This document shows positions 1 to 64,000 of a stretch of DNA of 64,000 bases, in pieces. The stretch's first letter is position 1; every line of letters begins with the position of its first letter. The stretch is from IMG/VR virus record IMGVR_UViG_3300025669_000021, positions 1-64,000 of that record; one strand, written 5' to 3'. The translations under genes and the position numbers were made by a program. Below the pieces are notes generated by a model, which was not told where the DNA came from, searched no databases, and saw only the letters and a list, made by a program, of their open reading frames with translations. This stretch comes from a virus.

Positions 1-102
1 GTCTTTCTGTATCGTGTTTCGGTGCTCGGTCCTGTGTAAGAATTATTTTTTACTGTTCCTGTTCCCATTGACAGTGGATCAGGTGAGGAGGAGGGGTAGC
101 AA

Positions 103-825
103 ATGGCTGAATGGATCAGCTTAACAGAGTTTGCCAAGTGGCATGGGTGGTCGACCAAATGGGTTCGAACACTTGCCGGGAAAGGAATGCCCTCCCGGAA
201 GGTCAAGGCAAAGAAGGGAGGGGGAAAACCTCGCTACCAATTCAATCAAGAGGAATGCATCAAGTGGCTATCCATCAAAGGCCATGTATCGAAGGGCATG
301 AAGAATCTTGCGGATCAGAATCGTCCTACCCCGGCACCGCCCTCTGTCTCCTCTCGAAAAGATGACACCAGTGGCTTCGATATCGACAAGGATCTTGCCA
401 ACCGGCCCGGATTGCTCGGAACCTATGAGAGAGCCAAACTTGCGGAATATACCACAGCAACCTTGATCATGCAGAGGAAGAGGGATGGCGACACCGATGA
501 TGCCGAGAGATTGCAGAGACTCTACATCAAAGAAGTGTCCTTGGTGCAGAAGCTATCCGAAGCCGTGGACAAATATCAGGTGACAAGAGGGAAGCTCATC
601 GATGCCGATATCGTCCGGACTTTGTGGACACGGATCGGGACAGCCTTCCAAAACTCAGTAATGTCTATCGGGGCCGATGTTGCTCCCATTGTCCGGCAGC
701 ATATGAAGTCCCCGGATGATGTGGAAGCAGTCCGTCAAGTGATTGATGAAAAGGCAAGAGATATCCTCCTCATGTTGAGTGGAGGATTACCAGAGCAAAT
801 CGATGTTGATGCTAACGAAAATTGA
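103..825 (+). CDS. Terminase small subunit, Nu1-like
   Basis: Predicted DNA-recognition subunit of a lambda-type packaging terminase. Residues 1-60 form a helix-turn-helix with a basic wing (TEFAKWHGWSTKWVR, then KVKAKKGGGKPRYQF), the usual N-terminus of Nu1-like proteins. Residues 95-220 are charged helices suited to oligomerisation and to binding the large subunit. The ATG at 103 follows a strong GAGGAGGAGGGG ribosome site. The gene overlaps the gpA-type large subunit, which is the best support for the call. Family membership is inferred from fold pattern, length (240 aa) and position. Confidence 0.75.
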   Translation: MAEWISLTEFAKWHGWSTKWVRTLAGKGMPSRKVKAKKGGGKPRYQFNQEECIKWLSIKGHVSKGMKNLADQNRPTPAPPSVSSRKDDTSGFDIDKDLANRPGLLGTYERAKLAEYTTATLIMQRKRDGDTDDAERLQRLYIKEVSLVQKLSEAVDKYQVTRGKLIDADIVRTLWTRIGTAFQNSVMSIGADVAPIVRQHMKSPDDVEAVRQVIDEKARDILLMLSGGLPEQIDVDANEN

Positions 826-2797
826 GGCAAGCCCTCTCGCTGGAATCATGGGAGCGATCCGCCCACCAGAGAAACTGGATGCAGATGAATGGGCAGAAGC
901 CAATCTCGTATTGTCTGAGCGCAATTCGATGATCGCCGGGCCACTCCGTCTGTCGGTGACACCCTATCTCCGGGGACCACTCAAATTCTTTTCTGATCCT
1001 AATGTGCGGAGAGTGTCTTTGTGTTGGGGTACGCAGTCAGGCAAGACGACCATGATCTTCTGTTGTATGGGTTACATCGTGGATTATGCGCCAGGGCCAA
1101 CCCTTATCGTTTACCCGACCATTGATATGGCGACTGCAGTGAGCAAGGATCGGTTGCAGCCCCTACTGATGGATTGCCCGGCTCTCAGGAAGCACATGAC
1201 TAAGAGCACAGATGATTTGCAATTGCTCTCTTACACACTCGATGCCATGACGGTCCGCTTCGGATGGTCGGGATCGTCGGTCAGTGTTAGGTCCCATCCC
1301 ATCAAATATCTGTTCAAAGATGAAAAGAGTGCCTTCACACCCGGAGCATCGAGGGCAGCAGACGAACGGACCAAGACTTTCTGGAACCATAAGATCGTGG
1401 AAGTGTCTACCCCGGAGAGGCAGGACGATCCGATGTGGCAGACCCTTGGCCTTGTCCCGAAGAGTGATGAGTTCCATGGGCAGGAGTTATGGCAGACCTA
1501 CAACTGGAAAACCAATGGATCAACGGCTGTTTACTTCTATGAGGTCAAATGCCCCAAATGCAAGAAGTGGATTCGCTTTGAATTTGAGGGAATCCGATGG
1601 GACAAGGATTGTGCAATCTCTGATCTGGATGGTCGGGGATGGTATGAGTGCCAGAAATGTGGAGGCACGATCACCGATGGCGACAAGTTGACGATGATCC
1701 AACCGCCAAATGCCGAATGGAGGAGTGAGAATCCTGGCGGCAAATGGGTGGCCTGTCATATGTCGAGTATCTATGCCCCATGGGATTCTTGCCGATTCGG
1801 TGCGATAGCAGCCCAATATCTGCGAGCAAAGATCACTCAAGACCCGGAAGTGATGAAGCGGTTTGTGAATGATTGGCTGGCGATGCCCTATGGCTTTGAA
1901 CAGAGTGGGCAAACTCTGGTCACAGAGAAGTCCATTGAATCGGTGATCACAGGATACCGGAGAAACCAGATCCCCGCCGATGTCAAGGTGTTGGTCTGTG
2001 GTGCAGATGTCGGTGAACACCAGACCCATTACACGATCCTCGGAGTCGGAGCAGGGTCGAATATCTATGTCATCGATTGGGGAGTGGTGTCACAACCGGC
2101 CGATTTATTTGAATTGATCAAGTCGACCACCTGGGACCATCCTGTTGGAATGAAGATCTCCATAAGTATCGGGGGCATTGACTCTCGATATCGCCGGGAA
2201 GAGATCGTGGCTCTCTGCAGAGCAAACCCGGTGATGAAGGCTGTGAGAGGAGAGGATAAGATAAAAGACCCGCAGCAGGTCGGACAGGTTCCGTGGAGGG
2301 CCACCGCCTTGGATCGGGATCATAGTGGCAAGGCCTTGCTCGGTTCCCTGGTCGGGTACAGAGTGAACACAATCTATTGGAAGCAGTTTTTGTATGGTCG
2401 GTTGCACGTGAATGTCGAGACAGGGCTGAGAGAGGATCAGGAAGCCCCCCTCCTCTTCCACCTTCCGCAAGATCGGGATGCTATCTTTGAAAGGCATATC
2501 CAATCAGAGCATGAAATCAGGGAACGTGCCAGGGGGACCGGGGAACTCAAGAGGAGATGGGCGAAGAGAGCCGGGTTCGATGCCAACCATTATCTCGATT
2601 GCCTAGTGTATGCCCTCTGTATGGGTCATGCTTTCAACCTATTCCAGTTGAGTGAGGAGAGCCCGGTGCTGCCCGGTGTGGCTCAACAGGCCGTCGATAT
2701 GGCGAAGGCAAAGGCGAAGAAAGCCCAAGAGAAGAAAAAGAAGCCGGATTCATTCGTGAGGAGGAAGGTTGACATCAAGAGACATAGGAAAAAGTGA
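803..2797 (+). CDS. Terminase large subunit, lambda gpA family
   Basis: ATPase-nuclease that would cut concatemeric DNA and drive it into a prohead. Visible parts: Walker A GTQSGKTT near residue 76, acidic Walker B in YLFKDE near residue 170, a CxxC...CxxC zinc knuckle (CPKCKKW, CQKCGG) near 250-300, and a nuclease core with GADVGE near 400 and a late YLDCLVYA segment. A basic Lys-rich tail ends the protein. All key motifs look intact. The frame is open from a GTG at 779, but ATG 803 is preferred; either way it overlaps the small-subunit gene. No portal or protease follows it, and a second, unrelated large terminase lies at 35016, so its packaging role in this genome is uncertain. Confidence 0.85.
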   Translation: MLMLTKIEASPLAGIMGAIRPPEKLDADEWAEANLVLSERNSMIAGPLRLSVTPYLRGPLKFFSDPNVRRVSLCWGTQSGKTTMIFCCMGYIVDYAPGPTLIVYPTIDMATAVSKDRLQPLLMDCPALRKHMTKSTDDLQLLSYTLDAMTVRFGWSGSSVSVRSHPIKYLFKDEKSAFTPGASRAADERTKTFWNHKIVEVSTPERQDDPMWQTLGLVPKSDEFHGQELWQTYNWKTNGSTAVYFYEVKCPKCKKWIRFEFEGIRWDKDCAISDLDGRGWYECQKCGGTITDGDKLTMIQPPNAEWRSENPGGKWVACHMSSIYAPWDSCRFGAIAAQYLRAKITQDPEVMKRFVNDWLAMPYGFEQSGQTLVTEKSIESVITGYRRNQIPADVKVLVCGADVGEHQTHYTILGVGAGSNIYVIDWGVVSQPADLFELIKSTTWDHPVGMKISISIGGIDSRYRREEIVALCRANPVMKAVRGEDKIKDPQQVGQVPWRATALDRDHSGKALLGSLVGYRVNTIYWKQFLYGRLHVNVETGLREDQEAPLLFHLPQDRDAIFERHIQSEHEIRERARGTGELKRRWAKRAGFDANHYLDCLVYALCMGHAFNLFQLSEESPVLPGVAQQAVDMAKAKAKKAQEKKKKPDSFVRRKVDIKRHRKK

Positions 2798-2819
2798 TTT
2801 CCTCAAGGGCATACAGGTC

Positions 2820-2866
2820 GCATGGAGGTCGCAGCTATGCCGCATGGAGGTCGCATGGAGGTCGCA
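2820..2866. repeat. Three direct repeats upstream of the ParB-like gene
   Basis: The 14-mer GCATGGAGGTCGCA occurs three times without a mismatch, at 2820-2833, 2842-2855 and 2853-2866; the last two share three bases. They sit in a 218-base gap between the terminase and the ParB-domain gene. Spaced direct repeats beside a DNA-binding gene suggest an operator or a packaging/partition-type site, but no binding is shown. Confidence 0.7.
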
Positions 2867-3015
2867 GCCACCAGAGCCAGCAGGGGCCAGTGGGGTGGGC
2901 ATGATTTGGCAACAGTTCAATGTTTGCAGGGTGTTTTGTCGGTGAAGGCTTAAGGGGTGGCTTGGCCCTTGGCTTAAGGTAGAAAAGAATAAGAGAAAAG
3001 AAAGAGAGTGTTGGC

Positions 3016-3786
3016 ATGGCCATTAAGAAGAAAGTAACGAAGAAAAAGACCACAAAGAAGAAAGCAACCGCCAAGAAGTCGAGGGTGAAAAAGAAGGGGA
3101 ATCCCCCGGGAAATGTCATACCACAGGCCAGTGGCATTGATGTATTCTGCTCATTCCATGAGATCAGAGACATCGCAGATGTGATGCCCAACCCCAGGAA
3201 CCCGAATAGGCATCCTGATAAACAGATTGCTCTGTTGGCAAAGATCATCCGGGATCAGGGATGGAGGAACCCCATAGTGATCAGCAGTCGCTCGGGAATG
3301 ATCGTCAAGGGCCATGGCCGTCTGGAAGCGGCAAAGATGCTCAATGTCGAGAAGGTGCCGGTGGATCTCCAAGCATATGCCAGTGAGGAGGAAGAGTACG
3401 CAGACATGATTGCTGATAATCGGATCGCAGAATTGGCCGAGCTTGATACCTCGATGCTGAAAGATCTGTTTGAAGTCATGGACACCGGGACACTGGATCT
3501 CGATCTGACAGGATACTTCACCGAGGAGATCGAGGAGATGATGACGGAGAACCGTCATATCGAGGACAAGCCGGAAGTCGAATTCACTCAAGAACTCATG
3601 GAGTGCCAGCAATACGTTGTCTTGGTGTTCAATAACGATATCGATTGGCTACAGGCACAAACGATATTCGGACTCAAGACCGTGAAGGCTCTTTCCTCCC
3701 GCCCAGGTTATGAGAAGCAGGGGATCGGGAGAGTCCTTGATGGAGCGAAGGCCATCAATGCTATCGCCAATGGAGGAGAGGGATGA
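3016..3786 (+). CDS. ParB/Srx-domain protein with Lys-rich N-terminus
   Basis: Residues 1-30 are almost entirely Lys, Thr and Ala, a likely nonspecific DNA-binding tail. Residues 48-145 match the ParB N-terminal (ParB/Srx) fold: NPRNPNRHPDKQIALLA, a DQGWRNPIVI strand and the nucleotide-binding box GHGRLEAA near residue 100. Modern ParB-type domains bind and hydrolyse CTP, while phage versions are often called ParB-like nucleases; the sequence cannot decide between them. Its stop overlaps the glycosyltransferase start (ATGA), so the two are translationally coupled. ParB-domain genes next to TAGT glycosyltransferases and terminases are a known phage DNA-modification neighbourhood. ATG 3016 has a purine-rich AAAGAGAG upstream. 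Confidence 0.8.
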   Translation: MAIKKKVTKKKTTKKKATAKKSRVKKKGNPPGNVIPQASGIDVFCSFHEIRDIADVMPNPRNPNRHPDKQIALLAKIIRDQGWRNPIVISSRSGMIVKGHGRLEAAKMLNVEKVPVDLQAYASEEEEYADMIADNRIAELAELDTSMLKDLFEVMDTGTLDLDLTGYFTEEIEEMMTENRHIEDKPEVEFTQELMECQQYVVLVFNNDIDWLQAQTIFGLKTVKALSSRPGYEKQGIGRVLDGAKAINAIANGGEG

Positions 3787-4556
3787 AGATCTCCATCAAT
3801 GTGCCAACCTATAAGAGAGCAGGAATGGTCGATACCTTTGGGCTATTACCATCTGCGAATTATTGGGTGCATAAATTTGAAGAGAAGGAGTATCGGAAAG
3901 CTCATCCCAAGATGCAGATCCTGGTCTTGCCGGATAAGATCAGAGGAAACATTGCGAAGGTGAGAAATCATATCATGCTCGCAGAGTTGGCAAAGGGTCT
4001 GGATGCCATGCTGATGGTCGATGATGATATGTCCCACGTGGGATATTGGGAAGCTAGAGAGCGTAAGAGATTCGCCGGAGAAAAAGAGATCCAGGCCTTC
4101 ATCGAAAGAGGGACACGATTGGCAAAGGATTGGGGGGTGTTTTTGTGGGGGATCAATGTGAATCCAGATCCACAATGTTATCGAGAGTACACACCCTTTT
4201 CCACGTTGTCATATGTCTCTGCATCGTTCTCATGTTTCCTCAAAGGGAATGAGTTGATCTACGATGAAAGATTCAGCTTGAAGGAAGACTATGACATGAC
4301 CCTTCAACAGTTGAATGTGCATCGCCATATTCTGAGGTTCAACAAATTCTTTTATGAGAAGAAGGGAGCCGAACAACAGGGAGGGTGTGCAACATATCGG
4401 AATGTCGAGAAGGAGTTAGGACAGATCAAGATGTTGCAGAAGAAGTGGGGAGACAAATTCGTGAAGATCGACAGGAATGAACGAAGCCACTCATCGACCC
4501 AAGAAAAGACATTTGATATCAACCCGGTGATCACCGTACCAATCGCAGGAGTGTAA
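3783..4556 (+). CDS. TET-associated glycosyltransferase (TAGT)-like protein
   Basis: Probable GT-A-fold enzyme that adds sugar to a modified DNA base. It opens with a Rossmann-like ISINVPTYKRAG, has LPDKIRGNIAKVRN, the metal-binding DxD box MVDDDM near residue 79, LWGINVNPD, YREYTPFS, the LKEDYDMTL acidic block near 160, FNKF.Y, and a GGC...KWG end. This series is the TAGT family pattern described for phages with hydroxymethylated or hypermodified cytosine. No TET/JBP dioxygenase or dCMP hydroxymethylase is in the window, so the acceptor base is unknown. Coupled to the ParB-domain gene (ATGA) and to the next nuclease (TAATG). Confidence 0.75.
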   Translation: MKISINVPTYKRAGMVDTFGLLPSANYWVHKFEEKEYRKAHPKMQILVLPDKIRGNIAKVRNHIMLAELAKGLDAMLMVDDDMSHVGYWEARERKRFAGEKEIQAFIERGTRLAKDWGVFLWGINVNPDPQCYREYTPFSTLSYVSASFSCFLKGNELIYDERFSLKEDYDMTLQQLNVHRHILRFNKFFYEKKGAEQQGGCATYRNVEKELGQIKMLQKKWGDKFVKIDRNERSHSSTQEKTFDINPVITVPIAGV

Positions 4557-5035
4557 TGGCTAGAGGATCAAGATGGACAGCAGAACAGCTTGGGGATTAT
4601 CGGAAAGACAAAACCCGAAAGAAGTTCAAGAAGGAAGCCAAGAAACAGAAATACAATTCTGTTGCCTGTGAAGGTGGACTCTTTCCTGAGATCATGGGGA
4701 GATCATTTCCGTCGAAGCTAGAGAGAGATGTTGCAACAGGATTATGCGCCCGGCTTCATGCCGGGGAGATCAGTGATCTCCGCTTCCAGGTGTCGATAGA
4801 TCTGACAACCGCGATACCAATTCCATGGTGTGTTGATTTCACATATGAAGAGGATGGAGTTACATGGGCGCATGAAGCCAAAGGAATTGAAACTGCACGA
4901 TATCGATTGATCAAAAAACTCTATGCAGCCTACGGTCCGCACCCTCTGAGGATCTCCGTGAGGGCAGGTCGGGGAGGATTGAAGGAAAGCACCATCATTC
5001 CAAATTTCGAGAAATATGCCTCTCGATCTGTCTGA
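4556..5035 (+). CDS. PD-(D/E)XK nuclease, DUF1064-like
   Basis: Small phage endonuclease of the DUF1064 type. A basic N-terminus (residues 15-33, many Lys/Arg) is followed by FPSKLERD near residue 52, an Asp in VDFTYEEDG near 93, and the catalytic strand AHEAKG near 105 with the E-x-K pair, then a YRLIKKLYAAYGP helix. Such proteins are thought to act on branched or recombining phage DNA. The ATG overlaps the upstream stop as TAATG. It is the last gene before the long gene-free stretch. Family call is from motif order and size (159 aa). Confidence 0.7.
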   Translation: MARGSRWTAEQLGDYRKDKTRKKFKKEAKKQKYNSVACEGGLFPEIMGRSFPSKLERDVATGLCARLHAGEISDLRFQVSIDLTTAIPIPWCVDFTYEEDGVTWAHEAKGIETARYRLIKKLYAAYGPHPLRISVRAGRGGLKESTIIPNFEKYASRSV

Positions 5036-5113
5036 TCTCTGAAAAAAGTTCCATTTATTTTCACATCGATCTCGATCAGTCCGGCAAGCATATCAATTCT
5101 GTACCACGATCCC

Positions 5114-5440
5114 ACTCACTATAGCCGGTTTGACATAGTATCATTAGCCGATATTATGTGGGCCATGTTCAAGATAACAAATAGTGAAAGAGGGACACCG
5201 GGCGCAGCTATGGTTCGCCACCATTACAAGAGTGATTATACCCCAGTGAAGTAACGAAGTCGCAAGACTCCGTGGGTACACCAAAGAATGATGGAGAGAG
5301 TGAGAGGGACAAACCGCAAAACCTGCGGGGCGGCGACCCGGCTCTCCGAACCAAGATCCATCATGTGAGTCTGTGAAGAACACCCGCAAGTCGTGGGATG
5401 TTAAGACGAGGGATTAAGCGAAAACACTGTCCCTGAGAAT
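5114..5440 (+). ncRNA. Candidate structured RNA in 464-base gene-free stretch
   Basis: No convincing gene lies between 5036 and 5499, in a genome where genes otherwise touch. Stems seen by eye: AGTC/GACT closed by a GCAA tetraloop (5258-5269), enclosed by a TACCC-A/TGGGTA helix (about 5236-5277); ATGATGGA/TCCATCAT (5288-5295 with 5357-5364) enclosing CCGCA/TGCGG (5314-5318 with 5324-5328); AGGGA/TCCCT (5409-5413 with 5430-5434). The CCCAGTGAAGT...GTGGGTACACC part recalls the HEARO/IscB omega-RNA class from memory, but no IscB is present. Other possibilities are an intron remnant or a phage large ornate RNA. Strand is assigned from neighbouring genes and the GNRA loop. Confidence 0.5.
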
Positions 5441-5499
5441 CTTCTACCAATTTCTAATTCAAGACTAACCAATCGAAACGAAACCAACCGGAGAGAGAT

Positions 5500-5682
5500 A
5501 TGATCAAAGTACGAATCCGCAAGAATGAGTTTGGCGAGTATGAAGTTCGAACAGTGAGAAATTTGAAAGTGAGAGAGGAAGAAACCTATTACACGGATGA
5601 TCTGGATGATGCCAAGGAAACGAAGAAGGCCATCGAGAGAACAATCGCAGCCCAGGCGAAAATGGAAAAGGTGACAGCATGA
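5500..5682 (+). CDS. Small conserved-looking phage protein, function unknown
   Basis: A 60-residue acidic/basic protein (IKVRIRKNEFGEYEVRTV start, then alternating charges). Not recognised. The ATG at 5500 follows a GGAGAGAGAT ribosome site and its stop overlaps the next start (ATGA). The first 20 residues could form a beta-hairpin. It is the first gene after the candidate RNA and opens a run of three small genes that leads into the MoxR ATPase. Confidence 0.7.
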   Translation: MIKVRIRKNEFGEYEVRTVRNLKVREEETYYTDDLDDAKETKKAIERTIAAQAKMEKVTA

Positions 5683-5948
5683 CGAAAGCAGCAATAACTC
5701 GTAAGATTAACGAAGCTCTATGTGGGATAGTGACAGTCAGGAGAAGGGGAGATAAGTACATCGGGAAAAGGGGTTATTTCTATCGGCATGGAATGGACAC
5801 CACGAAGTTAGAGGTTGCAATTACTGATAAGCTGAAAGCGATAGGGTTCACAGTGATCATCACGGAGTCGAGTGACAACTGGAATGCCTGGCCTAAGGAT
5901 AGTTTTTTCAAGGTCGAGTTCTCGGTAGTGGAAGGAGATGCGGTCTGA
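5679..5948 (+). CDS. Small hypothetical protein
   Basis: An 89-residue protein of unknown function. It has a helical N-terminus, then a strand-rich part (YIGKRGYFYRHG, TKLEVAITDKLKAIGFTVIITES, FFKVEFSVVEG) that looks like a compact alpha-beta fold. Translation is coupled to the preceding gene through an ATGA overlap. No motif identifies it. Confidence 0.65.
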   Translation: MTKAAITRKINEALCGIVTVRRRGDKYIGKRGYFYRHGMDTTKLEVAITDKLKAIGFTVIITESSDNWNAWPKDSFFKVEFSVVEGDAV

Positions 5949-6011
5949 TCATCAAGAAACCAACTTCGGAAGAGTTGAAGAAATCAAGTGCGTGGAAAAT
6001 TGGAGAAGGCA

Positions 6012-6197
6012 ATGAACGAAACAGAGATCAGAGATATGTTGCAAGAGGCAATCCAAACTTATGAAGAAGAGGGATACCTTGACAAGAGAATTGATGTGGA
6101 CACATTTGAAGAGCATGGCGTGATGACCAATAACAAAGGTCTGGTGCTGAGAGTCGGGGAAAAGGAGTTCCAGATAACCATCGTGCAGAGTCGATGA
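6012..6197 (+). CDS. Small hypothetical protein upstream of MoxR
   Basis: A 61-residue acidic protein starting MNETEIRDMLQEAI. The frame is open from a GTG at 5988, but ATG 6012 follows GGAGAAGG at ideal spacing and is chosen. The stop overlaps the start of the MoxR ATPase (ATGA). Predicted as a helix followed by three short strands; function unknown. Confidence 0.6.
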   Translation: MNETEIRDMLQEAIQTYEEEGYLDKRIDVDTFEEHGVMTNNKGLVLRVGEKEFQITIVQSR

Positions 6198-7399
6198 ATA
6201 CATCGAAAGTAATGGCAGCGATGAATGGGAATGCTGCGAAGAAGATGCAGGCACTCGTCTACCAAGCAATAGTAGGAAACACGACAGGACAAGGGGGAAT
6301 CCCCTTGGCTCAGATAGATCCCAAAAAAGGAATCAAAACAATGACAAATGGCAAAGTAATGTTCGCAGCAATCGATCAGCTAAAGAGAATATTCGCACTC
6401 AACTGGATGGCCTGGATACCAACCTGCGTTGTCGGATCAGTAGGAACCGGAAAGACTAGCGAGGCAGAGGAGTTCATAAAGGAACTGGATGGCAATAGTG
6501 AAGAGACTTATCACCAGTGGAAGATTCTACCATCGGTGATGGAGCCAAGTGACTTCGGTGTGCCGTACCCGCAGGACGGCAAGCTGGCTCATCTGGCCCC
6601 GACCTTCTTGCCATTCAATTGTCAAGACAAAGGTGTGATGATCGTGGACGAATTTGATCGAGCGAAGCCGGATGTGCAAAACACATTCCTGCAGATTCTT
6701 CTCGGCGGGAATATCCACGGGAATGTGATCAGTCCGAATGCCTACACGATTATGACGATGAATGGGGCAAGCGATATGTATACCACCCCGTTGTCTGAGG
6801 CCGCAAGGACTCGGGTGTGCAGCATCTTTGTATCAACCCATGCAACAGGCAATCTGGATGGATGGGATGAATGGGCGGAGAATAATGAGATCAATACTGC
6901 AACACGGGGATTCGTAAAGTTCCGCCCGGAGTTGCTAGAAGCCAAAGAGGATTTTGAAGAGTTGGCACTTCCTAATCCCCGCACGATAGCCATGGCGAGC
7001 AAGATCATGGATGCCGCCGATGAAGCCAGCTTCCGAACAGATGATATCTTGCCATTGTGTTTGGCGGGTGTGGTCGGGAAGGCTGTAGCAATCGAGATGA
7101 TGGCATACAAAGAGATGGTGGACAAATGCCCGGATGTCGATGACATCATCGCTAACCCAGAGAAAGCGCAGATGCCAACAGATCAGTCGGTTCTCTATGC
7201 AATCGGTTTGGCCCTAGTGTCTAAGGTGAGTGGGGATGAAGATCAGGAGACAGCGAAAGCGGTTGTGCAGTATGCCGCGAGGATGCCGGAAGAGTTCACC
7301 GCATTCGTATTGAGGAAGCTCGGCGGGAAGTGTCCCAGAATCCACACAACGAAGGATTACATGAAATGGGCGGAAGAACACAAGATGATCATCATGTGA
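6194..7399 (+). CDS. MoxR-family AAA+ ATPase (CobS/MoxR-like)
   Basis: A 401-residue AAA+ ATPase of the MoxR branch, which act as chaperones or metal-insertion motors with VWA-domain partners. Walker A GSVGTGKTS near residue 81, Walker B MIVDEFDRA near 148, sensor-1 TMNG near 187 and an arginine-finger segment EAARTRV near 202 are all present. The partner is expected to be the VWA protein at 8845. The gene overlaps the upstream small gene (ATGA) and its stop overlaps the next start (TGATG). The substrate of the phage MoxR-VWA pair is not known. Confidence 0.9.
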   Translation: MNTSKVMAAMNGNAAKKMQALVYQAIVGNTTGQGGIPLAQIDPKKGIKTMTNGKVMFAAIDQLKRIFALNWMAWIPTCVVGSVGTGKTSEAEEFIKELDGNSEETYHQWKILPSVMEPSDFGVPYPQDGKLAHLAPTFLPFNCQDKGVMIVDEFDRAKPDVQNTFLQILLGGNIHGNVISPNAYTIMTMNGASDMYTTPLSEAARTRVCSIFVSTHATGNLDGWDEWAENNEINTATRGFVKFRPELLEAKEDFEELALPNPRTIAMASKIMDAADEASFRTDDILPLCLAGVVGKAVAIEMMAYKEMVDKCPDVDDIIANPEKAQMPTDQSVLYAIGLALVSKVSGDEDQETAKAVVQYAARMPEEFTAFVLRKLGGKCPRIHTTKDYMKWAEEHKMIIM

Positions 7400-7635
7400 T
7401 GGAGCAGCCTCCGAAGGGAGCAGTCTGCAGAGAGTGTCAGAGCTATGACAGCCGGGGGTTTGATCCCTCTTGCTGTCATAGGGAGATGCCGAATAGCCGA
7501 TATCATTATGGATCAACACCAGCATGTGAGAAGTTTGCAGAAATGGAGGATGATCCGTTGGTGCTGGCTGTCATGGCGGGATTAAGGGAGAAGCGATGTT
7601 TTCTATCACCCCAATGCTCAAATCAAGAATCATAG
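7399..7635 (+). CDS. Cys-rich small protein, copy 1 of 3 (Z1)
   Basis: A 78-residue protein starting MEQPPKGAVCRECQSY. It contains CxxC, a CC pair, a later AC..F and the block DPLVLAVMAGLREKR. Two paralogues follow the next two large genes (8649 and 10338), sharing G-A-x-C-x-E-C, A-C-x-x-F, D-P-L-x-L-A and a basic run. The Cys spacing suggests a single zinc site. The ATG overlaps the MoxR stop as TGATG, so it is coupled to MoxR translation; the longer upstream reading frame is a shadow over MoxR. Confidence 0.75.
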   Translation: MEQPPKGAVCRECQSYDSRGFDPSCCHREMPNSRYHYGSTPACEKFAEMEDDPLVLAVMAGLREKRCFLSPQCSNQES

Positions 7636-7692
7636 TCCTCGGTCCTGCTGGCCGAAGAGATCGAACCCAATACGAAAAGAAGGAAGAGAACA

Positions 7693-8649
7693 ATGACAAC
7701 CGATATATCGTTAATCAAAGACATGGTGCTGATCAAGGTAACGGTGAGAGCCTATCTCGGAACCGTGCGGAGCGACAAGGCCGCTAGGGATGCAGAGAAC
7801 ACATCTGGTGCAGAGATGGGATCAGTGGATGCCAGTGTGAAGAATCTGGCAGAGGAGTATGCAGGTCCCATCCGTCATGCCCGTAGTGTCATCCGTAAAT
7901 TCTGGTACGAGAACACGCTACCGTGGCTCGATGGTGGTTACAGGATTGTTCCTGCATCGGAATATCAGAAGTTGATGGATGGCATCGCAAAGTTGGTGTC
8001 GAGTGTATGGGAGAGGCCGGTGCAGAAGTTGCTCGATAACTATGATCAGGTGAGAGTCGATGCACAAGCCCGGCTCGGTGGTCTGTTTGACGAGCAGAGA
8101 TTTCCTAATAGGGAGAATCTTGCCGACAAGTTCGATGTCGATGTTTTCCGATCATCGGTACAGAACCCCGGAGATATCCGCATCAATGGTTTGATGGGTG
8201 ATGCCATAGAGGAGATCCAGAAGGAAGTAAGCGACAAATATGCAGTCCAGATCAAGGGTGCAGTGGATCAAGTCGTGGATACGATCAGAGCGACCATGAT
8301 ATCGGTTGCAGAGAGAATGGATCGCCCAGGCAAGGGAGCCAAGTACAAGGGCTTATGGGGAACCGTGCAGAGGTTAGTCGACACCCTACCCGCATTGAAC
8401 ATCACGGGCAATGAAGAGATCAGCAAGGCGATTGATGGTATGAGAGAAGAGATCGCCGGGGTGGATCTGACGGAGATCAGGGAGAAGACAGCCACAAGGG
8501 AGCAGGTCAAGAGCGCAGCATTGAGGATAGAGAAAGGCCTTACTGCATCGGGCAAACCGTCTGTGGCTGAGACTGCAATCACGAAAAGCGGGATCGGTGT
8601 GACTGTCGGACAGACAACAAGCGGCGACCTGGGAAATATGTTCAAGTGA
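7693..8649 (+). CDS. DUF3150-like protein of the MoxR/VWA module
   Basis: A 318-residue, largely helical protein between the MoxR ATPase and the VWA protein. In phages this slot is commonly held by DUF3150 proteins, and the all-alpha make-up and length agree; the assignment is from context more than from a motif. It starts at ATG 7693 after GGAAGAGAAC and ends in a TGATG overlap with the second Cys-rich gene. It may bridge ATPase and VWA subunits, but that is inference. Confidence 0.6.
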   Translation: MTTDISLIKDMVLIKVTVRAYLGTVRSDKAARDAENTSGAEMGSVDASVKNLAEEYAGPIRHARSVIRKFWYENTLPWLDGGYRIVPASEYQKLMDGIAKLVSSVWERPVQKLLDNYDQVRVDAQARLGGLFDEQRFPNRENLADKFDVDVFRSSVQNPGDIRINGLMGDAIEEIQKEVSDKYAVQIKGAVDQVVDTIRATMISVAERMDRPGKGAKYKGLWGTVQRLVDTLPALNITGNEEISKAIDGMREEIAGVDLTEIREKTATREQVKSAALRIEKGLTASGKPSVAETAITKSGIGVTVGQTTSGDLGNMFK

Positions 8650-8903
8650 TGTCATGGCAATGGAATGGGGCATACTGTGGAGAATGTTATTTCCTGAGCA
8701 TTATGCGTAACAAGTGCATGCACTATTCTCAATGTGGTCAAAAGAATGGTGTGATGGATTCGGCATGCATAAAGTTCCGAGAAGAGGAAACAGATCCATT
8801 GAAGTTGGCGATCCTGTCGGCAGAACGAAATCGGAGAATACGAAATGAAGAAATTGACACCAGAGTTGAAAATCAAAAAGGCCTTGATCGCATTAATGCG
8901 TGA
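8649..8903 (+). CDS. Cys-rich small protein, copy 2 of 3 (Z2)
   Basis: An 84-residue paralogue of the proteins at 7399 and 10338: NGAYCGECYFL, two mid Cys, SACIKF, then TDPLKLAILSAERNRR. The start ATG overlaps the preceding stop as TGATG, exactly as for copies 1 and 3. Its 3' end overlaps the start of the VWA gene by 59 bases, so the last 20 residues share DNA with the VWA N-terminus. Probable zinc-binding fold; no enzyme motif. Confidence 0.75.
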   Translation: MSWQWNGAYCGECYFLSIMRNKCMHYSQCGQKNGVMDSACIKFREEETDPLKLAILSAERNRRIRNEEIDTRVENQKGLDRINA

Positions 8904-10338
8904 AGAACCTTTCTTTGCCTCGCTCCTGTTGAAGATGGAGATCGTGGAGGAGGAGAGGGTGGGAACCTTTGGCACGAATGGGTCGAAGGTCTTTTATAGC
9001 CCTTCCTTTGTCGAGACACTGACACCGGGCAATGTCAGAGTGATTCTGACGCATGAAGCCATGCACGTTGGGCTAGGTCATCATCTGCGCTCTACAGAGT
9101 TGTCGGTGTTGGATCTCGGAGTGGTGAAGGCTGTGAAGGAAGGGAAGAGTCGCCAGAAAGAGATGTGGAATATTGCAGGAGACATGGCAATCAACTCGCA
9201 TCTCGATTCGGACAAGGATTGCCCAGAGGAAGGGACATTCGCAGGGAAGGGTGAATGGGCCGATTACGAAAAAGGAAAGAATGCGGAGACATACTATGCC
9301 AGGATCAAAAAAGAAGATGATAAATGCAATAGGTCTGGAAGTGATGGCGGTGATCGAGATCAAGGGCCATCACAAGATGGTCAGATTCAGAAGGCACAAG
9401 GGGATCAAGGATCTGATAGCGATGGTTCGCCCTCTGATAACAATCGGGGCAATGAGGCAGTCGGAGAAAATGGAAAAGGGGGGAGTGATAGTACGAATGG
9501 CGGGAATGATGGAGATCACGGACGATCCCCTAGTGATGGCGATCAGGGAGGCAGTACCGGACAAGCTCAAAGCGATGGAAAAGATGGAAGTGGAATGGAC
9601 GGAATATCCAATCGAGATCCCGATAAGATAGACCGTGGACAGACCACACCATTCGGAACAGTGATGGCGCCGGAAGATCAGAGTGAAGAGGGAAGGCAAG
9701 AGGCAGAAAAGAATTGGGAGCAGATGGTGGCAGGTGCGATGGTGGAAGCCAAGGGTGCAGGAAAGATGCCCGGATGGATGGAAGAAGCGATTACAGAGAA
9801 GCTCAAGGTGGCACAAGTGCCATGGGAGCAAGCGTTGAGGCCGATGCTCACATCGTTTGCCCGTGGTGGTTTCAGCTACCGAAGGCCAAGCCGTCGATTC
9901 TCGTACTTGAAGGGAGTGATCATGCCTTCCAATCTGCAACGCACATTGGAGTCGGCACTATTCGCCACCGATACCTCTGGGAGTATGTCTCAGGACGAAT
10001 GCAACCTAGTATTGAAGGAGATGGAAAAGGTGATCATGGAGTTCCCATCCTCTCTGCTAGATGTCGTGATGTTCGATACAGAGATACGAGAGGAAAGCAA
10101 ATTCCAGATGAAGGATTGCCCAATCAAGATTAACGATTGGACATGGAAGGGAAGAGGGGGAACGAAGTTCAAGCCCATCATCGACAAGATCAGGAGAGAG
10201 CGACCAGTGGTGTCGGTGATCCTAACCGATGGCGGGCATTGTGATGGATGGCAAGAAGATCCGGGCAGTCCTGTGATCTGGCTAGTGACAGAAGATGTGG
10301 TGGCCCCGTATGGTCGGACAATCAGGATGAAAGTCTGA
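8845..10338 (+). CDS. DUF2201-like metallopeptidase-VWA protein
   Basis: A 497-residue two-domain protein. Residues 1-130 hold a zincin-like helix HEAMHVGLGHH near 69 and NIAGDMAINSHL, as in DUF2201 putative metallopeptidases. Residues 155-280 are a disordered Gly/Ser/Asp/Gln linker. Residues 365-490 are a VWA domain with the MIDAS box DTSGSMS near 375, a GTKF Thr near 440 and ILTDGGHCDG near 461. Proteins of this kind pair with MoxR ATPases, here encoded at 6194. The MIDAS ligands look complete. Stop overlaps the third Cys-rich gene (TGATG). Confidence 0.85.
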   Translation: MKKLTPELKIKKALIALMREEPFFASLLLKMEIVEEERVGTFGTNGSKVFYSPSFVETLTPGNVRVILTHEAMHVGLGHHLRSTELSVLDLGVVKAVKEGKSRQKEMWNIAGDMAINSHLDSDKDCPEEGTFAGKGEWADYEKGKNAETYYARIKKEDDKCNRSGSDGGDRDQGPSQDGQIQKAQGDQGSDSDGSPSDNNRGNEAVGENGKGGSDSTNGGNDGDHGRSPSDGDQGGSTGQAQSDGKDGSGMDGISNRDPDKIDRGQTTPFGTVMAPEDQSEEGRQEAEKNWEQMVAGAMVEAKGAGKMPGWMEEAITEKLKVAQVPWEQALRPMLTSFARGGFSYRRPSRRFSYLKGVIMPSNLQRTLESALFATDTSGSMSQDECNLVLKEMEKVIMEFPSSLLDVVMFDTEIREESKFQMKDCPIKINDWTWKGRGGTKFKPIIDKIRRERPVVSVILTDGGHCDGWQEDPGSPVIWLVTEDVVAPYGRTIRMKV

Positions 10339-10808
10339 TGCCATCGATACGAAGGAAATATGGATTTTCTGATGAGGAATACAAGGCGGCTCAGAAGTCC
10401 ATTGTACGGTATTGGGGGCAAGGCGGGATTGGGCAGATCGATTATGCCCATCCCGCTAAACCTGGGAGTGGTCCGAAGGGTGCCTTCTGCAAAGAATGTA
10501 AACACAGGAGACACCGAAATGGAGAAAAGGTCTATAAGAAATGCCAGTTATTGATGATGGCCATCGCGAATAATCGGGAGAACCAAATCAAGATATTGAG
10601 GAAGGGAGATCAAGCGTGCGAACTCTTCCAAGATTGGGGAACCGACCCATTGAAGTTGGCGATCAAATCGGCGGAGAGAGCAAGGAGGAATGAGAAGGAG
10701 AAGGAGAAGGAAGATGCCGCCACCCAGAGGAAGTTGGGGAACATCAACGATCTGTCATGGGATTGCTCCCGCCAGCCGAATGATCGGAAACACAAAAGGC
10801 TGATCTAG
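10338..10808 (+). CDS. Cys-rich small protein, copy 3 of 3 (Z3), N-terminally extended
   Basis: A 156-residue paralogue of the proteins at 7399 and 8649 with about 40 extra N-terminal residues and a long charged helix at the end. The shared core is KGAFCKECKHRR, a mid Cys, QACELF and TDPLKLAIKSAERARR. The ATG at 10338 overlaps the VWA stop (TGATG). The tail (KEKEKEDA) is probably coiled coil. The conservation of the DPLKLA...SAER block across three copies suggests a common binding partner. Confidence 0.75.
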   Translation: MPSIRRKYGFSDEEYKAAQKSIVRYWGQGGIGQIDYAHPAKPGSGPKGAFCKECKHRRHRNGEKVYKKCQLLMMAIANNRENQIKILRKGDQACELFQDWGTDPLKLAIKSAERARRNEKEKEKEDAATQRKLGNINDLSWDCSRQPNDRKHKRLI

Positions 10809-10827
10809 GGATATTGAGAGGAGAAGT

Positions 10828-11097
10828 ATGACGAGTTTTTATCTAACCAAGAAGCAGTTGATCGAGATGGATACCATGGGAGAAATCGGTGCGGCAGAAA
10901 GGGATGAGTTGAGGGAGGGGAAGAAATACATCGTCCAGAATCAGAAGGCCGAAGATGATGGGACGGTGACATTGCTTGTGGCCTTGTCGGGGACAAAGCA
11001 GGTGAAGGTGTCAGTGGGGCCGGAAGAGTTCCGCAAGATAGGAACCACAGAGGATGGCCTAGAGATGCCAGATGGCCGTATATGGGGTGAGAGCTAA
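10828..11097 (+). CDS. Small hypothetical protein
   Basis: An 89-residue protein of unknown function with a helical start (LTKKQLIEMDTMGEIG) and a strand-rich SH3-like stretch (GKKYIVQNQK, GTVTLLVALSG, KQVKVSVGPEEF). A strong AGAGGAGAAG precedes ATG 10828. It directly follows the third Cys-rich gene and may belong to the same transcription unit. Confidence 0.7.
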   Translation: MTSFYLTKKQLIEMDTMGEIGAAERDELREGKKYIVQNQKAEDDGTVTLLVALSGTKQVKVSVGPEEFRKIGTTEDGLEMPDGRIWGES

Positions 11098-11113
11098 GAG
11101 GGAGGGTGAAAGG

Positions 11114-11719
11114 GTGAACGAAAATAGGAAACAGCTTCTCGCCGTAATGGTGGGGCTAGAGCGCGGATGTGTGGCGGGGATGTTGGATGCCGGGAAGATG
11201 GTGGAAGATGAATTCCTGAAAAAGAGTGAATGGGTGGGAGAGAGAGGGCAAATCCAGAATGCAGCATCGAGGGCTGCGGGATTCGTATTTGAGAACACGG
11301 GGATCAGCAAACAAAATGCGTGGTACTACCATGCTCTGCTTGCCCACCAGAAGATCATCGAGAGCGACAAGAATAGGATCAGGGCGAATCCGAATGTCAC
11401 AATGGCTTGGATGAATTGGATCATCTTCCGAGAGGAACCTGCAATCCATTCGATCTGTAAGGAGATCACCCGGACTACTCCACGGCAAGAGTTTGAAGTG
11501 ATAAGGTCGGGCAAAAAGAAGAGCGGGCAAGTCAACAATGCAGGTGGAAGAGGAAAGGATGTCAACAAGACCCCGCCAGAGTTGCCAGAGAAGTGGGATG
11601 TCGAGCATATGCACGATTATTTTCTAGGGCTGTTAAGTGCAAGCGAAAGGATGTTCGGGACAGGGCCAGATAAGATTGCAGATGGATTCGATAGTGCGAG
11701 AAAACGGTTCAACGTATGA
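11114..11719 (+). CDS. Hypothetical phage protein
   Basis: A 201-residue protein of unknown function. The frame is open from ATG 11072, which would overlap the previous gene, but GTG 11114 sits seven bases after GGAGGG and is preferred. The N-terminal two thirds are helical with many Trp/Tyr (NAWYYHALLAHQ, AWMNWIIFREEP); a basic Gly-rich linker (residues 135-155) leads to a short helical tail. No motif recognised. Confidence 0.65.
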   Translation: MNENRKQLLAVMVGLERGCVAGMLDAGKMVEDEFLKKSEWVGERGQIQNAASRAAGFVFENTGISKQNAWYYHALLAHQKIIESDKNRIRANPNVTMAWMNWIIFREEPAIHSICKEITRTTPRQEFEVIRSGKKKSGQVNNAGGRGKDVNKTPPELPEKWDVEHMHDYFLGLLSASERMFGTGPDKIADGFDSARKRFNV

Positions 11720-11728
11720 AGGAGAGAC

Positions 11729-11938
11729 ATGAGCGAAATTGAAGACTTGAAGAAGCAGGTGCAGAAGTATCGGATCGCATTGATCAGGGAGAAAGCCAAG
11801 AAGGAAATAGTGGAGGGAGTAAACAGATTGTACCAAGTGGCAATTGCCGAGTGCCATCTGAAACATGGTTTTGATATGGGAGAATTAAAGAAGAAGATCG
11901 AGCAGTACCATGCTCGGCATAATGTGAAAGGTGGATGA
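11729..11938 (+). CDS. Small coiled-coil protein
   Basis: A 69-residue, Lys/Glu-rich helical protein, predicted as a coiled coil through most of its length. GAAGGAGAGAC precedes ATG 11729. Its 3' end overlaps the start of a ribbon-helix-helix gene by eight bases. Function unknown. Confidence 0.65.
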   Translation: MSEIEDLKKQVQKYRIALIREKAKKEIVEGVNRLYQVAIAECHLKHGFDMGELKKKIEQYHARHNVKGG

Positions 11939-12113
11939 AGTGAAGCGAACAGTGTCAGTGATGGAGAGGCTGAATTGTACCATCAGGCCGGAAGCCAGGA
12001 AGATGGCAATCGAGATAGCAAAGGCGAAGCACGAAGGGAACATCAGCGAAGCCATTGAAGAGATGATCCGAGACAAGCACAAGAAACTCAAGAAGGAGAA
12101 GGTGAAGAGATGA
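11931..12113 (+). CDS. Ribbon-helix-helix-like small DNA-binding protein
   Basis: A 60-residue protein with a CopG/Arc-like pattern: a strand (RLNCTIRP), a first helix (EARKMAIEIAKAKHEG), the N-I-S-E-A turn and a second helix (IEEMIRDKHKKL), then a basic tail. GTG 11931 is taken as the start; ATG 11961 is possible. Stop overlaps the next gene (ATGA). Likely a local transcription regulator; target unknown. Confidence 0.6.
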   Translation: MDEVKRTVSVMERLNCTIRPEARKMAIEIAKAKHEGNISEAIEEMIRDKHKKLKKEKVKR

Positions 12114-13018
12114 CCAGCGAAAACGAAACGAAAGAAGTCACCAAGACAGATAGTGGCACATCGCAGATCGTAATGATGGAGGAGCAGCTTTTACAGAGGA
12201 TCGAAGCTGTCGATCGCATGACGAAACTGATCAACACAAGAACAGACCCCAGGACAGATCTAAACATTGTGCAAGGTCAGCCATGCAGGAATGGGAATCT
12301 GGCAAAGAAGCTATATCGAATGTTCGGCGGGACATTTGCTTACATCAAAGACAATGAAGGCATCCCCATCGTGAGGCGAATTGATCAGGAAGATGGTCAT
12401 GGGAAATATTATTACTACGAAGCCTATGGTCGGTACACGCCTCCATTTGGCTATGGTGATGCAGTCGAGGCATCGGGGATGTTCTCTTCCAGAGATTCTT
12501 TCTTTGGCAAGGATCAAGATGGGTGGAAGCCATTGGATGAAGTGAATGAACAGGATGTCAGGCAAGCTGCTCAGACAGAGTGTTTCAAGAAATGCGTATT
12601 CACAGCCTGTGGCCTTGGTCGTCTAACCTTAGAGGAGTGTGAAGAGGCCGGGATGGATATGACCAAGTGCGAAGGATATCAGGGAAGGTCAAATGCCGGG
12701 AGCAAGGGCGGAAGCACGGACACGGAAGAGGATGGAGATGTGAGGGCAGAGATTGAGAAGATGTGCCGAGAGATGTTTGCCAATGGATTGAAGCATCCAG
12801 AGACAGGCAAGCCATTCAACTCTATCGATGATCTGTTGAAGGTGATCACGACGACAGAGACATGGAGGGGATGGGATAGCATCGCCCGGATCTCTGCAAA
12901 GGGATTGGGAATCACGTTGAAGGGAGTGCTCGCGGTTTATACCGAATGGCAGAAGAGTGCAGGGATCGATGATGACAATGTTCCTCTCGGTGAAGGGCCA
13001 GAAGGAGATGGCAAATGA
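12110..13018 (+). CDS. Possible single-strand annealing recombinase
   Basis: A 302-residue protein not recognised with certainty. The core (residues 45-185) has GGTFAYIKDNEG, YYYYEAYGRYTPPFG and DVRQAAQTECFKKCVFTACGLG; a strand-rich domain followed by a helix of the AxxxxxFKxxxxxxGLG kind is typical of ERF/Sak/Rad52-type annealing proteins. Residues 195-210 are a Gly/Ser/Asp linker, the usual spacer before a C-terminal domain. It is translationally coupled (ATGA) to an exonuclease, the classic annealing protein-exonuclease pair. The functional call is inference from this pairing. Confidence 0.45.
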   Translation: MTSENETKEVTKTDSGTSQIVMMEEQLLQRIEAVDRMTKLINTRTDPRTDLNIVQGQPCRNGNLAKKLYRMFGGTFAYIKDNEGIPIVRRIDQEDGHGKYYYYEAYGRYTPPFGYGDAVEASGMFSSRDSFFGKDQDGWKPLDEVNEQDVRQAAQTECFKKCVFTACGLGRLTLEECEEAGMDMTKCEGYQGRSNAGSKGGSTDTEEDGDVRAEIEKMCREMFANGLKHPETGKPFNSIDDLLKVITTTETWRGWDSIARISAKGLGITLKGVLAVYTEWQKSAGIDDDNVPLGEGPEGDGK

Positions 13019-14049
13019 TCCTGAAAGAAATCATCGAGGGTGCAATAGATCAGCACTTCCAGAGGCGGGTGGAGAATGTCTACCCGGTCAATAACACATG
13101 GGCATCAGAGATCGGGCATCCGTGTGCCCGTTTCCTGGTCTATCGGCAGACGGAGTGGAGGATACAAAAGAAGTTTGAATCGTACCATGGGGCATTGTTC
13201 GATCTGGGGAATCTGCATGGCAAGCGAGCCCTCCGGGTTTTGGAGGATGCCTTAGATGGATCTCCTGCAACACGGCACATAGAAGTGCAGCAAGCGGAAG
13301 TGTCATTGCCGGAGAATGAATATGGGATCACCGGGAGACTCGATTGCGTATTGAAGATCGGGAGAGTCGGGAAGCGATCACTATATGTGCCGGGAGAGGT
13401 CAAAGGATTGGCCGATGCCAATTATAGGAAGATAAACTGCGAGGATGACATGCGGAATGCGACTGCCGTATATCTGAGGAAGTACCCCGGACAGTTGCAG
13501 ATCTATATGAGGCTAACCGAGACAGAGCATGGAGTTTTCATTCTGTGCAGTAAGCAATCGGGGGGATTCAAGCTCATCGATATCAGGCACGACAAAGCCT
13601 ATACCGATGCATTGATCGCCAAGGCCGTGGTCGTGAAGTCAGCAGCCAGGAAGTATAAAGCATCAAGGTCTGATACCGGGAGGGAGAAGGCATTGCCCAA
13701 GCGATTGGATTGGACATCAACCGTCTGCGGAACGTGTGGCTTCTTGGGGGTCTGTATCCCCGACATGGCACAGCTAAGTGGTGTCGAGAATCTGCTAGGC
13801 GACAATGAGATGGAAGCTCTGTGCAAGGAGTATTCGGAAGTGAAGGAACAGGCAGCAGCCTACCGATCAGCAGATCAGAAATTGAAGAAGCACATGAAGG
13901 TGATCTGTGAAGGTATGGAAGTCGGGGATATGAAGACGATCATGCTCCCAGGTCATAATGTGGAAGTGAAGATTGGGGAACAGGTGATGCCGGAGATGAA
14001 GGCCCGGAGATCAGTCTATCCTCGGATCACGAAAGTGGAGAAGGTGTGA
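13015..14049 (+). CDS. PD-(D/E)XK exonuclease, Cas4/RecB-like with Fe-S cysteines
   Basis: A 344-residue nuclease. The catalytic core shows GRLDCVL near residue 107 (Asp), PGEVKG near 126 (Glu-x-Lys) and PGQLQIYMRL near 158 (the Gln/Tyr motif of RecB nucleases). One Cys in HPCARF near 36 plus the CGTCGFLGVC cluster near 237 give the four ligands expected for a 4Fe-4S cluster, as in Cas4 and AddB. Such enzymes resect DNA ends for recombination. It overlaps the preceding annealing-protein candidate by four bases. Confidence 0.8.
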   Translation: MILKEIIEGAIDQHFQRRVENVYPVNNTWASEIGHPCARFLVYRQTEWRIQKKFESYHGALFDLGNLHGKRALRVLEDALDGSPATRHIEVQQAEVSLPENEYGITGRLDCVLKIGRVGKRSLYVPGEVKGLADANYRKINCEDDMRNATAVYLRKYPGQLQIYMRLTETEHGVFILCSKQSGGFKLIDIRHDKAYTDALIAKAVVVKSAARKYKASRSDTGREKALPKRLDWTSTVCGTCGFLGVCIPDMAQLSGVENLLGDNEMEALCKEYSEVKEQAAAYRSADQKLKKHMKVICEGMEVGDMKTIMLPGHNVEVKIGEQVMPEMKARRSVYPRITKVEKV

Positions 14050-14050
14050 A

Positions 14051-14641
14051 ATGGCGAAGGATAGACCGTGGATGAAGTTTGAATGCCTCACATGGCTAAG
14101 TGATCCACATCTATCATGTTGTTCTCCCACGGATCGGGGAGTGCTGATTGACCTAATGAGCCTTGCACATTTCGGTGAACCTTACGGATACATCTCCAAT
14201 GGTGGGCAACCACTCGGAGATCTGGAAATACAGAGGACGCGGCACTATCCATATCAGCTATGGAGAAAGAGTCGGGACAATCTGTTGAAGGCAAACCGGA
14301 TCGCACAGGACGAAGACACAGGAGCATACTACATTCCCAGGATGGTGGAAGATGCAAAGAAGTCTGCATTGAACTCTGTCCACGGGATGTGGGGTGGCAA
14401 CCAGAAGTTGGGGGGGGGAGGGAATAGGCCCCAACCCAAAGCGGAGCCAAGTGCTTGTGTGATGTTCAAAGAGTATGCGGATACGATCTGGCTGTGTGAA
14501 ACACGGAAGCAGCCGGAGAAGGTCGCCAAGCTCTATGCGAAAGTGCAGAAGGTGTTAGGGAAGGAACAGCATGACGAGATGAAGGAACTCATCGAGGGAT
14601 GGAAGAAAGATCCCAAGTCCAAGAATACCAGGAAACAATGA
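14051..14641 (+). CDS. Replication initiator-like N-terminal domain protein
   Basis: A 196-residue protein resembling phage replisome-organiser or DUF1376-type winged-helix N-terminal domains: MKFECLTWLSDPHLSCC, then SPTDRGVLIDLMSLAHF and a GYISNGG turn. These domains usually sit in origin-binding or helicase-loading proteins, which fits the nearby recombination genes. A run of nine G bases (14410-14418) encodes GGG in a linker. The C-terminal 60 residues are helical and basic. Starts two bases after the exonuclease stop. Confidence 0.5.
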   Translation: MAKDRPWMKFECLTWLSDPHLSCCSPTDRGVLIDLMSLAHFGEPYGYISNGGQPLGDLEIQRTRHYPYQLWRKSRDNLLKANRIAQDEDTGAYYIPRMVEDAKKSALNSVHGMWGGNQKLGGGGNRPQPKAEPSACVMFKEYADTIWLCETRKQPEKVAKLYAKVQKVLGKEQHDEMKELIEGWKKDPKSKNTRKQ

Positions 14642-14654
14642 AAGTAGGTGCGTG

Positions 14655-15038
14655 ATGTCGGAAGAGACACAATATGAACTATATGAGAAAACCATCGCCC
14701 AGAAATTTGAGGATTGGGTGCATACAGAAGGGGGGGGATGGGTGGCGAATTGTTGTATTCGCTATGCTCTGAGATTTCAGAGGGAGCAAAAGAATCGGAG
14801 CATCCGTCTCATATGGGAAATGACACGGGCGGATCTGGTGGATCTGATCCAAGAGAAAGCAATGGAAGGTGTGAAGGTCGGAAGAGTGCATGGCTATGCA
14901 ATGTTAAATGCCTTCACTCCTCACATGGCTCGATTCATCGAGAATAGAGTCCCATCGCTAGGTGGCTATTTCGTGAAGCATGAACTAGGACAGCAGAGAA
15001 AACGCAAGGCAGTAGTCGTGCCGATTAGGGAGAAGTAA
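14655..15038 (+). CDS. Conserved-looking phage protein, replication region
   Basis: A 127-residue protein of unknown function. It is helical with an ANCCIRYALRFQ segment and IRLIWEMTRADLVDLI, a type of small protein often found in phage DNA-metabolism regions. ATG 14655 follows AAAGTAGGTG. An eight-G run at about 14730 lies in the coding sequence. The basic tail (GQQRKRKAVVV) could contact nucleic acid. Confidence 0.6.
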   Translation: MSEETQYELYEKTIAQKFEDWVHTEGGGWVANCCIRYALRFQREQKNRSIRLIWEMTRADLVDLIQEKAMEGVKVGRVHGYAMLNAFTPHMARFIENRVPSLGGYFVKHELGQQRKRKAVVVPIREK

Positions 15039-15040
15039 AA

Positions 15041-15910
15041 ATGGACGAGCAACTATTTATGATGGGCATGGGTTTAAGCCTTGAAGAGAAAGAAGCGAAA
15101 GCCATTGCCAACTTCCAGAACTATGAGCCAGAGGCATTGAGGAGAGATCCTATCAATGGCTATTACCTCTGCGATAGCTATGGCAAGGATAGTGATACAA
15201 TATTGGACTTGGCTAAAAGGTCTGGGGTGAAGTTCTTGGCTCACCACAACCTAACAACGCTGGATGCGCCAGAGCTGATACATTTCGGGCGGAAGTTCCA
15301 TAAGGAAACTGTGGAGCATAAGCCGAAAGTGCCAATGCTTAAATTTATGGCCGAAGGTTATTATGGCCCACCTACGAGAATTGCTCGATGGTGCTGTGCT
15401 AAATACAAAGAATCGGCGGGCATGGAGATGGTGAAGGTGTTTGGTGTTCGGGCAGCAGAGTCGGCAAGAAGAAAGTCGAGATGGAAGATCTGGACTCCAT
15501 TCAACAAAAACAATGGAGCCGGGGAGCAGATTTCATGGGTGCTAAATCCAATCCTATTCTGGTCGGACGATGATATCTGGCAATACCACAAAAAGCATAA
15601 TGTGCCATATTGTTCTCTGTACGATGAAGGCTTCACCCGGTTGGGATGTATTGGATGCCCAATGGCTGATAAGCAAAGATATGAAGAGTTCGCAAGGTGG
15701 CCAAAATATGAGGCGGCATGGAAAAGAGCGATAACGCGGTTTTATGACAAATGGCATGGTGTGCCAAGGAATGATGGCAAGCCGCGGTGGTTTGATTGCC
15801 AAAGGTCTGATGGGTCATATATTACATCTGGCAACGATCTGTGGAAATGGTGGATGGAAGAGATGCCGACAGCCGAAGCGGAAGATGATTGCCAGATAGG
15901 GCTATTCTGA
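15041..15910 (+). CDS. PAPS reductase-family PP-loop protein
   Basis: A 289-residue adenine-nucleotide alpha-hydrolase-fold protein. The PP-loop SYGKDSD is near residue 46, RWCCAKYK near 115, FGVRAAES near 135 and a C-terminal LGCIGCPM pair near 203. This is the phage branch of the phosphoadenosine phosphosulfate reductase family, which also contains DndC-like enzymes; no dnd genes are near. The usual SGGKDS loop is changed to SYGKDS. The role in phages is not established; sulfur metabolism or nucleic-acid thiolation are possible. Confidence 0.75.
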   Translation: MDEQLFMMGMGLSLEEKEAKAIANFQNYEPEALRRDPINGYYLCDSYGKDSDTILDLAKRSGVKFLAHHNLTTLDAPELIHFGRKFHKETVEHKPKVPMLKFMAEGYYGPPTRIARWCCAKYKESAGMEMVKVFGVRAAESARRKSRWKIWTPFNKNNGAGEQISWVLNPILFWSDDDIWQYHKKHNVPYCSLYDEGFTRLGCIGCPMADKQRYEEFARWPKYEAAWKRAITRFYDKWHGVPRNDGKPRWFDCQRSDGSYITSGNDLWKWWMEEMPTAEAEDDCQIGLF

Positions 15911-15939
15911 AAAAGAAAGATCAAGGAGAAGCGATAGCA

Positions 15940-16314
15940 ATGAAGAAAATGAACAAAGAACGATTCAGACACAATGCAGTGTGTGGGCCGTGTGGGAAAC
16001 CGATCACATACATCAGTCTTGCAGAGAAGCCCCAGAGCGATCCGTGGTGTCCAGAATGTTTGGCATGGTACAAGAAGCAGAAAGAGGGCATGAGCAAGTG
16101 GCAATTCGGGGTGGAGTGGAAGGATGCATTTAAGATGCTAAGGCAACCTCTGAGGGGATGGGTGGCTTGTGTGGTGTGGTGGGACTTCTTGGCAGATGAT
16201 GTGACACTATTCGAACTGCTCCACTATTATCCCTATTCCCATTCGCATTCGATGGTGGATGCAGATCTAGCCCAGGGGTTACGGACAAGAGGCGAGGATG
16301 AATGCCCGATCTAA
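15940..16314 (+). CDS. Small protein with CxxC zinc ribbon
   Basis: A 124-residue protein. Two CxxC pairs, CGPCGK and CPECLAW, about 30 residues apart, suggest one zinc ribbon. The second half is rich in Trp and aromatic residues (VACVVWWDFLADD). ATG 15940 is chosen because it follows AAGGAGAAG; the frame is open upstream over the PAPS-reductase gene. Unknown function; last gene before the cassette zone. Confidence 0.65.
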   Translation: MKKMNKERFRHNAVCGPCGKPITYISLAEKPQSDPWCPECLAWYKKQKEGMSKWQFGVEWKDAFKMLRQPLRGWVACVVWWDFLADDVTLFELLHYYPYSHSHSMVDADLAQGLRTRGEDECPI

Positions 16315-16327
16315 GCTAGAGGCAGCG

Positions 16328-16456
16328 ATGACTAATTTCATTCACTACAGTACGGAGGATGGAATGGACAAGTCTGATATTATAAGAGATATTTGTGACA
16401 TTATCTATGAGGCGTCACCGTTGGAGATTCTTCTTTTAAACGGCGAGATAGACTGA
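16328..16456 (+). CDS. Possible 42-residue protein
   Basis: An ATG at 16328 opens a frame for a 42-residue acidic protein (MTNFIHYSTEDGMDKSD, ending EILLLNGEID). An AGAGG lies just upstream. It fills an otherwise empty 176-base gap and ends ten bases before the first cassette linker. No homologue recognised; could be spurious. Confidence 0.4.
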   Translation: MTNFIHYSTEDGMDKSDIIRDICDIIYEASPLEILLLNGEID

Positions 16457-16490
16457 TCGGATTGGTTCCGACAGATAAGGGGGTGAATCA

Positions 16491-16754
16491 GTGAACATCA
16501 AGCAACTGATTGTAGGAGAGATAGAACGACAAGGCATGGATGGTTTGTATTGTTCAGAGGGGCCATGTGGATGCCTAAAGGAAGATTTAGCACCTTGTGG
16601 GACAGAAGATTATTACGGCTGTTCCATTGGTAAGCGGATGGAATGGGCGGCAGACGAAAGCTGTGGTTGTGGCGCTTCGGGCATTGATCACTGGCATATC
16701 TGCGACCCCAATTACCCCAAACCGACAGATAAGGGGGTGAATACTCATGGCTAA
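16491..16754 (+). CDS. Cys-rich small protein
   Basis: An 87-residue protein with eight or more Cys (GLYCSEGPCGCLKEDLAPCG, then CSIGKR, SCGCGA, HICDP). This GLY.....CGC...DLAPC pattern occurs in small phage proteins of unknown role and probably binds zinc. GTG 16491 directly follows the first linker. The C-terminal PKPTDKGVNTHG is encoded by the second linker, and the gene overlaps the next start by eight bases. Confidence 0.65.
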   Translation: MNIKQLIVGEIERQGMDGLYCSEGPCGCLKEDLAPCGTEDYYGCSIGKRMEWAADESCGCGASGIDHWHICDPNYPKPTDKGVNTHG

Positions 16755-17091
16755 AGCGGAGACATATAGCCCTTGTTGGGGATGTGAAAAATCAACCACT
16801 TCTTGCTGCTGTCCAGATCTTAAACAGTGGGTTGAGAAGAGAGACAATGAGGATGGACAAATGAAGTACGAATGGAAGCAACTCAGTCAATGGGATTGCC
16901 CAAAGCCAGAATATTACGTCGAGAGCAGGGAAGTCTCTACTGGGATGAGCAAGGCAACTTGTGTATTCCTGTTGGTCGAGTGCGTAGACCAAGGAAGGGG
17001 ATATATTAGAACCATCCCAATCACCAAGGCAGATGTGACAGGGAAGATGATTGATATTGCAAATACCGCAAACCGACAACAGGAGGGGTGA
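16747..17091 (+). CDS. Small hypothetical protein, Cys-rich N-terminus
   Basis: A 114-residue protein. The N-terminus has CWGCEK and SCCCPD, a possible zinc site; the rest looks like a strand-rich domain (KATCVFLLVECVDQG, YIRTIPIT). ATG 16747 follows linker 2; the gene ends inside linker 3, read in a different frame from the other copies. Unknown function. Confidence 0.65.
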   Translation: MAKAETYSPCWGCEKSTTSCCCPDLKQWVEKRDNEDGQMKYEWKQLSQWDCPKPEYYVESREVSTGMSKATCVFLLVECVDQGRGYIRTIPITKADVTGKMIDIANTANRQQEG

Positions 17092-17295
17092 ATGATGTAC
17101 GATGATATATGCCGCAAGAAGGGGTGTGATCACTACATAGAGTGGGACTACTCCTTAGACTCGGAGACTCAGCCGTACCCCTGTGTGTCATGCAATCTCG
17201 TAGGCCAGTCACACCATATAGATATCATTCCTGATGCGTGTCCATTTATGGATGCGATCCGAGCGGTAACGACAGTAAACGCACTGAATAAATAG
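17092..17295 (+). CDS. Small Cys-containing protein
   Basis: A 67-residue protein with CRKKGCDH, CVSCNL and ACPF, a likely small zinc-binding fold. ATG codons lie at 17092 and 17095; both are well placed after the AGGAGGGG of linker 3. The tail VTTVNALNK is encoded by linker 4. Function unknown. Confidence 0.6.
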   Translation: MMYDDICRKKGCDHYIEWDYSLDSETQPYPCVSCNLVGQSHHIDIIPDACPFMDAIRAVTTVNALNK

Positions 17296-17307
17296 AGGAG
17301 TTGAATA

Positions 17308-17538
17308 ATGGGATACGATGACAACCCAAGGATGGTAAGAGTTGATTTCTTCAAACCGTCAGGCAAGTGGTATAGCACGGAGGCCATAAAATGGCTTTCG
17401 TATGACGAGACTCAGATACACGATGCTTTCAGGGAAGCACTAAGGGCCGAACTTGGCGGGAGGTTGAGCGAGATGACGGCTGTATGCCTTCATCCATACC
17501 ATGTCAACGAACATCCGCTGATGATAAAAGAGTGGTAA
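17308..17538 (+). CDS. Small hypothetical protein
   Basis: A 76-residue protein of unknown function with two or three strands (MVRVDFFKPSGKWYST) and a helix (DAFREALRAELGGRLS). GAGGAGTTGAATA of linker 4 precedes ATG 17308. The stop falls at the upstream edge of linker 5. Confidence 0.6.
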   Translation: MGYDDNPRMVRVDFFKPSGKWYSTEAIKWLSYDETQIHDAFREALRAELGGRLSEMTAVCLHPYHVNEHPLMIKEW

Positions 17539-17560
17539 CGACAGGAGAGGGGGTGAATAA

Positions 17561-17728
17561 GTGAAGGTGAGATGCCCAAACGATGATGTATGCGGTGATG
17601 GTAAGGCGGGGGGATTCCATTGTGAACCACACGAACACACTGAGGAGTGCGATGTGAGCCATGGCGAGTTCGGGTTTTGCCCTCCTTGTGTAGTGATTCA
17701 GCCCAAACCGACAATAGGAGGTAAATAG
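17561..17728 (+). CDS. 55-residue Cys-rich protein
   Basis: A 55-residue protein (GTG 17561, MKVRCPNDDVCGDG...) with six Cys and several His (HCEPHEHTEEC, CPPC), probably a zinc ribbon. It begins directly after linker 5 (GGAGAGGGGGTGAATAA) and its last eight residues, PKPTIGGK, are encoded by linker 6. The clean fit between two linkers supports a real cassette despite the small size. Confidence 0.6.
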   Translation: MKVRCPNDDVCGDGKAGGFHCEPHEHTEECDVSHGEFGFCPPCVVIQPKPTIGGK

Positions 17729-18478
17729 ATGAAAGCAATAACGGTAGCATGGTTTAGCGGAGGAACATCATCGGCAATCTCGACGAAGATGATGATTGAC
17801 GAAATAGACCATATCATATTTCAAGACATAGAAGATCACCACGAAGATACCATGCGCTTTGTGATGGACTGCCAAAAATGGTTTGGTAAGGAAATCGAGA
17901 TTCAGAAGTCACCTTACGGAAGCGTTAATAACGCCTGTAAAGGTGCCGCATTTGTGCGTGGCCCACACGGTGCGGCTTGCACTCGATTGTTAAAGATACG
18001 AGAACGCCAAATATGGGAAGCCCAAAACAGATTCTTTTGCAACTTTCGCTATATTTGGGGAATGGATGCGAATGAAACTACAAGAGCTGACAGAATTAGA
18101 TATGAGTCTATGCCAGATGAAGAACATATATTCCCCTTGCTGGAGAATGGTATCGACAAACCGGAAGCCCATGCGATTTTAGCCAGGGCAGGGATAAAGC
18201 GACACGCTATGTATGATATGGGATACCCAAACGCAAATTGTAGGGTATGCACAAAGGGCGGGATGGGATACATGAATAAATGCCGTGTAGATTTCCCTGA
18301 TTGGTTCTGGGCAAGGGCAAGAATGGAGAGAGAGGTCGGAGCGTCTTGCATCAACGGGGTATTCCTCGACGAGCTTGATCCCGATCGGGGCCGTGACTGC
18401 GAGATCATACTGCCAGAATGTGGAATGATGTGCGAGATCCTAGATTCACCCGCTAGTCCGACATTAGGAGGTAAATGA
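17729..18478 (+). CDS. Second PAPS reductase-family PP-loop protein
   Basis: A 249-residue PP-loop enzyme distinct from that at 15041. WFSGGTSSAIS near residue 8 is the phosphate-binding loop; CTRLLKIRER near 84, WGMDANETTRADR near 110, FPLLENGIDKPEAHAILA near 135 and ANCRVCTKGG near 167 follow the phage PAPS-reductase/PP-loop pattern. The substrate is unknown. AGGAGGTAAATAG of linker 6 precedes the ATG, and the C-terminal DSPASPTLGGK is encoded by linker 7. Confidence 0.75.
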   Translation: MKAITVAWFSGGTSSAISTKMMIDEIDHIIFQDIEDHHEDTMRFVMDCQKWFGKEIEIQKSPYGSVNNACKGAAFVRGPHGAACTRLLKIRERQIWEAQNRFFCNFRYIWGMDANETTRADRIRYESMPDEEHIFPLLENGIDKPEAHAILARAGIKRHAMYDMGYPNANCRVCTKGGMGYMNKCRVDFPDWFWARARMEREVGASCINGVFLDELDPDRGRDCEIILPECGMMCEILDSPASPTLGGK

Positions 18479-18479
18479 T
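18443..18479 (+). repeat. Extended linker copy (7 of 10)
   Basis: Full-length copy: GATTCACCCGCTAGTCCGAC followed by ATTAGGAGGTAAATGAT and the ATG at 18480. The first half encodes the DSPASPT tail of the upstream PP-loop enzyme, and the second supplies the ribosome site of the next gene. Confidence 0.85.
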
Positions 18480-18755
18480 ATGTCTTCAACAGACAAAATC
18501 AAAAAGCATCTTTTCGATATGACTGCGGAGGAATTAACAGAGTCCTTCAACCAGTACCTTAAAGAAATTGAAGACGCTTACGGTGACATACCGAAGGATA
18601 AAGATTGTGCCAAATGCCCACATTCAACTAACGGTCAGTGTTCGGGAATGGTGACGCCGTGTTTTGATATTTGTTCTGGCGATGCGTTTGGTGGAATGTG
18701 TGCTAGTGATTCACCCGCTAGTCCGACAGTAAAGAGTGAATCGAGGGAATTATGA
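18480..18755 (+). CDS. Small Cys-rich hypothetical protein
   Basis: A 91-residue protein: a helical acidic N-terminus (residues 5-38), then KDCAKCPHS, GQCSG, TPCFDIC and GMCAS, a likely zinc-binding part. The tail DSPASPTVKSESREL is read from linker 8. The gene overlaps the next by four bases (ATGA). Unknown function. Confidence 0.6.
   Translation: MSSTDKIKKHLFDMTAEELTESFNQYLKEIEDAYGDIPKDKDCAKCPHSTNGQCSGMVTPCFDICSGDAFGGMCASDSPASPTVKSESREL
18708..18751 (+). repeat. Extended linker copy (8 of 10)
   Basis: Same first half as copies 7 and 9 (GATTCACCCGCTAGTCCGAC), then a diverged AGTAAAGAGTGAATCGAGGG before ATG 18752. The upstream protein reads through it in the same frame as in copies 7, 9 and 10. 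Confidence 0.85.
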
Positions 18756-19069
18756 AATTAGTCAGCATTGAGAGTCCGTATGCGGGGAATGTGGAAGAGA
18801 ACGAGAAGTACGCCAGAGAGTGCATGAGGGATAGCCTGTTACGCGGTGAGGCACCATACGCCAGTCATTTGATATACACTCAGCGGGGAATCTTAGACGA
18901 TACCAAGCCGGATGAGCGCAAGCTAGGTATGGAAGCTGGCAAAAAGTGGGAGATCCACGCAGAGCTTACTGCGGTTTATACCGATCTTGGAATATCAGGC
19001 GGCATGGAGTGGGGCGTCGATCAGGCTAGATCCGTAGGGCGGCCAGTTGAGTACAGGAGTATTCGATGA
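18752..19069 (+). CDS. DUF7768-like (nucleoside deoxyribosyltransferase-fold) protein
   Basis: A 105-residue protein matching a widespread phage family: IESPYAGNVEEN, YARECMRDSLLRGEAPYASH, YTQRGILDD, then ERKLGMEAGKKW, VYTDLGISGGM and a closing VEYRSIR. The fold is that of nucleoside 2-deoxyribosyltransferase-like proteins (DUF7768/DUF4406 group); substrate unknown. It overlaps the following methylase by four bases (ATGA), the only junction in this zone without a linker, so these two may travel as one cassette. Confidence 0.7.
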   Translation: MKLVSIESPYAGNVEENEKYARECMRDSLLRGEAPYASHLIYTQRGILDDTKPDERKLGMEAGKKWEIHAELTAVYTDLGISGGMEWGVDQARSVGRPVEYRSIR

Positions 19070-19746
19070 AACCATATTATGAAGCGGCGGGGATTACGAT
19101 TTACCACGGGGACTGTCGGGAAGTATTGCCGACTCTTGACAAGGTTGATCTTGTTTTGACTGATCCGCCGTATGGGATTGGGAAGTCGGGGCAAAAGCGT
19201 TCTAGATGCAAGAACCCAAAACATGACCGCAAGCACTATGACGACTTGGGGTGGGATAAGGAAATACCACCGCTAATGTGTTTCGATTTGATGAGACTAA
19301 AATCAGACCACCAGATTATATGGGGCGGCAATTATTTCGCCCACTATCTGCAGCCTTCCATGGGGTGGCTGTTCTGGGACAAAGGACAAGACCTTAACCA
19401 GGCAGACGGAGAGCTTGCATGGACGAGCTTTGACAAGGCACTACGGCGCAAGGTTCTCAACAGTTCGGCCATTGCCTCCGACGGGGCGGTGCATCCTACA
19501 CAGAAACCCTTGGCAATAATCAAGTGGTCTATTGAATACGCCGAGGGCCACATGAAGTACCCCCTCTCAATCCTCGACCCCTTCATGGGCAGCGGCACAA
19601 CACTCAGAGCCGCCAAGGATCTGAACCGCCAAGCCATAGGCATTGAGCTTGAAGAGAAGTATTGTGAGATAGCGGCCAACCGTTTGAGTCAGGATGTTCT
19701 AGGACTATTCGATTCACCCGCTAGTCCGACATTAAGGAGTAAATGA
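19066..19746 (+). CDS. DNA methyltransferase (DPPY, amino-methylating)
   Basis: A 226-residue S-adenosylmethionine-dependent DNA methylase of the amino-group type. The catalytic TDPPYG box is near residue 31 and the SAM-binding DPFMGSGTT near 171, followed by IGIELEEKYCEIAANRL; catalytic before SAM motif is the beta-class order. It makes N6-methyladenine or N4-methylcytosine; the target site cannot be read from sequence. No partner restriction enzyme is nearby, so it is an orphan, likely protecting phage DNA. The tail DSPASPTLRSK is encoded by linker 9. Confidence 0.85.
   Translation: MKPYYEAAGITIYHGDCREVLPTLDKVDLVLTDPPYGIGKSGQKRSRCKNPKHDRKHYDDLGWDKEIPPLMCFDLMRLKSDHQIIWGGNYFAHYLQPSMGWLFWDKGQDLNQADGELAWTSFDKALRRKVLNSSAIASDGAVHPTQKPLAIIKWSIEYAEGHMKYPLSILDPFMGSGTTLRAAKDLNRQAIGIELEEKYCEIAANRLSQDVLGLFDSPASPTLRSK
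19711..19742 (+). repeat. Extended linker copy (9 of 10)
   Basis: GATTCACCCGCTAGTCCGAC then ATTAAGGAGTAA before the ATG at 19743. It differs from copy 7 in only a few bases around the ribosome site. It encodes the end of the methylase. Confidence 0.85.
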
Positions 19747-19997
19747 TGGCAAGCAATAAGCACATAGAACTGGTAGAAGCAGTCAATAATTCCAAGACGA
19801 TTGAGGAGCATAAGAAAGCTAAAATATACTTGCAAGGCTTTCGGGCAGGAGTAAGTAATTGCGACTACTACCTAGACCTGTGTGGATGTGATATGTACTA
19901 CATCGACAAAGGCATAGACCGACCGATGTGCGGCGGAGTGTGGCTAGATTGGAAGCCAAGTGATTCACCCTCCACTACGACAGTAGGAGGTAAATAG
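19743..19997 (+). CDS. Small hypothetical protein
   Basis: An 84-residue protein. A helical first half (NKHIELVEAVNNSKTIEEHK) is followed by an aromatic/Cys part (NCDYYLDLCGCDMYYIDKG). ATG 19743 or 19746. The tail DSPSTTTVGGK is read from linker 10. Unknown function. Confidence 0.6.
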   Translation: MMASNKHIELVEAVNNSKTIEEHKKAKIYLQGFRAGVSNCDYYLDLCGCDMYYIDKGIDRPMCGGVWLDWKPSDSPSTTTVGGK

Positions 19998-20001
19998 ACA
20001 G
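19962..20001 (+). repeat. Diverged linker copy (10 of 10)
   Basis: GATTCACCCTCCACTACGAC then AGTAGGAGGTAAATAGACAG before ATG 20002. It differs from copies 7-9 at several positions in the first half but keeps the coding frame and the AGGAGG site. It places the O-antigen ligase-like gene in the same array. Confidence 0.75.
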
Positions 20002-21717
20002 ATGAAAGACAGAATGACCAAAATGCTATTCTTGACCACCCTTTTTGTGGTCCCGTCCGTGTTCTCTTCTCAGACTGGAGACATCGGGCTACTGCCGCAA
20101 CTGATGATGTTGTGTATGTGCAGCCTATTCCTTCTGTTCTTTTTGGACTTGAAGGGGCGTAAGAGGAGCCTATCCGCGGTTCTCCTGATATTCTTGGCCT
20201 TCCTGGCGGTGAACATCATATCCGTCAAGAACGCGATCAACGGCCAGGAGTGGCTGTTCTCTATCGCTCGGCTATCGATACTGGCAACCTTCTTCTTCAT
20301 CACCCACTCTATTGTTACCAGAAGAGCAGGACTTAGGTTTGATATTGCCGGGGCGATTGCTCTGTGTGCCGGGGTCCATGCCATAATAGGCATACTTCAA
20401 TACTACGGAGTCAAGATCCCCTTCATTCCTGTTGCTACTGCCGGCAGTGTCTCGACCATGGCAAACAAGAACCTATTTGCCTCGTTCCTGTTCCTCTGCA
20501 GCCCCTTTGTCCTATACCGGTGCATCGTGGCCTGGAGAAGTAAAATACTGCTCTTTGGTGGAATACTGGTGTTGTGTGGACTGGCTATCTTTGTGTCTCA
20601 GTGCAAAGCCGTATGGCTGGGCATGGCAGTCGGTTCCATTGCCGTGCTGATCACCCTTCTTTTCAACCGTAGATGGAAAGCGGCTACGCTCCTGGCGATG
20701 GTAGGGGTGGTCGGCTTGCTGTGCGTCTTCTTCCTATTCAAGGACATCGTTATCAATCAACTCTCCATCGTCAATTTGCATTGGTCTATCAAGCCTCGGC
20801 TGGCTATTTGGTCACAGACAATAGAACTGATATCGGATCATCCAGTTTTCGGGACCGGATCGGGCAACTGGAAGATAGCCTTTCCTGGTTACGGTTGGGA
20901 TGCTGCAGGAATGACGCATTGCATACGGCCCCACAATGATTTCCTTTGGGTCATGGCAGAGACGGGTATCGTCGGGCTTCTGTTGTACGCCTCTCTATTC
21001 TTGGTGTCCATCCGTCAGGCGGTGAAGCAAGCCAAGGATTGTCTGTTTGGTCGGGAATGTTGGAGCTATTGCCTGATCTATGGCCTTGTAGGGTTCATGG
21101 TTGTGTCTTTCTTCGACTTCCCATACGAGCGGATCCCTCACATGATGTTGTTCATCGTGATTCTAGCGTCTTCAATGTATCCCTTCTCTAACTATGCGGA
21201 TTTCAGTAAGAGGGAACATGAGGGCAAGACCTACTCTATTCCTGGCGCTTCTCTCACGGTAAGCATCATCGGAATGATCATCTGTCTTTGCGGCGGTCTT
21301 CTTATCTCGCGCATGGAGTCTGAGATTGCAGCCATGGATGGTGTTAGACTGTTCCAGCGGGGCAAGTTCGATGAATCAAAGGCGTGTATGCTCAGGGCCC
21401 GTACCCCGTTCTACACTATTGACCCATACACGGCGCCAGTTGATTGGCACCTTGGGAATATTGCTGTGGTAGAGGGTGACAACGAGGCGGCTTTCTACCT
21501 CTACCAGGAGGCGGCTTTCTATCACCCCTCCCATATCCATGTTCTATCTAACCTCGGGGCAATGTACTATCGTTTTGGGTTCCTAGATGCAGCTTTGGAG
21601 ACAACAGAAAGGGCGCTCCAACTCGCACCCGAGTTTGAAGCACCCCTTCTCAACCTGCCAATTATCAAGAAAGCTCTACAGAGCCAAGCCCAGGAAGATC
21701 ATCCCGCCCAGGACTAG
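20002..21717 (+). CDS. O-antigen ligase/polymerase-like membrane protein with TPR tail
   Basis: A 571-residue inner-membrane protein with about ten to twelve hydrophobic helices through residue 440, then a soluble tail (445-565) with TPR-like helix pairs (HLGNIAVVEGDNEAAFYLYQ, then NLGAMYYRFGFLDAALET). The periplasmic-loop motif RPHNDFLWVMAETG near residue 309 is the Wzy_C signature. Cellular homologues join or polymerise O-antigen units. In a phage this suggests alteration of host surface polysaccharide (receptor masking). It is introduced by linker 10 and followed by convergent genes. Exact reaction (ligase or polymerase) is undecided. Confidence 0.8.
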   Translation: MKDRMTKMLFLTTLFVVPSVFSSQTGDIGLLPQLMMLCMCSLFLLFFLDLKGRKRSLSAVLLIFLAFLAVNIISVKNAINGQEWLFSIARLSILATFFFITHSIVTRRAGLRFDIAGAIALCAGVHAIIGILQYYGVKIPFIPVATAGSVSTMANKNLFASFLFLCSPFVLYRCIVAWRSKILLFGGILVLCGLAIFVSQCKAVWLGMAVGSIAVLITLLFNRRWKAATLLAMVGVVGLLCVFFLFKDIVINQLSIVNLHWSIKPRLAIWSQTIELISDHPVFGTGSGNWKIAFPGYGWDAAGMTHCIRPHNDFLWVMAETGIVGLLLYASLFLVSIRQAVKQAKDCLFGRECWSYCLIYGLVGFMVVSFFDFPYERIPHMMLFIVILASSMYPFSNYADFSKREHEGKTYSIPGASLTVSIIGMIICLCGGLLISRMESEIAAMDGVRLFQRGKFDESKACMLRARTPFYTIDPYTAPVDWHLGNIAVVEGDNEAAFYLYQEAAFYHPSHIHVLSNLGAMYYRFGFLDAALETTERALQLAPEFEAPLLNLPIIKKALQSQAQEDHPAQD

Positions 21718-21746
21718 GAAGAAGAGCGCCGTCATTATGGCTTCGG

Positions 21747-21775
21747 AGGCTTTCATGTCTTAGGCGTGAAAGCCT
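21747..21775. terminator. Possible terminator between convergent genes
   Basis: AGGCTTTCA (21747-21755) pairs with TGAAAGCCT (21767-21775) across an 11-base loop, followed on the + strand by a pyrimidine run (TCTCCCTTTCTTCC). It lies 30 bases after the ligase-like gene and overlaps the 3' end of csrA on the other strand. There is no pure T tract, so efficiency is doubtful. Confidence 0.35.
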
Positions 21776-21953
21776 TCTCCCTTTCTTCCGGTGAGAGTCC
21801 GTGCACAAGCTTCTCGTGTAGGACTACCACATCATCCGGTGCCTCTATCCCTACCTTGAAGTTGCCCGTCTTCTTATCGTGCTCAAGAGCCGTTATTGTT
21901 ATATCGGGCCCAATGTATATACGACTGTTTGGATACATCCCTAGAATTAGCAT
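21753..21953 (-). CDS. csrA: CsrA/RsmA-family RNA-binding regulator, divergent
   Basis: A 66-residue CsrA-like protein: MLILGMYPNSRIYIGPDITI, then TALEHD, NFKVGIEAPDDVVVLHEKL and a short tail. The beta-strand order and the IGPDI and GIEAPDDV boxes are clear. CsrA dimers bind GGA in mRNA leaders and control translation. Against E. coli CsrA, the RNA-contacting R6 and R44 align with Met and His here, so RNA specificity may differ or be lost. ATG 21953 is chosen (the frame is open upstream) because a GAAGGG site precedes it and it is the CsrA start. Last gene of the minus-strand island. Confidence 0.8.
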   Translation of the reverse strand: MLILGMYPNSRIYIGPDITITALEHDKKTGNFKVGIEAPDDVVVLHEKLVHGLSPEEREKAFTPKT

Positions 21954-21957
21954 AATC

Positions 21958-22323
21958 CTATATCCCTTCTTTGAGTTGACACCACTGTTGAACTGCCAGA
22001 GCGGATATCTTCCAAGTATCGTCATTCTGGTGCACAAGGTATTCCACCACGAACTGATAAGACCAGTCCTCGGCTAGTGTCCTATCCACGCATACAGAGA
22101 GGATTGACAGGGCAAGGTTTTCCGCGTGTTGGAGGTGAGCTCCATCCCCGAAGTCGAGCACTGCACATTCGCTATACTTGGAATTGATTGGCATGAGGGG
22201 GAACCGCTCCCCATCCCTCGGGTTGACTTCCCCTGTCACTACTCCATTCTTTCGACTGATCACAATGACGTCATGTCCATTGCATAGATCTACAAGCCTT
22301 CCGTATGGTGTTGTCGCTGTCAT
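21958..22323 (-). CDS. Hypothetical protein
   Basis: A 121-residue acidic protein of unknown function (MTATTPYGRLVDLCNGHDVI start; strand-rich first half, ending VQQWCQLKEGI). It overlaps the upstream gene by four bases (ATGA) and ends four bases before the CsrA start, so csrA is likely co-transcribed with it. No motif seen. Confidence 0.65.
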   Translation of the reverse strand: MTATTPYGRLVDLCNGHDVIVISRKNGVVTGEVNPRDGERFPLMPINSKYSECAVLDFGDGAHLQHAENLALSILSVCVDRTLAEDWSYQFVVEYLVHQNDDTWKISALAVQQWCQLKEGI

Positions 22324-22793
22324 CTGTTTTCGTCCTCCTCCTTATCCTGCTCTGCTATCTGTTTGACACATTTGGCGGTATTCGCCGCCGTTATCTTCTG
22401 TTGTCTCTTGATGTTTAGCATCCACTTACCCGCGAATACAGCGTGATCTTTCTGCATCCTCTTGCGGTATCCTGTCCATTCCCCCTTATCATCGAAGATT
22501 ACTGACTCCTCGTCGCGCCCTATCCAGTCGTTGCGATAGGAGGTAGGGTAATACTTCGCGTCCGTCTTCGTGGCGTGAAGAAACACCATGTCAGGATCTC
22601 GCATAGCATCCCCGTTACTCTCCCCGTAGTGGGCAACAGAGATTAACTCCCCGAGCTTGCACAACCCTATCAATTCGACCACTACCGGCATGAATGTCTC
22701 TTCCGTGTTGTCGATCGTTAGGTGCTGACTACCGCACATCATCTCCAGGAGCATATCCATTACCGCGTGGCCTTCCTTGTTCAATGACTTCAT
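22320..22793 (-). CDS. DUF6908-like protein
   Basis: A 157-residue protein with ELISVAHYGESNGDAMRDPD followed by MVFLHATKTD, resembling the SVAHYYEQNGDLMRDPEM-type signature I associate with DUF6908 proteins of plasmids and phages. Function unknown. Start overlaps the upstream stop and its stop overlaps the downstream start (ATGA each). The C-terminus is a basic-to-acidic helix. Confidence 0.5.
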   Translation of the reverse strand: MKSLNKEGHAVMDMLLEMMCGSQHLTIDNTEETFMPVVVELIGLCKLGELISVAHYGESNGDAMRDPDMVFLHATKTDAKYYPTSYRNDWIGRDEESVIFDDKGEWTGYRKRMQKDHAVFAGKWMLNIKRQQKITAANTAKCVKQIAEQDKEEDENR

Positions 22794-23023
22794 TTGCGGT
22801 GCTTCTCCATTCTCTTGACCACTTCCCGCCGCTGATACGCCGTAAGCTCTGACCGCTTGTCCTGTATCAACTGATACTCTACCGCTATGTCTACGCCCTC
22901 TAGCGGATCTTCCTTCTTCCGTGGCTCTGGCATCCCCGCCGTTGCCATTGGAGGAGGACCAAACAGCTTTGTCATTATCCCTTTGGGGCTAAATGTCGCG
23001 CCCTCTTTCTTCTCTTCAATCAT
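22790..23023 (-). CDS. Small hypothetical protein
   Basis: A 77-residue protein with a disordered Pro-rich first half (KLFGPPPMATAGMPEPRK) and a helical basic second half (IQDKRSELTAYQRREVVKRM). Coupled on both sides by four-base overlaps. Unknown function. Confidence 0.6.
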   Translation of the reverse strand: MIEEKKEGATFSPKGIMTKLFGPPPMATAGMPEPRKKEDPLEGVDIAVEYQLIQDKRSELTAYQRREVVKRMEKHRK

Positions 23024-23187
23024 TTCTTCCGTCCCTTCTTGTCCTCGTTCATTGCTTTAGTGAGTCTGTTGACCATCACCCAGTTCTGGGAGCGATCCTG
23101 CCTCTTGGCCGCTTCTTCTATCCATGCCGCCAGTTCGGGCGGTAGGTAGATTGATCTGGCCTTTGGTTTGTCTGTCTTATCTGCCAT
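23020..23187 (-). CDS. Ribbon-helix-helix (CopG/Arc-like) protein
   Basis: A 55-residue protein encoded on the minus strand: MADKTDKPKARSIYLPPELA then AWIEEAAKRQDRSQNWVM and a Lys-rich tail. The strand RSIYLP, helix PELAAWIEEAAKRQ and second helix after DRSQNW are the ribbon-helix-helix plan of CopG/Arc repressors. Its stop overlaps the next start (ATGA). Likely autoregulator of this leftward operon. Confidence 0.7.
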   Translation of the reverse strand: MADKTDKPKARSIYLPPELAAWIEEAAKRQDRSQNWVMVNRLTKAMNEDKKGRKK

Positions 23188-23198
23188 GTGTTCCTTTC

Positions 23199-23411
23199 TT
23201 AGTCTTCTGGTCGTAGGTGCGCGTTGATGAAGTCCACCGCTTCGTTAGATAACTCGTTAAGCCTCTCGTCGCTAGTGGCCTGGATCTCCTTGCCTTGGGT
23301 GTTGTCGTAAAGTTCAATGCCTATATCGTCTACGATTGGAGCAGTGAAGGCGAAAGTCCACTTGCCATCTTTATATTGCAGCCATACCTTTGCCGTAGCT
23401 TCGATGCTCAT
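23199..23411 (-). CDS. Small hypothetical protein
   Basis: A 70-residue acidic protein with two strands (TAKVWLQYKDGKWTFAF) and a C-terminal helix (DERLNELSNEAVDFINAHL). Start overlaps the upstream gene by four bases. Function unknown. Confidence 0.6.
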   Translation of the reverse strand: MSIEATAKVWLQYKDGKWTFAFTAPIVDDIGIELYDNTQGKEIQATSDERLNELSNEAVDFINAHLRPED

Positions 23412-24310
23412 ACCGTTGCCTCTTTGATTGCTGCCGCCATGATATTGAACAGGTGGAAGTCTTTTCTAACAGTGAACTTCTTGCTACGGCATATAATCGA
23501 CTGGACTTCCTCTAGCGTTGCCAGAAGTGTAGGAGCAGCCGCCCTTTGCGCATCACTGGCATCAGAGCAGCCTTTACACATCCCTACACTGCTCTGATAC
23601 ATCGCCTGTATTCGGAGAGGAGTCTGACACTCGCTGCAATACCCTATTTCCTCGTCAGACTTTGGGTAGTGATTTACTTCATCTATGGAATCACACCAAG
23701 CCTCATACCTCTTTGCAGCCTCAAGAGCTAATGCGCTCTTGGCTCTGTACCGATCTCCCATTTCTCGGTTGGCTCGTCTGTCAGCCTCTTGCATTAGCTC
23801 TCTTCTCTTTGCGATGAATTCCCGCAGAGCAATACGAGAAGCATCCTTCTTTTCTAGGTAGTCACGCTCTGCTTCCTGCTTGGCTGCAAACCTTTTGGCG
23901 TTTGCCTGTGTCCGTTCTAGCCACTTCTCTCCTATCTGCCAGCAATCAAAGGCTAGCTCATAGGTCTGCAACGCAAGCCGCAGGGACGTAGAATATACCT
24001 CACACCATTCATCAGATGATTCGTCAGCTTCATGCCTAGTAGGGTATTCCGATAGCCATTCATCATCATTATTTGAATCTACGCCTAGAATGTATATCCT
24101 TCCTTCTTCTGGAAGAATGACCTCTATCCAGAAATCATCGAGCACCTTGATAGGAACTGTCCCGTGGAATAGATCAAGAGCTACCTCTGAGATCTCCTCC
24201 CTTGGAGTATCGTCTGGAATCTCTATCTGATACTCCCCTGCAACATCCTTGTCATAAATATGCAGTTCGCTTGTCGGTTTATCCGTCTGTAATCTTACTT
24301 TGATCTTCAC
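23408..24310 (-). CDS. Hypothetical protein with coiled coil and zinc ribbon
   Basis: A 300-residue protein. The first 90 residues are strand-rich; residues 125-205 are a long charged helix (ERDYLEKKDASRIALREFIA) likely to be coiled coil; near 223 a YCSECQTPL...MCKGCSD pair of CxxC motifs forms a zinc ribbon. Four-base overlaps on both sides keep it in the operon. No enzyme motif recognised. Confidence 0.65.
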   Translation of the reverse strand: MKIKVRLQTDKPTSELHIYDKDVAGEYQIEIPDDTPREEISEVALDLFHGTVPIKVLDDFWIEVILPEEGRIYILGVDSNNDDEWLSEYPTRHEADESSDEWCEVYSTSLRLALQTYELAFDCWQIGEKWLERTQANAKRFAAKQEAERDYLEKKDASRIALREFIAKRRELMQEADRRANREMGDRYRAKSALALEAAKRYEAWCDSIDEVNHYPKSDEEIGYCSECQTPLRIQAMYQSSVGMCKGCSDASDAQRAAAPTLLATLEEVQSIICRSKKFTVRKDFHLFNIMAAAIKEATV

Positions 24311-24633
24311 GCTGTCACCTTTAGGTTGGGGTGGTTACGTTGTGCCGAGGTAGTGTGCCAGTTGTTCTTGATCGTCTCGCGTGACCAATCGTCACCGTGC
24401 TCAAGTATCTCAGACTCAAACAGGACGAATGGGATGCACCAGTCGCAGTCCTCTTCGAACCATTCGGTAGAGCCGAGCCAGTTGGTTTCCTTTGTCAATA
24501 CCGGTACAAGGTCTTGGTGTGCCTTGTCCAGATGGATGCCGCCGTGTCCTGACGTAGTTACTGATGTGATTCCAGGTGCGAGTTCTTTAACTGTCTGTGC
24601 TGGGCCCCATGGTGTGTGTGATCCTGTCTTCAT
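24307..24633 (-). CDS. DUF7007-like protein
   Basis: A 108-residue protein with TPWGPAQTVKELAPGI, TTSGHGGIHLD, then WFEEDCDWCIPF, the pattern of DUF7007 proteins found on plasmids and phages. Function unknown; occurrence alongside DUF6908-like genes suggests a shared accessory module. Overlaps the following gene by four bases. Confidence 0.6.
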   Translation of the reverse strand: MKTGSHTPWGPAQTVKELAPGITSVTTSGHGGIHLDKAHQDLVPVLTKETNWLGSTEWFEEDCDWCIPFVLFESEILEHGDDWSRETIKNNWHTTSAQRNHPNLKVTA

Positions 24634-24713
24634 GCTTTCCCCTTTGTGCTGTACTTGTTTCTGAGATATAGCCCCGCGACTGCGTAGGCTGTGAGTATTG
24701 CTAGAAGTTCCAT
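24630..24713 (-). CDS. 27-residue predicted membrane peptide
   Basis: MELLAILTAYAVAGLYLRNK plus a basic tail: one hydrophobic helix then positive charges. GAGGGAAGGG lies upstream and the stop overlaps the next start (ATGA), which supports translation in spite of the length. Unknown role. Confidence 0.45.
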   Translation of the reverse strand: MELLAILTAYAVAGLYLRNKYSTKGKA

Positions 24714-24715
24714 TG

Positions 24716-24814
24716 TTATGCCCTTCCCTCTAGTTTAAGCATTACTCGGTCATTATCGATCGCTTGCAGGACTGCGGCGAATGCGTCAGACCTTGAACCT
24801 GACCGATCGGCCAT
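24716..24814 (-). CDS. Possible 32-residue protein
   Basis: A short frame (MADRSGSRSDAFAAVLQAID then NDRVMLKLEGRA) that ends two bases before the membrane peptide start. No clear ribosome site. Kept only because it fits the operon spacing. Confidence 0.3.
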   Translation of the reverse strand: MADRSGSRSDAFAAVLQAIDNDRVMLKLEGRA

Positions 24815-24901
24815 TATCACTGTCTGAGGGTTTGTGCTGCCACTGAGCTTGTCCTGCCATTAATTCTCGCTTAATGTGGCTGTGTCTTTCATATCTATCC
24901 C

Positions 24902-25069
24902 CTATGCTGCTCGGAGTGAATCTAGCTTGAGCTCTGCGAGTCTGATGTTCTCGGAATAGACAGGCTTGCCGAGGAGACGGGTGAGCTCTCCGTTCCGTGC
25001 CAGATCCTTCTTGGCTTTTCTGATGATCTTCTGCAACCGTCTGATGTTCCTTAGCTCCTTGATCTTCAT
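24902..25069 (-). CDS. Small helical protein, first gene of the leftward operon
   Basis: A 55-residue basic helical protein (MKIKELRNIRRLQKIIRKAK...) with a good AAGGAGAGGC ribosome site ahead of ATG 25069. It is the promoter-proximal gene of the minus-strand island. Unknown function; the density of Lys/Arg suggests nucleic-acid contact. Confidence 0.55.
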   Translation of the reverse strand: MKIKELRNIRRLQKIIRKAKKDLARNGELTRLLGKPVYSENIRLAELKLDSLRAA

Positions 25070-25111
25070 GCCTCTCCTTGTTTCGTGCTGCTATCGTTGT
25101 TCCATACTGTA

Positions 25112-25140
25112 ACCATACGAGAATCATACACTATTGCAAA
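25112..25140 (-). promoter_or_regulatory. Candidate sigma70-type promoter of the leftward operon
   Basis: Reading the minus strand, TTTGCA (25140-25135) and TATGGT (25117-25112) are separated by 17 bases, 43 bases before the first leftward gene. The region is AT-rich compared with its surroundings. A second overlapping choice, TTTACT with TATGAT at 16 bases, exists. Not tested. Confidence 0.4.
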
Positions 25141-25204
25141 CCAAAGTAAACCACTAAATGCAATAAAGTGAAGAAAGATCTGGAGCGTTGAAAGGGAGTG
25201 TGTA

Positions 25205-25236
25205 AAATAATACAACATTAGGGGAACAAGGGGCTC
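25205..25236 (+). promoter_or_regulatory. Promoter-like duplicated element, copy 1
   Basis: AAATAATACAACATTAGGGG then AACAAGGGGCTC, 20 bases before ATG 25257. A close second copy lies at 26625-26657, also upstream of a rightward gene. TAATAC followed by a GGGG run recalls single-subunit phage RNA polymerase promoters, but the spacing is shorter than in T7 and no such polymerase is in the window. Confidence 0.5.
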
Positions 25237-25256
25237 AGTGTAGTAGTAGGAGAAGA

Positions 25257-25829
25257 ATGGCAGATCCAAGACCTATCATGCAGATGCAGACGAGCATCAC
25301 ACACAATCTCACTATCCCAGGCCTTCGTACTTGGCTCCGAAGATCACTCGACGCTATCCAGGATCAACTCCCAGACACCGGCAGACCCCAGAGCTTCACA
25401 CAAGATGTCTACCTCGTAGTATCCTCCCCCGCGAATCCAGACCCTACCGCTGACATCCCCCAACGCTCCGAACTGCCCCACGGCAGAATGGTCGAGTTGA
25501 TCTCAGAGATGCCCAACAGCAAGACACCGCTATCTGGCGTAGAGGCTGATTTCGCCCTCCAAGCCCATGGTCAAGGATGGACTGTATCCAAGAAGGGTTG
25601 GCCTGACTTCTTCCTTACTCGCCCCATATCCGAATCAGAAGAGCCACGCTGCGAAATAGCCTGTGTCGAGCTCATGCCTCGCAGAACACGCCGACTACGC
25701 AAGCACCAGAGAGCCGTAATGCTTGCCCTAGCCTCTTATGGTGTTCCCTGCTACCGCTGGGCCCCATCGTCCGGTTACGACCGTATAGGCCTAATACAGC
25801 CCCAAACCGAGGAAATACCCGCAAAATGA
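25257..25829 (+). CDS. VRR-NUC-like protein with altered active site
   Basis: A 190-residue protein whose second half looks like a VRR-NUC/PD-(D/E)XK nuclease: EADFALQAHGQGW, KKGWPDFFL near residue 115 (Asp), ACVELMP near 136, then RLRKHQRAVMLALASYGVPC. The usual E-x-K is E-L-M here, so the catalytic Lys is missing or moved. It may be inactive or only bind DNA. Starts after GTAGGAGAAG and overlaps the next gene (ATGA). Confidence 0.5.
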   Translation: MADPRPIMQMQTSITHNLTIPGLRTWLRRSLDAIQDQLPDTGRPQSFTQDVYLVVSSPANPDPTADIPQRSELPHGRMVELISEMPNSKTPLSGVEADFALQAHGQGWTVSKKGWPDFFLTRPISESEEPRCEIACVELMPRRTRRLRKHQRAVMLALASYGVPCYRWAPSSGYDRIGLIQPQTEEIPAK

Positions 25830-26326
25830 GCAGAAACCCAGCAATAGAGCCCGTTGGCCCGTCAATGGTCATCTCCGGTGACAACTCCGGTCCTGTCTGG
25901 CCTCTTGGTAGGCCTGTCTCTTGGGTATCGTCGGGTGGTATCGGGAAAGCTGCAAGATCGGAAAAGGTAGAGCATGGCATACTCCTCGCAATAGACAAAG
26001 ATGCTGACTTCTATTTAGAGCGGCCAGACGGATCTGTTGCGCTTGTCGGTTGTACTTCCTGCCGATTCACGGACAGCGACCAGCCGCCCTCGGTAGAGAA
26101 TGGACAAGGTTGCCACAACTGTCTGGCCTCAAAATGCCCCAAGACCACATACTCCGAAGTCTGCGACAAATGGGAGCCAGAGCCCGAAGCCTCCAGCCGA
26201 CAATGTGATGAGTGCTGGAAGGACGGTAAGCGCGTCTGCCCTCATAAAGATCCGACCCACGCCACAGACGAGAACGACAACACAGAGGCGTACAACTGCA
26301 CCGATTTCGGGGAGTGCCCATTCTAA
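25826..26326 (+). CDS. Cys-rich hypothetical protein
   Basis: A 166-residue protein. Residues 1-70 are Gly/Pro-rich; from 75 on there are ten Cys in pairs (CTSCRF, CHNCLASKCP, CDECWKDGKRVCPH, ending CTDFGECPF), indicating two zinc-binding units. Coupled on both sides (ATGA and TAATG). Unknown function. Confidence 0.6.
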   Translation: MSRNPAIEPVGPSMVISGDNSGPVWPLGRPVSWVSSGGIGKAARSEKVEHGILLAIDKDADFYLERPDGSVALVGCTSCRFTDSDQPPSVENGQGCHNCLASKCPKTTYSEVCDKWEPEPEASSRQCDECWKDGKRVCPHKDPTHATDENDNTEAYNCTDFGECPF

Positions 26327-26499
26327 TGCAAGACCACGAAACAAGGAAACGGCTGCGAGCCATCCGAGACGAGTTGACTTCCATCCGCTTTGCCGTGTGG
26401 GTTGTCGCTGTCTACGCCATATCTGAGATCATGGCTATCGTGTTCCCTGCTATAGCACAAGGGCTCTTTCACCTAGTCAACTTCGTGGTGCCTCTATGA
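26326..26499 (+). CDS. Small single-pass membrane protein
   Basis: A 57-residue protein: a basic helix (HETRKRLRAIRDEL) followed by a hydrophobic segment of about 30 residues (AVWVVAVYAISEIMAIVF...). ATG 26326 overlaps the preceding stop (TAATG). Could be holin-like or an envelope-targeted protein; context does not decide. Confidence 0.5.
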   Translation: MQDHETRKRLRAIRDELTSIRFAVWVVAVYAISEIMAIVFPAIAQGLFHLVNFVVPL

Positions 26500-26624
26500 C
26501 ATATCCCCCAGAATCCACCAGTCTACCCCTGTACAATCACAAGCGCCTTCTCATTCAAACCCCGTGTAGGCCCTCTCAGGACGTTTACGCTAATAAAACA
26601 AGCACAGTTACAACCAACTGCAGC

Positions 26625-26657
26625 AAATAATGCAACATCAGGGGAATATAGGGGCTC
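26625..26657 (+). promoter_or_regulatory. Promoter-like duplicated element, copy 2
   Basis: AAATAATGCAACATCAGGGG then AATATAGGGGCTC, 40 bases before the small terminase gene at 26698. It differs from copy 1 by two substitutions in the first 20 bases and one inserted base. The other 165 bases of this gap show nothing further. Confidence 0.5.
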
Positions 26658-26697
26658 CGGGGTATATCACTAAGAGAATAGGGAGATATTAGGATTC

Positions 26698-27336
26698 ATG
26701 GCTAAATCAGACAACAATCTACCTGCTAATACCGATAGCAACTCCCAAGACTCCAACAACTCCAGTCTCACAGAAAAAAACACCCCTGCCTTCGACATCA
26801 ACCTGCTTGTTAAAAAGACTCATAAACCCCTTGCTACCAGATTAAAGAGGTATTTGACTCACGCCACGCCTCGCGTACGCGCCCGAACAGCACACTTCCT
26901 ATGGCTGACTGCACAGGGCATGACATTCAAGAAAGCGGCTGCAGAGGCCGAGATCGGTTGGGCACAGCTCCAGTCATTAAAGGCACATAATCCAGGCTTT
27001 TGGGAGATTTACGAGGTATCGCGCGAATGTATGAGGGCAGTGCAGCTTCATGAGATGGAAGACGCCTTGCATGAGAGAGGCACAGTGGGCTGGGAGGAGA
27101 AGATCTATCGCAATGGCGTCTTCGCCGGGGTAATCCGCAGATACTCGGACAAATGCCTAGAGCTCTCTCTAAAGGCTAACGATCCCAAGTACAAGGACAA
27201 GGCAGACATCAAGATCAATGTCGGAGCCAAGATCAGCTTCACCTCGATAGGCGTCGATCACTCCGCACAACAGACAATCAACGTCGAAGCCGAGGAAACT
27301 GGGTCAAATACGGGTCAAGATGATGAAGAAGAGTAA
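26698..27336 (+). CDS. Terminase small subunit (second packaging module)
   Basis: A 212-residue protein. Residues 1-45 are a disordered Asn/Ser tail; 55-115 form a helix-turn-helix (TAQGMTFKKAAAEAEIGWAQ); then the small-terminase pattern ALHERGTVGWEEKIYRNG followed by IRRYSDKCLELSLKANDPKY. It would bind the pac/cos region and recruit the large subunit at 35016, although that gene is 8 kb away with many small genes between. Unrelated to the Nu1-like protein at 103. Confidence 0.7.
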   Translation: MAKSDNNLPANTDSNSQDSNNSSLTEKNTPAFDINLLVKKTHKPLATRLKRYLTHATPRVRARTAHFLWLTAQGMTFKKAAAEAEIGWAQLQSLKAHNPGFWEIYEVSRECMRAVQLHEMEDALHERGTVGWEEKIYRNGVFAGVIRRYSDKCLELSLKANDPKYKDKADIKINVGAKISFTSIGVDHSAQQTINVEAEETGSNTGQDDEEE

Positions 27337-28099
27337 AACACTAAGGAATAGCAGCACGGTGCATGGATTAGGAATCCGTGTACCATCATCTAAAGGAGAG
27401 ACAGGGGGAGAGCACGGCGAGATCAAAGGAGCCAGATTACTAGAGGCACTAAAACGAGCAGCGGCAAAAACAAAACACAATACGAAGGGGGGGGCGGGAC
27501 CATTCGCGCTTCGACCCCCACCCGCTAATAATATCTCCCCTTTACACGCGCGGTTTCCTGATAATTTATTTCCCAAGCTGGGGTACAGTATTTTTTCTAA
27601 GTTGACAGAAATTGGCACGGAAGATGAGGGGGATAGGAAGGATAAGGTTCGGATAGGCAAGGTTCCAAAAATTTCGATCAGAGAGTCTGTTGCGGCGCCG
27701 GGGTCAGAGTTTTGTGGAGAGAGTACCTTTGAGTCGGTAATGCGTCTGTCTGCAGAAAGAGAGGAGTCTGAAAAAATTCGACCAGCGGATAGTCTTGGGG
27801 GGGTGGGCCGCTTGAGGGACATTCTCTGTGATATGGAAGTACCGGCGTCTGATGCCTTGCAGGACGAATTATGTGCGCTTGAGCAGAAATTGGCTGATTC
27901 CGTGGACGGTTGCTGCCCGAAGTGCGGTTCTCAGTGGATGTACGATATTTTGCGGAAGAGTCCCTGCCCGTGCCGCGTGTGTTCTGATTGTAGCTACATG
28001 GAGCGATACGCCTTCTGGATGTACGGAGTTGATTTTCACAGCAAGTGGGTGGAGTATGTTCCCGAGAGCCCCGCGTTGGCCGGCATGGACTGGCGATAG
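27320..28099 (+). CDS. Hypothetical protein with C-terminal zinc ribbon
   Basis: A 259-residue protein. The first 150 residues are low-complexity and partly basic; an eight-G run lies at about 27487. Residues 190-235 carry CCPKCGSQWMY and CPCRVCSDCSY, a clear zinc ribbon. The ATG overlaps the small terminase end by 17 bases. The next frame begins with another CDSC just after the stop, so a frameshift joining the two cannot be excluded. The first half may be mis-started. Confidence 0.5.
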   Translation: MMKKSKTLRNSSTVHGLGIRVPSSKGETGGEHGEIKGARLLEALKRAAAKTKHNTKGGAGPFALRPPPANNISPLHARFPDNLFPKLGYSIFSKLTEIGTEDEGDRKDKVRIGKVPKISIRESVAAPGSEFCGESTFESVMRLSAEREESEKIRPADSLGGVGRLRDILCDMEVPASDALQDELCALEQKLADSVDGCCPKCGSQWMYDILRKSPCPCRVCSDCSYMERYAFWMYGVDFHSKWVEYVPESPALAGMDWR

Positions 28100-29934
28100 G
28101 AGAACCTTGCGATTCGTGCGATATGCACTATTTCAATCCTGGGAACGTGAAGGAGCGTAGGGATATTTTCGGAAGGGGTATGTCTGCGGGGATGAGGGAT
28201 TTGTTGCCTGGGATGGGGCGCTTGGATAGTTACGAGCTATATCAGTCGGATATGCGGTCAAAGATGCAGTATGAGCCCGTGACGTACCCGAGCGCGGATC
28301 TGAGTGGAGTGATTCCTGAGAGTGATCGGACAATACTGTATCCTGGCCTTCCTGGGCACGATTGCGGGAAATTGTTCGGTATCAGTCAGACGTATGGGTA
28401 TATACCAACGAGTGAGCGGCATAGAGAAGAACTGTTGAAAAATGGGGGTTATGAGATGAAGTTGCATTTGAATGGTCACGAAGAAGCGCTAATGGCCTTT
28501 ATGAAATTGGAACCTACCGGCGAATTCCGCAACCCGAAGCGTGGGGAGCCGTTTTTCCATGAGAAGACTAGGCTTATCGTGTCATCCTTGGAGGATACTT
28601 ACATTCCTCGGTTCATTCTGAGGCGCGTGGAAGAGAAAGAGACATTCAACTGCTCAACCTGCGCGAATGCGGCCCTGGACCGGTATTACTGCATGACGAA
28701 GGAGATACCCTACGAGCGTGGCGCTACTTCCGAGTCGATGAATTGCAGGAAATACCGGCATTTTCGGACCAATGAGATGCAGTTCCCAGCGGAAGCGGAG
28801 CCCGTTCCTGATGTTGTGGAGATCACCTGCAGCGAATACAGCGTTCAGAATCGCGGAGAAAAGGTTTTGTTTTGCCATCCTACCCATAGGCAATATCTTC
28901 ACAAGGGGTTGTTAAGTTTCAGTGACGGCAGGAAGGATCGGTCTTGGGGCGAAGCTCGGACTTTAGATGTAATAGACGATGAAGATGAAGCTACCATGCG
29001 AAAAGTGTTAGAAAGCCTGGAGGGTGGCGTTGTCGTAAACGATCTCCGGACAGCGAAAGAGCCAGAGAAAGGTATGTGGGTTCCAGCGATCGGAGAGCGG
29101 TTCCGGATTATACCAGGAATAGGTACAGGAAACATCTATCGGCGTATTGAGCCTAAACACTGGGAAGAGGTTGAAGGTATGCTCCTGGCTTCCTGCGATG
29201 GAACTAAGGTAAACTTCTCTTTTGACCGTAGAGGGATGCTTGACCAGTTTGAGGAGGTTGTCGACGCTCCAGATGCCGGTGAGAAACTTGATTGCGGTCC
29301 CGGCAAAGATATATTCGTAGACAAGACTCCTGCGGCCTGTATTGGTGATGACGGCGTATTGCGCTGCCATAAACAATCCGAGGAGATCAAGCGACTGAGG
29401 GACGATAATCACCACCTTCTCACCAAGGGCCAGGAGCTACACGATAAGAACGTGATGCTGGATTCGAACAACAGGAAGATGTCCGAACTGTTGGCTATCC
29501 CAGTAGACACGACAGACTGCTTGAACTGCAGCCAGTCAAAGGAAGTGCGGCGGTTGGCTGACGAGAATGTAGCTCTGAAAAAGGTAATGGAAGATACTAG
29601 GCTCAAGTGTCTGGCCTGTGGTTTGTCCCATGGTTGCACTGTCAGTAGTCTCCAGAGAGAGTTGACCAAAGCTGTCGAAGAGGGCCGCAAGGACTACGAT
29701 GGTATGCGAGATATGCAGCGCAAGTTCATCAAGGCCGACCATGAACTACGGGAGTTGAAGGAGTCCCTAGCCGGTAATAGTGAAGATGATGTGTGCGGCC
29801 GTTATGGGTGCAAAGGGGTTATGGCTTACCCTTCTCCGCGTAATTGCACTTGTCATACTGGAAATGCTCCTTGCGGGGCGTGTACTGAGGTAGTGCTGAC
29901 GTGTTCTGAGTGCGGTTTTGAGGTTAATACATGA
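28045..29934 (+). CDS. Large Cys-rich coiled-coil protein, function unknown
   Basis: A 629-residue protein with several Cys pairs: PCDSCD near residue 22, CSTCAN, CMTKEI, CLNCSQ near 490, CLACGLSHGC near 525, and a C-terminal CGRYGC...CGAC...CSECG zinc region. Residues 450-580 alternate Leu heptads and charges, a coiled coil. GTG 28045 is the first start but lacks a ribosome site; ATG 28123 would lose the first CxxC. Not recognised. Ends in an ATGA overlap. Confidence 0.6.
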   Translation: MGGVCSREPRVGRHGLAIGEPCDSCDMHYFNPGNVKERRDIFGRGMSAGMRDLLPGMGRLDSYELYQSDMRSKMQYEPVTYPSADLSGVIPESDRTILYPGLPGHDCGKLFGISQTYGYIPTSERHREELLKNGGYEMKLHLNGHEEALMAFMKLEPTGEFRNPKRGEPFFHEKTRLIVSSLEDTYIPRFILRRVEEKETFNCSTCANAALDRYYCMTKEIPYERGATSESMNCRKYRHFRTNEMQFPAEAEPVPDVVEITCSEYSVQNRGEKVLFCHPTHRQYLHKGLLSFSDGRKDRSWGEARTLDVIDDEDEATMRKVLESLEGGVVVNDLRTAKEPEKGMWVPAIGERFRIIPGIGTGNIYRRIEPKHWEEVEGMLLASCDGTKVNFSFDRRGMLDQFEEVVDAPDAGEKLDCGPGKDIFVDKTPAACIGDDGVLRCHKQSEEIKRLRDDNHHLLTKGQELHDKNVMLDSNNRKMSELLAIPVDTTDCLNCSQSKEVRRLADENVALKKVMEDTRLKCLACGLSHGCTVSSLQRELTKAVEEGRKDYDGMRDMQRKFIKADHELRELKESLAGNSEDDVCGRYGCKGVMAYPSPRNCTCHTGNAPCGACTEVVLTCSECGFEVNT

Positions 29935-30200
29935 GGCGAAAACACCAGTTTAACGGGGCGTGGCCTATCGGGCACTGCCTCCATTGTCACCAAGTCACGG
30001 GACTGGATACGTGGCAGATCAAGGAGATGCACCCTTCTATGGCCGAGTGTCATGCTTCTACAGCCCCCAGGATGGGTTTCTGGGAGTATCTAACTGCCCG
30101 GGTGAACTGTCTATCGCAATATGCTGGAGAAGAACCTGACAATACAACTGAGAGTGCTCCTGTGTGCGCTCCGTGGGTGAGAGATGGGTTTTTATGCTAG
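29931..30200 (+). CDS. Small Cys/His protein
   Basis: An 89-residue protein with GHCLHCHQVTG near residue 14 and further Cys/His (AECHAS), a possible zinc site. The start overlaps the preceding stop (ATGA). Function unknown. Confidence 0.55.
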   Translation: MRRKHQFNGAWPIGHCLHCHQVTGLDTWQIKEMHPSMAECHASTAPRMGFWEYLTARVNCLSQYAGEEPDNTTESAPVCAPWVRDGFLC

Positions 30201-30382
30201 AATGTAACCTATGCGGTGACAACTACGATGAAGACATTGAGCCCGGGAGCAAGCTTGAGGGTGTCCAGATGAATGATGTAGGAGATATATCGACGGTGGA
30301 TGCCCACCTATGCCGAATTTGTACCGGACTGATTGTCTGCCAGATGGTATCAACGCCCAGTGACGGAAAGGTTATACTGTAA
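30194..30382 (+). CDS. Small zinc-ribbon protein
   Basis: A 62-residue protein, MLECNLCGDNYDED..., with CNLC and CRIC about 35 residues apart, the layout of a simple zinc ribbon. ATG 30194 overlaps the previous gene by seven bases; the longer frame is a shadow. Stop overlaps the next start (TAATG). Confidence 0.6.
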   Translation: MLECNLCGDNYDEDIEPGSKLEGVQMNDVGDISTVDAHLCRICTGLIVCQMVSTPSDGKVIL

Positions 30383-30561
30383 TGCCGGCGATTCCGCGAA
30401 CAATTCAGGATGTCGACAAGGATATCAAGAATCGCAGTGACCGGCTTGAACGATGCCGGCACGGGGATCAAGCGAATGGTCTACGTAAAGAGATCGACCG
30501 TTTTCTTGATGAAAGGTTAGAATTGATGAGGAGGAACACTGATGTCGTTGCCGCCAGATGA
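30382..30561 (+). CDS. 59-residue helical protein
   Basis: A short charged helical protein (MPAIPRTIQDVDKDIKNRSD..., RKEIDRFLDERLELMRR). It fills the gap between two genes exactly: TAATG at its start and a 20-base overlap with the next gene, whose ribosome site GAGGAGG lies inside it. Predicted coiled coil; unknown function. Confidence 0.55.
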   Translation: MPAIPRTIQDVDKDIKNRSDRLERCRHGDQANGLRKEIDRFLDERLELMRRNTDVVAAR

Positions 30562-30886
30562 TAATGAATATACCAAGCACGTTCCTAACAACAGCGACAA
30601 GGGCCAGAAGTATCTATCTCTTATGATCAAGATTCAGGCTTTCTTACATGAGAATGGCTGTGACGCCAATAATGCCCTAGACATCTTCGCTACGCTGTTC
30701 GCCAATGTGGGATGCAAGCATAATGCCGACAAAGAACGGTTGAAGGCTGTAATGCTCGACACCATTGATGGGGTCTACAAGACCCAGGGGAGGATAAGAC
30801 CGCAATCCAATGCTGACGTTATCCCTCAAACTCTCGAGGACATTATGAATTCAGACACCTATCTAGGGGAAACATCAGATGGATAG
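30542..30886 (+). CDS. Small hypothetical protein
   Basis: A 114-residue helical protein (KYLSLMIKIQAFLHENGCDA, then ALDIFATLFANVGC) after a strong GAGGAGG site. Overlaps the following gene by eight bases. No motif recognised. Confidence 0.65.
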   Translation: MSLPPDDNEYTKHVPNNSDKGQKYLSLMIKIQAFLHENGCDANNALDIFATLFANVGCKHNADKERLKAVMLDTIDGVYKTQGRIRPQSNADVIPQTLEDIMNSDTYLGETSDG

Positions 30887-31196
30887 TAAACTACTCACCA
30901 CCATCATCTACGGCAAGATGACAACAGTACCAGGGCTTAACCCCATGCTCTCACTTGTGATGGACTCCTTTGAGCATATCGACAAGCTGGGGTGCAAACT
31001 ACGGGCCCCAGGCGGCGAAACACTGGTATGCGACAATGAGATCATCCTACATGGTCTTGAGAAGGTGCCGCATAATGACTATAATCGTATTGCCGATATC
31101 GTCTGGACGCAAATATCGATGAGAATAGATATCACCAAGATCAAGGTCTTTGGCGGTTGTGTTGTGGAAGATAAGTTCATATTTGGAGTGCTATGA
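30879..31196 (+). CDS. Small hypothetical protein
   Basis: A 105-residue protein with mixed alpha-beta character (LLTTIIYGKMTTVPGLN, GETLVCDNEIILHG, KIKVFGGCVVEDKFIFG). Overlaps both neighbours by a few bases. Function unknown. Confidence 0.6.
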   Translation: MDSKLLTTIIYGKMTTVPGLNPMLSLVMDSFEHIDKLGCKLRAPGGETLVCDNEIILHGLEKVPHNDYNRIADIVWTQISMRIDITKIKVFGGCVVEDKFIFGVL

Positions 31197-31411
31197 GTGT
31201 ACGTTGCCCAAAGAAGAAGTGTCAGACGCCAAGAGAATATCTTCACCATAAGTTTTGCCCGTGGTGTGGAACACCGTATGAGGATACGTTCTTGAAGCAT
31301 GGCGGCTTTCACTGGTTAAGGCGTAGATTGTCATGGCGTAGACGCGCATTAGGGCTCCATGCCAGACTTGAACAGTACGAAATAGAGATTCGCCGTTTGA
31401 AAAAGGGATAA
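31193..31411 (+). CDS. Small zinc-ribbon protein with basic helix
   Basis: A 72-residue protein. CPKKKC near residue 5 and FCPWCG near 22 form a zinc ribbon; the second half is an Arg-rich helix (WLRRRLSWRRRALGLHARLE). The combination suggests nucleic-acid binding. Start overlaps the previous stop (ATGA). Confidence 0.65.
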   Translation: MSVRCPKKKCQTPREYLHHKFCPWCGTPYEDTFLKHGGFHWLRRRLSWRRRALGLHARLEQYEIEIRRLKKG

Positions 31412-31413
31412 TT

Positions 31414-31998
31414 ATGCTGATATTCGAGATGTCGACAATGGAACCGGGATTAGTAATCTCTGTTCGTTCATTTGGTGTTGGTGGTAGGACCATACGCGGG
31501 ACACTTGGCTCTTTCACCAACCATAACGCTTTGTCAGTATTCGACCACCCTTCCGAGCGGTTCAAGATCGCGGAAGCTGTTATGCCAGTGTCTAAGCTGA
31601 CCGAGCTTGCCGAGTACGAGCACAAGATGAATCTCCCCAAGACCCATAGGGATTACATCATCGTCCGGATCTGGCGCGTGAAGGGATTGACCACTGCAGA
31701 GAAGTTTGCCATCTCCGAGTATGCTCGGTGCAAGCTGATGGGGATACCGTACCCGATCAACAGCGTATTGCGAATGTGGGTGTTTAGGTTCGTGAATTCC
31801 CTCCCCTGGGAGATTGAGGGGAAATGGTGTTCCCAGTTGGACGCTGACGCAATCCAGCACGTTAAGCCCAACGCTCTTCTGGATCCCAGGGGAAAGATCA
31901 AGAAGAACTTCACTCCCCGGACTTTTGAGAACAGGCTAGTGTCTGGAGCGATCGAGGACGCAACGGACGAAATCATAGTAAATGTGGACCGAATATAG
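31414..31998 (+). CDS. Possible YiiX/NlpC-P60-like papain-fold protein
   Basis: A 194-residue protein with the order of a permuted papain-like hydrolase: PGLVISVRSFG, GSFTNHNALSVF (His near residue 37), an IAEAVMP strand with Glu, and later GKWCSQLDADAIQ (Cys near 138) with a downstream PNALLDP. In YiiX/NlpC-P60 relatives these His and Cys are catalytic and act on amide or peptide bonds. It could be a lysis or entry enzyme, or a processing hydrolase; the family call is tentative. Confidence 0.45.
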   Translation: MLIFEMSTMEPGLVISVRSFGVGGRTIRGTLGSFTNHNALSVFDHPSERFKIAEAVMPVSKLTELAEYEHKMNLPKTHRDYIIVRIWRVKGLTTAEKFAISEYARCKLMGIPYPINSVLRMWVFRFVNSLPWEIEGKWCSQLDADAIQHVKPNALLDPRGKIKKNFTPRTFENRLVSGAIEDATDEIIVNVDRI

Positions 31999-32008
31999 GA
32001 GAAACCAG

Positions 32009-32296
32009 ATGCCATACGAGACGATCAGCAAGCCAAAGAAAAAGAAGAAGCCGGCGCCGAGGATGAATGTCCGGGCGGTCGGGAATGTTGGAGACGGAAG
32101 CCCGGGCGGTATGGAGATAGACCCGCGATCAGGGGTATCTGGCAACTCCAAGAGCCGAAATCTGTATCCTGGGGCCCAAGGGACCGACTTCTGCATGAGG
32201 AAGAATCCGGACAAGAAAAGGAAGTTTAAAGGCTGTGCCCATCCCCGCAGATGCAAGAAGTGTCTAAACTACAGCGAATTTGAGGAGAAGAAGTGA
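32009..32296 (+). CDS. Small basic Cys protein
   Basis: A 95-residue protein with a Lys-rich N-terminus (KPKKKKKPAPR) and a C-terminal CxnC cluster (TDFCMRKN, KGCAHPRRCKKCLN), likely zinc-binding. ATG 32009 follows AGGAGAAACC and is preferred to the longer frame. Stop overlaps the next gene. Confidence 0.6.
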   Translation: MPYETISKPKKKKKPAPRMNVRAVGNVGDGSPGGMEIDPRSGVSGNSKSRNLYPGAQGTDFCMRKNPDKKRKFKGCAHPRRCKKCLNYSEFEEKK

Positions 32297-32670
32297 AGAA
32301 ACCTATGATAGTAGAGCTAGGACTTCATTCTGTAGAGGTTAACTTCGAAGAACGGTCTGGCGGTAACTTCTCTTTTCCTGACGGTGAACGACCAACTGTA
32401 TCTATCGGGTTTGGTGAGGAATTGTGGGCAGATGTATTGGATACGGCAATCCATGAATTCATGGAGTTTATGTTAGTTGCCCGTGGCCTGAGATTCAAAA
32501 GCTCTGGGGAGAGGTCAAGAACGTCAGATTCAACAGTAATGTTTATGACTCACGCTCAATTCACTTCTTCCCTCCAAGAAGCAACAGCGGCGTGGTGTGT
32601 GGTAGACACAGAGGCATACAAACAGTGGAAGGCTTACAAGGCCAAACTGAAACGGAGAAAGAAGAAATGA
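32293..32670 (+). CDS. Small hypothetical protein
   Basis: A 125-residue protein starting at GTG 32293. Strand-rich first half (IVELGLHSVEVNFEE, TVSIGFGEELW), then a helix DTAIHEFMEFMLVARG; HExxE is not a full zincin motif. Ends in a Lys/Arg run. Unknown function. Confidence 0.6.
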   Translation: MKKPMIVELGLHSVEVNFEERSGGNFSFPDGERPTVSIGFGEELWADVLDTAIHEFMEFMLVARGLRFKSSGERSRTSDSTVMFMTHAQFTSSLQEATAAWCVVDTEAYKQWKAYKAKLKRRKKK

Positions 32671-33311
32671 AGCGAATACCACTAGCACTATTGGCCCTGA
32701 TACTCTTGTCAGGCTGCGCGTACATCCCTAAGAGCAAGTGGCGTGACGCCAGGAAGGCTAAGGAGAGCCTAAAGAACATCATCCCTAGCCAGGAGTCGTT
32801 CTACGATATCTTTGGAAGACCCCGTAAGGACGATAACACCGGATCCACCGAAGAACTGCCTTTCGAGTGGTCAAATGTGGACTGGATATCCTCCGGAAGC
32901 GAGAATGTTGGAGACTGGCCGGTAACTATCGGTATCTCGGTAGGATCGATCAGCCAAGGAGATAGCGTTTCCTGGGGCTATATGACGTCTGAGGGCCACG
33001 ATCGGATCAAGGCGTACCCAAAGACGCAAGCTATCCATAACAACCCCAATGCGTGTATTGGATGGGTAACAGAGATAGATGGTCAATGGTACGGTGGGAT
33101 AGGTGAATGGCTACTCGCCGGCCAGACTGTCCAATCAAAGAAGCTATTCAAGTCCGACCGCGGCAACAAGCGAGTATTTCAATCCCCCCTCAAAGACTTC
33201 GAACCCAAGGAAGGACAGGTCTTCTATCTGTTCGTCTGTGGATTGAATTGGAACAACCAGCGCAATGTGAAGGAGCGCAGTACGCTCCTGGCGATGGTAT
33301 ATCACGAATAG
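32667..33311 (+). CDS. Predicted lipoprotein
   Basis: A 214-residue protein with a type II signal peptide: MKRIPLALLALILLSGCAY, lipobox LSGC at residues 13-16. The mature part is soluble and strand-rich with many Trp/Gly (DWISSGSENVGDWPVTIG, IGWVTEIDGQWYGGIGEWL). ATG 32667 overlaps the previous stop (ATGA). It is expected in the periplasm anchored to a membrane; superinfection exclusion, lysis or surface change are possible roles. Not recognised further. Confidence 0.65.
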   Translation: MKRIPLALLALILLSGCAYIPKSKWRDARKAKESLKNIIPSQESFYDIFGRPRKDDNTGSTEELPFEWSNVDWISSGSENVGDWPVTIGISVGSISQGDSVSWGYMTSEGHDRIKAYPKTQAIHNNPNACIGWVTEIDGQWYGGIGEWLLAGQTVQSKKLFKSDRGNKRVFQSPLKDFEPKEGQVFYLFVCGLNWNNQRNVKERSTLLAMVYHE

Positions 33312-33320
33312 GGAGGCATC

Positions 33321-33557
33321 ATGGTTCAGCGTAGACGCAGAGGTAATATAGTGCAGAAGGTCTTGGGAGCAACCGTAGCGCCATTGGCTAGGCGTAAAGT
33401 ACGTGGAGAAAGCGTCTACGACGCCAAAGCCATAGTATCCAAGAAGAAAGCCGGCGCAGCTAAGAAAGACGCTGCAGCCAAAAAGAAGGTTTCCAAGAAG
33501 AAGCCTGGGCAGTCAGTTGGATCAGTTTTGGTCAGAGGAAGAAAGCTTCGCAGCTAA
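33321..33557 (+). CDS. Small very basic protein
   Basis: A 78-residue Lys/Arg/Ala protein (AGAAKKDAAAKKKVSKKKPG), histone H1-tail-like. Such proteins can coat DNA or RNA. Good AGGGAGG site before ATG 33321. Function unknown. Confidence 0.6.
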   Translation: MVQRRRRGNIVQKVLGATVAPLARRKVRGESVYDAKAIVSKKKAGAAKKDAAAKKKVSKKKPGQSVGSVLVRGRKLRS

Positions 33558-33594
33558 TAGGCAACAATCTGGCCGCTGGTGGGCAAAGGCGAAT

Positions 33595-33726
33595 ATGTTC
33601 AAGGAGCACAGACAATTCAAGGATCAACCGGAAGCGCGGGGCGTAATGCCCATTCGTGGACGGCTATCTTGGCATAAATGCGTTGTTCTTGAAGATAATA
33701 CCTGCCCCTGGCGGTCATCTGTTTAG
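33595..33726 (+). CDS. Possible small protein
   Basis: A 43-residue frame (MFKEHRQFKDQPEARGVMPI...) between two better supported genes. A weak AAAGG lies before the ATG. The upstream in-frame part overlaps the basic protein and is probably not translated. Confidence 0.35.
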   Translation: MFKEHRQFKDQPEARGVMPIRGRLSWHKCVVLEDNTCPWRSSV

Positions 33727-33735
33727 AGGAGAACG

Positions 33736-33930
33736 ATGAAGACGTATGATGTTCATGTGAGTTATGTGGTAAAGAAGCGTGTCGGCGGTAGGAATATCAA
33801 CTCAAGTGGTGGCACTCAGATGAATATACGAGCAGCCAGCGAGGAAGGTATTGTCTTAGGTGTAGTCAAGAAGCTGCAGAAGTTCCACAAGGGAGTGGTG
33901 ACTGAGTTTACAATAATCACGGTTAAATAG
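33736..33930 (+). CDS. Small hypothetical protein
   Basis: A 64-residue, strand-rich protein (YDVHVSYVVKKRVGG, TQMNIRAASEEGIVLG, EFTIITVK). AGAGGAGAACG precedes the ATG. Function unknown. Confidence 0.6.
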   Translation: MKTYDVHVSYVVKKRVGGRNINSSGGTQMNIRAASEEGIVLGVVKKLQKFHKGVVTEFTIITVK

Positions 33931-33958
33931 AGGCCAATAGGCCAGAAAGGTAGCAAGC

Positions 33959-34273
33959 ATGAAGGTACTGACAGAGGGCCACAAATACATCATGGATAAC
34001 TTTGAGCATGACGATACTCAGCACGTCATCCAGTTCATCGAAAAGGTTCCTGTAGAAGGGTCAGCGGGTGGAGTCTTAGAGACGGTCCACAACGGAACGA
34101 CCAACGAAGAGGTACTGCGCGTCTTGATCGACAGGATGCAATACCTACAGGGCAAATTCCCGTGCAGGGAGAATGCCATCGTGATCACCAACCTTGAAGA
34201 GTCGCTAATGTGGCTTGAAAAGAGAACAGCAGACCGTCAGGCCCGAGGCGTAGAGGGCAAGCAGATCAAGTAA
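33959..34273 (+). CDS. Acb2/Tad1 hairpin-type protein (predicted signal-nucleotide sponge)
   Basis: A 104-residue protein. The second half, TTNEEVLRVLIDRMQYLQGK, FPCRENAIVITNLEESLMWL, EKRTADRQARGVEGK, is a helical hairpin that matches the phage family I know as Acb2/Tad1 hairpin (DUF7681-like) proteins. Studied members bind cyclic nucleotides and block CBASS or Thoeris defence. Residues 1-45 are an additional strand-rich part, so it is not a minimal Acb2. The anti-defence role is predicted from family only. Confidence 0.55.
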   Translation: MKVLTEGHKYIMDNFEHDDTQHVIQFIEKVPVEGSAGGVLETVHNGTTNEEVLRVLIDRMQYLQGKFPCRENAIVITNLEESLMWLEKRTADRQARGVEGKQIK

Positions 34274-34275
34274 AC

Positions 34276-34374
34276 ATGGGAATCATACTGCCAATAGTAG
34301 TTATATCGATTGTGTTTCTTGTTATGATAGGTATTGCTGGATGGATATATTATAGGGGGATTGAGAATGGCTAA
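34276..34374 (+). CDS. 32-residue predicted membrane peptide
   Basis: MGIILPIVVISIVFLVMIGI then AGWIYYRGIENG: one transmembrane helix with a short charged tail. It lies exactly between two genes, two bases after one stop and overlapping the next start by eight bases. No sharp ribosome site; moderate support. Confidence 0.45.
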   Translation: MGIILPIVVISIVFLVMIGIAGWIYYRGIENG

Positions 34375-34777
34375 GAAGAAAACCAACATCATCATACCGA
34401 TCAAGAAGAAGACCTTGAAGGTGCTGCTACGAGAGACGCAAGAGCAGTATGTGGCCTCTGAGAAGAGAAACATTGCGGCGATCGAGTATATTCAGATCAT
34501 GGAGAAGGTATTCAAGGAGATACTGTACTTCTCGGCAGAGCACCATGAGAAGCTGAATCTTGTTATCTCCCCGGGAACCGAAGAGGCTATCCTGATACTC
34601 GCAAAGGTATGTGCCCACGTAGTCCCGTTCTGCAGTGATGTAGATGAGATCAAGCTACCACCGGAGGCCGTGGCCGAATTGTATCAGCAGGGGGCAAGGA
34701 TGGTAGAACAGCCAGAGGAAGATCCAGATAAACCAGAAACACCAGAGGAGGAAAAAGATGTCGAAGCAGAAGACTGA
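34367..34777 (+). CDS. Hypothetical protein with acidic tail
   Basis: A 136-residue protein: basic strand at the N-terminus, a long helical centre (QYVASEKRNIAAIEYIQIME), and a Pro/Glu/Asp tail (EEDPDKPETPEEEKDVEAED). ATG 34367 follows AGGGGG. Overlaps the following gene by 20 bases. Unknown function. Confidence 0.65.
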   Translation: MAKKKTNIIIPIKKKTLKVLLRETQEQYVASEKRNIAAIEYIQIMEKVFKEILYFSAEHHEKLNLVISPGTEEAILILAKVCAHVVPFCSDVDEIKLPPEAVAELYQQGARMVEQPEEDPDKPETPEEEKDVEAED

Positions 34778-35006
34778 GAGTTTGGTTCATGTAGCCAAGG
34801 ACGATAAGACCGGCCAGTATCGGATAGTTGACGATCTCACGGGGGAAGTCTCTTTTGCCATGAAGAAGGATGGCACTATGAGCGAGAAGCCCCGGGACGG
34901 CGGCGGTCACGACCACCTGGACAAGGTGTCTCGTCAGGTCGAGAAGCATATCAACCCCTCGATCGTGACGGCCAACAAGCGAAAAGAACAGGAAAACGCA
35001 GTATAG
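34758..35006 (+). CDS. Small charged protein upstream of terminase
   Basis: An 82-residue hydrophilic protein (SLVHVAKDDKTGQYRIVDD, later DGGGHDHLDKVSRQVEKH). GAGGAGGAAAAAG precedes the ATG. It lies ten bases before the large terminase; role unknown. Confidence 0.6.
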   Translation: MSKQKTESLVHVAKDDKTGQYRIVDDLTGEVSFAMKKDGTMSEKPRDGGGHDHLDKVSRQVEKHINPSIVTANKRKEQENAV

Positions 35007-35015
35007 AGCAACATT

Positions 35016-36581
35016 ATGGCTAAAGACTTCGAATTTGATGACGATGAAGACAGGGAAATCGTCTATGTGGCAGAGCAAACTGCTACTGAATTCCATGCTG
35101 ATAATAGCTTTATCAGGGGAATAAAGGGGCCTATTGGCTCTGGGAAGTCTGTAATGTGCGTGTGGGAACTGTTCTGCAGGGCCCAAGAGCAAAAGGCGGT
35201 CAGGGGGAAACGTAGGACCAAGTGGGCCATAATCAGGAACACTTATCCGGAACTGCAGGATACAACCCTGAATACATTCCTGGAATGGATACCCGAGGGG
35301 GAGTTCGAAGGATACTCCCTCCGGGTAAACAGGACTGCCCCGATCCATGCCTATCTCAAGATGAACCTTCCTGACGGAACGGAAGTTCAAGCGGAATTCA
35401 TCTTCCTTGCGCTAGACAATGATGATGATGTCAAGAAGCTCAAATCACTGGATTTGACCGGCGCCTGGATCAATGAGGCTTGTGAAATCATATGGAATAT
35501 CTTCACGATGGCAAGGGGCCGCACCCGTCGATTCCCCTCCAAGAGGGATGGTGGGTACACCTGGGCCGGTGTCATCATGGACACCAACCCGCCAGATACA
35601 GAGCATTGGTGGCATAACCTTGCAGAGGTCGAAAGGCCGCTAAATCACCGATTCTGGTCACAGCCGCCAGCCATTCTTCCCATGCCAAAGAAAAAGAAGA
35701 GCGATCCAACCATCTATATGCCCAACAGGGGGCAGGATCCCCGGTACTCCGCGGCAGAGAATGTAAACAACCAAAACGCTGGATTTAGCTACTGGCTAGA
35801 TCTTACGGCCGGTGTAGGGGAAGACTGGATAAATGTGTTTCTTCTTGGATTCTACGGATCGACCATGGACGGAAAGCCGGTATATTCAGAGTATAAGGAT
35901 GATGTCCACTGCTCTGCAGAGGTATTAGAGCCTTTCAGGGGTCTACCCCTCGTCTTGGGCTTTGACTTCGGCCTTACGCCATGTGTTGCCATCATGCAGC
36001 TATCCCCGAAGGGTGTCCTACGTGTAATCGATGAGATATGCTCCGGTCACGGTGATTTCGATGATATGGGGATACGCCAGTTTGCTACATCTGCAGTAAA
36101 ACCCCATCTTAACAATGTCTACGGGGGAATGGTGATCAAGAGCGTTGGAGATCCTGCCGGTAACTCCCGGGCCCAGGCAAACGACGAATTGACCTGTCTG
36201 CTAGAGCTACAGGCTGCAGGAATACCAACAGAAATGGCCCTAACCAACAACTTCCTTACTCGGCGCGAGGCGGTTGCCGGCTTCCTAAACCGTATGGTAG
36301 ACGGAAAAGCAGGGTTTCAGCTATCCCCGAATTGCAAGGTTCTCAGGAAGGGATTCACGCAAAAGTACAAATATCGAAGGATTAGGACGTCTTTGGGGGA
36401 GAAATTCACCACTGAGCCTGATAAGTTGCATCCGTGGTCGGACGTCCATGACGGCCTACAGTACGGAGCAATGTATCTCAGCGGCGGCGGCATTGCCGGT
36501 TCCAGCACCCCGGCGCTACCATCAAGCGGTTCCCAGACAAGACGAAATGTCAAAGTCATTAGCTCTAAAGGCTGGTCGTAA
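35016..36581 (+). CDS. Terminase large subunit (podovirus-like)
   Basis: A 521-residue packaging ATPase-nuclease. Walker A GPIGSGKS near residue 39, Walker B with catalytic Glu in GAWINEAC near 150, an RNase-H-like nuclease with GFDFGL near 315, VGDPAG near 378 and DVHDGLQYG near 476. The portal follows after a regulatory gap, so this is the likely packaging motor of the virion encoded here. It belongs to a different family from the gpA-type protein at 803. Confidence 0.9.
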   Translation: MAKDFEFDDDEDREIVYVAEQTATEFHADNSFIRGIKGPIGSGKSVMCVWELFCRAQEQKAVRGKRRTKWAIIRNTYPELQDTTLNTFLEWIPEGEFEGYSLRVNRTAPIHAYLKMNLPDGTEVQAEFIFLALDNDDDVKKLKSLDLTGAWINEACEIIWNIFTMARGRTRRFPSKRDGGYTWAGVIMDTNPPDTEHWWHNLAEVERPLNHRFWSQPPAILPMPKKKKSDPTIYMPNRGQDPRYSAAENVNNQNAGFSYWLDLTAGVGEDWINVFLLGFYGSTMDGKPVYSEYKDDVHCSAEVLEPFRGLPLVLGFDFGLTPCVAIMQLSPKGVLRVIDEICSGHGDFDDMGIRQFATSAVKPHLNNVYGGMVIKSVGDPAGNSRAQANDELTCLLELQAAGIPTEMALTNNFLTRREAVAGFLNRMVDGKAGFQLSPNCKVLRKGFTQKYKYRRIRTSLGEKFTTEPDKLHPWSDVHDGLQYGAMYLSGGGIAGSSTPALPSSGSQTRRNVKVISSKGWS

Positions 36582-36617
36582 GTACATTCCTTGTACGTCG
36601 ATGTACGCTCAGTGTAC
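36582..36617. promoter_or_regulatory. Four helically phased GTAC motifs
   Basis: GTAC occurs at 36582, 36593, 36603 and 36614, spaced 11, 10 and 11 bases, so all face one side of the helix. Three have the longer form TTGTAC, ATGTAC or GTGTAC. They end nine bases before a promoter -35 box, the typical place of an activator or repressor array. No regulator is assigned. Confidence 0.55.
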
Positions 36618-36625
36618 AAATAAGC

Positions 36626-36654
36626 TTGCAATTTAGGCGTTTTCGTGCTATGTC
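36626..36654 (+). promoter_or_regulatory. Candidate promoter for the late structural operon
   Basis: TTGCAA (36626-36631), 17 bases, TATGTC (36649-36654) with an extended TGC before the -10. It follows the phased GTAC array and lies in the 266-base gap ahead of the portal. The terminator downstream at 36788 would intercept it unless antiterminated or read through. Confidence 0.4.
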
Positions 36655-36787
36655 TATTCCATTGAATGAGAGAAAGAAACTTTAGGCGGGACTTCTAATG
36701 CGTAAATATTTCTATGTAACCATTTGCTACTGAGCAAGATATGACGAGGGCTGCTAGGTCTGATCCCCTGGTAGCGATTGACTTCAA

Positions 36788-36829
36788 AGAGGCCGTACAG
36801 GGCTGTACCCCTGTGCGGCCTCTTTTCTT
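36788..36829 (+). terminator. Strong Rho-independent terminator before the portal
   Basis: AGAGGCCGTACAGGG (36788-36802) pairs with CCCTGTGCGGCCTCT (36809-36823), 15 pairs with one G-U, six-base loop, followed by TTTTCTTG. It ends the terminase transcription unit and separates early/middle small genes from the structural operon. Confidence 0.8.
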
Positions 36830-36847
36830 GTCGGGATACAACAGCTT

Positions 36848-38899
36848 ATGCCAGATCCAATCGGACTGAAAGAGGTTAGCACCGGGAAAAATACTTCCCG
36901 TTACGGTATGCTTACCGTCAAAAGCAACGATCAGCTTGTCAGCGAGGAAGCTCTTGAGAGGGCGAAACAGGATGAGATCAACGCCCAGAGCAAGCCCGAG
37001 ATCGCCGGTATGGCCCTTCACGTCAAGGATGCTTGGCAAAGGAACAAGCTCCATCGCCAGCGAAGTGGGGTAGATGAGCGTATTCTCAGTGCTTTACGTC
37101 AAAGAGAGAGCGAATATGACTCAGACAAGTACGCTGCCATCATGGAGCAGGGCGGCACAGAGGTCTTTATGGGGCTTACGGCGCTCAAGTGTCGCGCCGG
37201 GGAAGCATGGCTCCGCGACATCCTGGCAGATGATCAAGAAAAGCCCTGGTCGCTAGATCCTACTCCCCTCCCCGAGCTTCCACAGCACATAGAACAGGGC
37301 ATCGTGGAATCTACCCTCCTCCAGGTCCAGCAACACATGGAACAGGGAGGAGAACAAGTCTCCCCCGAGCAAATCAAAGATCTTGCGGCCAGTATGCGCG
37401 ACGAAATTGAAGACTCTATCCAGATGGAGGCAGATACCAGAGCGGCCAGGATGGATAAGTTTATCCACGATCAGCAAGTAGAGGGCGGTTGGCGGGATGC
37501 TTTCTCCGACTTCATCACCAATTTCGTTACCTTCCCGGCCGCATTTATCAAGGGCCCCATCATCCGTAATCGCTCGGCTCTCGCATATACCTTCGTAAAC
37601 GGCAAGACCGGCGTGAAGGTTAAGAATGAGATAGCCCAGGAGTTTGAGTGTCCAAGTGCTTTCGACATCTACCCTTCTGCAGGGGCAGTAAGCATGGATG
37701 ACGGTGATCTGATCGAGAGGATGAGGTACAGCGGAGTCAGTTTGCTCGAAATGAAGGGGCTCCCCGGCTGGAATGACGAGGCGATAGACCTTGTTCTCTC
37801 TCTGTATCGTGATGGTGGACTTCGGGAATGGACGGCCATAGACCAAGAGCGATCGGAGCTTGAGGATCACGGCCCAGACCGTATCGAGCAACGCGACTGG
37901 ATGGAGGCTCTTGAATACTGGGGCGCCGTATCTGGTGAAACTCTCCAGAAAGAGGGCATGGAGAAGGATATCCACGGCAATGCCATCATTCCTATCATGG
38001 AATACGAGATGAACGTCATTCTTATTGGAGATTACGTGGTCTACAGCGGTCTTAACCAGGATCTACTCGGCCGCAGACCATACTCTAAGGCTTCCTGGAG
38101 CGTCATTCCCGGGTCATTCTGGGGCAAGGGTGTCCCTGCGATGATGGCCGACCTACAATCTATCTGTAACGCCACTATCAGGGCTCTAGTGAACAATGAG
38201 GCGGTCGGATCTGGACCCCAGGTAGTCTACAATGATGTAGGAAGGATCCCATCTGGCGAGGATATAACCAATCTCTTCCCTTTCAAGACTCACCAGTTCA
38301 CAAACCAGATGAACAGCCAGCTAAAGCCTATCGACTTCTTCCAGCCAAAGATAAACGCCGCGGAGCTATTGGGCGTCTATCAGAAGTTTGCCGACATGGC
38401 CGACGATTATACAGGAATTCCGTCATACGCGCATGGAAACGACAATGTTGGAGGGGCCGGCAGGACTATGGGAGGCCTATCCATGTTGATGTCAAATGCT
38501 GCGAGGGGGATGAAGATGGTGATAGGTCGCGTCGATGACAAGATCATCAGAGACGTGATTATGCGTCAGTTCCATTGGAATATGCTCTTTGAGCCTGATG
38601 AGTCCATTAAGGGTGACATCGAGATCGTTGCGAGGGGTGCATTGGCTCAGATCGTTAAAGAGTCGATGAATTCCAGACGGGTCGAATACTTGAACGCCAC
38701 CAATAATGAGACAGACAGGATGCTCACGGGGCTGGAAGGACGCAGGTTGGCACTCAAGGAAACAGCTAAATCCTTAGATATCCCCGGGCAACTGGTCAGG
38801 AGCAAGGAAGAAGTCGCAATGTTGGAGCAACAGTTACAGGACGCTCAGATAGCAGCAACTCAAGAAGAAGCCCAGGCACAAGCCGGGGCAGCAGCGTAA
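36848..38899 (+). CDS. Portal protein
   Basis: A 683-residue head-tail connector that forms the dodecameric portal. The central part has the podovirus portal style: PYSKASWSVIPGSFWGKGVP, ATIRALVNNEAVGSGP, then TGIPSYAHG and a TMGGLSMLMSNAARG stretch, with a helical, Gln/Ala-rich C-terminus. Position right after the large terminase and before scaffold and coat agrees. Start ATG 36848 lacks a strong ribosome site. Confidence 0.8.
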   Translation: MPDPIGLKEVSTGKNTSRYGMLTVKSNDQLVSEEALERAKQDEINAQSKPEIAGMALHVKDAWQRNKLHRQRSGVDERILSALRQRESEYDSDKYAAIMEQGGTEVFMGLTALKCRAGEAWLRDILADDQEKPWSLDPTPLPELPQHIEQGIVESTLLQVQQHMEQGGEQVSPEQIKDLAASMRDEIEDSIQMEADTRAARMDKFIHDQQVEGGWRDAFSDFITNFVTFPAAFIKGPIIRNRSALAYTFVNGKTGVKVKNEIAQEFECPSAFDIYPSAGAVSMDDGDLIERMRYSGVSLLEMKGLPGWNDEAIDLVLSLYRDGGLREWTAIDQERSELEDHGPDRIEQRDWMEALEYWGAVSGETLQKEGMEKDIHGNAIIPIMEYEMNVILIGDYVVYSGLNQDLLGRRPYSKASWSVIPGSFWGKGVPAMMADLQSICNATIRALVNNEAVGSGPQVVYNDVGRIPSGEDITNLFPFKTHQFTNQMNSQLKPIDFFQPKINAAELLGVYQKFADMADDYTGIPSYAHGNDNVGGAGRTMGGLSMLMSNAARGMKMVIGRVDDKIIRDVIMRQFHWNMLFEPDESIKGDIEIVARGALAQIVKESMNSRRVEYLNATNNETDRMLTGLEGRRLALKETAKSLDIPGQLVRSKEEVAMLEQQLQDAQIAATQEEAQAQAGAAA

Positions 38900-38919
38900 A
38901 CAATCAGGAGATACAGACC

Positions 38920-39405
38920 ATGCAGAAAATGACTAAAGCAGTGATCGCAGTTGGAATCCTTAGCTTATTCGTGGCCGTTGGGGCATTTGCTGACCGTGCA
39001 GATTACGGTATCAGGCTTCTCCGGGTGAAGGAGATACACAAATTCCCCCCTAACACATCAATCTCGGTTGAGGATCCCATTACTTTTTCGGGTTCTATAG
39101 CCCAGGCGGCGTCGAGAACTTTGACTCCTTCGACCGTTACCGGTGCGGCTACCGTTCTTGGTGTAGAAGCTGGAATGATAATCATGGAACCGTCATCGGC
39201 TCACGATTTGACGCTTACGGCCGGTGTCTCTGGACAGGTTGTCACTCTGTTCAATAACTCCGCAGGATCAACGAACATCACGCTCCTATCGGCGGCAGCT
39301 ACTCATAGATTCAACTCCGATATCGTGTTGTCGCAGTATGATTCTATCACTTTGGCCTATCTTGATAGCAAGTGGTCGACCATTGCATCTTCAACGTACA
39401 ACTAG
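38920..39405 (+). CDS. Secreted beta-rich protein in the structural operon
   Basis: A 161-residue protein with a Sec signal peptide: MQKMTKAVIAVGILSLFVAV then GAFA and cleavage before DRAD. The mature part is strand-rich and low in charge (HDLTLTAGVSGQVVTLFNNS), like small phage beta domains. A CAGGAG site precedes ATG 38920. A secreted protein between portal and scaffold is unexpected. Unknown function. Confidence 0.65.
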   Translation: MQKMTKAVIAVGILSLFVAVGAFADRADYGIRLLRVKEIHKFPPNTSISVEDPITFSGSIAQAASRTLTPSTVTGAATVLGVEAGMIIMEPSSAHDLTLTAGVSGQVVTLFNNSAGSTNITLLSAAATHRFNSDIVLSQYDSITLAYLDSKWSTIASSTYN

Positions 39406-39454
39406 GGGATGAACGGGCTCGGGGCTACCTCGCGGGGCCCCGGGCTTAATCATT

Positions 39455-39748
39455 ATGCCAAAAGAACAAGACAACAACGAGACGAAGAACCAAAAGGCAA
39501 TACATCTTGCCGAAGCGTGTAATAGGCTTATGGGTCAAAGCCAGGATTTTAGGTATTTCGTTGAGGAGTTGACCGAAATGCTTCTCGACCAGAGGGACAA
39601 GAACGAAGGATTGCTTGGCGAGTTGGCTATCGTCGGCAAAGGGATGTCCCTGAACATGAAACAGATTTTGCAGATGATCGATAATTCTTCCGCAGTTTTG
39701 GTCAGAGCAAGGGCCGCGGAAGGAAAACGACTTAACGGATTGAAGTAA
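39455..39748 (+). CDS. Small helical protein
   Basis: A 97-residue charged helical protein (KAIHLAEACNRLMGQSQDFR, EELTEMLLDQRDKNEGLLG). It follows a GC-rich hairpin (about 39410-39442) with no T tract. Possible minor head or chaperone protein; unrecognised. Confidence 0.6.
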   Translation: MPKEQDNNETKNQKAIHLAEACNRLMGQSQDFRYFVEELTEMLLDQRDKNEGLLGELAIVGKGMSLNMKQILQMIDNSSAVLVRARAAEGKRLNGLK

Positions 39749-39750
39749 GA

Positions 39751-39855
39751 ATGAAGTGCACACTGAAATGTCAGAGCCGGGGGGGTAAGAAGGCATACAT
39801 TTATGAGCCGTCTTTCCTCGTTGGCAAACTACTAACAGAGCATAGGGAGAAATAG
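39751..39855 (+). CDS. Possible 34-residue protein
   Basis: A short frame, MKCTLKCQSRGGKKAYIYEP..., between two genes with almost no spacing to either. It includes the ribosome site of the scaffold gene in its last codons. Weak evidence. Confidence 0.4.
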   Translation: MKCTLKCQSRGGKKAYIYEPSFLVGKLLTEHREK

Positions 39856-39859
39856 CACC

Positions 39860-40924
39860 ATGGCACACGAAGTACCAATACCAAGACAAGCCCAACAGGC
39901 AGCAGAACAGGATGAGATAGATCAGGCAGCAGAACAAGAGGCCTTGTCACAGCAAGGAACTCCTGCAGAGCCGGTCCTAGATCATGTGATCGAGCAGCCA
40001 GAAGAGGATGAACAGCCAGCGCCCGTAGCGGCTGCAGTTCCCGACCAAGCTACCCTAGCACCCGCACCAGTAGCGGAAGAGGGTGAACCGGTCGAGAGTC
40101 TTGTAGACCTGAAACGGAGGCTATTAGAGGCCGAGCACAGAAATCGGACTCTACAAGGCATGATCCATTCTCAGAAGCCAGAGGCCGAAGAAATGGCCGC
40201 TCTCAAAGATCGTATTGCGGAACTGGAGAATAGACCAGAGGAGCACGTAGCTCCCGCGGAGCCAGGAGTAGCAGCGCATTTGAGATACCTCAATAAAGAT
40301 GAGCGTGAGGCCGTCGACGGGGAGGAAGGTTCCCTGGAAGTCAGAATGGCTAAAGGTATGGCAGAAGAGGGCATTGAGAAGGTAAAGCGTGAAGCCGCGC
40401 AAGAGGCATTAAAGCTAACTAGGCGTATAGACGCCATAGAACGCCGTCAGGAAGATGACGATTCAGATAGTGCTGTATCTGGGGTTATGGCCCAGGTCGA
40501 AGAGTTGATGCCAGGAGCGATAAAGATTAACTCCGATATTCTCTGGGTTGATTGGCTTGAAGGTGCTGATCCCGAAAGCGCGACAGGAGCAACGTATGGG
40601 GCAAAAGGACAGGCTCTTATGGCGATTGGCGATACCAAGGGTATTGTCGATTTGATGAACAAATTCCTGGCAGACGTGCCCGAGGCGTCAGACCAGATTA
40701 AGGCACAGATTCGACCCGCAAAGTCGAGCGTAGTGCCAACTGAGGGGAAACCCGTAAAGAAACAGGGTATTCCAGAGTCTAGGGCGGTTGCTTTCTACAA
40801 GGCACAGAGGGAAGGTCGGCTGAAAAACGCTGATGGTTCTCCTATGTCTGCAGAACAGGAAGTAGCCCAAGAAGCATTAATAGATAAGGCCTACGTTGAG
40901 GGACGAATCCTAGAAGGCAGGTAG
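39860..40924 (+). CDS. Probable scaffolding protein
   Basis: A 354-residue acidic, Glu/Ala/Gln-rich protein with long coiled-coil stretches (LVDLKRRLLEAEHRNRTLQG; AEEMAALKDRIAELENRPEE) and a basic C-terminal part. Composition and position between portal and coat are typical of podovirus scaffolds that guide procapsid assembly. The Pro/Ala/Glu N-terminus (residues 1-75) is disordered. Confidence 0.7.
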   Translation: MAHEVPIPRQAQQAAEQDEIDQAAEQEALSQQGTPAEPVLDHVIEQPEEDEQPAPVAAAVPDQATLAPAPVAEEGEPVESLVDLKRRLLEAEHRNRTLQGMIHSQKPEAEEMAALKDRIAELENRPEEHVAPAEPGVAAHLRYLNKDEREAVDGEEGSLEVRMAKGMAEEGIEKVKREAAQEALKLTRRIDAIERRQEDDDSDSAVSGVMAQVEELMPGAIKINSDILWVDWLEGADPESATGATYGAKGQALMAIGDTKGIVDLMNKFLADVPEASDQIKAQIRPAKSSVVPTEGKPVKKQGIPESRAVAFYKAQREGRLKNADGSPMSAEQEVAQEALIDKAYVEGRILEGR

Positions 40925-40963
40925 TTTCCTGTCGGCGCGTGGGTCTGGAAAGAGAGAGACATT

Positions 40964-41908
40964 ATGGGAAGTGCATATCCAGAAGCAGCAGGTATCCGAG
41001 ACATCGGCACGTCGACAATGAAGTACATCCCCACTATTTATAGTGGTAAGATGCTCGTCAAGTTCTACACGAACACAGTATTTGGGGCTATCTCCAATAC
41101 TGATTACGAAGGCGAGATCAAGGCTCAAGGTGACACGGTTGAGATCCGCTCTCTGCCTGACATCACGATCAATGATCATACCAAGGGAATGACCCTTGAC
41201 TACGAGCAGCCCGTGGCTACTCCGGTAACTCTAGAGATCAACAAGGGCAAAACGTGGTCATTCGCCACGAACATCGTTGATGATGCCCAGACTGATCTCA
41301 AGCAGTACCATGATCAGTGGTCGGAAGTCGCAATGCGCCAGATGAAGATAAGCATTGATAGAGATGTGTTGGCAACCATCTACACCGACCCTGATTCTTC
41401 GAATGAGGGTAACTCGGCCGGTCTGATCAGTGCCAACATCGCGCTTGGAGCCGATGGTGGTGTTTCGGTCCCAATGACCAAATCTGATGTAGTCGATAAG
41501 ATTGTCGAGTGCGGTCAGGTTCTCACCGAGCAGGACGTCCCGGAAGAAGGTCGCTGGATGGTTATACCAGCATGGATGTGTACGCTCATCCTGACATCGG
41601 ACCTCAAGGACGCTTCCTTGAGTGGTGACGGCACCTCGATGCTCAGAAACGGGCGCCTGGGAATGATTGACACATTCACGCTCTACAAGAGCAACCAGTT
41701 GAAGACCACGGCCGACTCTTCGGCCAACACCTGCACATTCATCATGTTCGGGACCAACCACGCGGTTACATTCGCCTCTCAGATAGTGGAGAATGAAAAC
41801 CTCAAGAACCCTAACTCCTTCGGAACCTTGTTCCGTGGGCTGCAGGTTTACGGGTTCAGGACAGTCAAACCGGAAGCTCTGGGCGCCCTGTACGCCTACA
41901 AGGCCTAG
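40964..41908 (+). CDS. Major capsid protein, P22 coat-like
   Basis: A 314-residue HK97-fold coat protein of the P22-gp5-like group: N-terminal arm, YEGEIKAQGDTVEIRSLPDI, EQPVATPVTLEINKGKTWSF, MRQMKISIDRDVLATIY and a C-terminal GLQVYGFRTVKPEALGAL. It follows the scaffold and is closed by a terminator, which would favour strong separate expression. Confidence 0.85.
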   Translation: MGSAYPEAAGIRDIGTSTMKYIPTIYSGKMLVKFYTNTVFGAISNTDYEGEIKAQGDTVEIRSLPDITINDHTKGMTLDYEQPVATPVTLEINKGKTWSFATNIVDDAQTDLKQYHDQWSEVAMRQMKISIDRDVLATIYTDPDSSNEGNSAGLISANIALGADGGVSVPMTKSDVVDKIVECGQVLTEQDVPEEGRWMVIPAWMCTLILTSDLKDASLSGDGTSMLRNGRLGMIDTFTLYKSNQLKTTADSSANTCTFIMFGTNHAVTFASQIVENENLKNPNSFGTLFRGLQVYGFRTVKPEALGALYAYKA

Positions 41909-41919
41909 TTGTAAACCGC

Positions 41920-41952
41920 GGGGGCTTGCCAAGTGGTGAGCCCCCTTCTTTC
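41920..41952 (+). terminator. Rho-independent terminator after the coat gene
   Basis: GGGGGCT (41920-41926) pairs with AGCCCCC (41939-41945), extended inward through wobble pairs to an AAGT loop, followed by TTCTTTC. Twelve bases after the coat stop. Confidence 0.75.
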
Positions 41953-41999
41953 ACCGCAGAGTAAACGATTCGATTAACCCTCCTAAAGGAGAAAACATC

Positions 42000-42401
42000 A
42001 TGGCAGTTGACACTTCAATCACAGTACAGACTGGTGCAGCAGACACCGGCAAAAAGGTAGTGGTCTATCAGCGTCTCATCGACTTCTCGGCAGACAATCT
42101 ATCCGATGGTGACTGGTTCGACCTGTTCCAGATGCCTACCGCGGCCGTTGTCATTGGTGGCGCTTCTGATCTGGTCTTGACCGGAACCGCAAGCTCAACC
42201 TTCGACGTAGGAGTTGAAGGCGGGGCCGAACTGTTGAGCGCAACCACGCTTGACGGCACTACTGGCACCATCACGGCCTTTACGGCCACCGTTGGCGTTG
42301 TCTTCGACGGCACCACGATCGACGTTTCGATCAACACCGCTGCCGCTGTACTCGGAAAGCTCCGAATTACTGCGATAGTTGCATATTGTGACGCACTGTA
42401 G
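42000..42401 (+). CDS. Small beta-rich protein after coat, possible decoration protein
   Basis: A 133-residue protein, Thr/Val/Ala-rich and predicted all-beta (VVVYQRLIDFSADNLSDGDW, GASDLVLTGTASSTFDVG). Such proteins after the coat gene often stabilise or decorate the capsid. AAAGGAGAAAAC precedes the ATG. Assignment is from position and composition. Confidence 0.5.
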   Translation: MAVDTSITVQTGAADTGKKVVVYQRLIDFSADNLSDGDWFDLFQMPTAAVVIGGASDLVLTGTASSTFDVGVEGGAELLSATTLDGTTGTITAFTATVGVVFDGTTIDVSINTAAAVLGKLRITAIVAYCDAL

Positions 42402-42409
42402 AGAGCGTT

Positions 42410-42460
42410 GCGGCTGATCATCTAAGCGGGGTGAGGAAACTCCTCCCCCGCTTTAGCCGC
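42410..42460 (+). terminator. Large hairpin, possible terminator or processing site
   Basis: GCGGCT (42410) with AGCCGC (42455-42460) encloses AAGCGGGG-GAGGA/TCCTC-CCCGCTT around an AAAC loop. The stem is long, but no T tract follows the outer helix. It may attenuate transcription or protect the coat-region mRNA. Confidence 0.45.
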
Positions 42461-42530
42461 GTCTCTACCCACTTTTCATACCTCAACCCTATGTCGGGGT
42501 TGTTTCAACATCAGAGCAAGGAGTTATATC

Positions 42531-43070
42531 ATGGGTACAGAATCAGCAGGTTTGTGGTGCAGGAAGAACGGCACCGATCAGGTTTATCAGTTTCGTGAGG
42601 ATATGAGGCCGCGTCTCGGTCTTGACCTTGTTATGGTCGACTATCCCAGCGCAATGGCTCTCAGGGCCCGTAGCGACTCCAAGAATCGCAAGGAAAGCAA
42701 GGGCCAGAATGATGCTCATGCCCAGGCGGCTTTCGAAGAGGCGAATGGCGTTGTAGCGGCCGTGGTTGTCAAGCCGGCTGATCCAGGCAAGTTTGTCGAT
42801 CAGCAAGAAGTCGATGCTTCCGGTGAAGTCTCTGCAGTGGCAGACCTTGACCTCAAGCCCCAGACTCCAGAAGAGGCGATGGCCGATATCAATGCTGCAA
42901 GCGGCGATGATGACGGCGTTAAGATGACTGACGGTCTGGCAGATATGTCACGACGAGAGTTGTTTGTCATCATCACCGAAGAGGAATTGCCCGTTAAGAA
43001 GGTTGGCAAAAACCCTCAGATCGTTGAAAACATACGCGCGGCCAGGGCAGCAGCCCCAGCAAGCGAGTAG
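42531..43070 (+). CDS. Hypothetical head-region protein with SAP-like tail
   Basis: A 179-residue acidic protein. The middle is disordered (Ala/Asp/Glu); the last 35 residues (DMSRRELFVIITEEELPVKK, VGKNPQIVENIRAA) resemble the helix-extended SAP/LEM-like helical hairpin often seen at the end of phage neck-region proteins. Function uncertain. Confidence 0.55.
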   Translation: MGTESAGLWCRKNGTDQVYQFREDMRPRLGLDLVMVDYPSAMALRARSDSKNRKESKGQNDAHAQAAFEEANGVVAAVVVKPADPGKFVDQQEVDASGEVSAVADLDLKPQTPEEAMADINAASGDDDGVKMTDGLADMSRRELFVIITEEELPVKKVGKNPQIVENIRAARAAAPASE

Positions 43071-43082
43071 GGAGAGTGATCT

Positions 43083-43430
43083 ATGGCGGTGCTGGTATCG
43101 GAAGTATTGACAGAGGCAAGACAGCAGCTTAACGACTCTACGGCTACCTATAGGTGGTCCGATGCAAGTCTTATGCTATATATGAGCCGAGGCGTTGATG
43201 ACGTCTACGGTGACTTTCCTGAGTCTTTCTTTATCGATGGCGAGAAAATACCGATATCAGCGCCAGAGGCCATAACCGCAGTGACCGAGGACTTCCCTCT
43301 CAGGAAGGAATACATAGAAGCCATTGTCCACTACATCTGTTGGAAGGTGTTCGGGGAAGACACCGAGGATGACGGTAATATCGCTCTTTCGAAGGACCAC
43401 GCGAAACAATATATGCAAGCTAGGGGTTAG
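43083..43430 (+). CDS. Head-tail adaptor-like protein
   Basis: A 115-residue helical protein (VLVSEVLTEARQQLNDSTAT, YRWSDASLMLYMSRGVDDVY) of the style of phage neck/adaptor proteins (DUF6682-like), which sit below the portal. It precedes a second adaptor candidate by two bases. Support is from pattern and order. Confidence 0.55.
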   Translation: MAVLVSEVLTEARQQLNDSTATYRWSDASLMLYMSRGVDDVYGDFPESFFIDGEKIPISAPEAITAVTEDFPLRKEYIEAIVHYICWKVFGEDTEDDGNIALSKDHAKQYMQARG

Positions 43431-43432
43431 GC

Positions 43433-44038
43433 ATGATCAACAAATACTCGGATTTCTATGAATTCATGCTTGAAGACCTTCCTCGCTGCCCCGAGCCGTT
43501 GAAGCTGCAGCAACTCAAGCAAGCCTTTCGTGAATTTGCTTTCAGGACCGAGAACTGGACCGCAACCCTCGATAAAGTCAATCTGGTAGCAGATCAGCAA
43601 GACTACACCCTCCGTCTTCCCCAGGATGGCCTTGTCAAGCGGTTGGTATGGGTGAATATCAGTGATGCAGCAATGCCTACCAATCAATACGAGCTCCGCA
43701 ACGAGTATTCTCTCCGATGGAAGAAGACCCCTGTCAGCTACGTTCCCACCTACTCTCTCGATGACGGGCTCCAGGTCAGGGTAGCAATGTATCCGGATTG
43801 GGATTCTAGGACCGTTGACGAGAACTATTTCACCCGATGGGGGGATGCAATCCTCAATCTGGCGCTCTACCGTCTCCTGATGATGCCCGGAAAGACTTGG
43901 ACACATCCCGAGTTGGCCGTCCAGAAGAAGGATATCTATGATGTTTTCTATAATGACGCGATCAAAGAGAAGTACACCGAAGGTAAAAGTGGTTCACTGT
44001 CCGTAAATCTACGGCCGGTTACGAGGAGATTTGCATAA
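43433..44038 (+). CDS. Tail adaptor/tubular A-like protein
   Basis: A 201-residue protein with helices at the start (LKLQQLKQAFREFAFRTENW), a strand-rich centre (QQDYTLRLPQDGLVKRLVWV) and a helical end, in the slot of T7 gp11-like adaptors between head and tail nozzle. Stop overlaps the next start (TAATG). Confidence 0.5.
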   Translation: MINKYSDFYEFMLEDLPRCPEPLKLQQLKQAFREFAFRTENWTATLDKVNLVADQQDYTLRLPQDGLVKRLVWVNISDAAMPTNQYELRNEYSLRWKKTPVSYVPTYSLDDGLQVRVAMYPDWDSRTVDENYFTRWGDAILNLALYRLLMMPGKTWTHPELAVQKKDIYDVFYNDAIKEKYTEGKSGSLSVNLRPVTRRFA

Positions 44039-46638
44039 TGAAGAAGATACTAGCCCTTATGGCAGCAATCGTGTGCACGGCGTTGACGATCGTTCATGCC
44101 ACTACGACCATTATCACCGTCGATCTGACTGAAAACTCCATTGTGGCAAGCTCTATCCCCGCAATCAGGGAGACTGCGACCATCATAGTGACCAATGCCC
44201 CAGGCTATACCCCCGGCAATCTCACGATGTCGCTCATATACACGAATACGCAGTACGCCGTGGCTGATAACTTCGTGGCCGGCGCCGGTTCTTCCTATTC
44301 AGCAACGATGAACCTGAATACCATACTCCTTACCAACTACTTCGTCGGGCTCTCCGATCAGTCTATACGGACGTTCACTGCAACTTTGTGGGATAGCGGC
44401 ACCCCTGCACTGATATTCAATGATAAGTTGGAGATCCAAAACAATCCATACGTGCCCGGGATGCTCCCCGCGGTGATCACTACCAACGAATTTGACGCAA
44501 GGCTGATAGTTCTTGAGGATCAGACAAGCGCATGGAACAACGTCACCAACATCGTGAATGGCGGGACAGTAGGCTCAACCGGAGAGATAGCACAGGTTGG
44601 TGGAACGTGGACATTCATGTTTCCTACGATCACCCCTTCCCTTTCCTTCACCAACTGGCTAGGCGTCACTGCCGGGGATATCCTCACAATGGCCGGGGGA
44701 AATAGAAGTGGATCCAACACCTTCGCTACCGGTCTTGCGGCCGTAGACACAAACAACTGGAACGGAGGATTGACTGACATATCCCTCCTACAGGGTCTAA
44801 CCGGTCAAGTCTATTACGCTGACGGCCGTACTGCTCTCTCCGACACCATGAACACTGGAAACAATTGGATTAGTGGTGACGGTAGCGATACTGGAATCAA
44901 GATAGAAGCAGGAGGCGGCGTAGAACTGTCCAGCAACCTTACTGTTACGGGTGCCTCAGACTTCAAGCTAATATCTACGTTTGAGAGTTGGCTAAGTGGT
45001 AGTGGTCTTGCTGAAGGTATCATGATAGGTGCTGCAGGACACGTAGGAATCAACACTCCTACCCTCACATCAGCTTTAAACGTTCTAGGTTCTGTCTTTA
45101 TTAACGGGGCATTGACGAACAGAGGGGCAATCTTTGTAGACTTGCAATCATCTACGGGAAGTTATCCTGTTGTATTCCAGGATAACTCTGGTGAACAGTG
45201 GGAGATAGAGCAGAATGGTGCAGGGCTTATCTTCACTGAGACAGGAGTAGGAGAACATTTCAGGATTGCTAACGGCGGCACAGCCACATTTCAGGGTGTT
45301 ATTACTGGTAACGATGTTCAGGAGAACGGCACGAACATCCTAGCCTTTGTTGCCGCAGCGACCAATAGCTTTGTTCTGACCAATGACGTTAGAACTGTTG
45401 CCCTTAGTGGGCTAGTAACTGTTCCCGATGGTACTAATGATAATGCAGCCGTCAATCTTGGGCAGGTCAATGATTTAGTAAGTAGCTTGCAAACGCTGGA
45501 ATTGTATGGAGCGACGAATCTAAATAATTTCGTGGTCGATAGTGGATCGTTATACGTGAATATTCCGACCCCTGCATGGAGCATGGCTAGTGGCGCATTG
45601 AGTGACGGCGACAACTGGCAGGGTTATTACTGGGGAACTCAAGCTGTTGATTTAATAAGGGAAGGTTCCTATTCTGGATTCTTCTTTTCCGAGAAAACGG
45701 CTGGAATTAAAGATGTGAGGCCAAAACTCGAAGTGGTCTATACCAACTTGACTGGCGGTGCCTTGCAAACTATAGGATGTTCTTCGACTGGAGCATACAT
45801 CACTGCAACACTTTCGGATAAAAGCATAATTTGTAATGTCACAACAAACACCTTGGCTCAGTCAACGAATTTAGTGCTTGGCGTAAGGTATGGACTGTTT
45901 CAGTCTGGTGGTGGATCGGCTGCACAGGTAACAACCTATGGCGGCACAGGATACGGTACACACATGGCAACTCCAGGGTTGGGTTCTGCGGTTGGTTACG
46001 TTACCGAAGCATCGGCTGATGGCAAATACTATGGCCGGAAGGATGAGGCATGGACCGACCTCGACGCTAGATATGTGAATACCAACAATGCCATTGCCAA
46101 GACGCTGCAAGTGGATGGTCACTCAACCCTAGCAGGGGTGGGCATGACATCGTTGACCAACACGGGCCCGAGTTATCTTACAGGCAATGTCGGCATCGGA
46201 ACGGCTACCACTCGCAGTAAGATGGACGTTGCAGGATCGGCAACCGTAGATGGTGCGTTTAGCAATCTCACTGGCAATGCTTACTTTGCCAACCAACTTC
46301 ACATAGGAATTGTAGGAACAAAGCCATTCCAAATCCATGCCGCAGCAGCATCCGACATTATGCGTATCCAGAACAATAGCGGTATGTTCAACTTCGGGAT
46401 AACCTCGGGTGGTGGTAATGCAACAACAAGTTTTGACCTTCAGGGTGACAACGATAGTTTGCGTGTCCGACGAGGTTCATCAGTCCCGTTTCAGATTCAA
46501 ACAAATGGTGCAGTGAACTTCGCTCCAGTAGCCGCAGCGCCAGCTACCCCTGTCGCTGGTGATATGTATATCGACTCGACCCTTACCAATATGCTGAGAG
46601 TGTACAATGGTTCAGCATGGAAGAATGCTTGGGAGTAA
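44038..46638 (+). CDS. Tail fibre-like protein with Sec signal peptide
   Basis: An 866-residue, Thr/Ser/Asn/Gly-rich, beta-strand protein. Residues 1-22 (MKKILALMAAIVCTALTIVH then ATT) look like a Sec signal peptide. Repeated strand units (SGDGSDTGIKIEAGGGVELS; HVGINTPTLTSALNVLGSVF) include a GNVGIGTATTRSKMDVAGSA box common in fibres and adhesins. The C-terminal APATPVAGDMYIDSTLTN and NGSAWKNAWE resemble fibre-tip domains. It probably forms a trimeric fibre; the signal peptide is abnormal for a virion protein. Confidence 0.65.
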   Translation: MKKILALMAAIVCTALTIVHATTTIITVDLTENSIVASSIPAIRETATIIVTNAPGYTPGNLTMSLIYTNTQYAVADNFVAGAGSSYSATMNLNTILLTNYFVGLSDQSIRTFTATLWDSGTPALIFNDKLEIQNNPYVPGMLPAVITTNEFDARLIVLEDQTSAWNNVTNIVNGGTVGSTGEIAQVGGTWTFMFPTITPSLSFTNWLGVTAGDILTMAGGNRSGSNTFATGLAAVDTNNWNGGLTDISLLQGLTGQVYYADGRTALSDTMNTGNNWISGDGSDTGIKIEAGGGVELSSNLTVTGASDFKLISTFESWLSGSGLAEGIMIGAAGHVGINTPTLTSALNVLGSVFINGALTNRGAIFVDLQSSTGSYPVVFQDNSGEQWEIEQNGAGLIFTETGVGEHFRIANGGTATFQGVITGNDVQENGTNILAFVAAATNSFVLTNDVRTVALSGLVTVPDGTNDNAAVNLGQVNDLVSSLQTLELYGATNLNNFVVDSGSLYVNIPTPAWSMASGALSDGDNWQGYYWGTQAVDLIREGSYSGFFFSEKTAGIKDVRPKLEVVYTNLTGGALQTIGCSSTGAYITATLSDKSIICNVTTNTLAQSTNLVLGVRYGLFQSGGGSAAQVTTYGGTGYGTHMATPGLGSAVGYVTEASADGKYYGRKDEAWTDLDARYVNTNNAIAKTLQVDGHSTLAGVGMTSLTNTGPSYLTGNVGIGTATTRSKMDVAGSATVDGAFSNLTGNAYFANQLHIGIVGTKPFQIHAAAASDIMRIQNNSGMFNFGITSGGGNATTSFDLQGDNDSLRVRRGSSVPFQIQTNGAVNFAPVAAAPATPVAGDMYIDSTLTNMLRVYNGSAWKNAWE

Positions 46639-46826
46639 TGAAAAATCTAATCCCCATATTGCTGATTGCCATTGCCCTATCAAGTGGCTGCACTATGCCT
46701 AGCATGGTCTATCAGCGCACTAACGATATAGGACAGGTATACAACGTAGATGCCCGATGGTGGGCCGTGACTAAGGAAATAGGCAAAGCTGGAATGACCG
46801 TCGGAGCATTCATCATCGCATTCTAA
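46638..46826 (+). CDS. Small predicted lipoprotein
   Basis: A 62-residue protein, MKNLIPILLIAIALSSGCTM, with lipobox LSSGC and a short mature part ending in a hydrophobic GMTVGAFIIAF. It overlaps the fibre stop (TAATG). Could be an outer-membrane spanin subunit or host-surface protein; the short length and second hydrophobic end are atypical. Confidence 0.55.
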   Translation: MKNLIPILLIAIALSSGCTMPSMVYQRTNDIGQVYNVDARWWAVTKEIGKAGMTVGAFIIAF

Positions 46827-46845
46827 GAAAGGGAAGTATTGGACT

Positions 46846-47253
46846 ATGAGCAACGAGGGGCAGATGATTCTATCTAGCATGAAGAAAGAGAACACTCGGG
46901 CGATCAAGACGGCCAGGGATTCAGAGGGTAGTGACTGTTGCGCTTCTCACCCCGCCATACGATCATTGGCAGAGCGCAGCTTGAGTAACGGGGAGCTTCT
47001 TGGTGATATGATAATGATGGTTCCTGACCAGATCGCCGCAAAGGTTGTCGAGCAGACAGTGGTAAATGGCCCTGTCGATACCGATGCTCTTGTAGATGAG
47101 GTAAGCAAACGGCGCCGGGGCCGTCTATTCTTGAAAAGGGGCCAGTGGGAATTCTCTGGGGATATACAGAGCGCACTGACACTGGGCCTATTCCTACTGG
47201 GGGTGTATTGGTTTCTCGGTAAACACGGGATGCTTCCTAGCTGGATGCAGTAA
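46846..47253 (+). CDS. Hypothetical protein with C-terminal membrane helix
   Basis: A 135-residue protein, hydrophilic and helical for 105 residues, then one membrane helix (ALTLGLFLLGVYWFLGKHG). Tail-anchored proteins beside a small lipoprotein could be lysis or membrane proteins, but no endolysin is adjacent. AAGGGAAG precedes the ATG. Confidence 0.6.
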   Translation: MSNEGQMILSSMKKENTRAIKTARDSEGSDCCASHPAIRSLAERSLSNGELLGDMIMMVPDQIAAKVVEQTVVNGPVDTDALVDEVSKRRRGRLFLKRGQWEFSGDIQSALTLGLFLLGVYWFLGKHGMLPSWMQ

Positions 47254-47267
47254 AAAGGGGTGATTTC

Positions 47268-49352
47268 ATGCCGTCAATCAAGCTCGATCAGTTCAAAGGG
47301 ATCATACCAAGGACAGCGCCAAAACTCCTTTCACCAAATGCAGCCCAGACCGCGCAGAACGTAGAATTGATGTCCGGGCGCCTGGAAGCTCTATTGCCGC
47401 TCGGCGCGGAAGTCGACACCCAGGCGGGAAACACCATATTCAAGTGGTATCGCAACTCCTCCTCTGAATGGCTCTCAATGACGGGTATTGAGGATTTCGC
47501 CGTTGGTCCTATTCGGGCTGATCAATACGATAGGGTCTACTTCACCGATGGCGGCACCCTCAAGATGAACGCCTGGAAGACATCCAAGATTACCAGGACA
47601 GTAGGTCTGACGGCCCCCAATGCTGCTCATGTCCCTACTTTGACGTCTTCTGCAGTCAATAAGTGGAGGTTTAATCCAGGAGCAATCGCCAATGATCTAC
47701 GTCTTAACTCAAGCATAGGAATATCCCTACCGTGGAATACACCTACTCCTGAAACCAACGAAGATATCACGCCTGAGAGATGGGAATTTACTGCTGACGG
47801 AAAGTGTCACGTTTGGTTTCCTGTTCCGGGCCAACGGATAAATACGTCAACTGGGGCATCATGGGTTAGTTATAGTTTAACATCCATATTCCTCTACCAG
47901 TTGAAGGTAGATACAGCCGGTGGCGGTACTGACGCTACTAAACCAGCAGCATACGGACAACTGACCAATACTGTATCCTTTGATATTACTGATGGAGTAG
48001 AAGGGACGAAGTATGCGGAACTGGTTGTAGAGTCAATGACAAGAGAAGGAATGGAAGTAGAGTGGATAGATGGATCTACTGGAAAATCTCTTATTAGTGG
48101 TCGTCCTGATGGAACATTTGCAACATTCACTTGCTCTGACCACATGGCTCATCTAGTTCTCAATCTCAACTATGTTGATCTTGTCGGAAGTAAACTCAGG
48201 CAGACATCATACTATGTTCAGACCTACGTTGATGATCTAGGCGAAGAGAGCCCCGCTAGTGGCATCTCAGCGGCAATAGAGTTCGTTCCCGGCACAGAAG
48301 TAGTCCTGGGGCTGGGCTCCGATCCTGGGGGCAATATAGCGACGAGACGGCTATACAGATCGGCGGCTGGAAGCCTGGAAGATGCTTTCTTCTATGTGGC
48401 AGACATTACAGCGGCCACAACAGCCTATACGGACACGAAGACGGACGCGGAGCTAGGAGAGGTCATCCCCGGCTTTGAGAATCCTCCAACGACTCTGACG
48501 GGCATTGTGGCTATGTCTAATGGTTTTCTGGCTGGCTGGTCTGGGAAAACTCTCCATTTCAGCGAACAGTGGCACCCCTATAGCTGGCTGGATACTTACC
48601 AGATTAACCTAGAGTACGATATTATTGGTCTGGCGGTTGTGGATACCGACCTGATTGTGATGACTGAGGGTCATCCTTACGTTGTGACAGGTGTTCACCC
48701 AGAGAACATGACGGTAGACAAGATTGCTCTCTCCCAGTCTTGTGCAAGCCGTCGATCGATCGCAACGATGAAGGATAGCGTATTCTATACGTCTCCGGAC
48801 GGGATTGTAAGGATTAGGCACGGCGCCGGCCAACTGATCACCGAGGATTTCTACACAAGGGTCCAGTGGCAAGCCCTTACCCCGTCATCGGCTATATCCG
48901 CGGTGCAGGATAAGAAGTATTTCGCGTGGATGACCGGGATAAAGCTCATTTTTGACATGGACGAGGGGCTTGCGGCTATCACGTCCCATGATATCACGGC
49001 AACGGCCGTCTATACTGATCTGGTGGATGATACTCTATACGTGTCTCAATCAGGAGTAATCAAGGGTTGGGAGAAGGGGTCAGTCAATAAGACTATCCTC
49101 TGGAAGTCGAAGGAATACGCTATTCAGCGCCGGTGGGCCCCGGTGGCGGGTCGAATAGTGGCAGATTCGTACCCTGTAACGCTCAGACTGTACGCAGAGG
49201 GCGCCCTAGTGTCGACCGTGACCGTTTCTAGCCAGACAGCCTTTAGGATCCCTATACTGCGTCAGGAGCGCGTGTGGTCCCTCGACGTGCAGAACGATGA
49301 CACTATCGATGAAGTGATGATCTCTAGCAGCATGAAGAATTTGAGAACGTAA
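47268..49352 (+). CDS. Tail tubular/nozzle-like protein
   Basis: A 694-residue protein of the type found as tail nozzle or virion tail protein in podoviruses: FKGIIPRTAPKLLSPNAAQT then AQNVELMSGRLEAL at the start, then beta-propeller-like repeats (RVYFTDGGTLKMNAWKT; MSNGFLAGWSGKTLHFSEQW; SVFYTSPDGIVRIRHG) and an Ig-like C-terminus. Position after the fibre is consistent. Starts after AAAAGGGGTG. Confidence 0.65.
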   Translation: MPSIKLDQFKGIIPRTAPKLLSPNAAQTAQNVELMSGRLEALLPLGAEVDTQAGNTIFKWYRNSSSEWLSMTGIEDFAVGPIRADQYDRVYFTDGGTLKMNAWKTSKITRTVGLTAPNAAHVPTLTSSAVNKWRFNPGAIANDLRLNSSIGISLPWNTPTPETNEDITPERWEFTADGKCHVWFPVPGQRINTSTGASWVSYSLTSIFLYQLKVDTAGGGTDATKPAAYGQLTNTVSFDITDGVEGTKYAELVVESMTREGMEVEWIDGSTGKSLISGRPDGTFATFTCSDHMAHLVLNLNYVDLVGSKLRQTSYYVQTYVDDLGEESPASGISAAIEFVPGTEVVLGLGSDPGGNIATRRLYRSAAGSLEDAFFYVADITAATTAYTDTKTDAELGEVIPGFENPPTTLTGIVAMSNGFLAGWSGKTLHFSEQWHPYSWLDTYQINLEYDIIGLAVVDTDLIVMTEGHPYVVTGVHPENMTVDKIALSQSCASRRSIATMKDSVFYTSPDGIVRIRHGAGQLITEDFYTRVQWQALTPSSAISAVQDKKYFAWMTGIKLIFDMDEGLAAITSHDITATAVYTDLVDDTLYVSQSGVIKGWEKGSVNKTILWKSKEYAIQRRWAPVAGRIVADSYPVTLRLYAEGALVSTVTVSSQTAFRIPILRQERVWSLDVQNDDTIDEVMISSSMKNLRT

Positions 49353-49354
49353 TT

Positions 49355-49948
49355 ATGGGCAGAAGAGTACAAGTTGACGTAGTGCAGTCGAGGTCGTTGG
49401 TTTCCCCGCATGGGGTCGATGATGCTCTGACATATAGATGCTTACGGGCCCTCGTTGAAAATGTGCGTCACCTAAAGAGTGAGATGAACCCCAAGGCCAA
49501 TAAGGCTGTAGAAAACTTCCAAGAGACAAATATAGGTGCAGGAGATCTATCAGGAGAAGTAGAGGGGCCGCAAGGAGAGAGGGGGCCAAGAGGACGTAAG
49601 GGGGAAGATGGCGAGGATGGCAGTCCATACGATCATTCCTTCAAGTTTACGGCTACGAGCACCACGGGCGGGGATATAACAGAGGGATATTGCTTCATAG
49701 GTGGAGCGGCAAAGACGATCACCAACCTTCCATCATCTGTTTCCTCGATCACTTCCAGCGTGAAATACTATATAGAGATAGACCTTGCGGCCGCAACCGC
49801 CGAATGGAAGTCAACTTCTAGCGCCTATCCCGTCTCCGATATTGATACTGAAATATGGCCTATTCTTGAGCTTACAGCCGCCGATAGCGTAATTAGCGCA
49901 GTTCTCGAGCGGTACACTTCTGATATTCATGTGACACTGGCAGCGTAA
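49355..49948 (+). CDS. Fibre-associated protein with short collagen-like repeat
   Basis: A 197-residue protein. After a helical N-terminus, residues 70-90 contain seven G-x-y triplets (GPQGERGPRGRKGEDGED...), a short collagen-like trimeric rod, followed by a beta-rich domain. Phage collagen-like rods occur in fibres and lysin stalks. Start is two bases after the nozzle stop; stop overlaps the next start (TAATG). Confidence 0.65.
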   Translation: MGRRVQVDVVQSRSLVSPHGVDDALTYRCLRALVENVRHLKSEMNPKANKAVENFQETNIGAGDLSGEVEGPQGERGPRGRKGEDGEDGSPYDHSFKFTATSTTGGDITEGYCFIGGAAKTITNLPSSVSSITSSVKYYIEIDLAAATAEWKSTSSAYPVSDIDTEIWPILELTAADSVISAVLERYTSDIHVTLAA

Positions 49949-51018
49949 TGAAACAAATCATTTTGGCAATAATTCTAATGGCGTCTATATCGCACTCAGC
50001 GACATGGAGTGATGATGTATGGCCGGGGTGGGATACTCCGAGATCAAACTACTGGAGAGCGGTAGATTGTTACAGTGGGCTAGTGCAGCGTATCGATGTT
50101 CTTTCATCGTCTGCCGTAGACGCTCCATCCCACAGAAACAACAGGAGTGATCTTGTAGCATATAAGGTCAAAACAAGAACGATAATGTCATCATTCATGC
50201 CTGTAACCAATCTGAGTGGTTTGGTATCGGTCCCGTACTTAGACCCCACTAATAGATGCTTTATCAGCAAGATCCCTACCAACTACTTTGAATACACTCC
50301 GCAGAGAAGCCTGTCAGGGCTCGGAACATTTGACGATGATTCAGGAGTAGGACATCTGCACGGGTACACAAACAATGATACAGCAAGAGGCGGCACTAAT
50401 TTCCCCGGGTCGCAGACAAACTGGTACACTACTGATTACGGATGGGATCCTCTCAAAGTGCTGATTACTAACATGATTTCTACAGCAGACACCATCTATC
50501 CAGTTATGACTATAATACCGGCATGGCGATTCTATGGTACTCACAGCGGATCAGGAACAGAATCATGGTCAAACGTGGTTGACGCTGCAAAACTGGATTG
50601 GGCAGAGACAATACACTGCACATGGGCAAATTATACTGTTGGAAACATATCTGGTACATCGTTTGATGCTGATACCTGGGGCCTACAGTGGCAGTCTGGA
50701 ATATCTCACATGAACACAGCACATAATAAGACGGTACATTTCCATATATGGGTTGATCCTACTAGCGGCGGCGGTGCTGGTGCTGTTCATACGTTCAGCA
50801 ACATGGGAGACGATTGGGTAAAGGAGAGCGCGTACAGCTACGCAGGGAATACAAACGCCTTACTGAGCGCCACGGCAACCAATAGCTCCATCTCTCACAA
50901 TACAAATGCCCCAACTAGCTGGCCGTCCGAGCCCGGAGTAGGAGAGACGCGCTATAAGGGGTATTTCATTGACCAAGGGAAAGATATCTCAGTGTTTGAG
51001 TGGGAATTTGACTATTAA
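49948..51018 (+). CDS. Secreted hypothetical protein in the tail region
   Basis: A 356-residue protein with a Sec signal peptide (MKQIILAIILMASISHSATW). The mature part is rich in Trp, Tyr, Asn, Thr and His, and appears beta-rich without clear repeats (TNWYTTDYGWDPLK, HMNTAHNKTVHFHIWVDP). It could be a receptor-binding or host-surface protein. Not recognised. Confidence 0.55.
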   Translation: MKQIILAIILMASISHSATWSDDVWPGWDTPRSNYWRAVDCYSGLVQRIDVLSSSAVDAPSHRNNRSDLVAYKVKTRTIMSSFMPVTNLSGLVSVPYLDPTNRCFISKIPTNYFEYTPQRSLSGLGTFDDDSGVGHLHGYTNNDTARGGTNFPGSQTNWYTTDYGWDPLKVLITNMISTADTIYPVMTIIPAWRFYGTHSGSGTESWSNVVDAAKLDWAETIHCTWANYTVGNISGTSFDADTWGLQWQSGISHMNTAHNKTVHFHIWVDPTSGGGAGAVHTFSNMGDDWVKESAYSYAGNTNALLSATATNSSISHNTNAPTSWPSEPGVGETRYKGYFIDQGKDISVFEWEFDY

Positions 51019-51037
51019 ATAACAGGAGACAATAGCG

Positions 51038-51772
51038 ATGGCTAAGAAGTTTTGGAACACAACTGGAAAAGAAAAAAGACTTTGGAACCCAGATAAGAAA
51101 GTAGGCCTCAAGGACAAGAAGTCTACATCTGGCGTAAAGAGCAAGTCCAAGGACATCGGGCGTACTAATGCCGGTGCTGTATCTGATTCCCGCTCACGCA
51201 GGGCTCTATCTGGTGCTAAAAATGCCGCAAACAGATTGATCGGGCTTGGCGGTGAATATGCCGCTCGGGGAAGGAAATTTGAGGGTATTGATGATCAGAT
51301 CATTGATCAGGCCTCGCAGTCTCCCGACTTCCTTGTTGATCAGGCGGCAACCGATACAACCTTGGCTTTTGACAAGTCGAAGGGCATAATGGACCGCAAC
51401 GCCTCTCGTATGGGTATAGATCCTAGTAGTGGCCGGTTTGGCGGTCTGCAGCAACAATGGGCTATGGCTCGATCTGCAGCGGAAGCTGGAGCAAAGACCC
51501 GTGCACGGCGCCAAGCAACGGACGTCAACTTTAGTAGGCTCCTCCAGGCGTCAGGAATAGGATCTCGCTACCCGGGATTGGCTGTAAATGCTACTTCGGC
51601 TGGTGGTAGTGCTTTGAGTGGTCTGGCCGGTGACTACGGAAGCAGGGCTTTTGATTCAGCGGCAGAAGGATCCTATGTTGATTCTAACAGTAACGCCGGT
51701 AACGGTGGTAACGGTGGTAACGGTGGGTCCAGTCTTCAATCTGAGGTAGATCAAGAACAGGGAGATTTGTAA
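51038..51772 (+). CDS. Internal virion-like protein
   Basis: A 244-residue basic, Ala/Gly/Ser-rich helical protein (SRRALSGAKNAANRLIGLGG; WAMARSAAEAGAKTRARRQA), like small T7-type internal core proteins. The end has a tandem AGNGGNGGNGGSS. Overlaps the next gene (TAATG). Likely ejected with DNA; inferred from order and composition. Confidence 0.55.
   Translation: MAKKFWNTTGKEKRLWNPDKKVGLKDKKSTSGVKSKSKDIGRTNAGAVSDSRSRRALSGAKNAANRLIGLGGEYAARGRKFEGIDDQIIDQASQSPDFLVDQAATDTTLAFDKSKGIMDRNASRMGIDPSSGRFGGLQQQWAMARSAAEAGAKTRARRQATDVNFSRLLQASGIGSRYPGLAVNATSAGGSALSGLAGDYGSRAFDSAAEGSYVDSNSNAGNGGNGGNGGSSLQSEVDQEQGDL
51694..51727 (+). repeat. Short tandem GGTAACGGT repeat
   Basis: GGTAACGGT units recur in tandem and encode the Gly/Asn linker near the C-terminus of the internal virion-like protein. 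Copy number could vary among relatives. Confidence 0.6.
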
Positions 51773-53001
51773 TGGCGATTAGAAGCGCAGCAGGAGGGCG
51801 TCTTGCCGGTCTACGGGCTGCAGGACAAGATCAAAGGGCCGAGAAGACTGTTGGGCTCAATGAAGCATCTGGAGCTCGGGCAGAGCGTGGGCTACAAGTC
51901 AACGAAGCAGCATCACGGCGCCAAGATGAAATCTTTCAGGCAGAGAAGCAAGACAGAATCCGCGGCAATGTTGGCCGCGCCTATGAAACTGCATCATGGG
52001 GAGATCAAGCAGGAGCTATAGCTGCGTACAACGAGGGCCGTGCTAAAGATCAGCATATTGACGGTATAGAGGTTGGCGATAATGGCGATCTATTTGTGTC
52101 TCGACGTGGAGATCAAGCAAGGATTAAGCTTGCCAGGATTGAGAGATGGCTACCCAAAAACCCTAACGCCGTAAAAGCAGGGTCAAGAATAACCGCCAAC
52201 ACTCCTGGCGCCCGTATGAAGATAGGCCAGGGCATTAACCAGTTTGATAAAAACTATGATACGAAGAAAGCAAAGCAAGACCCAGCTACTAAGAAGGCGA
52301 TAGAAGACGCCATGCTGACTTATGATCCAAACACGGACGGTCCGATTGATGAATACCAAGCGAATGTAGCAAGGGATCTAGGGATAGATCCCGCAGGATC
52401 TGAGGGTATCGTCAACGAATTACAGGCAAAAGACCAAGAGATCGCAGATATGCAGGAATCCATGAGAGCGGGTGGATTTTTCTATGGTCCTGAATTTAGT
52501 GTGAAGGGAACTAAGTTTCCCGTGAATCCCCTCGCCAAAGACCGTAGTTTCAAACTACGGGAGTTGCAGCAGGAAAGAAAGATCCTCGCAAGAGAGTTGG
52601 AGATGGCTAATCCCGTTGTCAGGGCACGGCAAAACAAAATAAGGTTAGAGGAAAGGAAAATCGTCAAGGCTCACCCTGGCTTTGATAGTAACAATGACGG
52701 ACGTATAGATGAACAAGATAAGATGTTCCAGGTAGCGCAGTTGGTTGTTGAAACATTAGCCATTCCTGATGATTCAGAAGACCCGAATATCGCAATAAAA
52801 AAGAAGAAGTTTAGAGATAGATACTCGCCAAAGCGACTTATCGAATTTGAAGCTCTGGTCAAAGCCGTAACGAAGAAAGCTACTGCTGACGCCGAGACAA
52901 AGGTAGGATTAAGAGAACCTAAGAAAACTGCTTCTCCTGCTGCTGCTCCAGCGAATAAAGCTCGAGGAAATATCCAAGGTCTACAATTCCAAAACAGGTA
53001 A
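51772..53001 (+). CDS. Internal virion-like protein 2
   Basis: A 409-residue Ala/Arg/Gln/Glu-rich helical protein. The N-terminal 70 residues look coiled-coil (QRAEKTVGLNEASGARAERG); residues 280-300 include an EF-hand-like loop DSNNDGRIDEQDK, a plausible calcium site. Its place between the small internal protein and the giant polyvalent protein suggests a core component injected into the host. Confidence 0.5.
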   Translation: MAIRSAAGGRLAGLRAAGQDQRAEKTVGLNEASGARAERGLQVNEAASRRQDEIFQAEKQDRIRGNVGRAYETASWGDQAGAIAAYNEGRAKDQHIDGIEVGDNGDLFVSRRGDQARIKLARIERWLPKNPNAVKAGSRITANTPGARMKIGQGINQFDKNYDTKKAKQDPATKKAIEDAMLTYDPNTDGPIDEYQANVARDLGIDPAGSEGIVNELQAKDQEIADMQESMRAGGFFYGPEFSVKGTKFPVNPLAKDRSFKLRELQQERKILARELEMANPVVRARQNKIRLEERKIVKAHPGFDSNNDGRIDEQDKMFQVAQLVVETLAIPDDSEDPNIAIKKKKFRDRYSPKRLIEFEALVKAVTKKATADAETKVGLREPKKTASPAAAPANKARGNIQGLQFQNR

Positions 53002-53007
53002 TATATA

Positions 53008-56000
53008 ATGGCTAATGGCTTACTTGATCCTGATCAAGAACTCGCGTTCATAAAATCACTTGATGATGAAACGGCCCCTGTCGACGGGGCTGGTGCCTTC
53101 CGTCCTCCAGAAGTGGATGACCCTCCAGAGGAAGAAACTCTTGACGGGAAGAAGGAGCTATTTTGGCTAGAGAACCTTGACCAGGAGATCCGCCAGGAAA
53201 GTGTCAAGGAATTGAAGGCTAAGGGACAGACCGCAATCCTCGGTAAATCTAAGGCTCGTATGCCATTCGGGGAGAAGTTACGCCGAAGCTTTAGCGGTGA
53301 GCCTTTCGGTGCAGACGTTACTCCTGTAGAAGGGGCAATAGCTTATCTTTCTCCGGTAGCTAGGACAAACAAGCGTCTTGAACTCAATGAGATCCGTGAA
53401 AAGCTTTCAAGAACTGCAGGAGCCGAAAGCGTAGAAGATGAACTAGCACTATACTCCAAGAACTTCGAAGGATGGTCGGACGGTGATCTATTCCAATATG
53501 TGCACGGATCAACAGAAATACCACCTGACAGGGTAATTGATAGAGAGCAGACCATACGTACCAGCTTGGAACGCGATAAGCAGATGCTAGAGAGGCTTAC
53601 AGCCTTCGACCAAGAGCTAGAAGAGCGTGACGGTCCATTGTCAGAGAACGCTCCTACAGTAATGAAGCTGAATAATCTGCTAGAGGATGGTGTATTTGGC
53701 GCTATCGACATGATCCCGTATATGATCAAGATGGCTGCTGGCCCTGTTGGCGTATTCGTTGAGGCTATGACCCAGTTTGATGAACGTCTGCATGGAGAGG
53801 GCAAGATCAATGAAGATGGCCGATACGAGATCACCAAGGAACAGGCCGGTGTCTTTGAGGCAGCATGGAAGAGTATTTTGTCTGCTGGGGCTGAATATTA
53901 CATAGAAAAGAAGGTCGGTTCACAGTTAAAGCTTTTAGGAGGAAAGAAGGGCGCTCAGAGATTCCTTAGTGCTGGAATGCAAGAGTCCATAGAAAAGTTG
54001 TCAAAGAAGATGGTTGGCAAGTCCTTTGGCAAAACTGGGACGAAACTATCAGAACTGACCGGTGCCAAGATCCTCCAGGGATTCAATCCAGCAAACTTGT
54101 TTGAGGAGATAATCGTTGAAGAAGGGCTCCAGGCCGTATGGGATGCCGCCTGGAACCTAGATAACATGGTCGATCCTGAGAATCCAGACAGGAAGCTAGA
54201 CTTTGCAGAGAGACAAGCACTGGCCCTATCGTCGTTTGCGAAGTCTATCCCAGAGATGGCGATTAGCTTCTCTCTGTTCGGTATTGGCGGCCAGGGCGCT
54301 AATAAACTATCAAGTATAAGAACCCGTAGCGCCCAGAAGAAGTATCTCACAGAGCTTGGATTAGAGCCAGAGCGTCAGAAACAGATAATGGACGAGAAAG
54401 ACCCCAAGAATCGTGGCGAGATGCTTCTACAGGAAATACTCAGCAGACACCTACGGGCCGAAGCGTTTGGCGTACCATTCCCGTTTGCCCAGGACAAGGA
54501 GTCATTGAATAACCGATTAGAAGATGCTGAGAAGCTATTCAAATTCGGCACTGAGAAGGCTCCACCCAGCGTAATGGATCAGTTGAGCGTCAGAGCTAAA
54601 CTAGCCACGATTAAAGCTGGATTGCCGGCAGAAGGGAAAGAGGGTGAGCAACCAGCAGATCAACCATCAAAAACACCTATAGAACCCCCGGCGCCAAAGG
54701 ATGAAACGCCTATTCCTCCCGAGGATCAACCACCTATCGAGGAAGATGATGAAACACCAGAGACGGGCCCAAAGGGTCAGGATCTTGTTGATACCTTTAC
54801 CGATGAGAACGGCATAATCTTTGAGCGTTTTGAAGGTCCGGACGGTACGTCTACGATGATCCAGCGTGATCCAGAGAACAAGGATCCAATACAGGTCATA
54901 AAGGGCGATAAGGACGTCATCCTCAAGCGTTACACGGAGCAGATCGACAAGATTAAGAAGATTGAGGAGAAGCCTCCGGTAGATACAAAAGCAGTCAAAG
55001 CTAAGTACCTTGATGACTATGTATCGTACCTGATGGACGATTCTCAGGATAAACCACCAGCAGAGCCAGACATCAGCGAAATGTCTCTCAACAATTTAAG
55101 GCGTCAGGCAAAAGAGATAGCCCTGGATCGCAAGCGCAAAGATGAGAAGCCGCCCGAAGACAAGAAGCCCCCCAAGGAAAAGAAGACGGCCACTGACGAG
55201 ATAGAAGACATAGATATTGATGACTTGGACGATCTATTAGATGAAGCTGACGAGGGAGAGGCCCCCGCCGAGACTCCCACGCCGCCGCCACCTAGAGATG
55301 ATCGCCCACCTGTAGACGATAATAGACCGCCTGTTGATCGCCCACCGGCAGAGGCTGGTGAGGTCAGCAATGATAACGTCGACAAGCTGAAAGACCTATT
55401 CCCTGGCCTTGGGGCACCGACACAGTTAGGTTCACCAGCCGGCGCCGAGAAAGAACCAGCTTTCAGCAAGGAAAAGTATGCTGCAGCCACTCCTGTATTC
55501 GTATCCAGTATAAAGGATATGTCTGCTGGCGGGAAAACACTGAAAGACTTCCTCTCCTGGGCAATCAAGAGCTTTGGCTCCGACATCAAACCATACCTGA
55601 AACAGTTCGTGGTCGACGTTAAAGCTGGCAAGATCAACCTAAAGGAAGAAGATAAGGCCGATACTCCTCCCCCGCCGCCGCCAGGGCCCCAGGACAATAC
55701 TACGCGCATAAGGGCACTTATCCTGTCCGATGCTTCAATGCAGCAGAAAAGTGCTGACATGAAGAAGATGGCCCGGGAACTGGACATATCTGATAAGGCC
55801 GTTCAAGAGATGGTTGAGGCTGAATTGGTCAGAATGGCGAGGAAGATCATTGTAGCCAATGACACCAAGCCAGGAAATACAGATGCCCAGACAATGAAGG
55901 ATCTGATTGCCCTGTACGAGAAACAGCCCATCTTCTCAGCCAGGAGTAGCGGTAGCGTCTCCAGACAGGCTTATTCCACCCCTCTCCCCCTGGCGTTTGC

Positions 56001-59000
56001 CATTGAGCGTATGATCGACGCCAAGAACGGATCCAAGGTATATGAGCCCACGGCCGGGATGGGCGCCCTAGTGATAGATGTCGACCCCAAGAAGGTAGAT
56101 GTCAATGAGATCGATTCTGTCCGTGTGCAGGAACTCAAGAAGAACGGCTATAATCAAGTCACCAGCAATGACGCCTCACTGCAGCCCCCCGCGGATCGCC
56201 TCAAGTCCTATGACAAGGTGATAATGAATCCACCTTTCGGGACACGTAAAGACGGGGCAATGCGTTGGAATGGTTTCCGGATTACCCAGCTTGACCACGA
56301 AATCGCTCTCAGAACCCTCGACCAGATGACAGATAACGGTCAGGCGGCGATCATCCTCGGTGCATCACTTCATCAATCAGATGAGCTTACCCGTAAGGAT
56401 AGGGCTCTTTTGAACGCCATAATGAATAACTTCAACGTGGTGGACAATTTTGAGGTCAGTGGAGATCTCTACCGCAAGCAGGGCGCCAGTTTCCCTACAC
56501 GGGTTTTGATCATATCAGGCAGAAAACCAGCAACAGAAGAGCAGCTTGCCCCCAAAAAGGTCGACCGGCTCAATACTTGGCGCGAAATAGAAGACAGAAT
56601 AGAGGGAAATAAGAATGAATCTAAAAGAATCAGAGACATTGTGGAGTCCGAGCGACGATCGAAGACTACTGACGGTCCTGGAGAAGGGGGAGAACCCCCC
56701 CAAGGCCCTCGCAGGATTCCTGAGTCTACAGGCGAACCTCCTATCCCAACTGATACAGGAGTCGACAGAGGAGGAGATACAGGCGGCTCAGAAGATGCTG
56801 GGGGATCTTCCGACGAGCGCACTGATGGGACTAGACACAGCAAACGTAAAAAGCCCCCACTTCCCGAAACAATTTCTGAATCTGAACATAGAAAGCGGAG
56901 AGAATCCGATAGCGGAGTGGAGAAAGGACGCAGAGGAGGCACTACCGCAAGAGACAAGCATGATTTCGTCCGAAGAGGCGAACCAAGAGATCACAGAGTT
57001 GACCCTCTCAAGGTTCCTGGAGAGAATGATATAGTAAACATAGATGAGTTTACATCTACCTATGTTCCATTCTCTCGGGCCCCCGGGCTAGATACTGTCT
57101 CCCCTCGATACATGGCATTGCCGATGTTTAGGGCCATGAAGGAATTGACTGATCAAGTAGGTGATCTTGACTATTACCTAGTTGACAAGCTTGGCTATGA
57201 TAACGTCCAGCACCTATGGGATGGTGACAATGAAAGATCGACGGCCGGTCTAGCTGCAGAGCAGATTGATTCGATCGCCCAGACCATATACCAGATAGAG
57301 GCCAACAAGGCCGGTATGATCGTTGCCGATGAGACGGGTATTGGTAAAGGACGCCAAGCTGCAGCCCTGATGCGCTACGCTATAAGGGAAGGCAAGATGC
57401 CTGTCTTCTTTACTGCTACCCCAAAGCTCTTCTCTGATATGTACGGAGATCTGCAGGACATTGACACTACACTATCCCCTCTTCTGGTTGGTTCTCAGGG
57501 CAAAGCGGAAGTGAAGGATGTTGACGATAAGGTAATAGTTGCCTACGAGGCGAAGCAAAAGCAGATAATGAAGCGGTATCTCGACGGAGATGAGGACGCG
57601 CTCAAAGAGTTTGACTCTATCTTTGCCACATATTCCCAGATAAATGCTGCCGACAACATCCAGCAACGCTTCTTCCAGGCACTGTCCGAAAGAGACGATG
57701 TATTTTTCATCATGGATGAGTCTCACAAGGGCGCCGGTCAAACATCTACCACGGGAGTCTACCTTCGCGGTGGAGAAACAGAAAAGAAAGACCCCCAGAC
57801 AAAAGAGACGATTAAGACAGAATATCCTGGCGCTCTGCGCTCGGACGGTGTTTCGGGGGTAACGTACCTATCTGCTACATACGCCAAGAACCCACAGGCC
57901 ATGGGATTGTACTTCTGGACAGACATATCCAAAGCCGCCAATACACCAGAAGATCTGGAATTCATATTTGAAAACGGTGGTGTCCCTATTCAGCAGGTAT
58001 CGTCGGCCGCTCTTGCAGAAACTGGACAGCTTGTCCGTAGGGAGAAGTCCTTTGACGGTGTTAAGTTTGAGCAGGAAGACATCAAAATGGACGAGCGTGA
58101 ACGCGCAGAGCTTATTGCTGATGTTGACGAAGTGACGTCTATTCTCGGGGATATTGTCGATTACAGCAATAGGGCGATAGATGTAATGGGCACTCTTCCT
58201 GACTATCTGGTGAAGAAGAGGAACAGCGTACAGACCCAACTCCAGACAACGACCTTTGCCAGTGTCGTGCACAACAAGATTGCCCAGTTAATGTATTCCA
58301 TGAAGCTGAAATATGCCGTGGAAGAGGCTATTGCAACGCATAAGCGCGGAGAAAAGCCCGTTCTCGCAGTTGTCAATACGATGGAGTCCTTCCTAGAGGA
58401 CTATGTAAGGAAGAACCATCTTTCCGAGGGTGATACCGTTGACGTAAACTTTGCTGATACCTTGAAGACCGCTCTCGATCGTACAATGAGGGCGTCAGTC
58501 GAGGGCCCTACTGGTGACAATGAGCATATTGAGTTTACGCCAGAACAGTTGGGAATGAGAAGCGAGTATGATGAACTAATGGCCGACATAGATGCTTTAG
58601 AGTTAGATCTCCCTGCATCACCGATCGACTGGTTGAGACATGAGCTAGAAAAGGCTGATATATCAACCGGTGAATTGACCGGCCGCTCCCTAATGTTGGA
58701 GTATCAGGACGATGGAACGGCAATACTTCGCTCCAGGACACCAAAGGAACGGGCAGACAAGAATGGTCCTACCAACGCGTTTAACCGCGGCGATATAGAT
58801 GCCATCATCCTGAATAAGTCTGGCAGTACCGGTATCTCTCTCCACGCTGCAGAGAAGTTTGATGATCATAAGAAACGCAGAATGATCGTTGTCGACGCAC
58901 ATCCTGACATCAACGAGTTTAAGCAAATCTTGGGACGTATCAAGCGGTCAGGCATGATAGAGCCAGACGAGAACGGTGTAGCGGCCGCGTCCTATATCAT

Positions 59001-62000
59001 GCTCAAGCTTCCTTTAGAGTCTGAGAATCGTCCATTTGCCGTGATCAATCAGAAGATGAAGTCATTGAACGCTCTCACGACTGCCGGCGCCGATGCCGAC
59101 CTAGACGTTAAAGCCGTAGACATATTGAACAAATACGGCAATCAAGCAGCTAGTGAGATGCTGTTTGAGGATGATGAGCTAACCGACAAGCTTAGAATGA
59201 GCTCTGACGTCAACATGAACGAGGAGGGAGGATTACTTGCCGCCAACCAACGCCTAGTATTGAAGTTCACCGGCCGATTGGCCCTCCTGACCAATAAAGA
59301 GCAAGCCGAGGTATGGGAAGATCTGCTGGTCAAGTACAACGAGATCGTGGCCCTAGAGAAGTCCACTGGTCAGTATGACCTGGAAGTAGCCGTCCATGAT
59401 GACTGGGATGCCGAACTGGTAGATGAGGCTGTATTGGAAGAGGGCGAGGATTCGTCATCGATCTTTACATCTGACGTTGTGCTCTCCCAGTACGACATCA
59501 AAGATACCCGCAAGCCACCATCTCTTGAAGAGGTACAGTCTGCGTACAATGAGAGCTTTGGTCCTGATTCTCGGCCACACGTAGTAAAGAAGGGACTGAT
59601 TGATTCTCTCAACGAGGCCAGCGCAAAGGCCATAGGCGAAGAACCAGCGTTTGAGGCAGAGAAGAAAGCAGTTGCGGAGCCCGTAGTTGAAACAGAAGAA
59701 GGTGAAGATGCTCCTGCCGAGAAGAAAGAGCCCAAAGGCCCAGTAGAATCTGCCGAACACAAGAACTACGTTAAGAAGAAGGAATTGGCAGATCAAGTGC
59801 GGGAGAACATGAATGATCTCCTTAGCTTCACCTTCAAGCATATTGGTAAAGGAGTCCTGATAGAGGTAGGGGATGAATCATACGAAGGCGTTATTACGAG
59901 CATCACCCATAAGCCTACCAAGAAGGGTATTCCTGGCCGAGCGAGTAAGTACAGAATAGAAGTGATGATCAACAGTCCTCTCCGAAAGCTGGTGCTTCCT
60001 CTTAGCAAGATCCAGAATGGAGACGTCACCCTGTCGGATATCCCGGGCAATCAAAGCCTTTCGGATACATTCTCAGAAGATCATAGGACTGCAGAGAACC
60101 GTGTCAGACGCTATGTGATGACTGGCAACGTGATGAGGGCTATCCCACTTACCGAGGGAAAGGGAAGTATAGTCACCTTCCGTAACGATAAAGAGCAGGA
60201 CATCCTGGGATTGCTTATGCCCCAATCATGGAGCCCATCTCAGCTAGGCCGTGATCCTCGCAATGAACTGAATAGCGGCGAGGCAGTGCGTATATGGATG
60301 GAGAAATATGCTCATACCAGTGACAATGTGTCTACTGGCGGCGATCTTGTCATCCAAAAGCAATATGATGACCGATACACCGTAAATGTTCCTGCCAGCA
60401 AGAACGGTCAGAAGTATTACTTGGATCAGGGCCTATTGGAGATTACCGGAGAATTCAATAAGTCATCTAAGCGGCAACTGGTAAGAGTCGACAAAGAAAC
60501 CATGGAGAAGGTTGCGAACTATGTCATTAACGAGATGAAGGAGAACTTTGTCCCTAACCGTCTCGATCCTAAACAGATCGATGACGCTAATGGCCGCGCT
60601 CCTGCCGATGGTGGTGTTGCAGCGACTTCTGGTCAGACCGAGCAGGGGGCTTCGAAGAAAAAGAAGAAGAAGGAATCCCAAACTCCGCGGATAGACCCGG
60701 ACCCAATAAAGGGCCAAAAGCCGAAGAATGTTAGACAGGCGGTTTTGGATCTCACCAACGCTCTTGGTAAAAAGATATATAACTCCAAAGTGCCCAAGAA
60801 GTTTGCAGGGGTTTACTATACTGATACGGGAAATATATCTATCAAGGCCACGGACCATCTGGATACGATCGCCCATGAGATCGCGCACAGCCTGGATGAC
60901 CGGTACGGCATTGTTGCTGAATGGGCTGGTAATTATGATAAGTCTCCTTTTGATGAAGAACTAAGGCACCTATGGGTCTATGGCTCAGTTACGAAGACAG
61001 GAGCCCGGGCTAAGTTGATTTACAAACGTGCCGAGGGTGTTGCCGAATGGGTCCGTGCCTATATAATGAATCCAGAGGAGGCAAAAGCTCTTGCCCCGAA
61101 GTTCCATGACTTCATCAAGGAAAAGGTTCCCAAGGAAGCATGGGACGCCATAGAGCAATTCTCCGTTGACGTCAGAGTTCTTGCTGGAGCAACAGGTGAG
61201 GAGAAGGTTCTTGCCAGGATTACCACTCCAGAAGATAAGGAAGGTTTCCTTTCCAGGCTAAGAAACGGAAAACGTGGCCCACTAGACATGACCTTGTGGG
61301 ATAAGTTCAGTCAGACCTTTATCGACAGTAGAACTATGTCTAATAAGGCTTTTGCTCTGGCTTCTGATATCCAGGGTGGCGTTCTTCCGGACGATGACCC
61401 CAGGCTTATGGCTAATATATACCTTGGGATCATTTCAAAGATTGAAGATGTCTTCGACACTGGAATGATAAACCATGAGGGAGTAAAGCTGCGCTCTTCT
61501 GACGGCCAGCTAATGAATCTTAAATGGCTCTACTCTGCTCTTGATAATACGTCCGAAGAGACTATTGCGGCCGAGGCTAAAGCTACTACAGCATTTATGA
61601 TTGCCCAGCGTACTATTGAAAAGTCGGCAATATTGGGTAAGCGCGTCATATCGGGAATAGGATCAGGGATAGGATCTGATGTAGATGTTGCAAGGCAGAC
61701 TATAGAGGAATTAGAGGAAGATCCAAAGAAGGCAAAGAGAGTAAAGGAAGCTGCCCGTAGATACCGTGAATTCGCTGACTCCATTCTCCGCTACATGGTA
61801 GACAAGGGACGAATGAGCGAAAAGGATTACGACAAGATCAAGGAACAGAACGAATACTATGTTGCCATGCACAGAGTAATGGAAATCAGTACGGTAGATC
61901 CGGTCGTGTTCTTCAAGCCGGCCAGAGGTGGTGGGGATCGTATTGGAAATATAATCATGCCGGGGAGTCTCAAGAAATTCAAAGGGTCCGATAAGATGCT

Positions 62001-63702
62001 AGAGGATCCTTACCCCGCACTGATGGATACATTGGTAAAGGGAATGAGAGAGGCTGATCGTAATGAGATTATGTTGTTCTTCCGAAATCTCCTAGTTTCT
62101 GACAGAAACGGTCTTTATTCTCCAGGGCTAGATAAGGCAGAGCGGTTATCTGATATAGGTCACAAAGTATCACTGCAAGATACTGGGAACACTATTGATA
62201 TATGGGTTGACGGCAAGAAAGAGAGATGGCAGTTCCCGAATGAAGACGTATATAAGTCGTTAAAGGGACTATGCGAGGCTCCTACTCCGTACAAGGCTTG
62301 GGCAACGATATCAGGAAAGATGCTCCGTGCTGGTATCATTAATATGCCACAGTTTGCTATCCGTAATGTGATACGTGACTTCCAGCATAGACTCCAAGTT
62401 TCGGATGCCGACCTGATGACATCGCTAAAGAACACATTCAAGCTATACGGGCCGCAGGATGTATCAGACCTGATGACGTTTGGCGGTGACATGGCTGGTC
62501 CTTATCTTCGTAGCAAGGCTGACTATATCCGGTCCATTGAGGCCGCAATGCGTGAAGTTGCCGCAGATCCTAATGCGATCCTGGTCAATCCGGTTGAACT
62601 AGCCAAATTCGCAGCCGGTAAGTACAAGAAACTTATGGAGTCTTCCGAGCGGATAGGTCGTATTGCAGAGTTCAAGTCTTCCTATGCCTACGCTAGGGAA
62701 AAGCTGGGATACACCAAATATCAAGCTCAGTTGTACGCCGGGGATAAGGCCAGGGGATTGATCGACTTTGCCGTTATGGGTACATGGATTAGGGAAATCA
62801 ACTCTCTAATTCCTTTTACTGGGGCAGCAGTCCGAGGGCTAGTAGTGACCGCGGAAGCATTTAAGAAGAACAAGAAGCGATTCACGATGATCTGGGCCCT
62901 GACGTCTCTATTGCCGTCTATCCTGGCGCGGCTAATGGCATCGGCTACTGGTGATGATGAGGAGTACCAGCAGTTGCCTCCGTATCTAAGGGATATGTTC
63001 TTCAACTTCAAGGTTGGGCCTAATACATGGCTCCGGATACCGAAGAACTTTGAAATGGGAGTCCTTGGCGCTATTGGTGATCGCATGGTTGATCAAATGA
63101 TGGGAAATAAGAACGCCTGGGAAGGATATATGGGATCAGTGGCAAAAGGATTTTTGCCAGTCGACGAGACAGCCGTAGCCGGGGCTGGATTATTGAAGGG
63201 GATAGCAGAGGTTAGATCTAACTATGATTGGTTCCGGGATAAGAACATCATTCCTACCGATGAAAAAGACAGTTTACTTGAATTTCGTCACACAGAACGG
63301 GGATCTCGGCTTGGTCAGGCGCTCCAGAAGATCATAGGAGTGGATTCTCGGAACGTCGACCACTTAATGAGGGCTACATTCGGGATTGCCGGTAGTACGG
63401 CTGTAAGACTATCTAACGCGGGTAGGAAGGATAAGCAGGGCCCCGGGCTAAAGGAGTTGGGCGTGTTCACATCCTCACCAGCATACGAGGCCATGGATGT
63501 CCAATGGGTGCAGACCCAAGCTAAAGAGCTTGGAGTATTCCATAGAAGGGACTACAAAGGGCTCCAGGACACGATATCGCAATACTTTGAAGCTCGTAGT
63601 GGCGCCCGAAGAGATTTGTTGGCAAAAAGAGTCAGACGTGAAGCGCGTAGGATTCGTAGAAATTGGGAGAGAGTCCCACCAAGAGTAAGTAAGAGGAGAT
63701 AG
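53008..63702 (+). CDS. Giant polyvalent virion protein: N6-MTase, helicase, zincin, LPD38-like
   Basis: A 3564-residue multidomain protein of the DarB-like/large polyvalent kind, thought to be packaged and ejected to protect incoming DNA. Order: internal-protein-like helical part (1-440); Pro/Glu linkers (about 545-620, 690-800); N6-adenine methylase with YEPTAGMGAL near 1010 and MNPPFG near 1072; a disordered linker (about 1200-1350); strawberry-notch-like SF2 helicase with ADETGIGKGRQAA near 1439, MDESHKG near 1568 and QILGRIKRSG near 1972; zincin HEIAHSLDD near 2622; helical end with LPD38-like INMPQFAIRNVIRDF (about 3112), RLMASATGD and a basic tail. All catalytic boxes look intact. Only six bases separate it from the internal protein gene. 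Confidence 0.85.
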   Translation: MANGLLDPDQELAFIKSLDDETAPVDGAGAFRPPEVDDPPEEETLDGKKELFWLENLDQEIRQESVKELKAKGQTAILGKSKARMPFGEKLRRSFSGEPFGADVTPVEGAIAYLSPVARTNKRLELNEIREKLSRTAGAESVEDELALYSKNFEGWSDGDLFQYVHGSTEIPPDRVIDREQTIRTSLERDKQMLERLTAFDQELEERDGPLSENAPTVMKLNNLLEDGVFGAIDMIPYMIKMAAGPVGVFVEAMTQFDERLHGEGKINEDGRYEITKEQAGVFEAAWKSILSAGAEYYIEKKVGSQLKLLGGKKGAQRFLSAGMQESIEKLSKKMVGKSFGKTGTKLSELTGAKILQGFNPANLFEEIIVEEGLQAVWDAAWNLDNMVDPENPDRKLDFAERQALALSSFAKSIPEMAISFSLFGIGGQGANKLSSIRTRSAQKKYLTELGLEPERQKQIMDEKDPKNRGEMLLQEILSRHLRAEAFGVPFPFAQDKESLNNRLEDAEKLFKFGTEKAPPSVMDQLSVRAKLATIKAGLPAEGKEGEQPADQPSKTPIEPPAPKDETPIPPEDQPPIEEDDETPETGPKGQDLVDTFTDENGIIFERFEGPDGTSTMIQRDPENKDPIQVIKGDKDVILKRYTEQIDKIKKIEEKPPVDTKAVKAKYLDDYVSYLMDDSQDKPPAEPDISEMSLNNLRRQAKEIALDRKRKDEKPPEDKKPPKEKKTATDEIEDIDIDDLDDLLDEADEGEAPAETPTPPPPRDDRPPVDDNRPPVDRPPAEAGEVSNDNVDKLKDLFPGLGAPTQLGSPAGAEKEPAFSKEKYAAATPVFVSSIKDMSAGGKTLKDFLSWAIKSFGSDIKPYLKQFVVDVKAGKINLKEEDKADTPPPPPPGPQDNTTRIRALILSDASMQQKSADMKKMARELDISDKAVQEMVEAELVRMARKIIVANDTKPGNTDAQTMKDLIALYEKQPIFSARSSGSVSRQAYSTPLPLAFAIERMIDAKNGSKVYEPTAGMGALVIDVDPKKVDVNEIDSVRVQELKKNGYNQVTSNDASLQPPADRLKSYDKVIMNPPFGTRKDGAMRWNGFRITQLDHEIALRTLDQMTDNGQAAIILGASLHQSDELTRKDRALLNAIMNNFNVVDNFEVSGDLYRKQGASFPTRVLIISGRKPATEEQLAPKKVDRLNTWREIEDRIEGNKNESKRIRDIVESERRSKTTDGPGEGGEPPQGPRRIPESTGEPPIPTDTGVDRGGDTGGSEDAGGSSDERTDGTRHSKRKKPPLPETISESEHRKRRESDSGVEKGRRGGTTARDKHDFVRRGEPRDHRVDPLKVPGENDIVNIDEFTSTYVPFSRAPGLDTVSPRYMALPMFRAMKELTDQVGDLDYYLVDKLGYDNVQHLWDGDNERSTAGLAAEQIDSIAQTIYQIEANKAGMIVADETGIGKGRQAAALMRYAIREGKMPVFFTATPKLFSDMYGDLQDIDTTLSPLLVGSQGKAEVKDVDDKVIVAYEAKQKQIMKRYLDGDEDALKEFDSIFATYSQINAADNIQQRFFQALSERDDVFFIMDESHKGAGQTSTTGVYLRGGETEKKDPQTKETIKTEYPGALRSDGVSGVTYLSATYAKNPQAMGLYFWTDISKAANTPEDLEFIFENGGVPIQQVSSAALAETGQLVRREKSFDGVKFEQEDIKMDERERAELIADVDEVTSILGDIVDYSNRAIDVMGTLPDYLVKKRNSVQTQLQTTTFASVVHNKIAQLMYSMKLKYAVEEAIATHKRGEKPVLAVVNTMESFLEDYVRKNHLSEGDTVDVNFADTLKTALDRTMRASVEGPTGDNEHIEFTPEQLGMRSEYDELMADIDALELDLPASPIDWLRHELEKADISTGELTGRSLMLEYQDDGTAILRSRTPKERADKNGPTNAFNRGDIDAIILNKSGSTGISLHAAEKFDDHKKRRMIVVDAHPDINEFKQILGRIKRSGMIEPDENGVAAASYIMLKLPLESENRPFAVINQKMKSLNALTTAGADADLDVKAVDILNKYGNQAASEMLFEDDELTDKLRMSSDVNMNEEGGLLAANQRLVLKFTGRLALLTNKEQAEVWEDLLVKYNEIVALEKSTGQYDLEVAVHDDWDAELVDEAVLEEGEDSSSIFTSDVVLSQYDIKDTRKPPSLEEVQSAYNESFGPDSRPHVVKKGLIDSLNEASAKAIGEEPAFEAEKKAVAEPVVETEEGEDAPAEKKEPKGPVESAEHKNYVKKKELADQVRENMNDLLSFTFKHIGKGVLIEVGDESYEGVITSITHKPTKKGIPGRASKYRIEVMINSPLRKLVLPLSKIQNGDVTLSDIPGNQSLSDTFSEDHRTAENRVRRYVMTGNVMRAIPLTEGKGSIVTFRNDKEQDILGLLMPQSWSPSQLGRDPRNELNSGEAVRIWMEKYAHTSDNVSTGGDLVIQKQYDDRYTVNVPASKNGQKYYLDQGLLEITGEFNKSSKRQLVRVDKETMEKVANYVINEMKENFVPNRLDPKQIDDANGRAPADGGVAATSGQTEQGASKKKKKKESQTPRIDPDPIKGQKPKNVRQAVLDLTNALGKKIYNSKVPKKFAGVYYTDTGNISIKATDHLDTIAHEIAHSLDDRYGIVAEWAGNYDKSPFDEELRHLWVYGSVTKTGARAKLIYKRAEGVAEWVRAYIMNPEEAKALAPKFHDFIKEKVPKEAWDAIEQFSVDVRVLAGATGEEKVLARITTPEDKEGFLSRLRNGKRGPLDMTLWDKFSQTFIDSRTMSNKAFALASDIQGGVLPDDDPRLMANIYLGIISKIEDVFDTGMINHEGVKLRSSDGQLMNLKWLYSALDNTSEETIAAEAKATTAFMIAQRTIEKSAILGKRVISGIGSGIGSDVDVARQTIEELEEDPKKAKRVKEAARRYREFADSILRYMVDKGRMSEKDYDKIKEQNEYYVAMHRVMEISTVDPVVFFKPARGGGDRIGNIIMPGSLKKFKGSDKMLEDPYPALMDTLVKGMREADRNEIMLFFRNLLVSDRNGLYSPGLDKAERLSDIGHKVSLQDTGNTIDIWVDGKKERWQFPNEDVYKSLKGLCEAPTPYKAWATISGKMLRAGIINMPQFAIRNVIRDFQHRLQVSDADLMTSLKNTFKLYGPQDVSDLMTFGGDMAGPYLRSKADYIRSIEAAMREVAADPNAILVNPVELAKFAAGKYKKLMESSERIGRIAEFKSSYAYAREKLGYTKYQAQLYAGDKARGLIDFAVMGTWIREINSLIPFTGAAVRGLVVTAEAFKKNKKRFTMIWALTSLLPSILARLMASATGDDEEYQQLPPYLRDMFFNFKVGPNTWLRIPKNFEMGVLGAIGDRMVDQMMGNKNAWEGYMGSVAKGFLPVDETAVAGAGLLKGIAEVRSNYDWFRDKNIIPTDEKDSLLEFRHTERGSRLGQALQKIIGVDSRNVDHLMRATFGIAGSTAVRLSNAGRKDKQGPGLKELGVFTSSPAYEAMDVQWVQTQAKELGVFHRRDYKGLQDTISQYFEARSGARRDLLAKRVRREARRIRRNWERVPPRVSKRR

Positions 63703-63707
63703 GCAGC

Positions 63708-64000
63708 ATGAAGAAGTTCAAAATAGCATCGTGTATAGCGGGTAGCGTTCTTTTGGTCAGTATTGCAATGGCTGGCGGGTTCAAGGGTCTGATAAGTGGG
63801 TCATTCACTGGCACGACCAACAGATTCACGTACAAAAGCAGCAGTCCTGCAGGGATCTCTGCTGTCAGGTTGTACCCGAATGTACCAGCAGCTACATCAA
63901 TCAGCTTCTCTAACACCGGGGAACTGTCGACAACCCTTAACTCTGTCACAAATGCGCCTGGGGCAACCTACACCGATGGATCTTGTCCGTATCAGCTAAA
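63708..64000 (+). CDS. Secreted protein, cut by the window end
   Basis: ATG 63708 follows AAGAGGAGAT. The first residues MKKFKIASCIAGSVLLVSIA then MAGG form a Sec signal peptide; about 97 residues are visible, a strand-rich, Ser/Thr-rich start (LISGSFTGTTNRFTYKSSSP) similar in style to the secreted protein at 38920. The 3' end lies outside the window. Confidence 0.65.
   Translation, partial: MKKFKIASCIAGSVLLVSIAMAGGFKGLISGSFTGTTNRFTYKSSSPAGISAVRLYPNVPAATSISFSNTGELSTTLNSVTNAPGATYTDGSCPYQL

What the first reader, a model, noticed from the sequence alone, without database searches (positions are those of the whole stretch)
16466..20001. Array of small genes joined by a repeated linker that supplies both a C-terminal tail and the next ribosome site
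Ten junctions within 3.5 kb share a related sequence with CGACA and an AGGAGG-like site next to the start codon; the first two are identical over 21 bases, and three others share a perfect 20-base half (GATTCACCCGCTAGTCCGAC). Four upstream proteins end DSPASPTLGGK, DSPASPTVKS..., DSPASPTLRSK, DSPSTTTVGGK in the same frame, so unrelated proteins (PP-loop enzyme, methylase, unknowns) carry one tail. This looks like a cassette-exchange system in a phage, comparable in idea to boundary sequences of lambdoid phages, but with coding use of the junction. Linkers are one-sided (before starts) and not attC-like.
Basis: partly seen in the sequence, partly recalled or inferred. Interest (0 to 1): 0.85.

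Follow-up and report, generated by a model that had tools for sequence, protein, structure and literature searches.

The report
Repeated gene-joint sequence in a phage
In one uncultured phage, nearly every small gene in a row is joined to the next by copies of one short DNA joint that ends the gene before it (often adding the same short protein tail) and carries the ribosome site of the gene after it, apparently because genes were spliced together at that joint; this resembles start-associated and boundary sequences known from a few other phages.

Summary
Ten of eleven consecutive genes at 16,491-20,002 are preceded by copies of one linker, [ATTCA-CCC..]-CCGACA-[extended Shine-Dalgarno]-start. 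At least five more copies lie elsewhere in the same 101-kb viral record (66374, 76127, 76514, 76936, 99158). All are on one strand and all sit before starts.

The genes between the linkers are not paralogues; only their tails match. Where homologues exist, the tail begins at the natural C-terminus. This holds for the DNA methylase (82 homologous ORFs end a median of 2 residues from that point) and for the one PAPS-reductase homologue found. Left and right halves of the linker are reassorted around CCGACA, and 9 of 14 copies carry stops in all three frames (5.6% of other starts do).

I read it as a start-associated / boundary sequence at which cassettes were joined by short-homology recombination, with the shared tails as read-through by-products. 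Precedents are Cluster K mycobacteriophage SAS and the Island3 gene 67/68 shared 3' end. No other genome with the linker was found, only 100%-identical fragments of this virus, so exchange between phages is not shown and the tail's function is unknown. New variant of a known kind.

The parts
16460..16490 (+). linker 1: GATTGGTT|CCGACA|GATAAGGGGGTGAATCA before GTG 16491; lies after the upstream gene's stop
   Evidence: 39 nt 92% identical to the copy at 76117-76155
16491..16754 (+). small Cys-rich protein, 87 aa, ends PNYPKPTDKGVNTHG
   Evidence: no family
16709..16746 (+). linker 2: CAATTACCCCAAA|CCGACA|GATAAGGGGGTGAATACTC before ATG 16747; in frame (KPT)
16747..17091 (+). 114-aa protein, no family
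17060..17091 (+). linker 3: CAAATACCGCAAA|CCGACA|ACAGGAGGGGTGAATG before ATG 17092/17095; out of frame with the upstream gene
17092..17295 (+). 67-aa protein, ends RAVTTVNALNK
17261..17307 (+). linker 4, degenerate: GGTA|ACGACA|GTAAACGCACTGAATAAATAG with a later GAGGAG before ATG 17308
   Evidence: family D5
17308..17538 (+). 76-aa protein (weak phrog_19945 match)
17530..17560 (+). linker 5: GAGTGGTA|ACGACA|GGAGAGGGGGTGAATAA before GTG 17561; upstream stop TAA sits at the left edge
   Evidence: families D5, D7
17561..17728 (+). 55-aa Cys-rich protein, ends IQPKPTIGGK
17693..17728 (+). linker 6: GTGATTCAGCCCAAA|CCGACA|ATAGGAGGTAAATAG before ATG 17729; in frame
17729..18478 (+). PAPS-reductase / PP-loop family protein, ends DSPASPTLGGK; the L028 homologue (43%) ends one residue after query residue 240
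18443..18479 (+). linker 7: GATTCACCCGCTAGT|CCGACA|TTAGGAGGTAAATGAT before ATG 18480; in frame
18480..18755 (+). 91-aa Cys-containing protein, ends DSPASPTVKSESREL
18708..18751 (+). linker 8: GATTCACCCGCTAGT|CCGACA|GTAAAGAGTGAAT, SD decayed; the gene at 18752 uses a later GAGGGAATT and an ATGA overlap
18752..19069 (+). DUF7768 (nucleoside deoxyribosyltransferase-like), no tail
19066..19746 (+). DNA methylase (phrog_67), no linker before it, ends DSPASPTLRSK; homologues end where the tail starts
19711..19742 (+). linker 9: GATTCACCCGCTAGT|CCGACA|TTAAGGAGTAA before ATG 19743/19746; in frame
19743..19997 (+). 84-aa protein, ends DSPSTTTVGGK
19962..20001 (+). linker 10: GATTCACCCTCCACT|ACGACA|GTAGGAGGTAAATAGACAG before ATG 20002; in frame
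20002..21717 (+). Wzy_C O-antigen-ligase-like membrane protein with TPR; last gene served by a linker

Best explanation
The linker is a start-associated gene-joint sequence of this phage. Its right half is an extended Shine-Dalgarno (TAAGGAGGTGA-like) that starts the next gene. Its left half plus the right half supplies stop codons for whatever reads in from upstream, often in all three frames. Unrelated small accessory genes were strung together by recombination at this short repeat, probably by phage-type annealing recombination on short homology, so each joint could be re-used and gene starts and gene ends were recombined around CCGACA. The shared C-terminal tails arise because the upstream gene lost its own stop at the join and reads into the linker until its first in-frame stop. 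Shown: the repeat family, its position and strand, unrelated genes between copies, tails added at natural C-termini (two proteins), reassorted halves. Inferred: recombination as the cause, the enzymes, and selection for re-usable joints.
For: 10 of 11 consecutive genes have the linker, with 5 further copies, all + strand and all before starts in accessory regions, none in the structural blocks. All-against-all BLASTP of the array proteins finds no paralogy beyond the tails. 82 methylase-homologue ORFs end a median of 2 residues from the point where the tail begins, and none carries this tail; the PAPS-reductase homologue in L028 ends one residue after query position 240. Nearest neighbours of left and right halves disagree, e.g. 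16723 (left like 17074, right 16/16 identical to 76127) and 18724 (left identical to 18459 and 19727, right like 76936). 9 of 14 copies carry stops in all three frames within 30 nt, against 16/288 (5.6%) at other starts in the record and 13.6% at strong-SD starts of 80 other viral loci. Sharing of upstream 14-mers: 7/18 genes in the array region against 10/2516 in 93 other viral loci. The record encodes a Cas4/RecE-like exonuclease 2.4 kb upstream and a Holliday-junction resolvase. Phage annealing recombinases are known to make mosaics from diverged homology (PMC3945230, abstract). Direct precedent: Island3 genes 67/68.
Against: No second genome carries the linker, so exchange has not been seen. 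The halves are short, and the right half is under selection as an SD, which can mimic relatedness, although the 16-nt identities include non-SD bases. In-frame reading at 12 of 14 junctions (5 of 7 independent left-half types, p about 0.045) hints that the coding frame may matter more than a by-product should. No annealing protein was identified.
Confidence: 0.6

Rival explanations
1. Regulatory element: the linker is a translational (or DNA) operator bound by a phage or host factor, so that the accessory genes are controlled together; copies are kept by selection for regulation and not for joining genes.
For: One strand, fixed distance to the start (17-29 nt in 13 of 14 copies, about 40 nt in the degenerate one). 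CCGACA is conserved although it is not part of the SD. Restricted to accessory genes, as SAS are, for which a binding site was also proposed.
Against: No inverted repeat within the linker, no consistent fold (z from -1.9 to +2.0), no Rfam match, no promoter excess. Does not explain identical 15-nt left halves inside coding sequence or the discordant halves.
Confidence: 0.2
2. Local copying only: linkers were duplicated within this genome (slippage or gene conversion between junctions) with no gene traffic.
For: The most similar copies are neighbours (18443, 18708, 19711, 19962), and no other genome has the linker.
Against: Genes between copies are unrelated; copies 60 kb apart share up to 39 nt at 92%; tails start at natural C-termini, which needs a join at gene ends.
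Confidence: 0.15
3. Functional C-terminal tag: the DSPASPT.. tail is a selected peptide signal shared by array proteins, and the DNA repeat follows from it.
For: 12 of 14 junctions keep xCG-ACA in frame; tails end in similar GGK/RSK/DKG residues.
Against: The only divergent copy differs at four bases in three codons, all amino-acid-changing (A to S, S to T, P to T), with no synonymous change. Exact nucleotide identity of three copies points to DNA-level descent. Two junctions are out of frame, and DUF7768 has no tail.
Confidence: 0.04
4. Convergence: only strong Shine-Dalgarno sites plus chance.
For: The right half is close to the anti-SD complement UAAGGAGGUGA (established knowledge of 16S rRNA 3' ends).
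Against: Expected number of such matches is 0.10 or less; the left half is not SD and is repeated exactly over 21 nt.
Confidence: 0.01

Closest known systems
Start-Associated Sequences (SAS/ESAS) of Cluster K mycobacteriophages (Pope et al. 2011, PMC3203893; PMC12699233)
   Same: Short asymmetric repeat containing the Shine-Dalgarno, a few bases before starts of unrelated accessory genes, one orientation, 11-19 copies per genome, absent from the structural region; upstream stop codons sometimes lie within it.
   Different: Sequence unrelated (GGGATAGGAGCCC); SAS sit mostly after intergenic gaps of more than 50 bp and are nearly invariant; about half have 17-bp inverted repeats (ESAS), absent here. 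Here the repeat usually lies inside the upstream gene's 3' end, and its halves are mosaic.
Shared 60-bp 3' end of Island3 genes 67/68 (Cluster I mycobacteriophages; PMC3029335)
   Same: Unrelated neighbouring genes share their C-terminal residues through a DNA repeat at the gene end; explained by recombination at short boundary repeats.
   Different: A single pair of copies, 60 bp, seen by comparison with Brujita; here about 15 copies, combined with the next gene's ribosome site, and no sister genome for comparison.
Boundary sequences of lambdoid phages (concept as cited in PMC3029335)
   Same: Short conserved sequences at gene borders proposed to guide module exchange.
   Different: There the same boundary is shared between related phages; not testable here for lack of relatives.
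Mobile regulatory cassettes (promoter-early stem-loops) of T4-type phages (Arbiol et al. 2010, seen only as a reference; details from memory)
   Same: Regulatory intergenic repeat associated with shuffling of small accessory genes.
   Different: Those contain an early promoter and a stem-loop; neither is found in this linker.

Membership tests
Cluster K SAS | 13-bp consensus GGGATAGGAGCCC (up to 2 mismatches) before starts | tested here: not met
   4 matches in the window against 1.8 expected, none at the array; the Adephagia control region gave 15
Cluster K SAS | repeat includes the SD and lies a few bases upstream of start codons | tested here: met
   SD-like core within a few nt of the start in 12 of 14 copies; start 17-29 nt after the first base of CCGACA in 13 of 14
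Cluster K SAS | one orientation, non-structural region only | tested here: met
   all copies +; all at 16-20, 66, 76-77 and 99 kb, none in the structural modules
Cluster K ESAS | paired 17-bp inverted repeats next to the SAS | tested here: not met
   no inverted repeat within or flanking the linkers
Lambdoid-type boundary sequences | same short sequence flanks different modules in related phages | tested here: inconclusive
   different genes within one genome are flanked, but no related phage with the linker was found
Lambdoid-type boundary sequences / Island3 type | unrelated adjacent genes share 3' sequence and C-terminal residues | tested here: met
   four DSPxxxT tails, three with 21 nt identical; proteins otherwise unrelated
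T4-type PeSL cassettes | promoter plus stem-loop in the repeat | tested here: not met
Integron attC cassettes | imperfect inverted-repeat attC sites 3' of each gene with an integron integrase | tested here: not met
   no inverted repeats at the linkers; the only integrase found among the proteins tested is a phage tyrosine integrase far away at 65.3 kb

The most novel reading that the evidence does not exclude
A phage carries a re-usable gene-joint, a combined stop (often in all three frames), ribosome site and start, at which accessory genes are repeatedly inserted or swapped. Any captured open reading frame is terminated and the next one started, so new genes work wherever they land, and captured proteins pick up a standard C-terminal tail.
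Probability: 0.3. Interest if true: 0.7.

Novelty: new variant of a known kind. Interest (0 to 1): 0.48.

Why it matters
How phages gain small accessory genes without breaking their operons is an old question: targeted joining at boundary sequences, or random joining followed by selection. A genome with about 15 copies of one joint, with unrelated genes between them and with halves that have been reassorted, is a clear place to look for targeted joining. The shared tails would be a readable trace of past joins in other phage genomes.

Tried and rejected
Exact 21-mers of both linker types in IMG/VR: none besides this virus. BLASTN of two linkers against phage records and of one against plasmids: only hits with E of 2 or more; a Halalkalicoccus plasmid hit was looked at and set aside. 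Relatives via TerL, the PAPS reductase, phrog_3657 and the methylase: no syntenic relative of the array. RNA element: no Rfam match and no stable fold. Promoters or terminators at linkers: no excess. An annealing recombinase: window 12110-13018 has no homologue; the AlphaFold model of the conserved phrog_3657 protein (pLDDT 82) has no significant PDB match.
Full report
WHAT IS THERE. The window is the first 64 kb of a 101,415-nt IMG/VR virus record. In 16,460-20,001 ten start codons are each preceded by a copy of one linker. The copies can be written as [left half]-CCGACA (or ACGACA)-[right half]-start. The right half is an extended Shine-Dalgarno close to the complement of the 16S anti-SD (TAAGGGGGTGAAT, TTAGGAGGTAAAT, TTAAGGAGTAAAT). 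The left half occurs in a few types: GATTCACCCGCTAGT (three identical copies and one diverged), a ..CCCAAA or CCCAAT type, a ..GGTT type and a ..GGTA type. Exact or near matches far exceed shuffles. Only the methylase gene at 19066 lacks a linker. In the rest of the record there are copies at 76127, 76514 and 76936 (between replication genes and the portal gene), at 99158 (after the tail genes), and at 66374 just after the integrase, whose product ends SPKATGDE with GCG-ACA in the same frame. Two more junctions at 66.6 and 66.8 kb share only the GGAGATGAATGATG part or a close variant of it. All copies are on the + strand and none is in a structural block.

CHANCE AND CONTROLS. Counting genes that share an exact 14-mer with another gene in their 50-nt upstream regions gives 7 of 18 in the array region and 10 of 2516 in 93 other viral loci. 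Those I inspected in the control loci were promoter-like repeats or tandem repeats. The positive control, the right half of Cluster K phage Adephagia, shows 15 SAS.

THE GENES BETWEEN THE LINKERS ARE NOT DUPLICATES. All-against-all BLASTP of the array proteins and of small proteins around the other copies finds only the tails. They include a PAPS-reductase-family PP-loop protein, a DUF7768 protein, a DNA methylase and several small proteins without a family. The last gene is a Wzy_C O-antigen-ligase-like protein.

THE TAIL IS AN ADDITION. 82 methylase-homologue ORFs from IMG/VR end a median of 2 residues from the residue where DSPASPTLRSK begins, and none shows this tail. The one close PAPS-reductase homologue (L028, 43%) ends ..PECGIMCYLAEKE, one residue past our residue 240, where DSPASPTLGGK begins at 239. 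So at least two unrelated enzymes ended naturally at the linker border and now read on into it.

HALVES ARE REASSORTED. Nearest neighbours of the left and right halves disagree for several copies. 16723 has a left half like 17074 but a right half identical over 16 nt to 76127. 17709 is like 76936 on the left and 19978 on the right. 18724 is identical on the left to 18459 and 19727 but like 76936 on the right. This is what recombination at CCGACA would leave. Convergence on a good Shine-Dalgarno explains part of the right-half similarity, not the identities outside it.

STOPS. Nine of 14 copies stop translation in all three frames within 30 nt. 5.6% of other starts in the record do so (tested at two offsets per start), and 13.6% of strong-SD starts in 80 other viral loci (copies are related, so the p-values there are too small). 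A joint with this property makes any upstream reading frame safe. Part of it is built into the extended SD sequence (TAA/TAG...TGA/TAA). In some searches the degenerate copy 4 was entered as 17268; its CGACA begins at 17270. Corrected by hand, its stops still cover three frames and it is in frame (ACG ACA) with the upstream gene.

FRAME. Of 14 junctions with an upstream CDS, 12 have the xCG-ACA codons in frame. Counted by left-half type it is 5 of 7, p about 0.045, which is suggestive only. The diverged coding copy at 19962 differs at four bases in three codons, all changing amino acids. I therefore treat the tail as a by-product (inference).

RELATIVES. None carries the linker. L013 covers 26326-45036. 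L023 starts exactly at the GTG that follows the linker at 76127, and it independently confirms the linkers at 76514 and 76936.

MECHANISM. Most likely the linker is a start-associated joint at which accessory genes were strung together by recombination on short homology; in temperate phages mosaic formation is known to be driven by annealing recombinases tolerant of divergence (PMC3945230, abstract). The record has a Cas4/RecE-like exonuclease at 13015 and a Holliday-junction resolvase at 4556. I could not identify an annealing protein.

PLACE AMONG KNOWN THINGS. By position, strand bias, SD content and restriction to accessory genes it works like the SAS of Cluster K phages, but the sequence is unrelated and there are no ESAS repeats. 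By the shared C-termini of unrelated neighbours it repeats, in about 15 copies, what was described once in Island3. The combination of coding 3' end, stops, ribosome site and mosaic halves in one repeat is the new part. I rate it a new variant of a known kind.

Noticed in passing
window 1-17 and record 101399-101415 (end of L009): The two ends of the 101,415-nt record share an exact 17-nt overlap (GTCTTTCTGTATCGTGT), so the record is probably circular.
   Followed up: partly
window 103-2797 with L008/L009 78.4-93 kb; window 35,016-63,702: The record holds two packaging/structural modules: TerS/TerL (phrog_15) with portal, capsid-protease and tape measure; and TerL (phrog_2, nearest matches in podoviruses such as BcepC6B) with connector, major head protein and a 3564-aa ORF. 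Either a phage within a phage or a joined assembly; the linkers occur only in the parts outside 25-64 kb.
   Followed up: partly
window 20002-21717: O-antigen ligase (Wzy_C) with TPR, last gene of the linker array; possible surface-modifying accessory gene.
   Followed up: no
window 3783-4556: TET-associated glycosyltransferase (TAGT), next to a ParB/methyltransferase-like gene; hints at modified DNA bases.
   Followed up: no
window 8775-8824 and 10626-10675: 50-nt repeat (78%) coding a shared C-terminal DPLKLAI..SAER stretch in two small Cys-containing proteins; another case of a shared protein end.
   Followed up: no
L008 2374-2800 (record 66374-66800): Three successive junctions after the integrase share GGAGATGAATGATG or a close variant, with upstream proteins ending TGDE, LGDE, GEDE: a second small set of repeated junctions.
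   Followed up: partly
L008 4152-5207 (record 68152-69207): Protein of phrog_3657, conserved in many temperate phages, function unknown; AlphaFold model pLDDT 82, no significant PDB match.
   Followed up: partly
L114 8900-9900: An unrelated viral contig carries a dense array of short interspersed repeats (..GTGAACCA..GAAAGAAACCC..).
   Followed up: no
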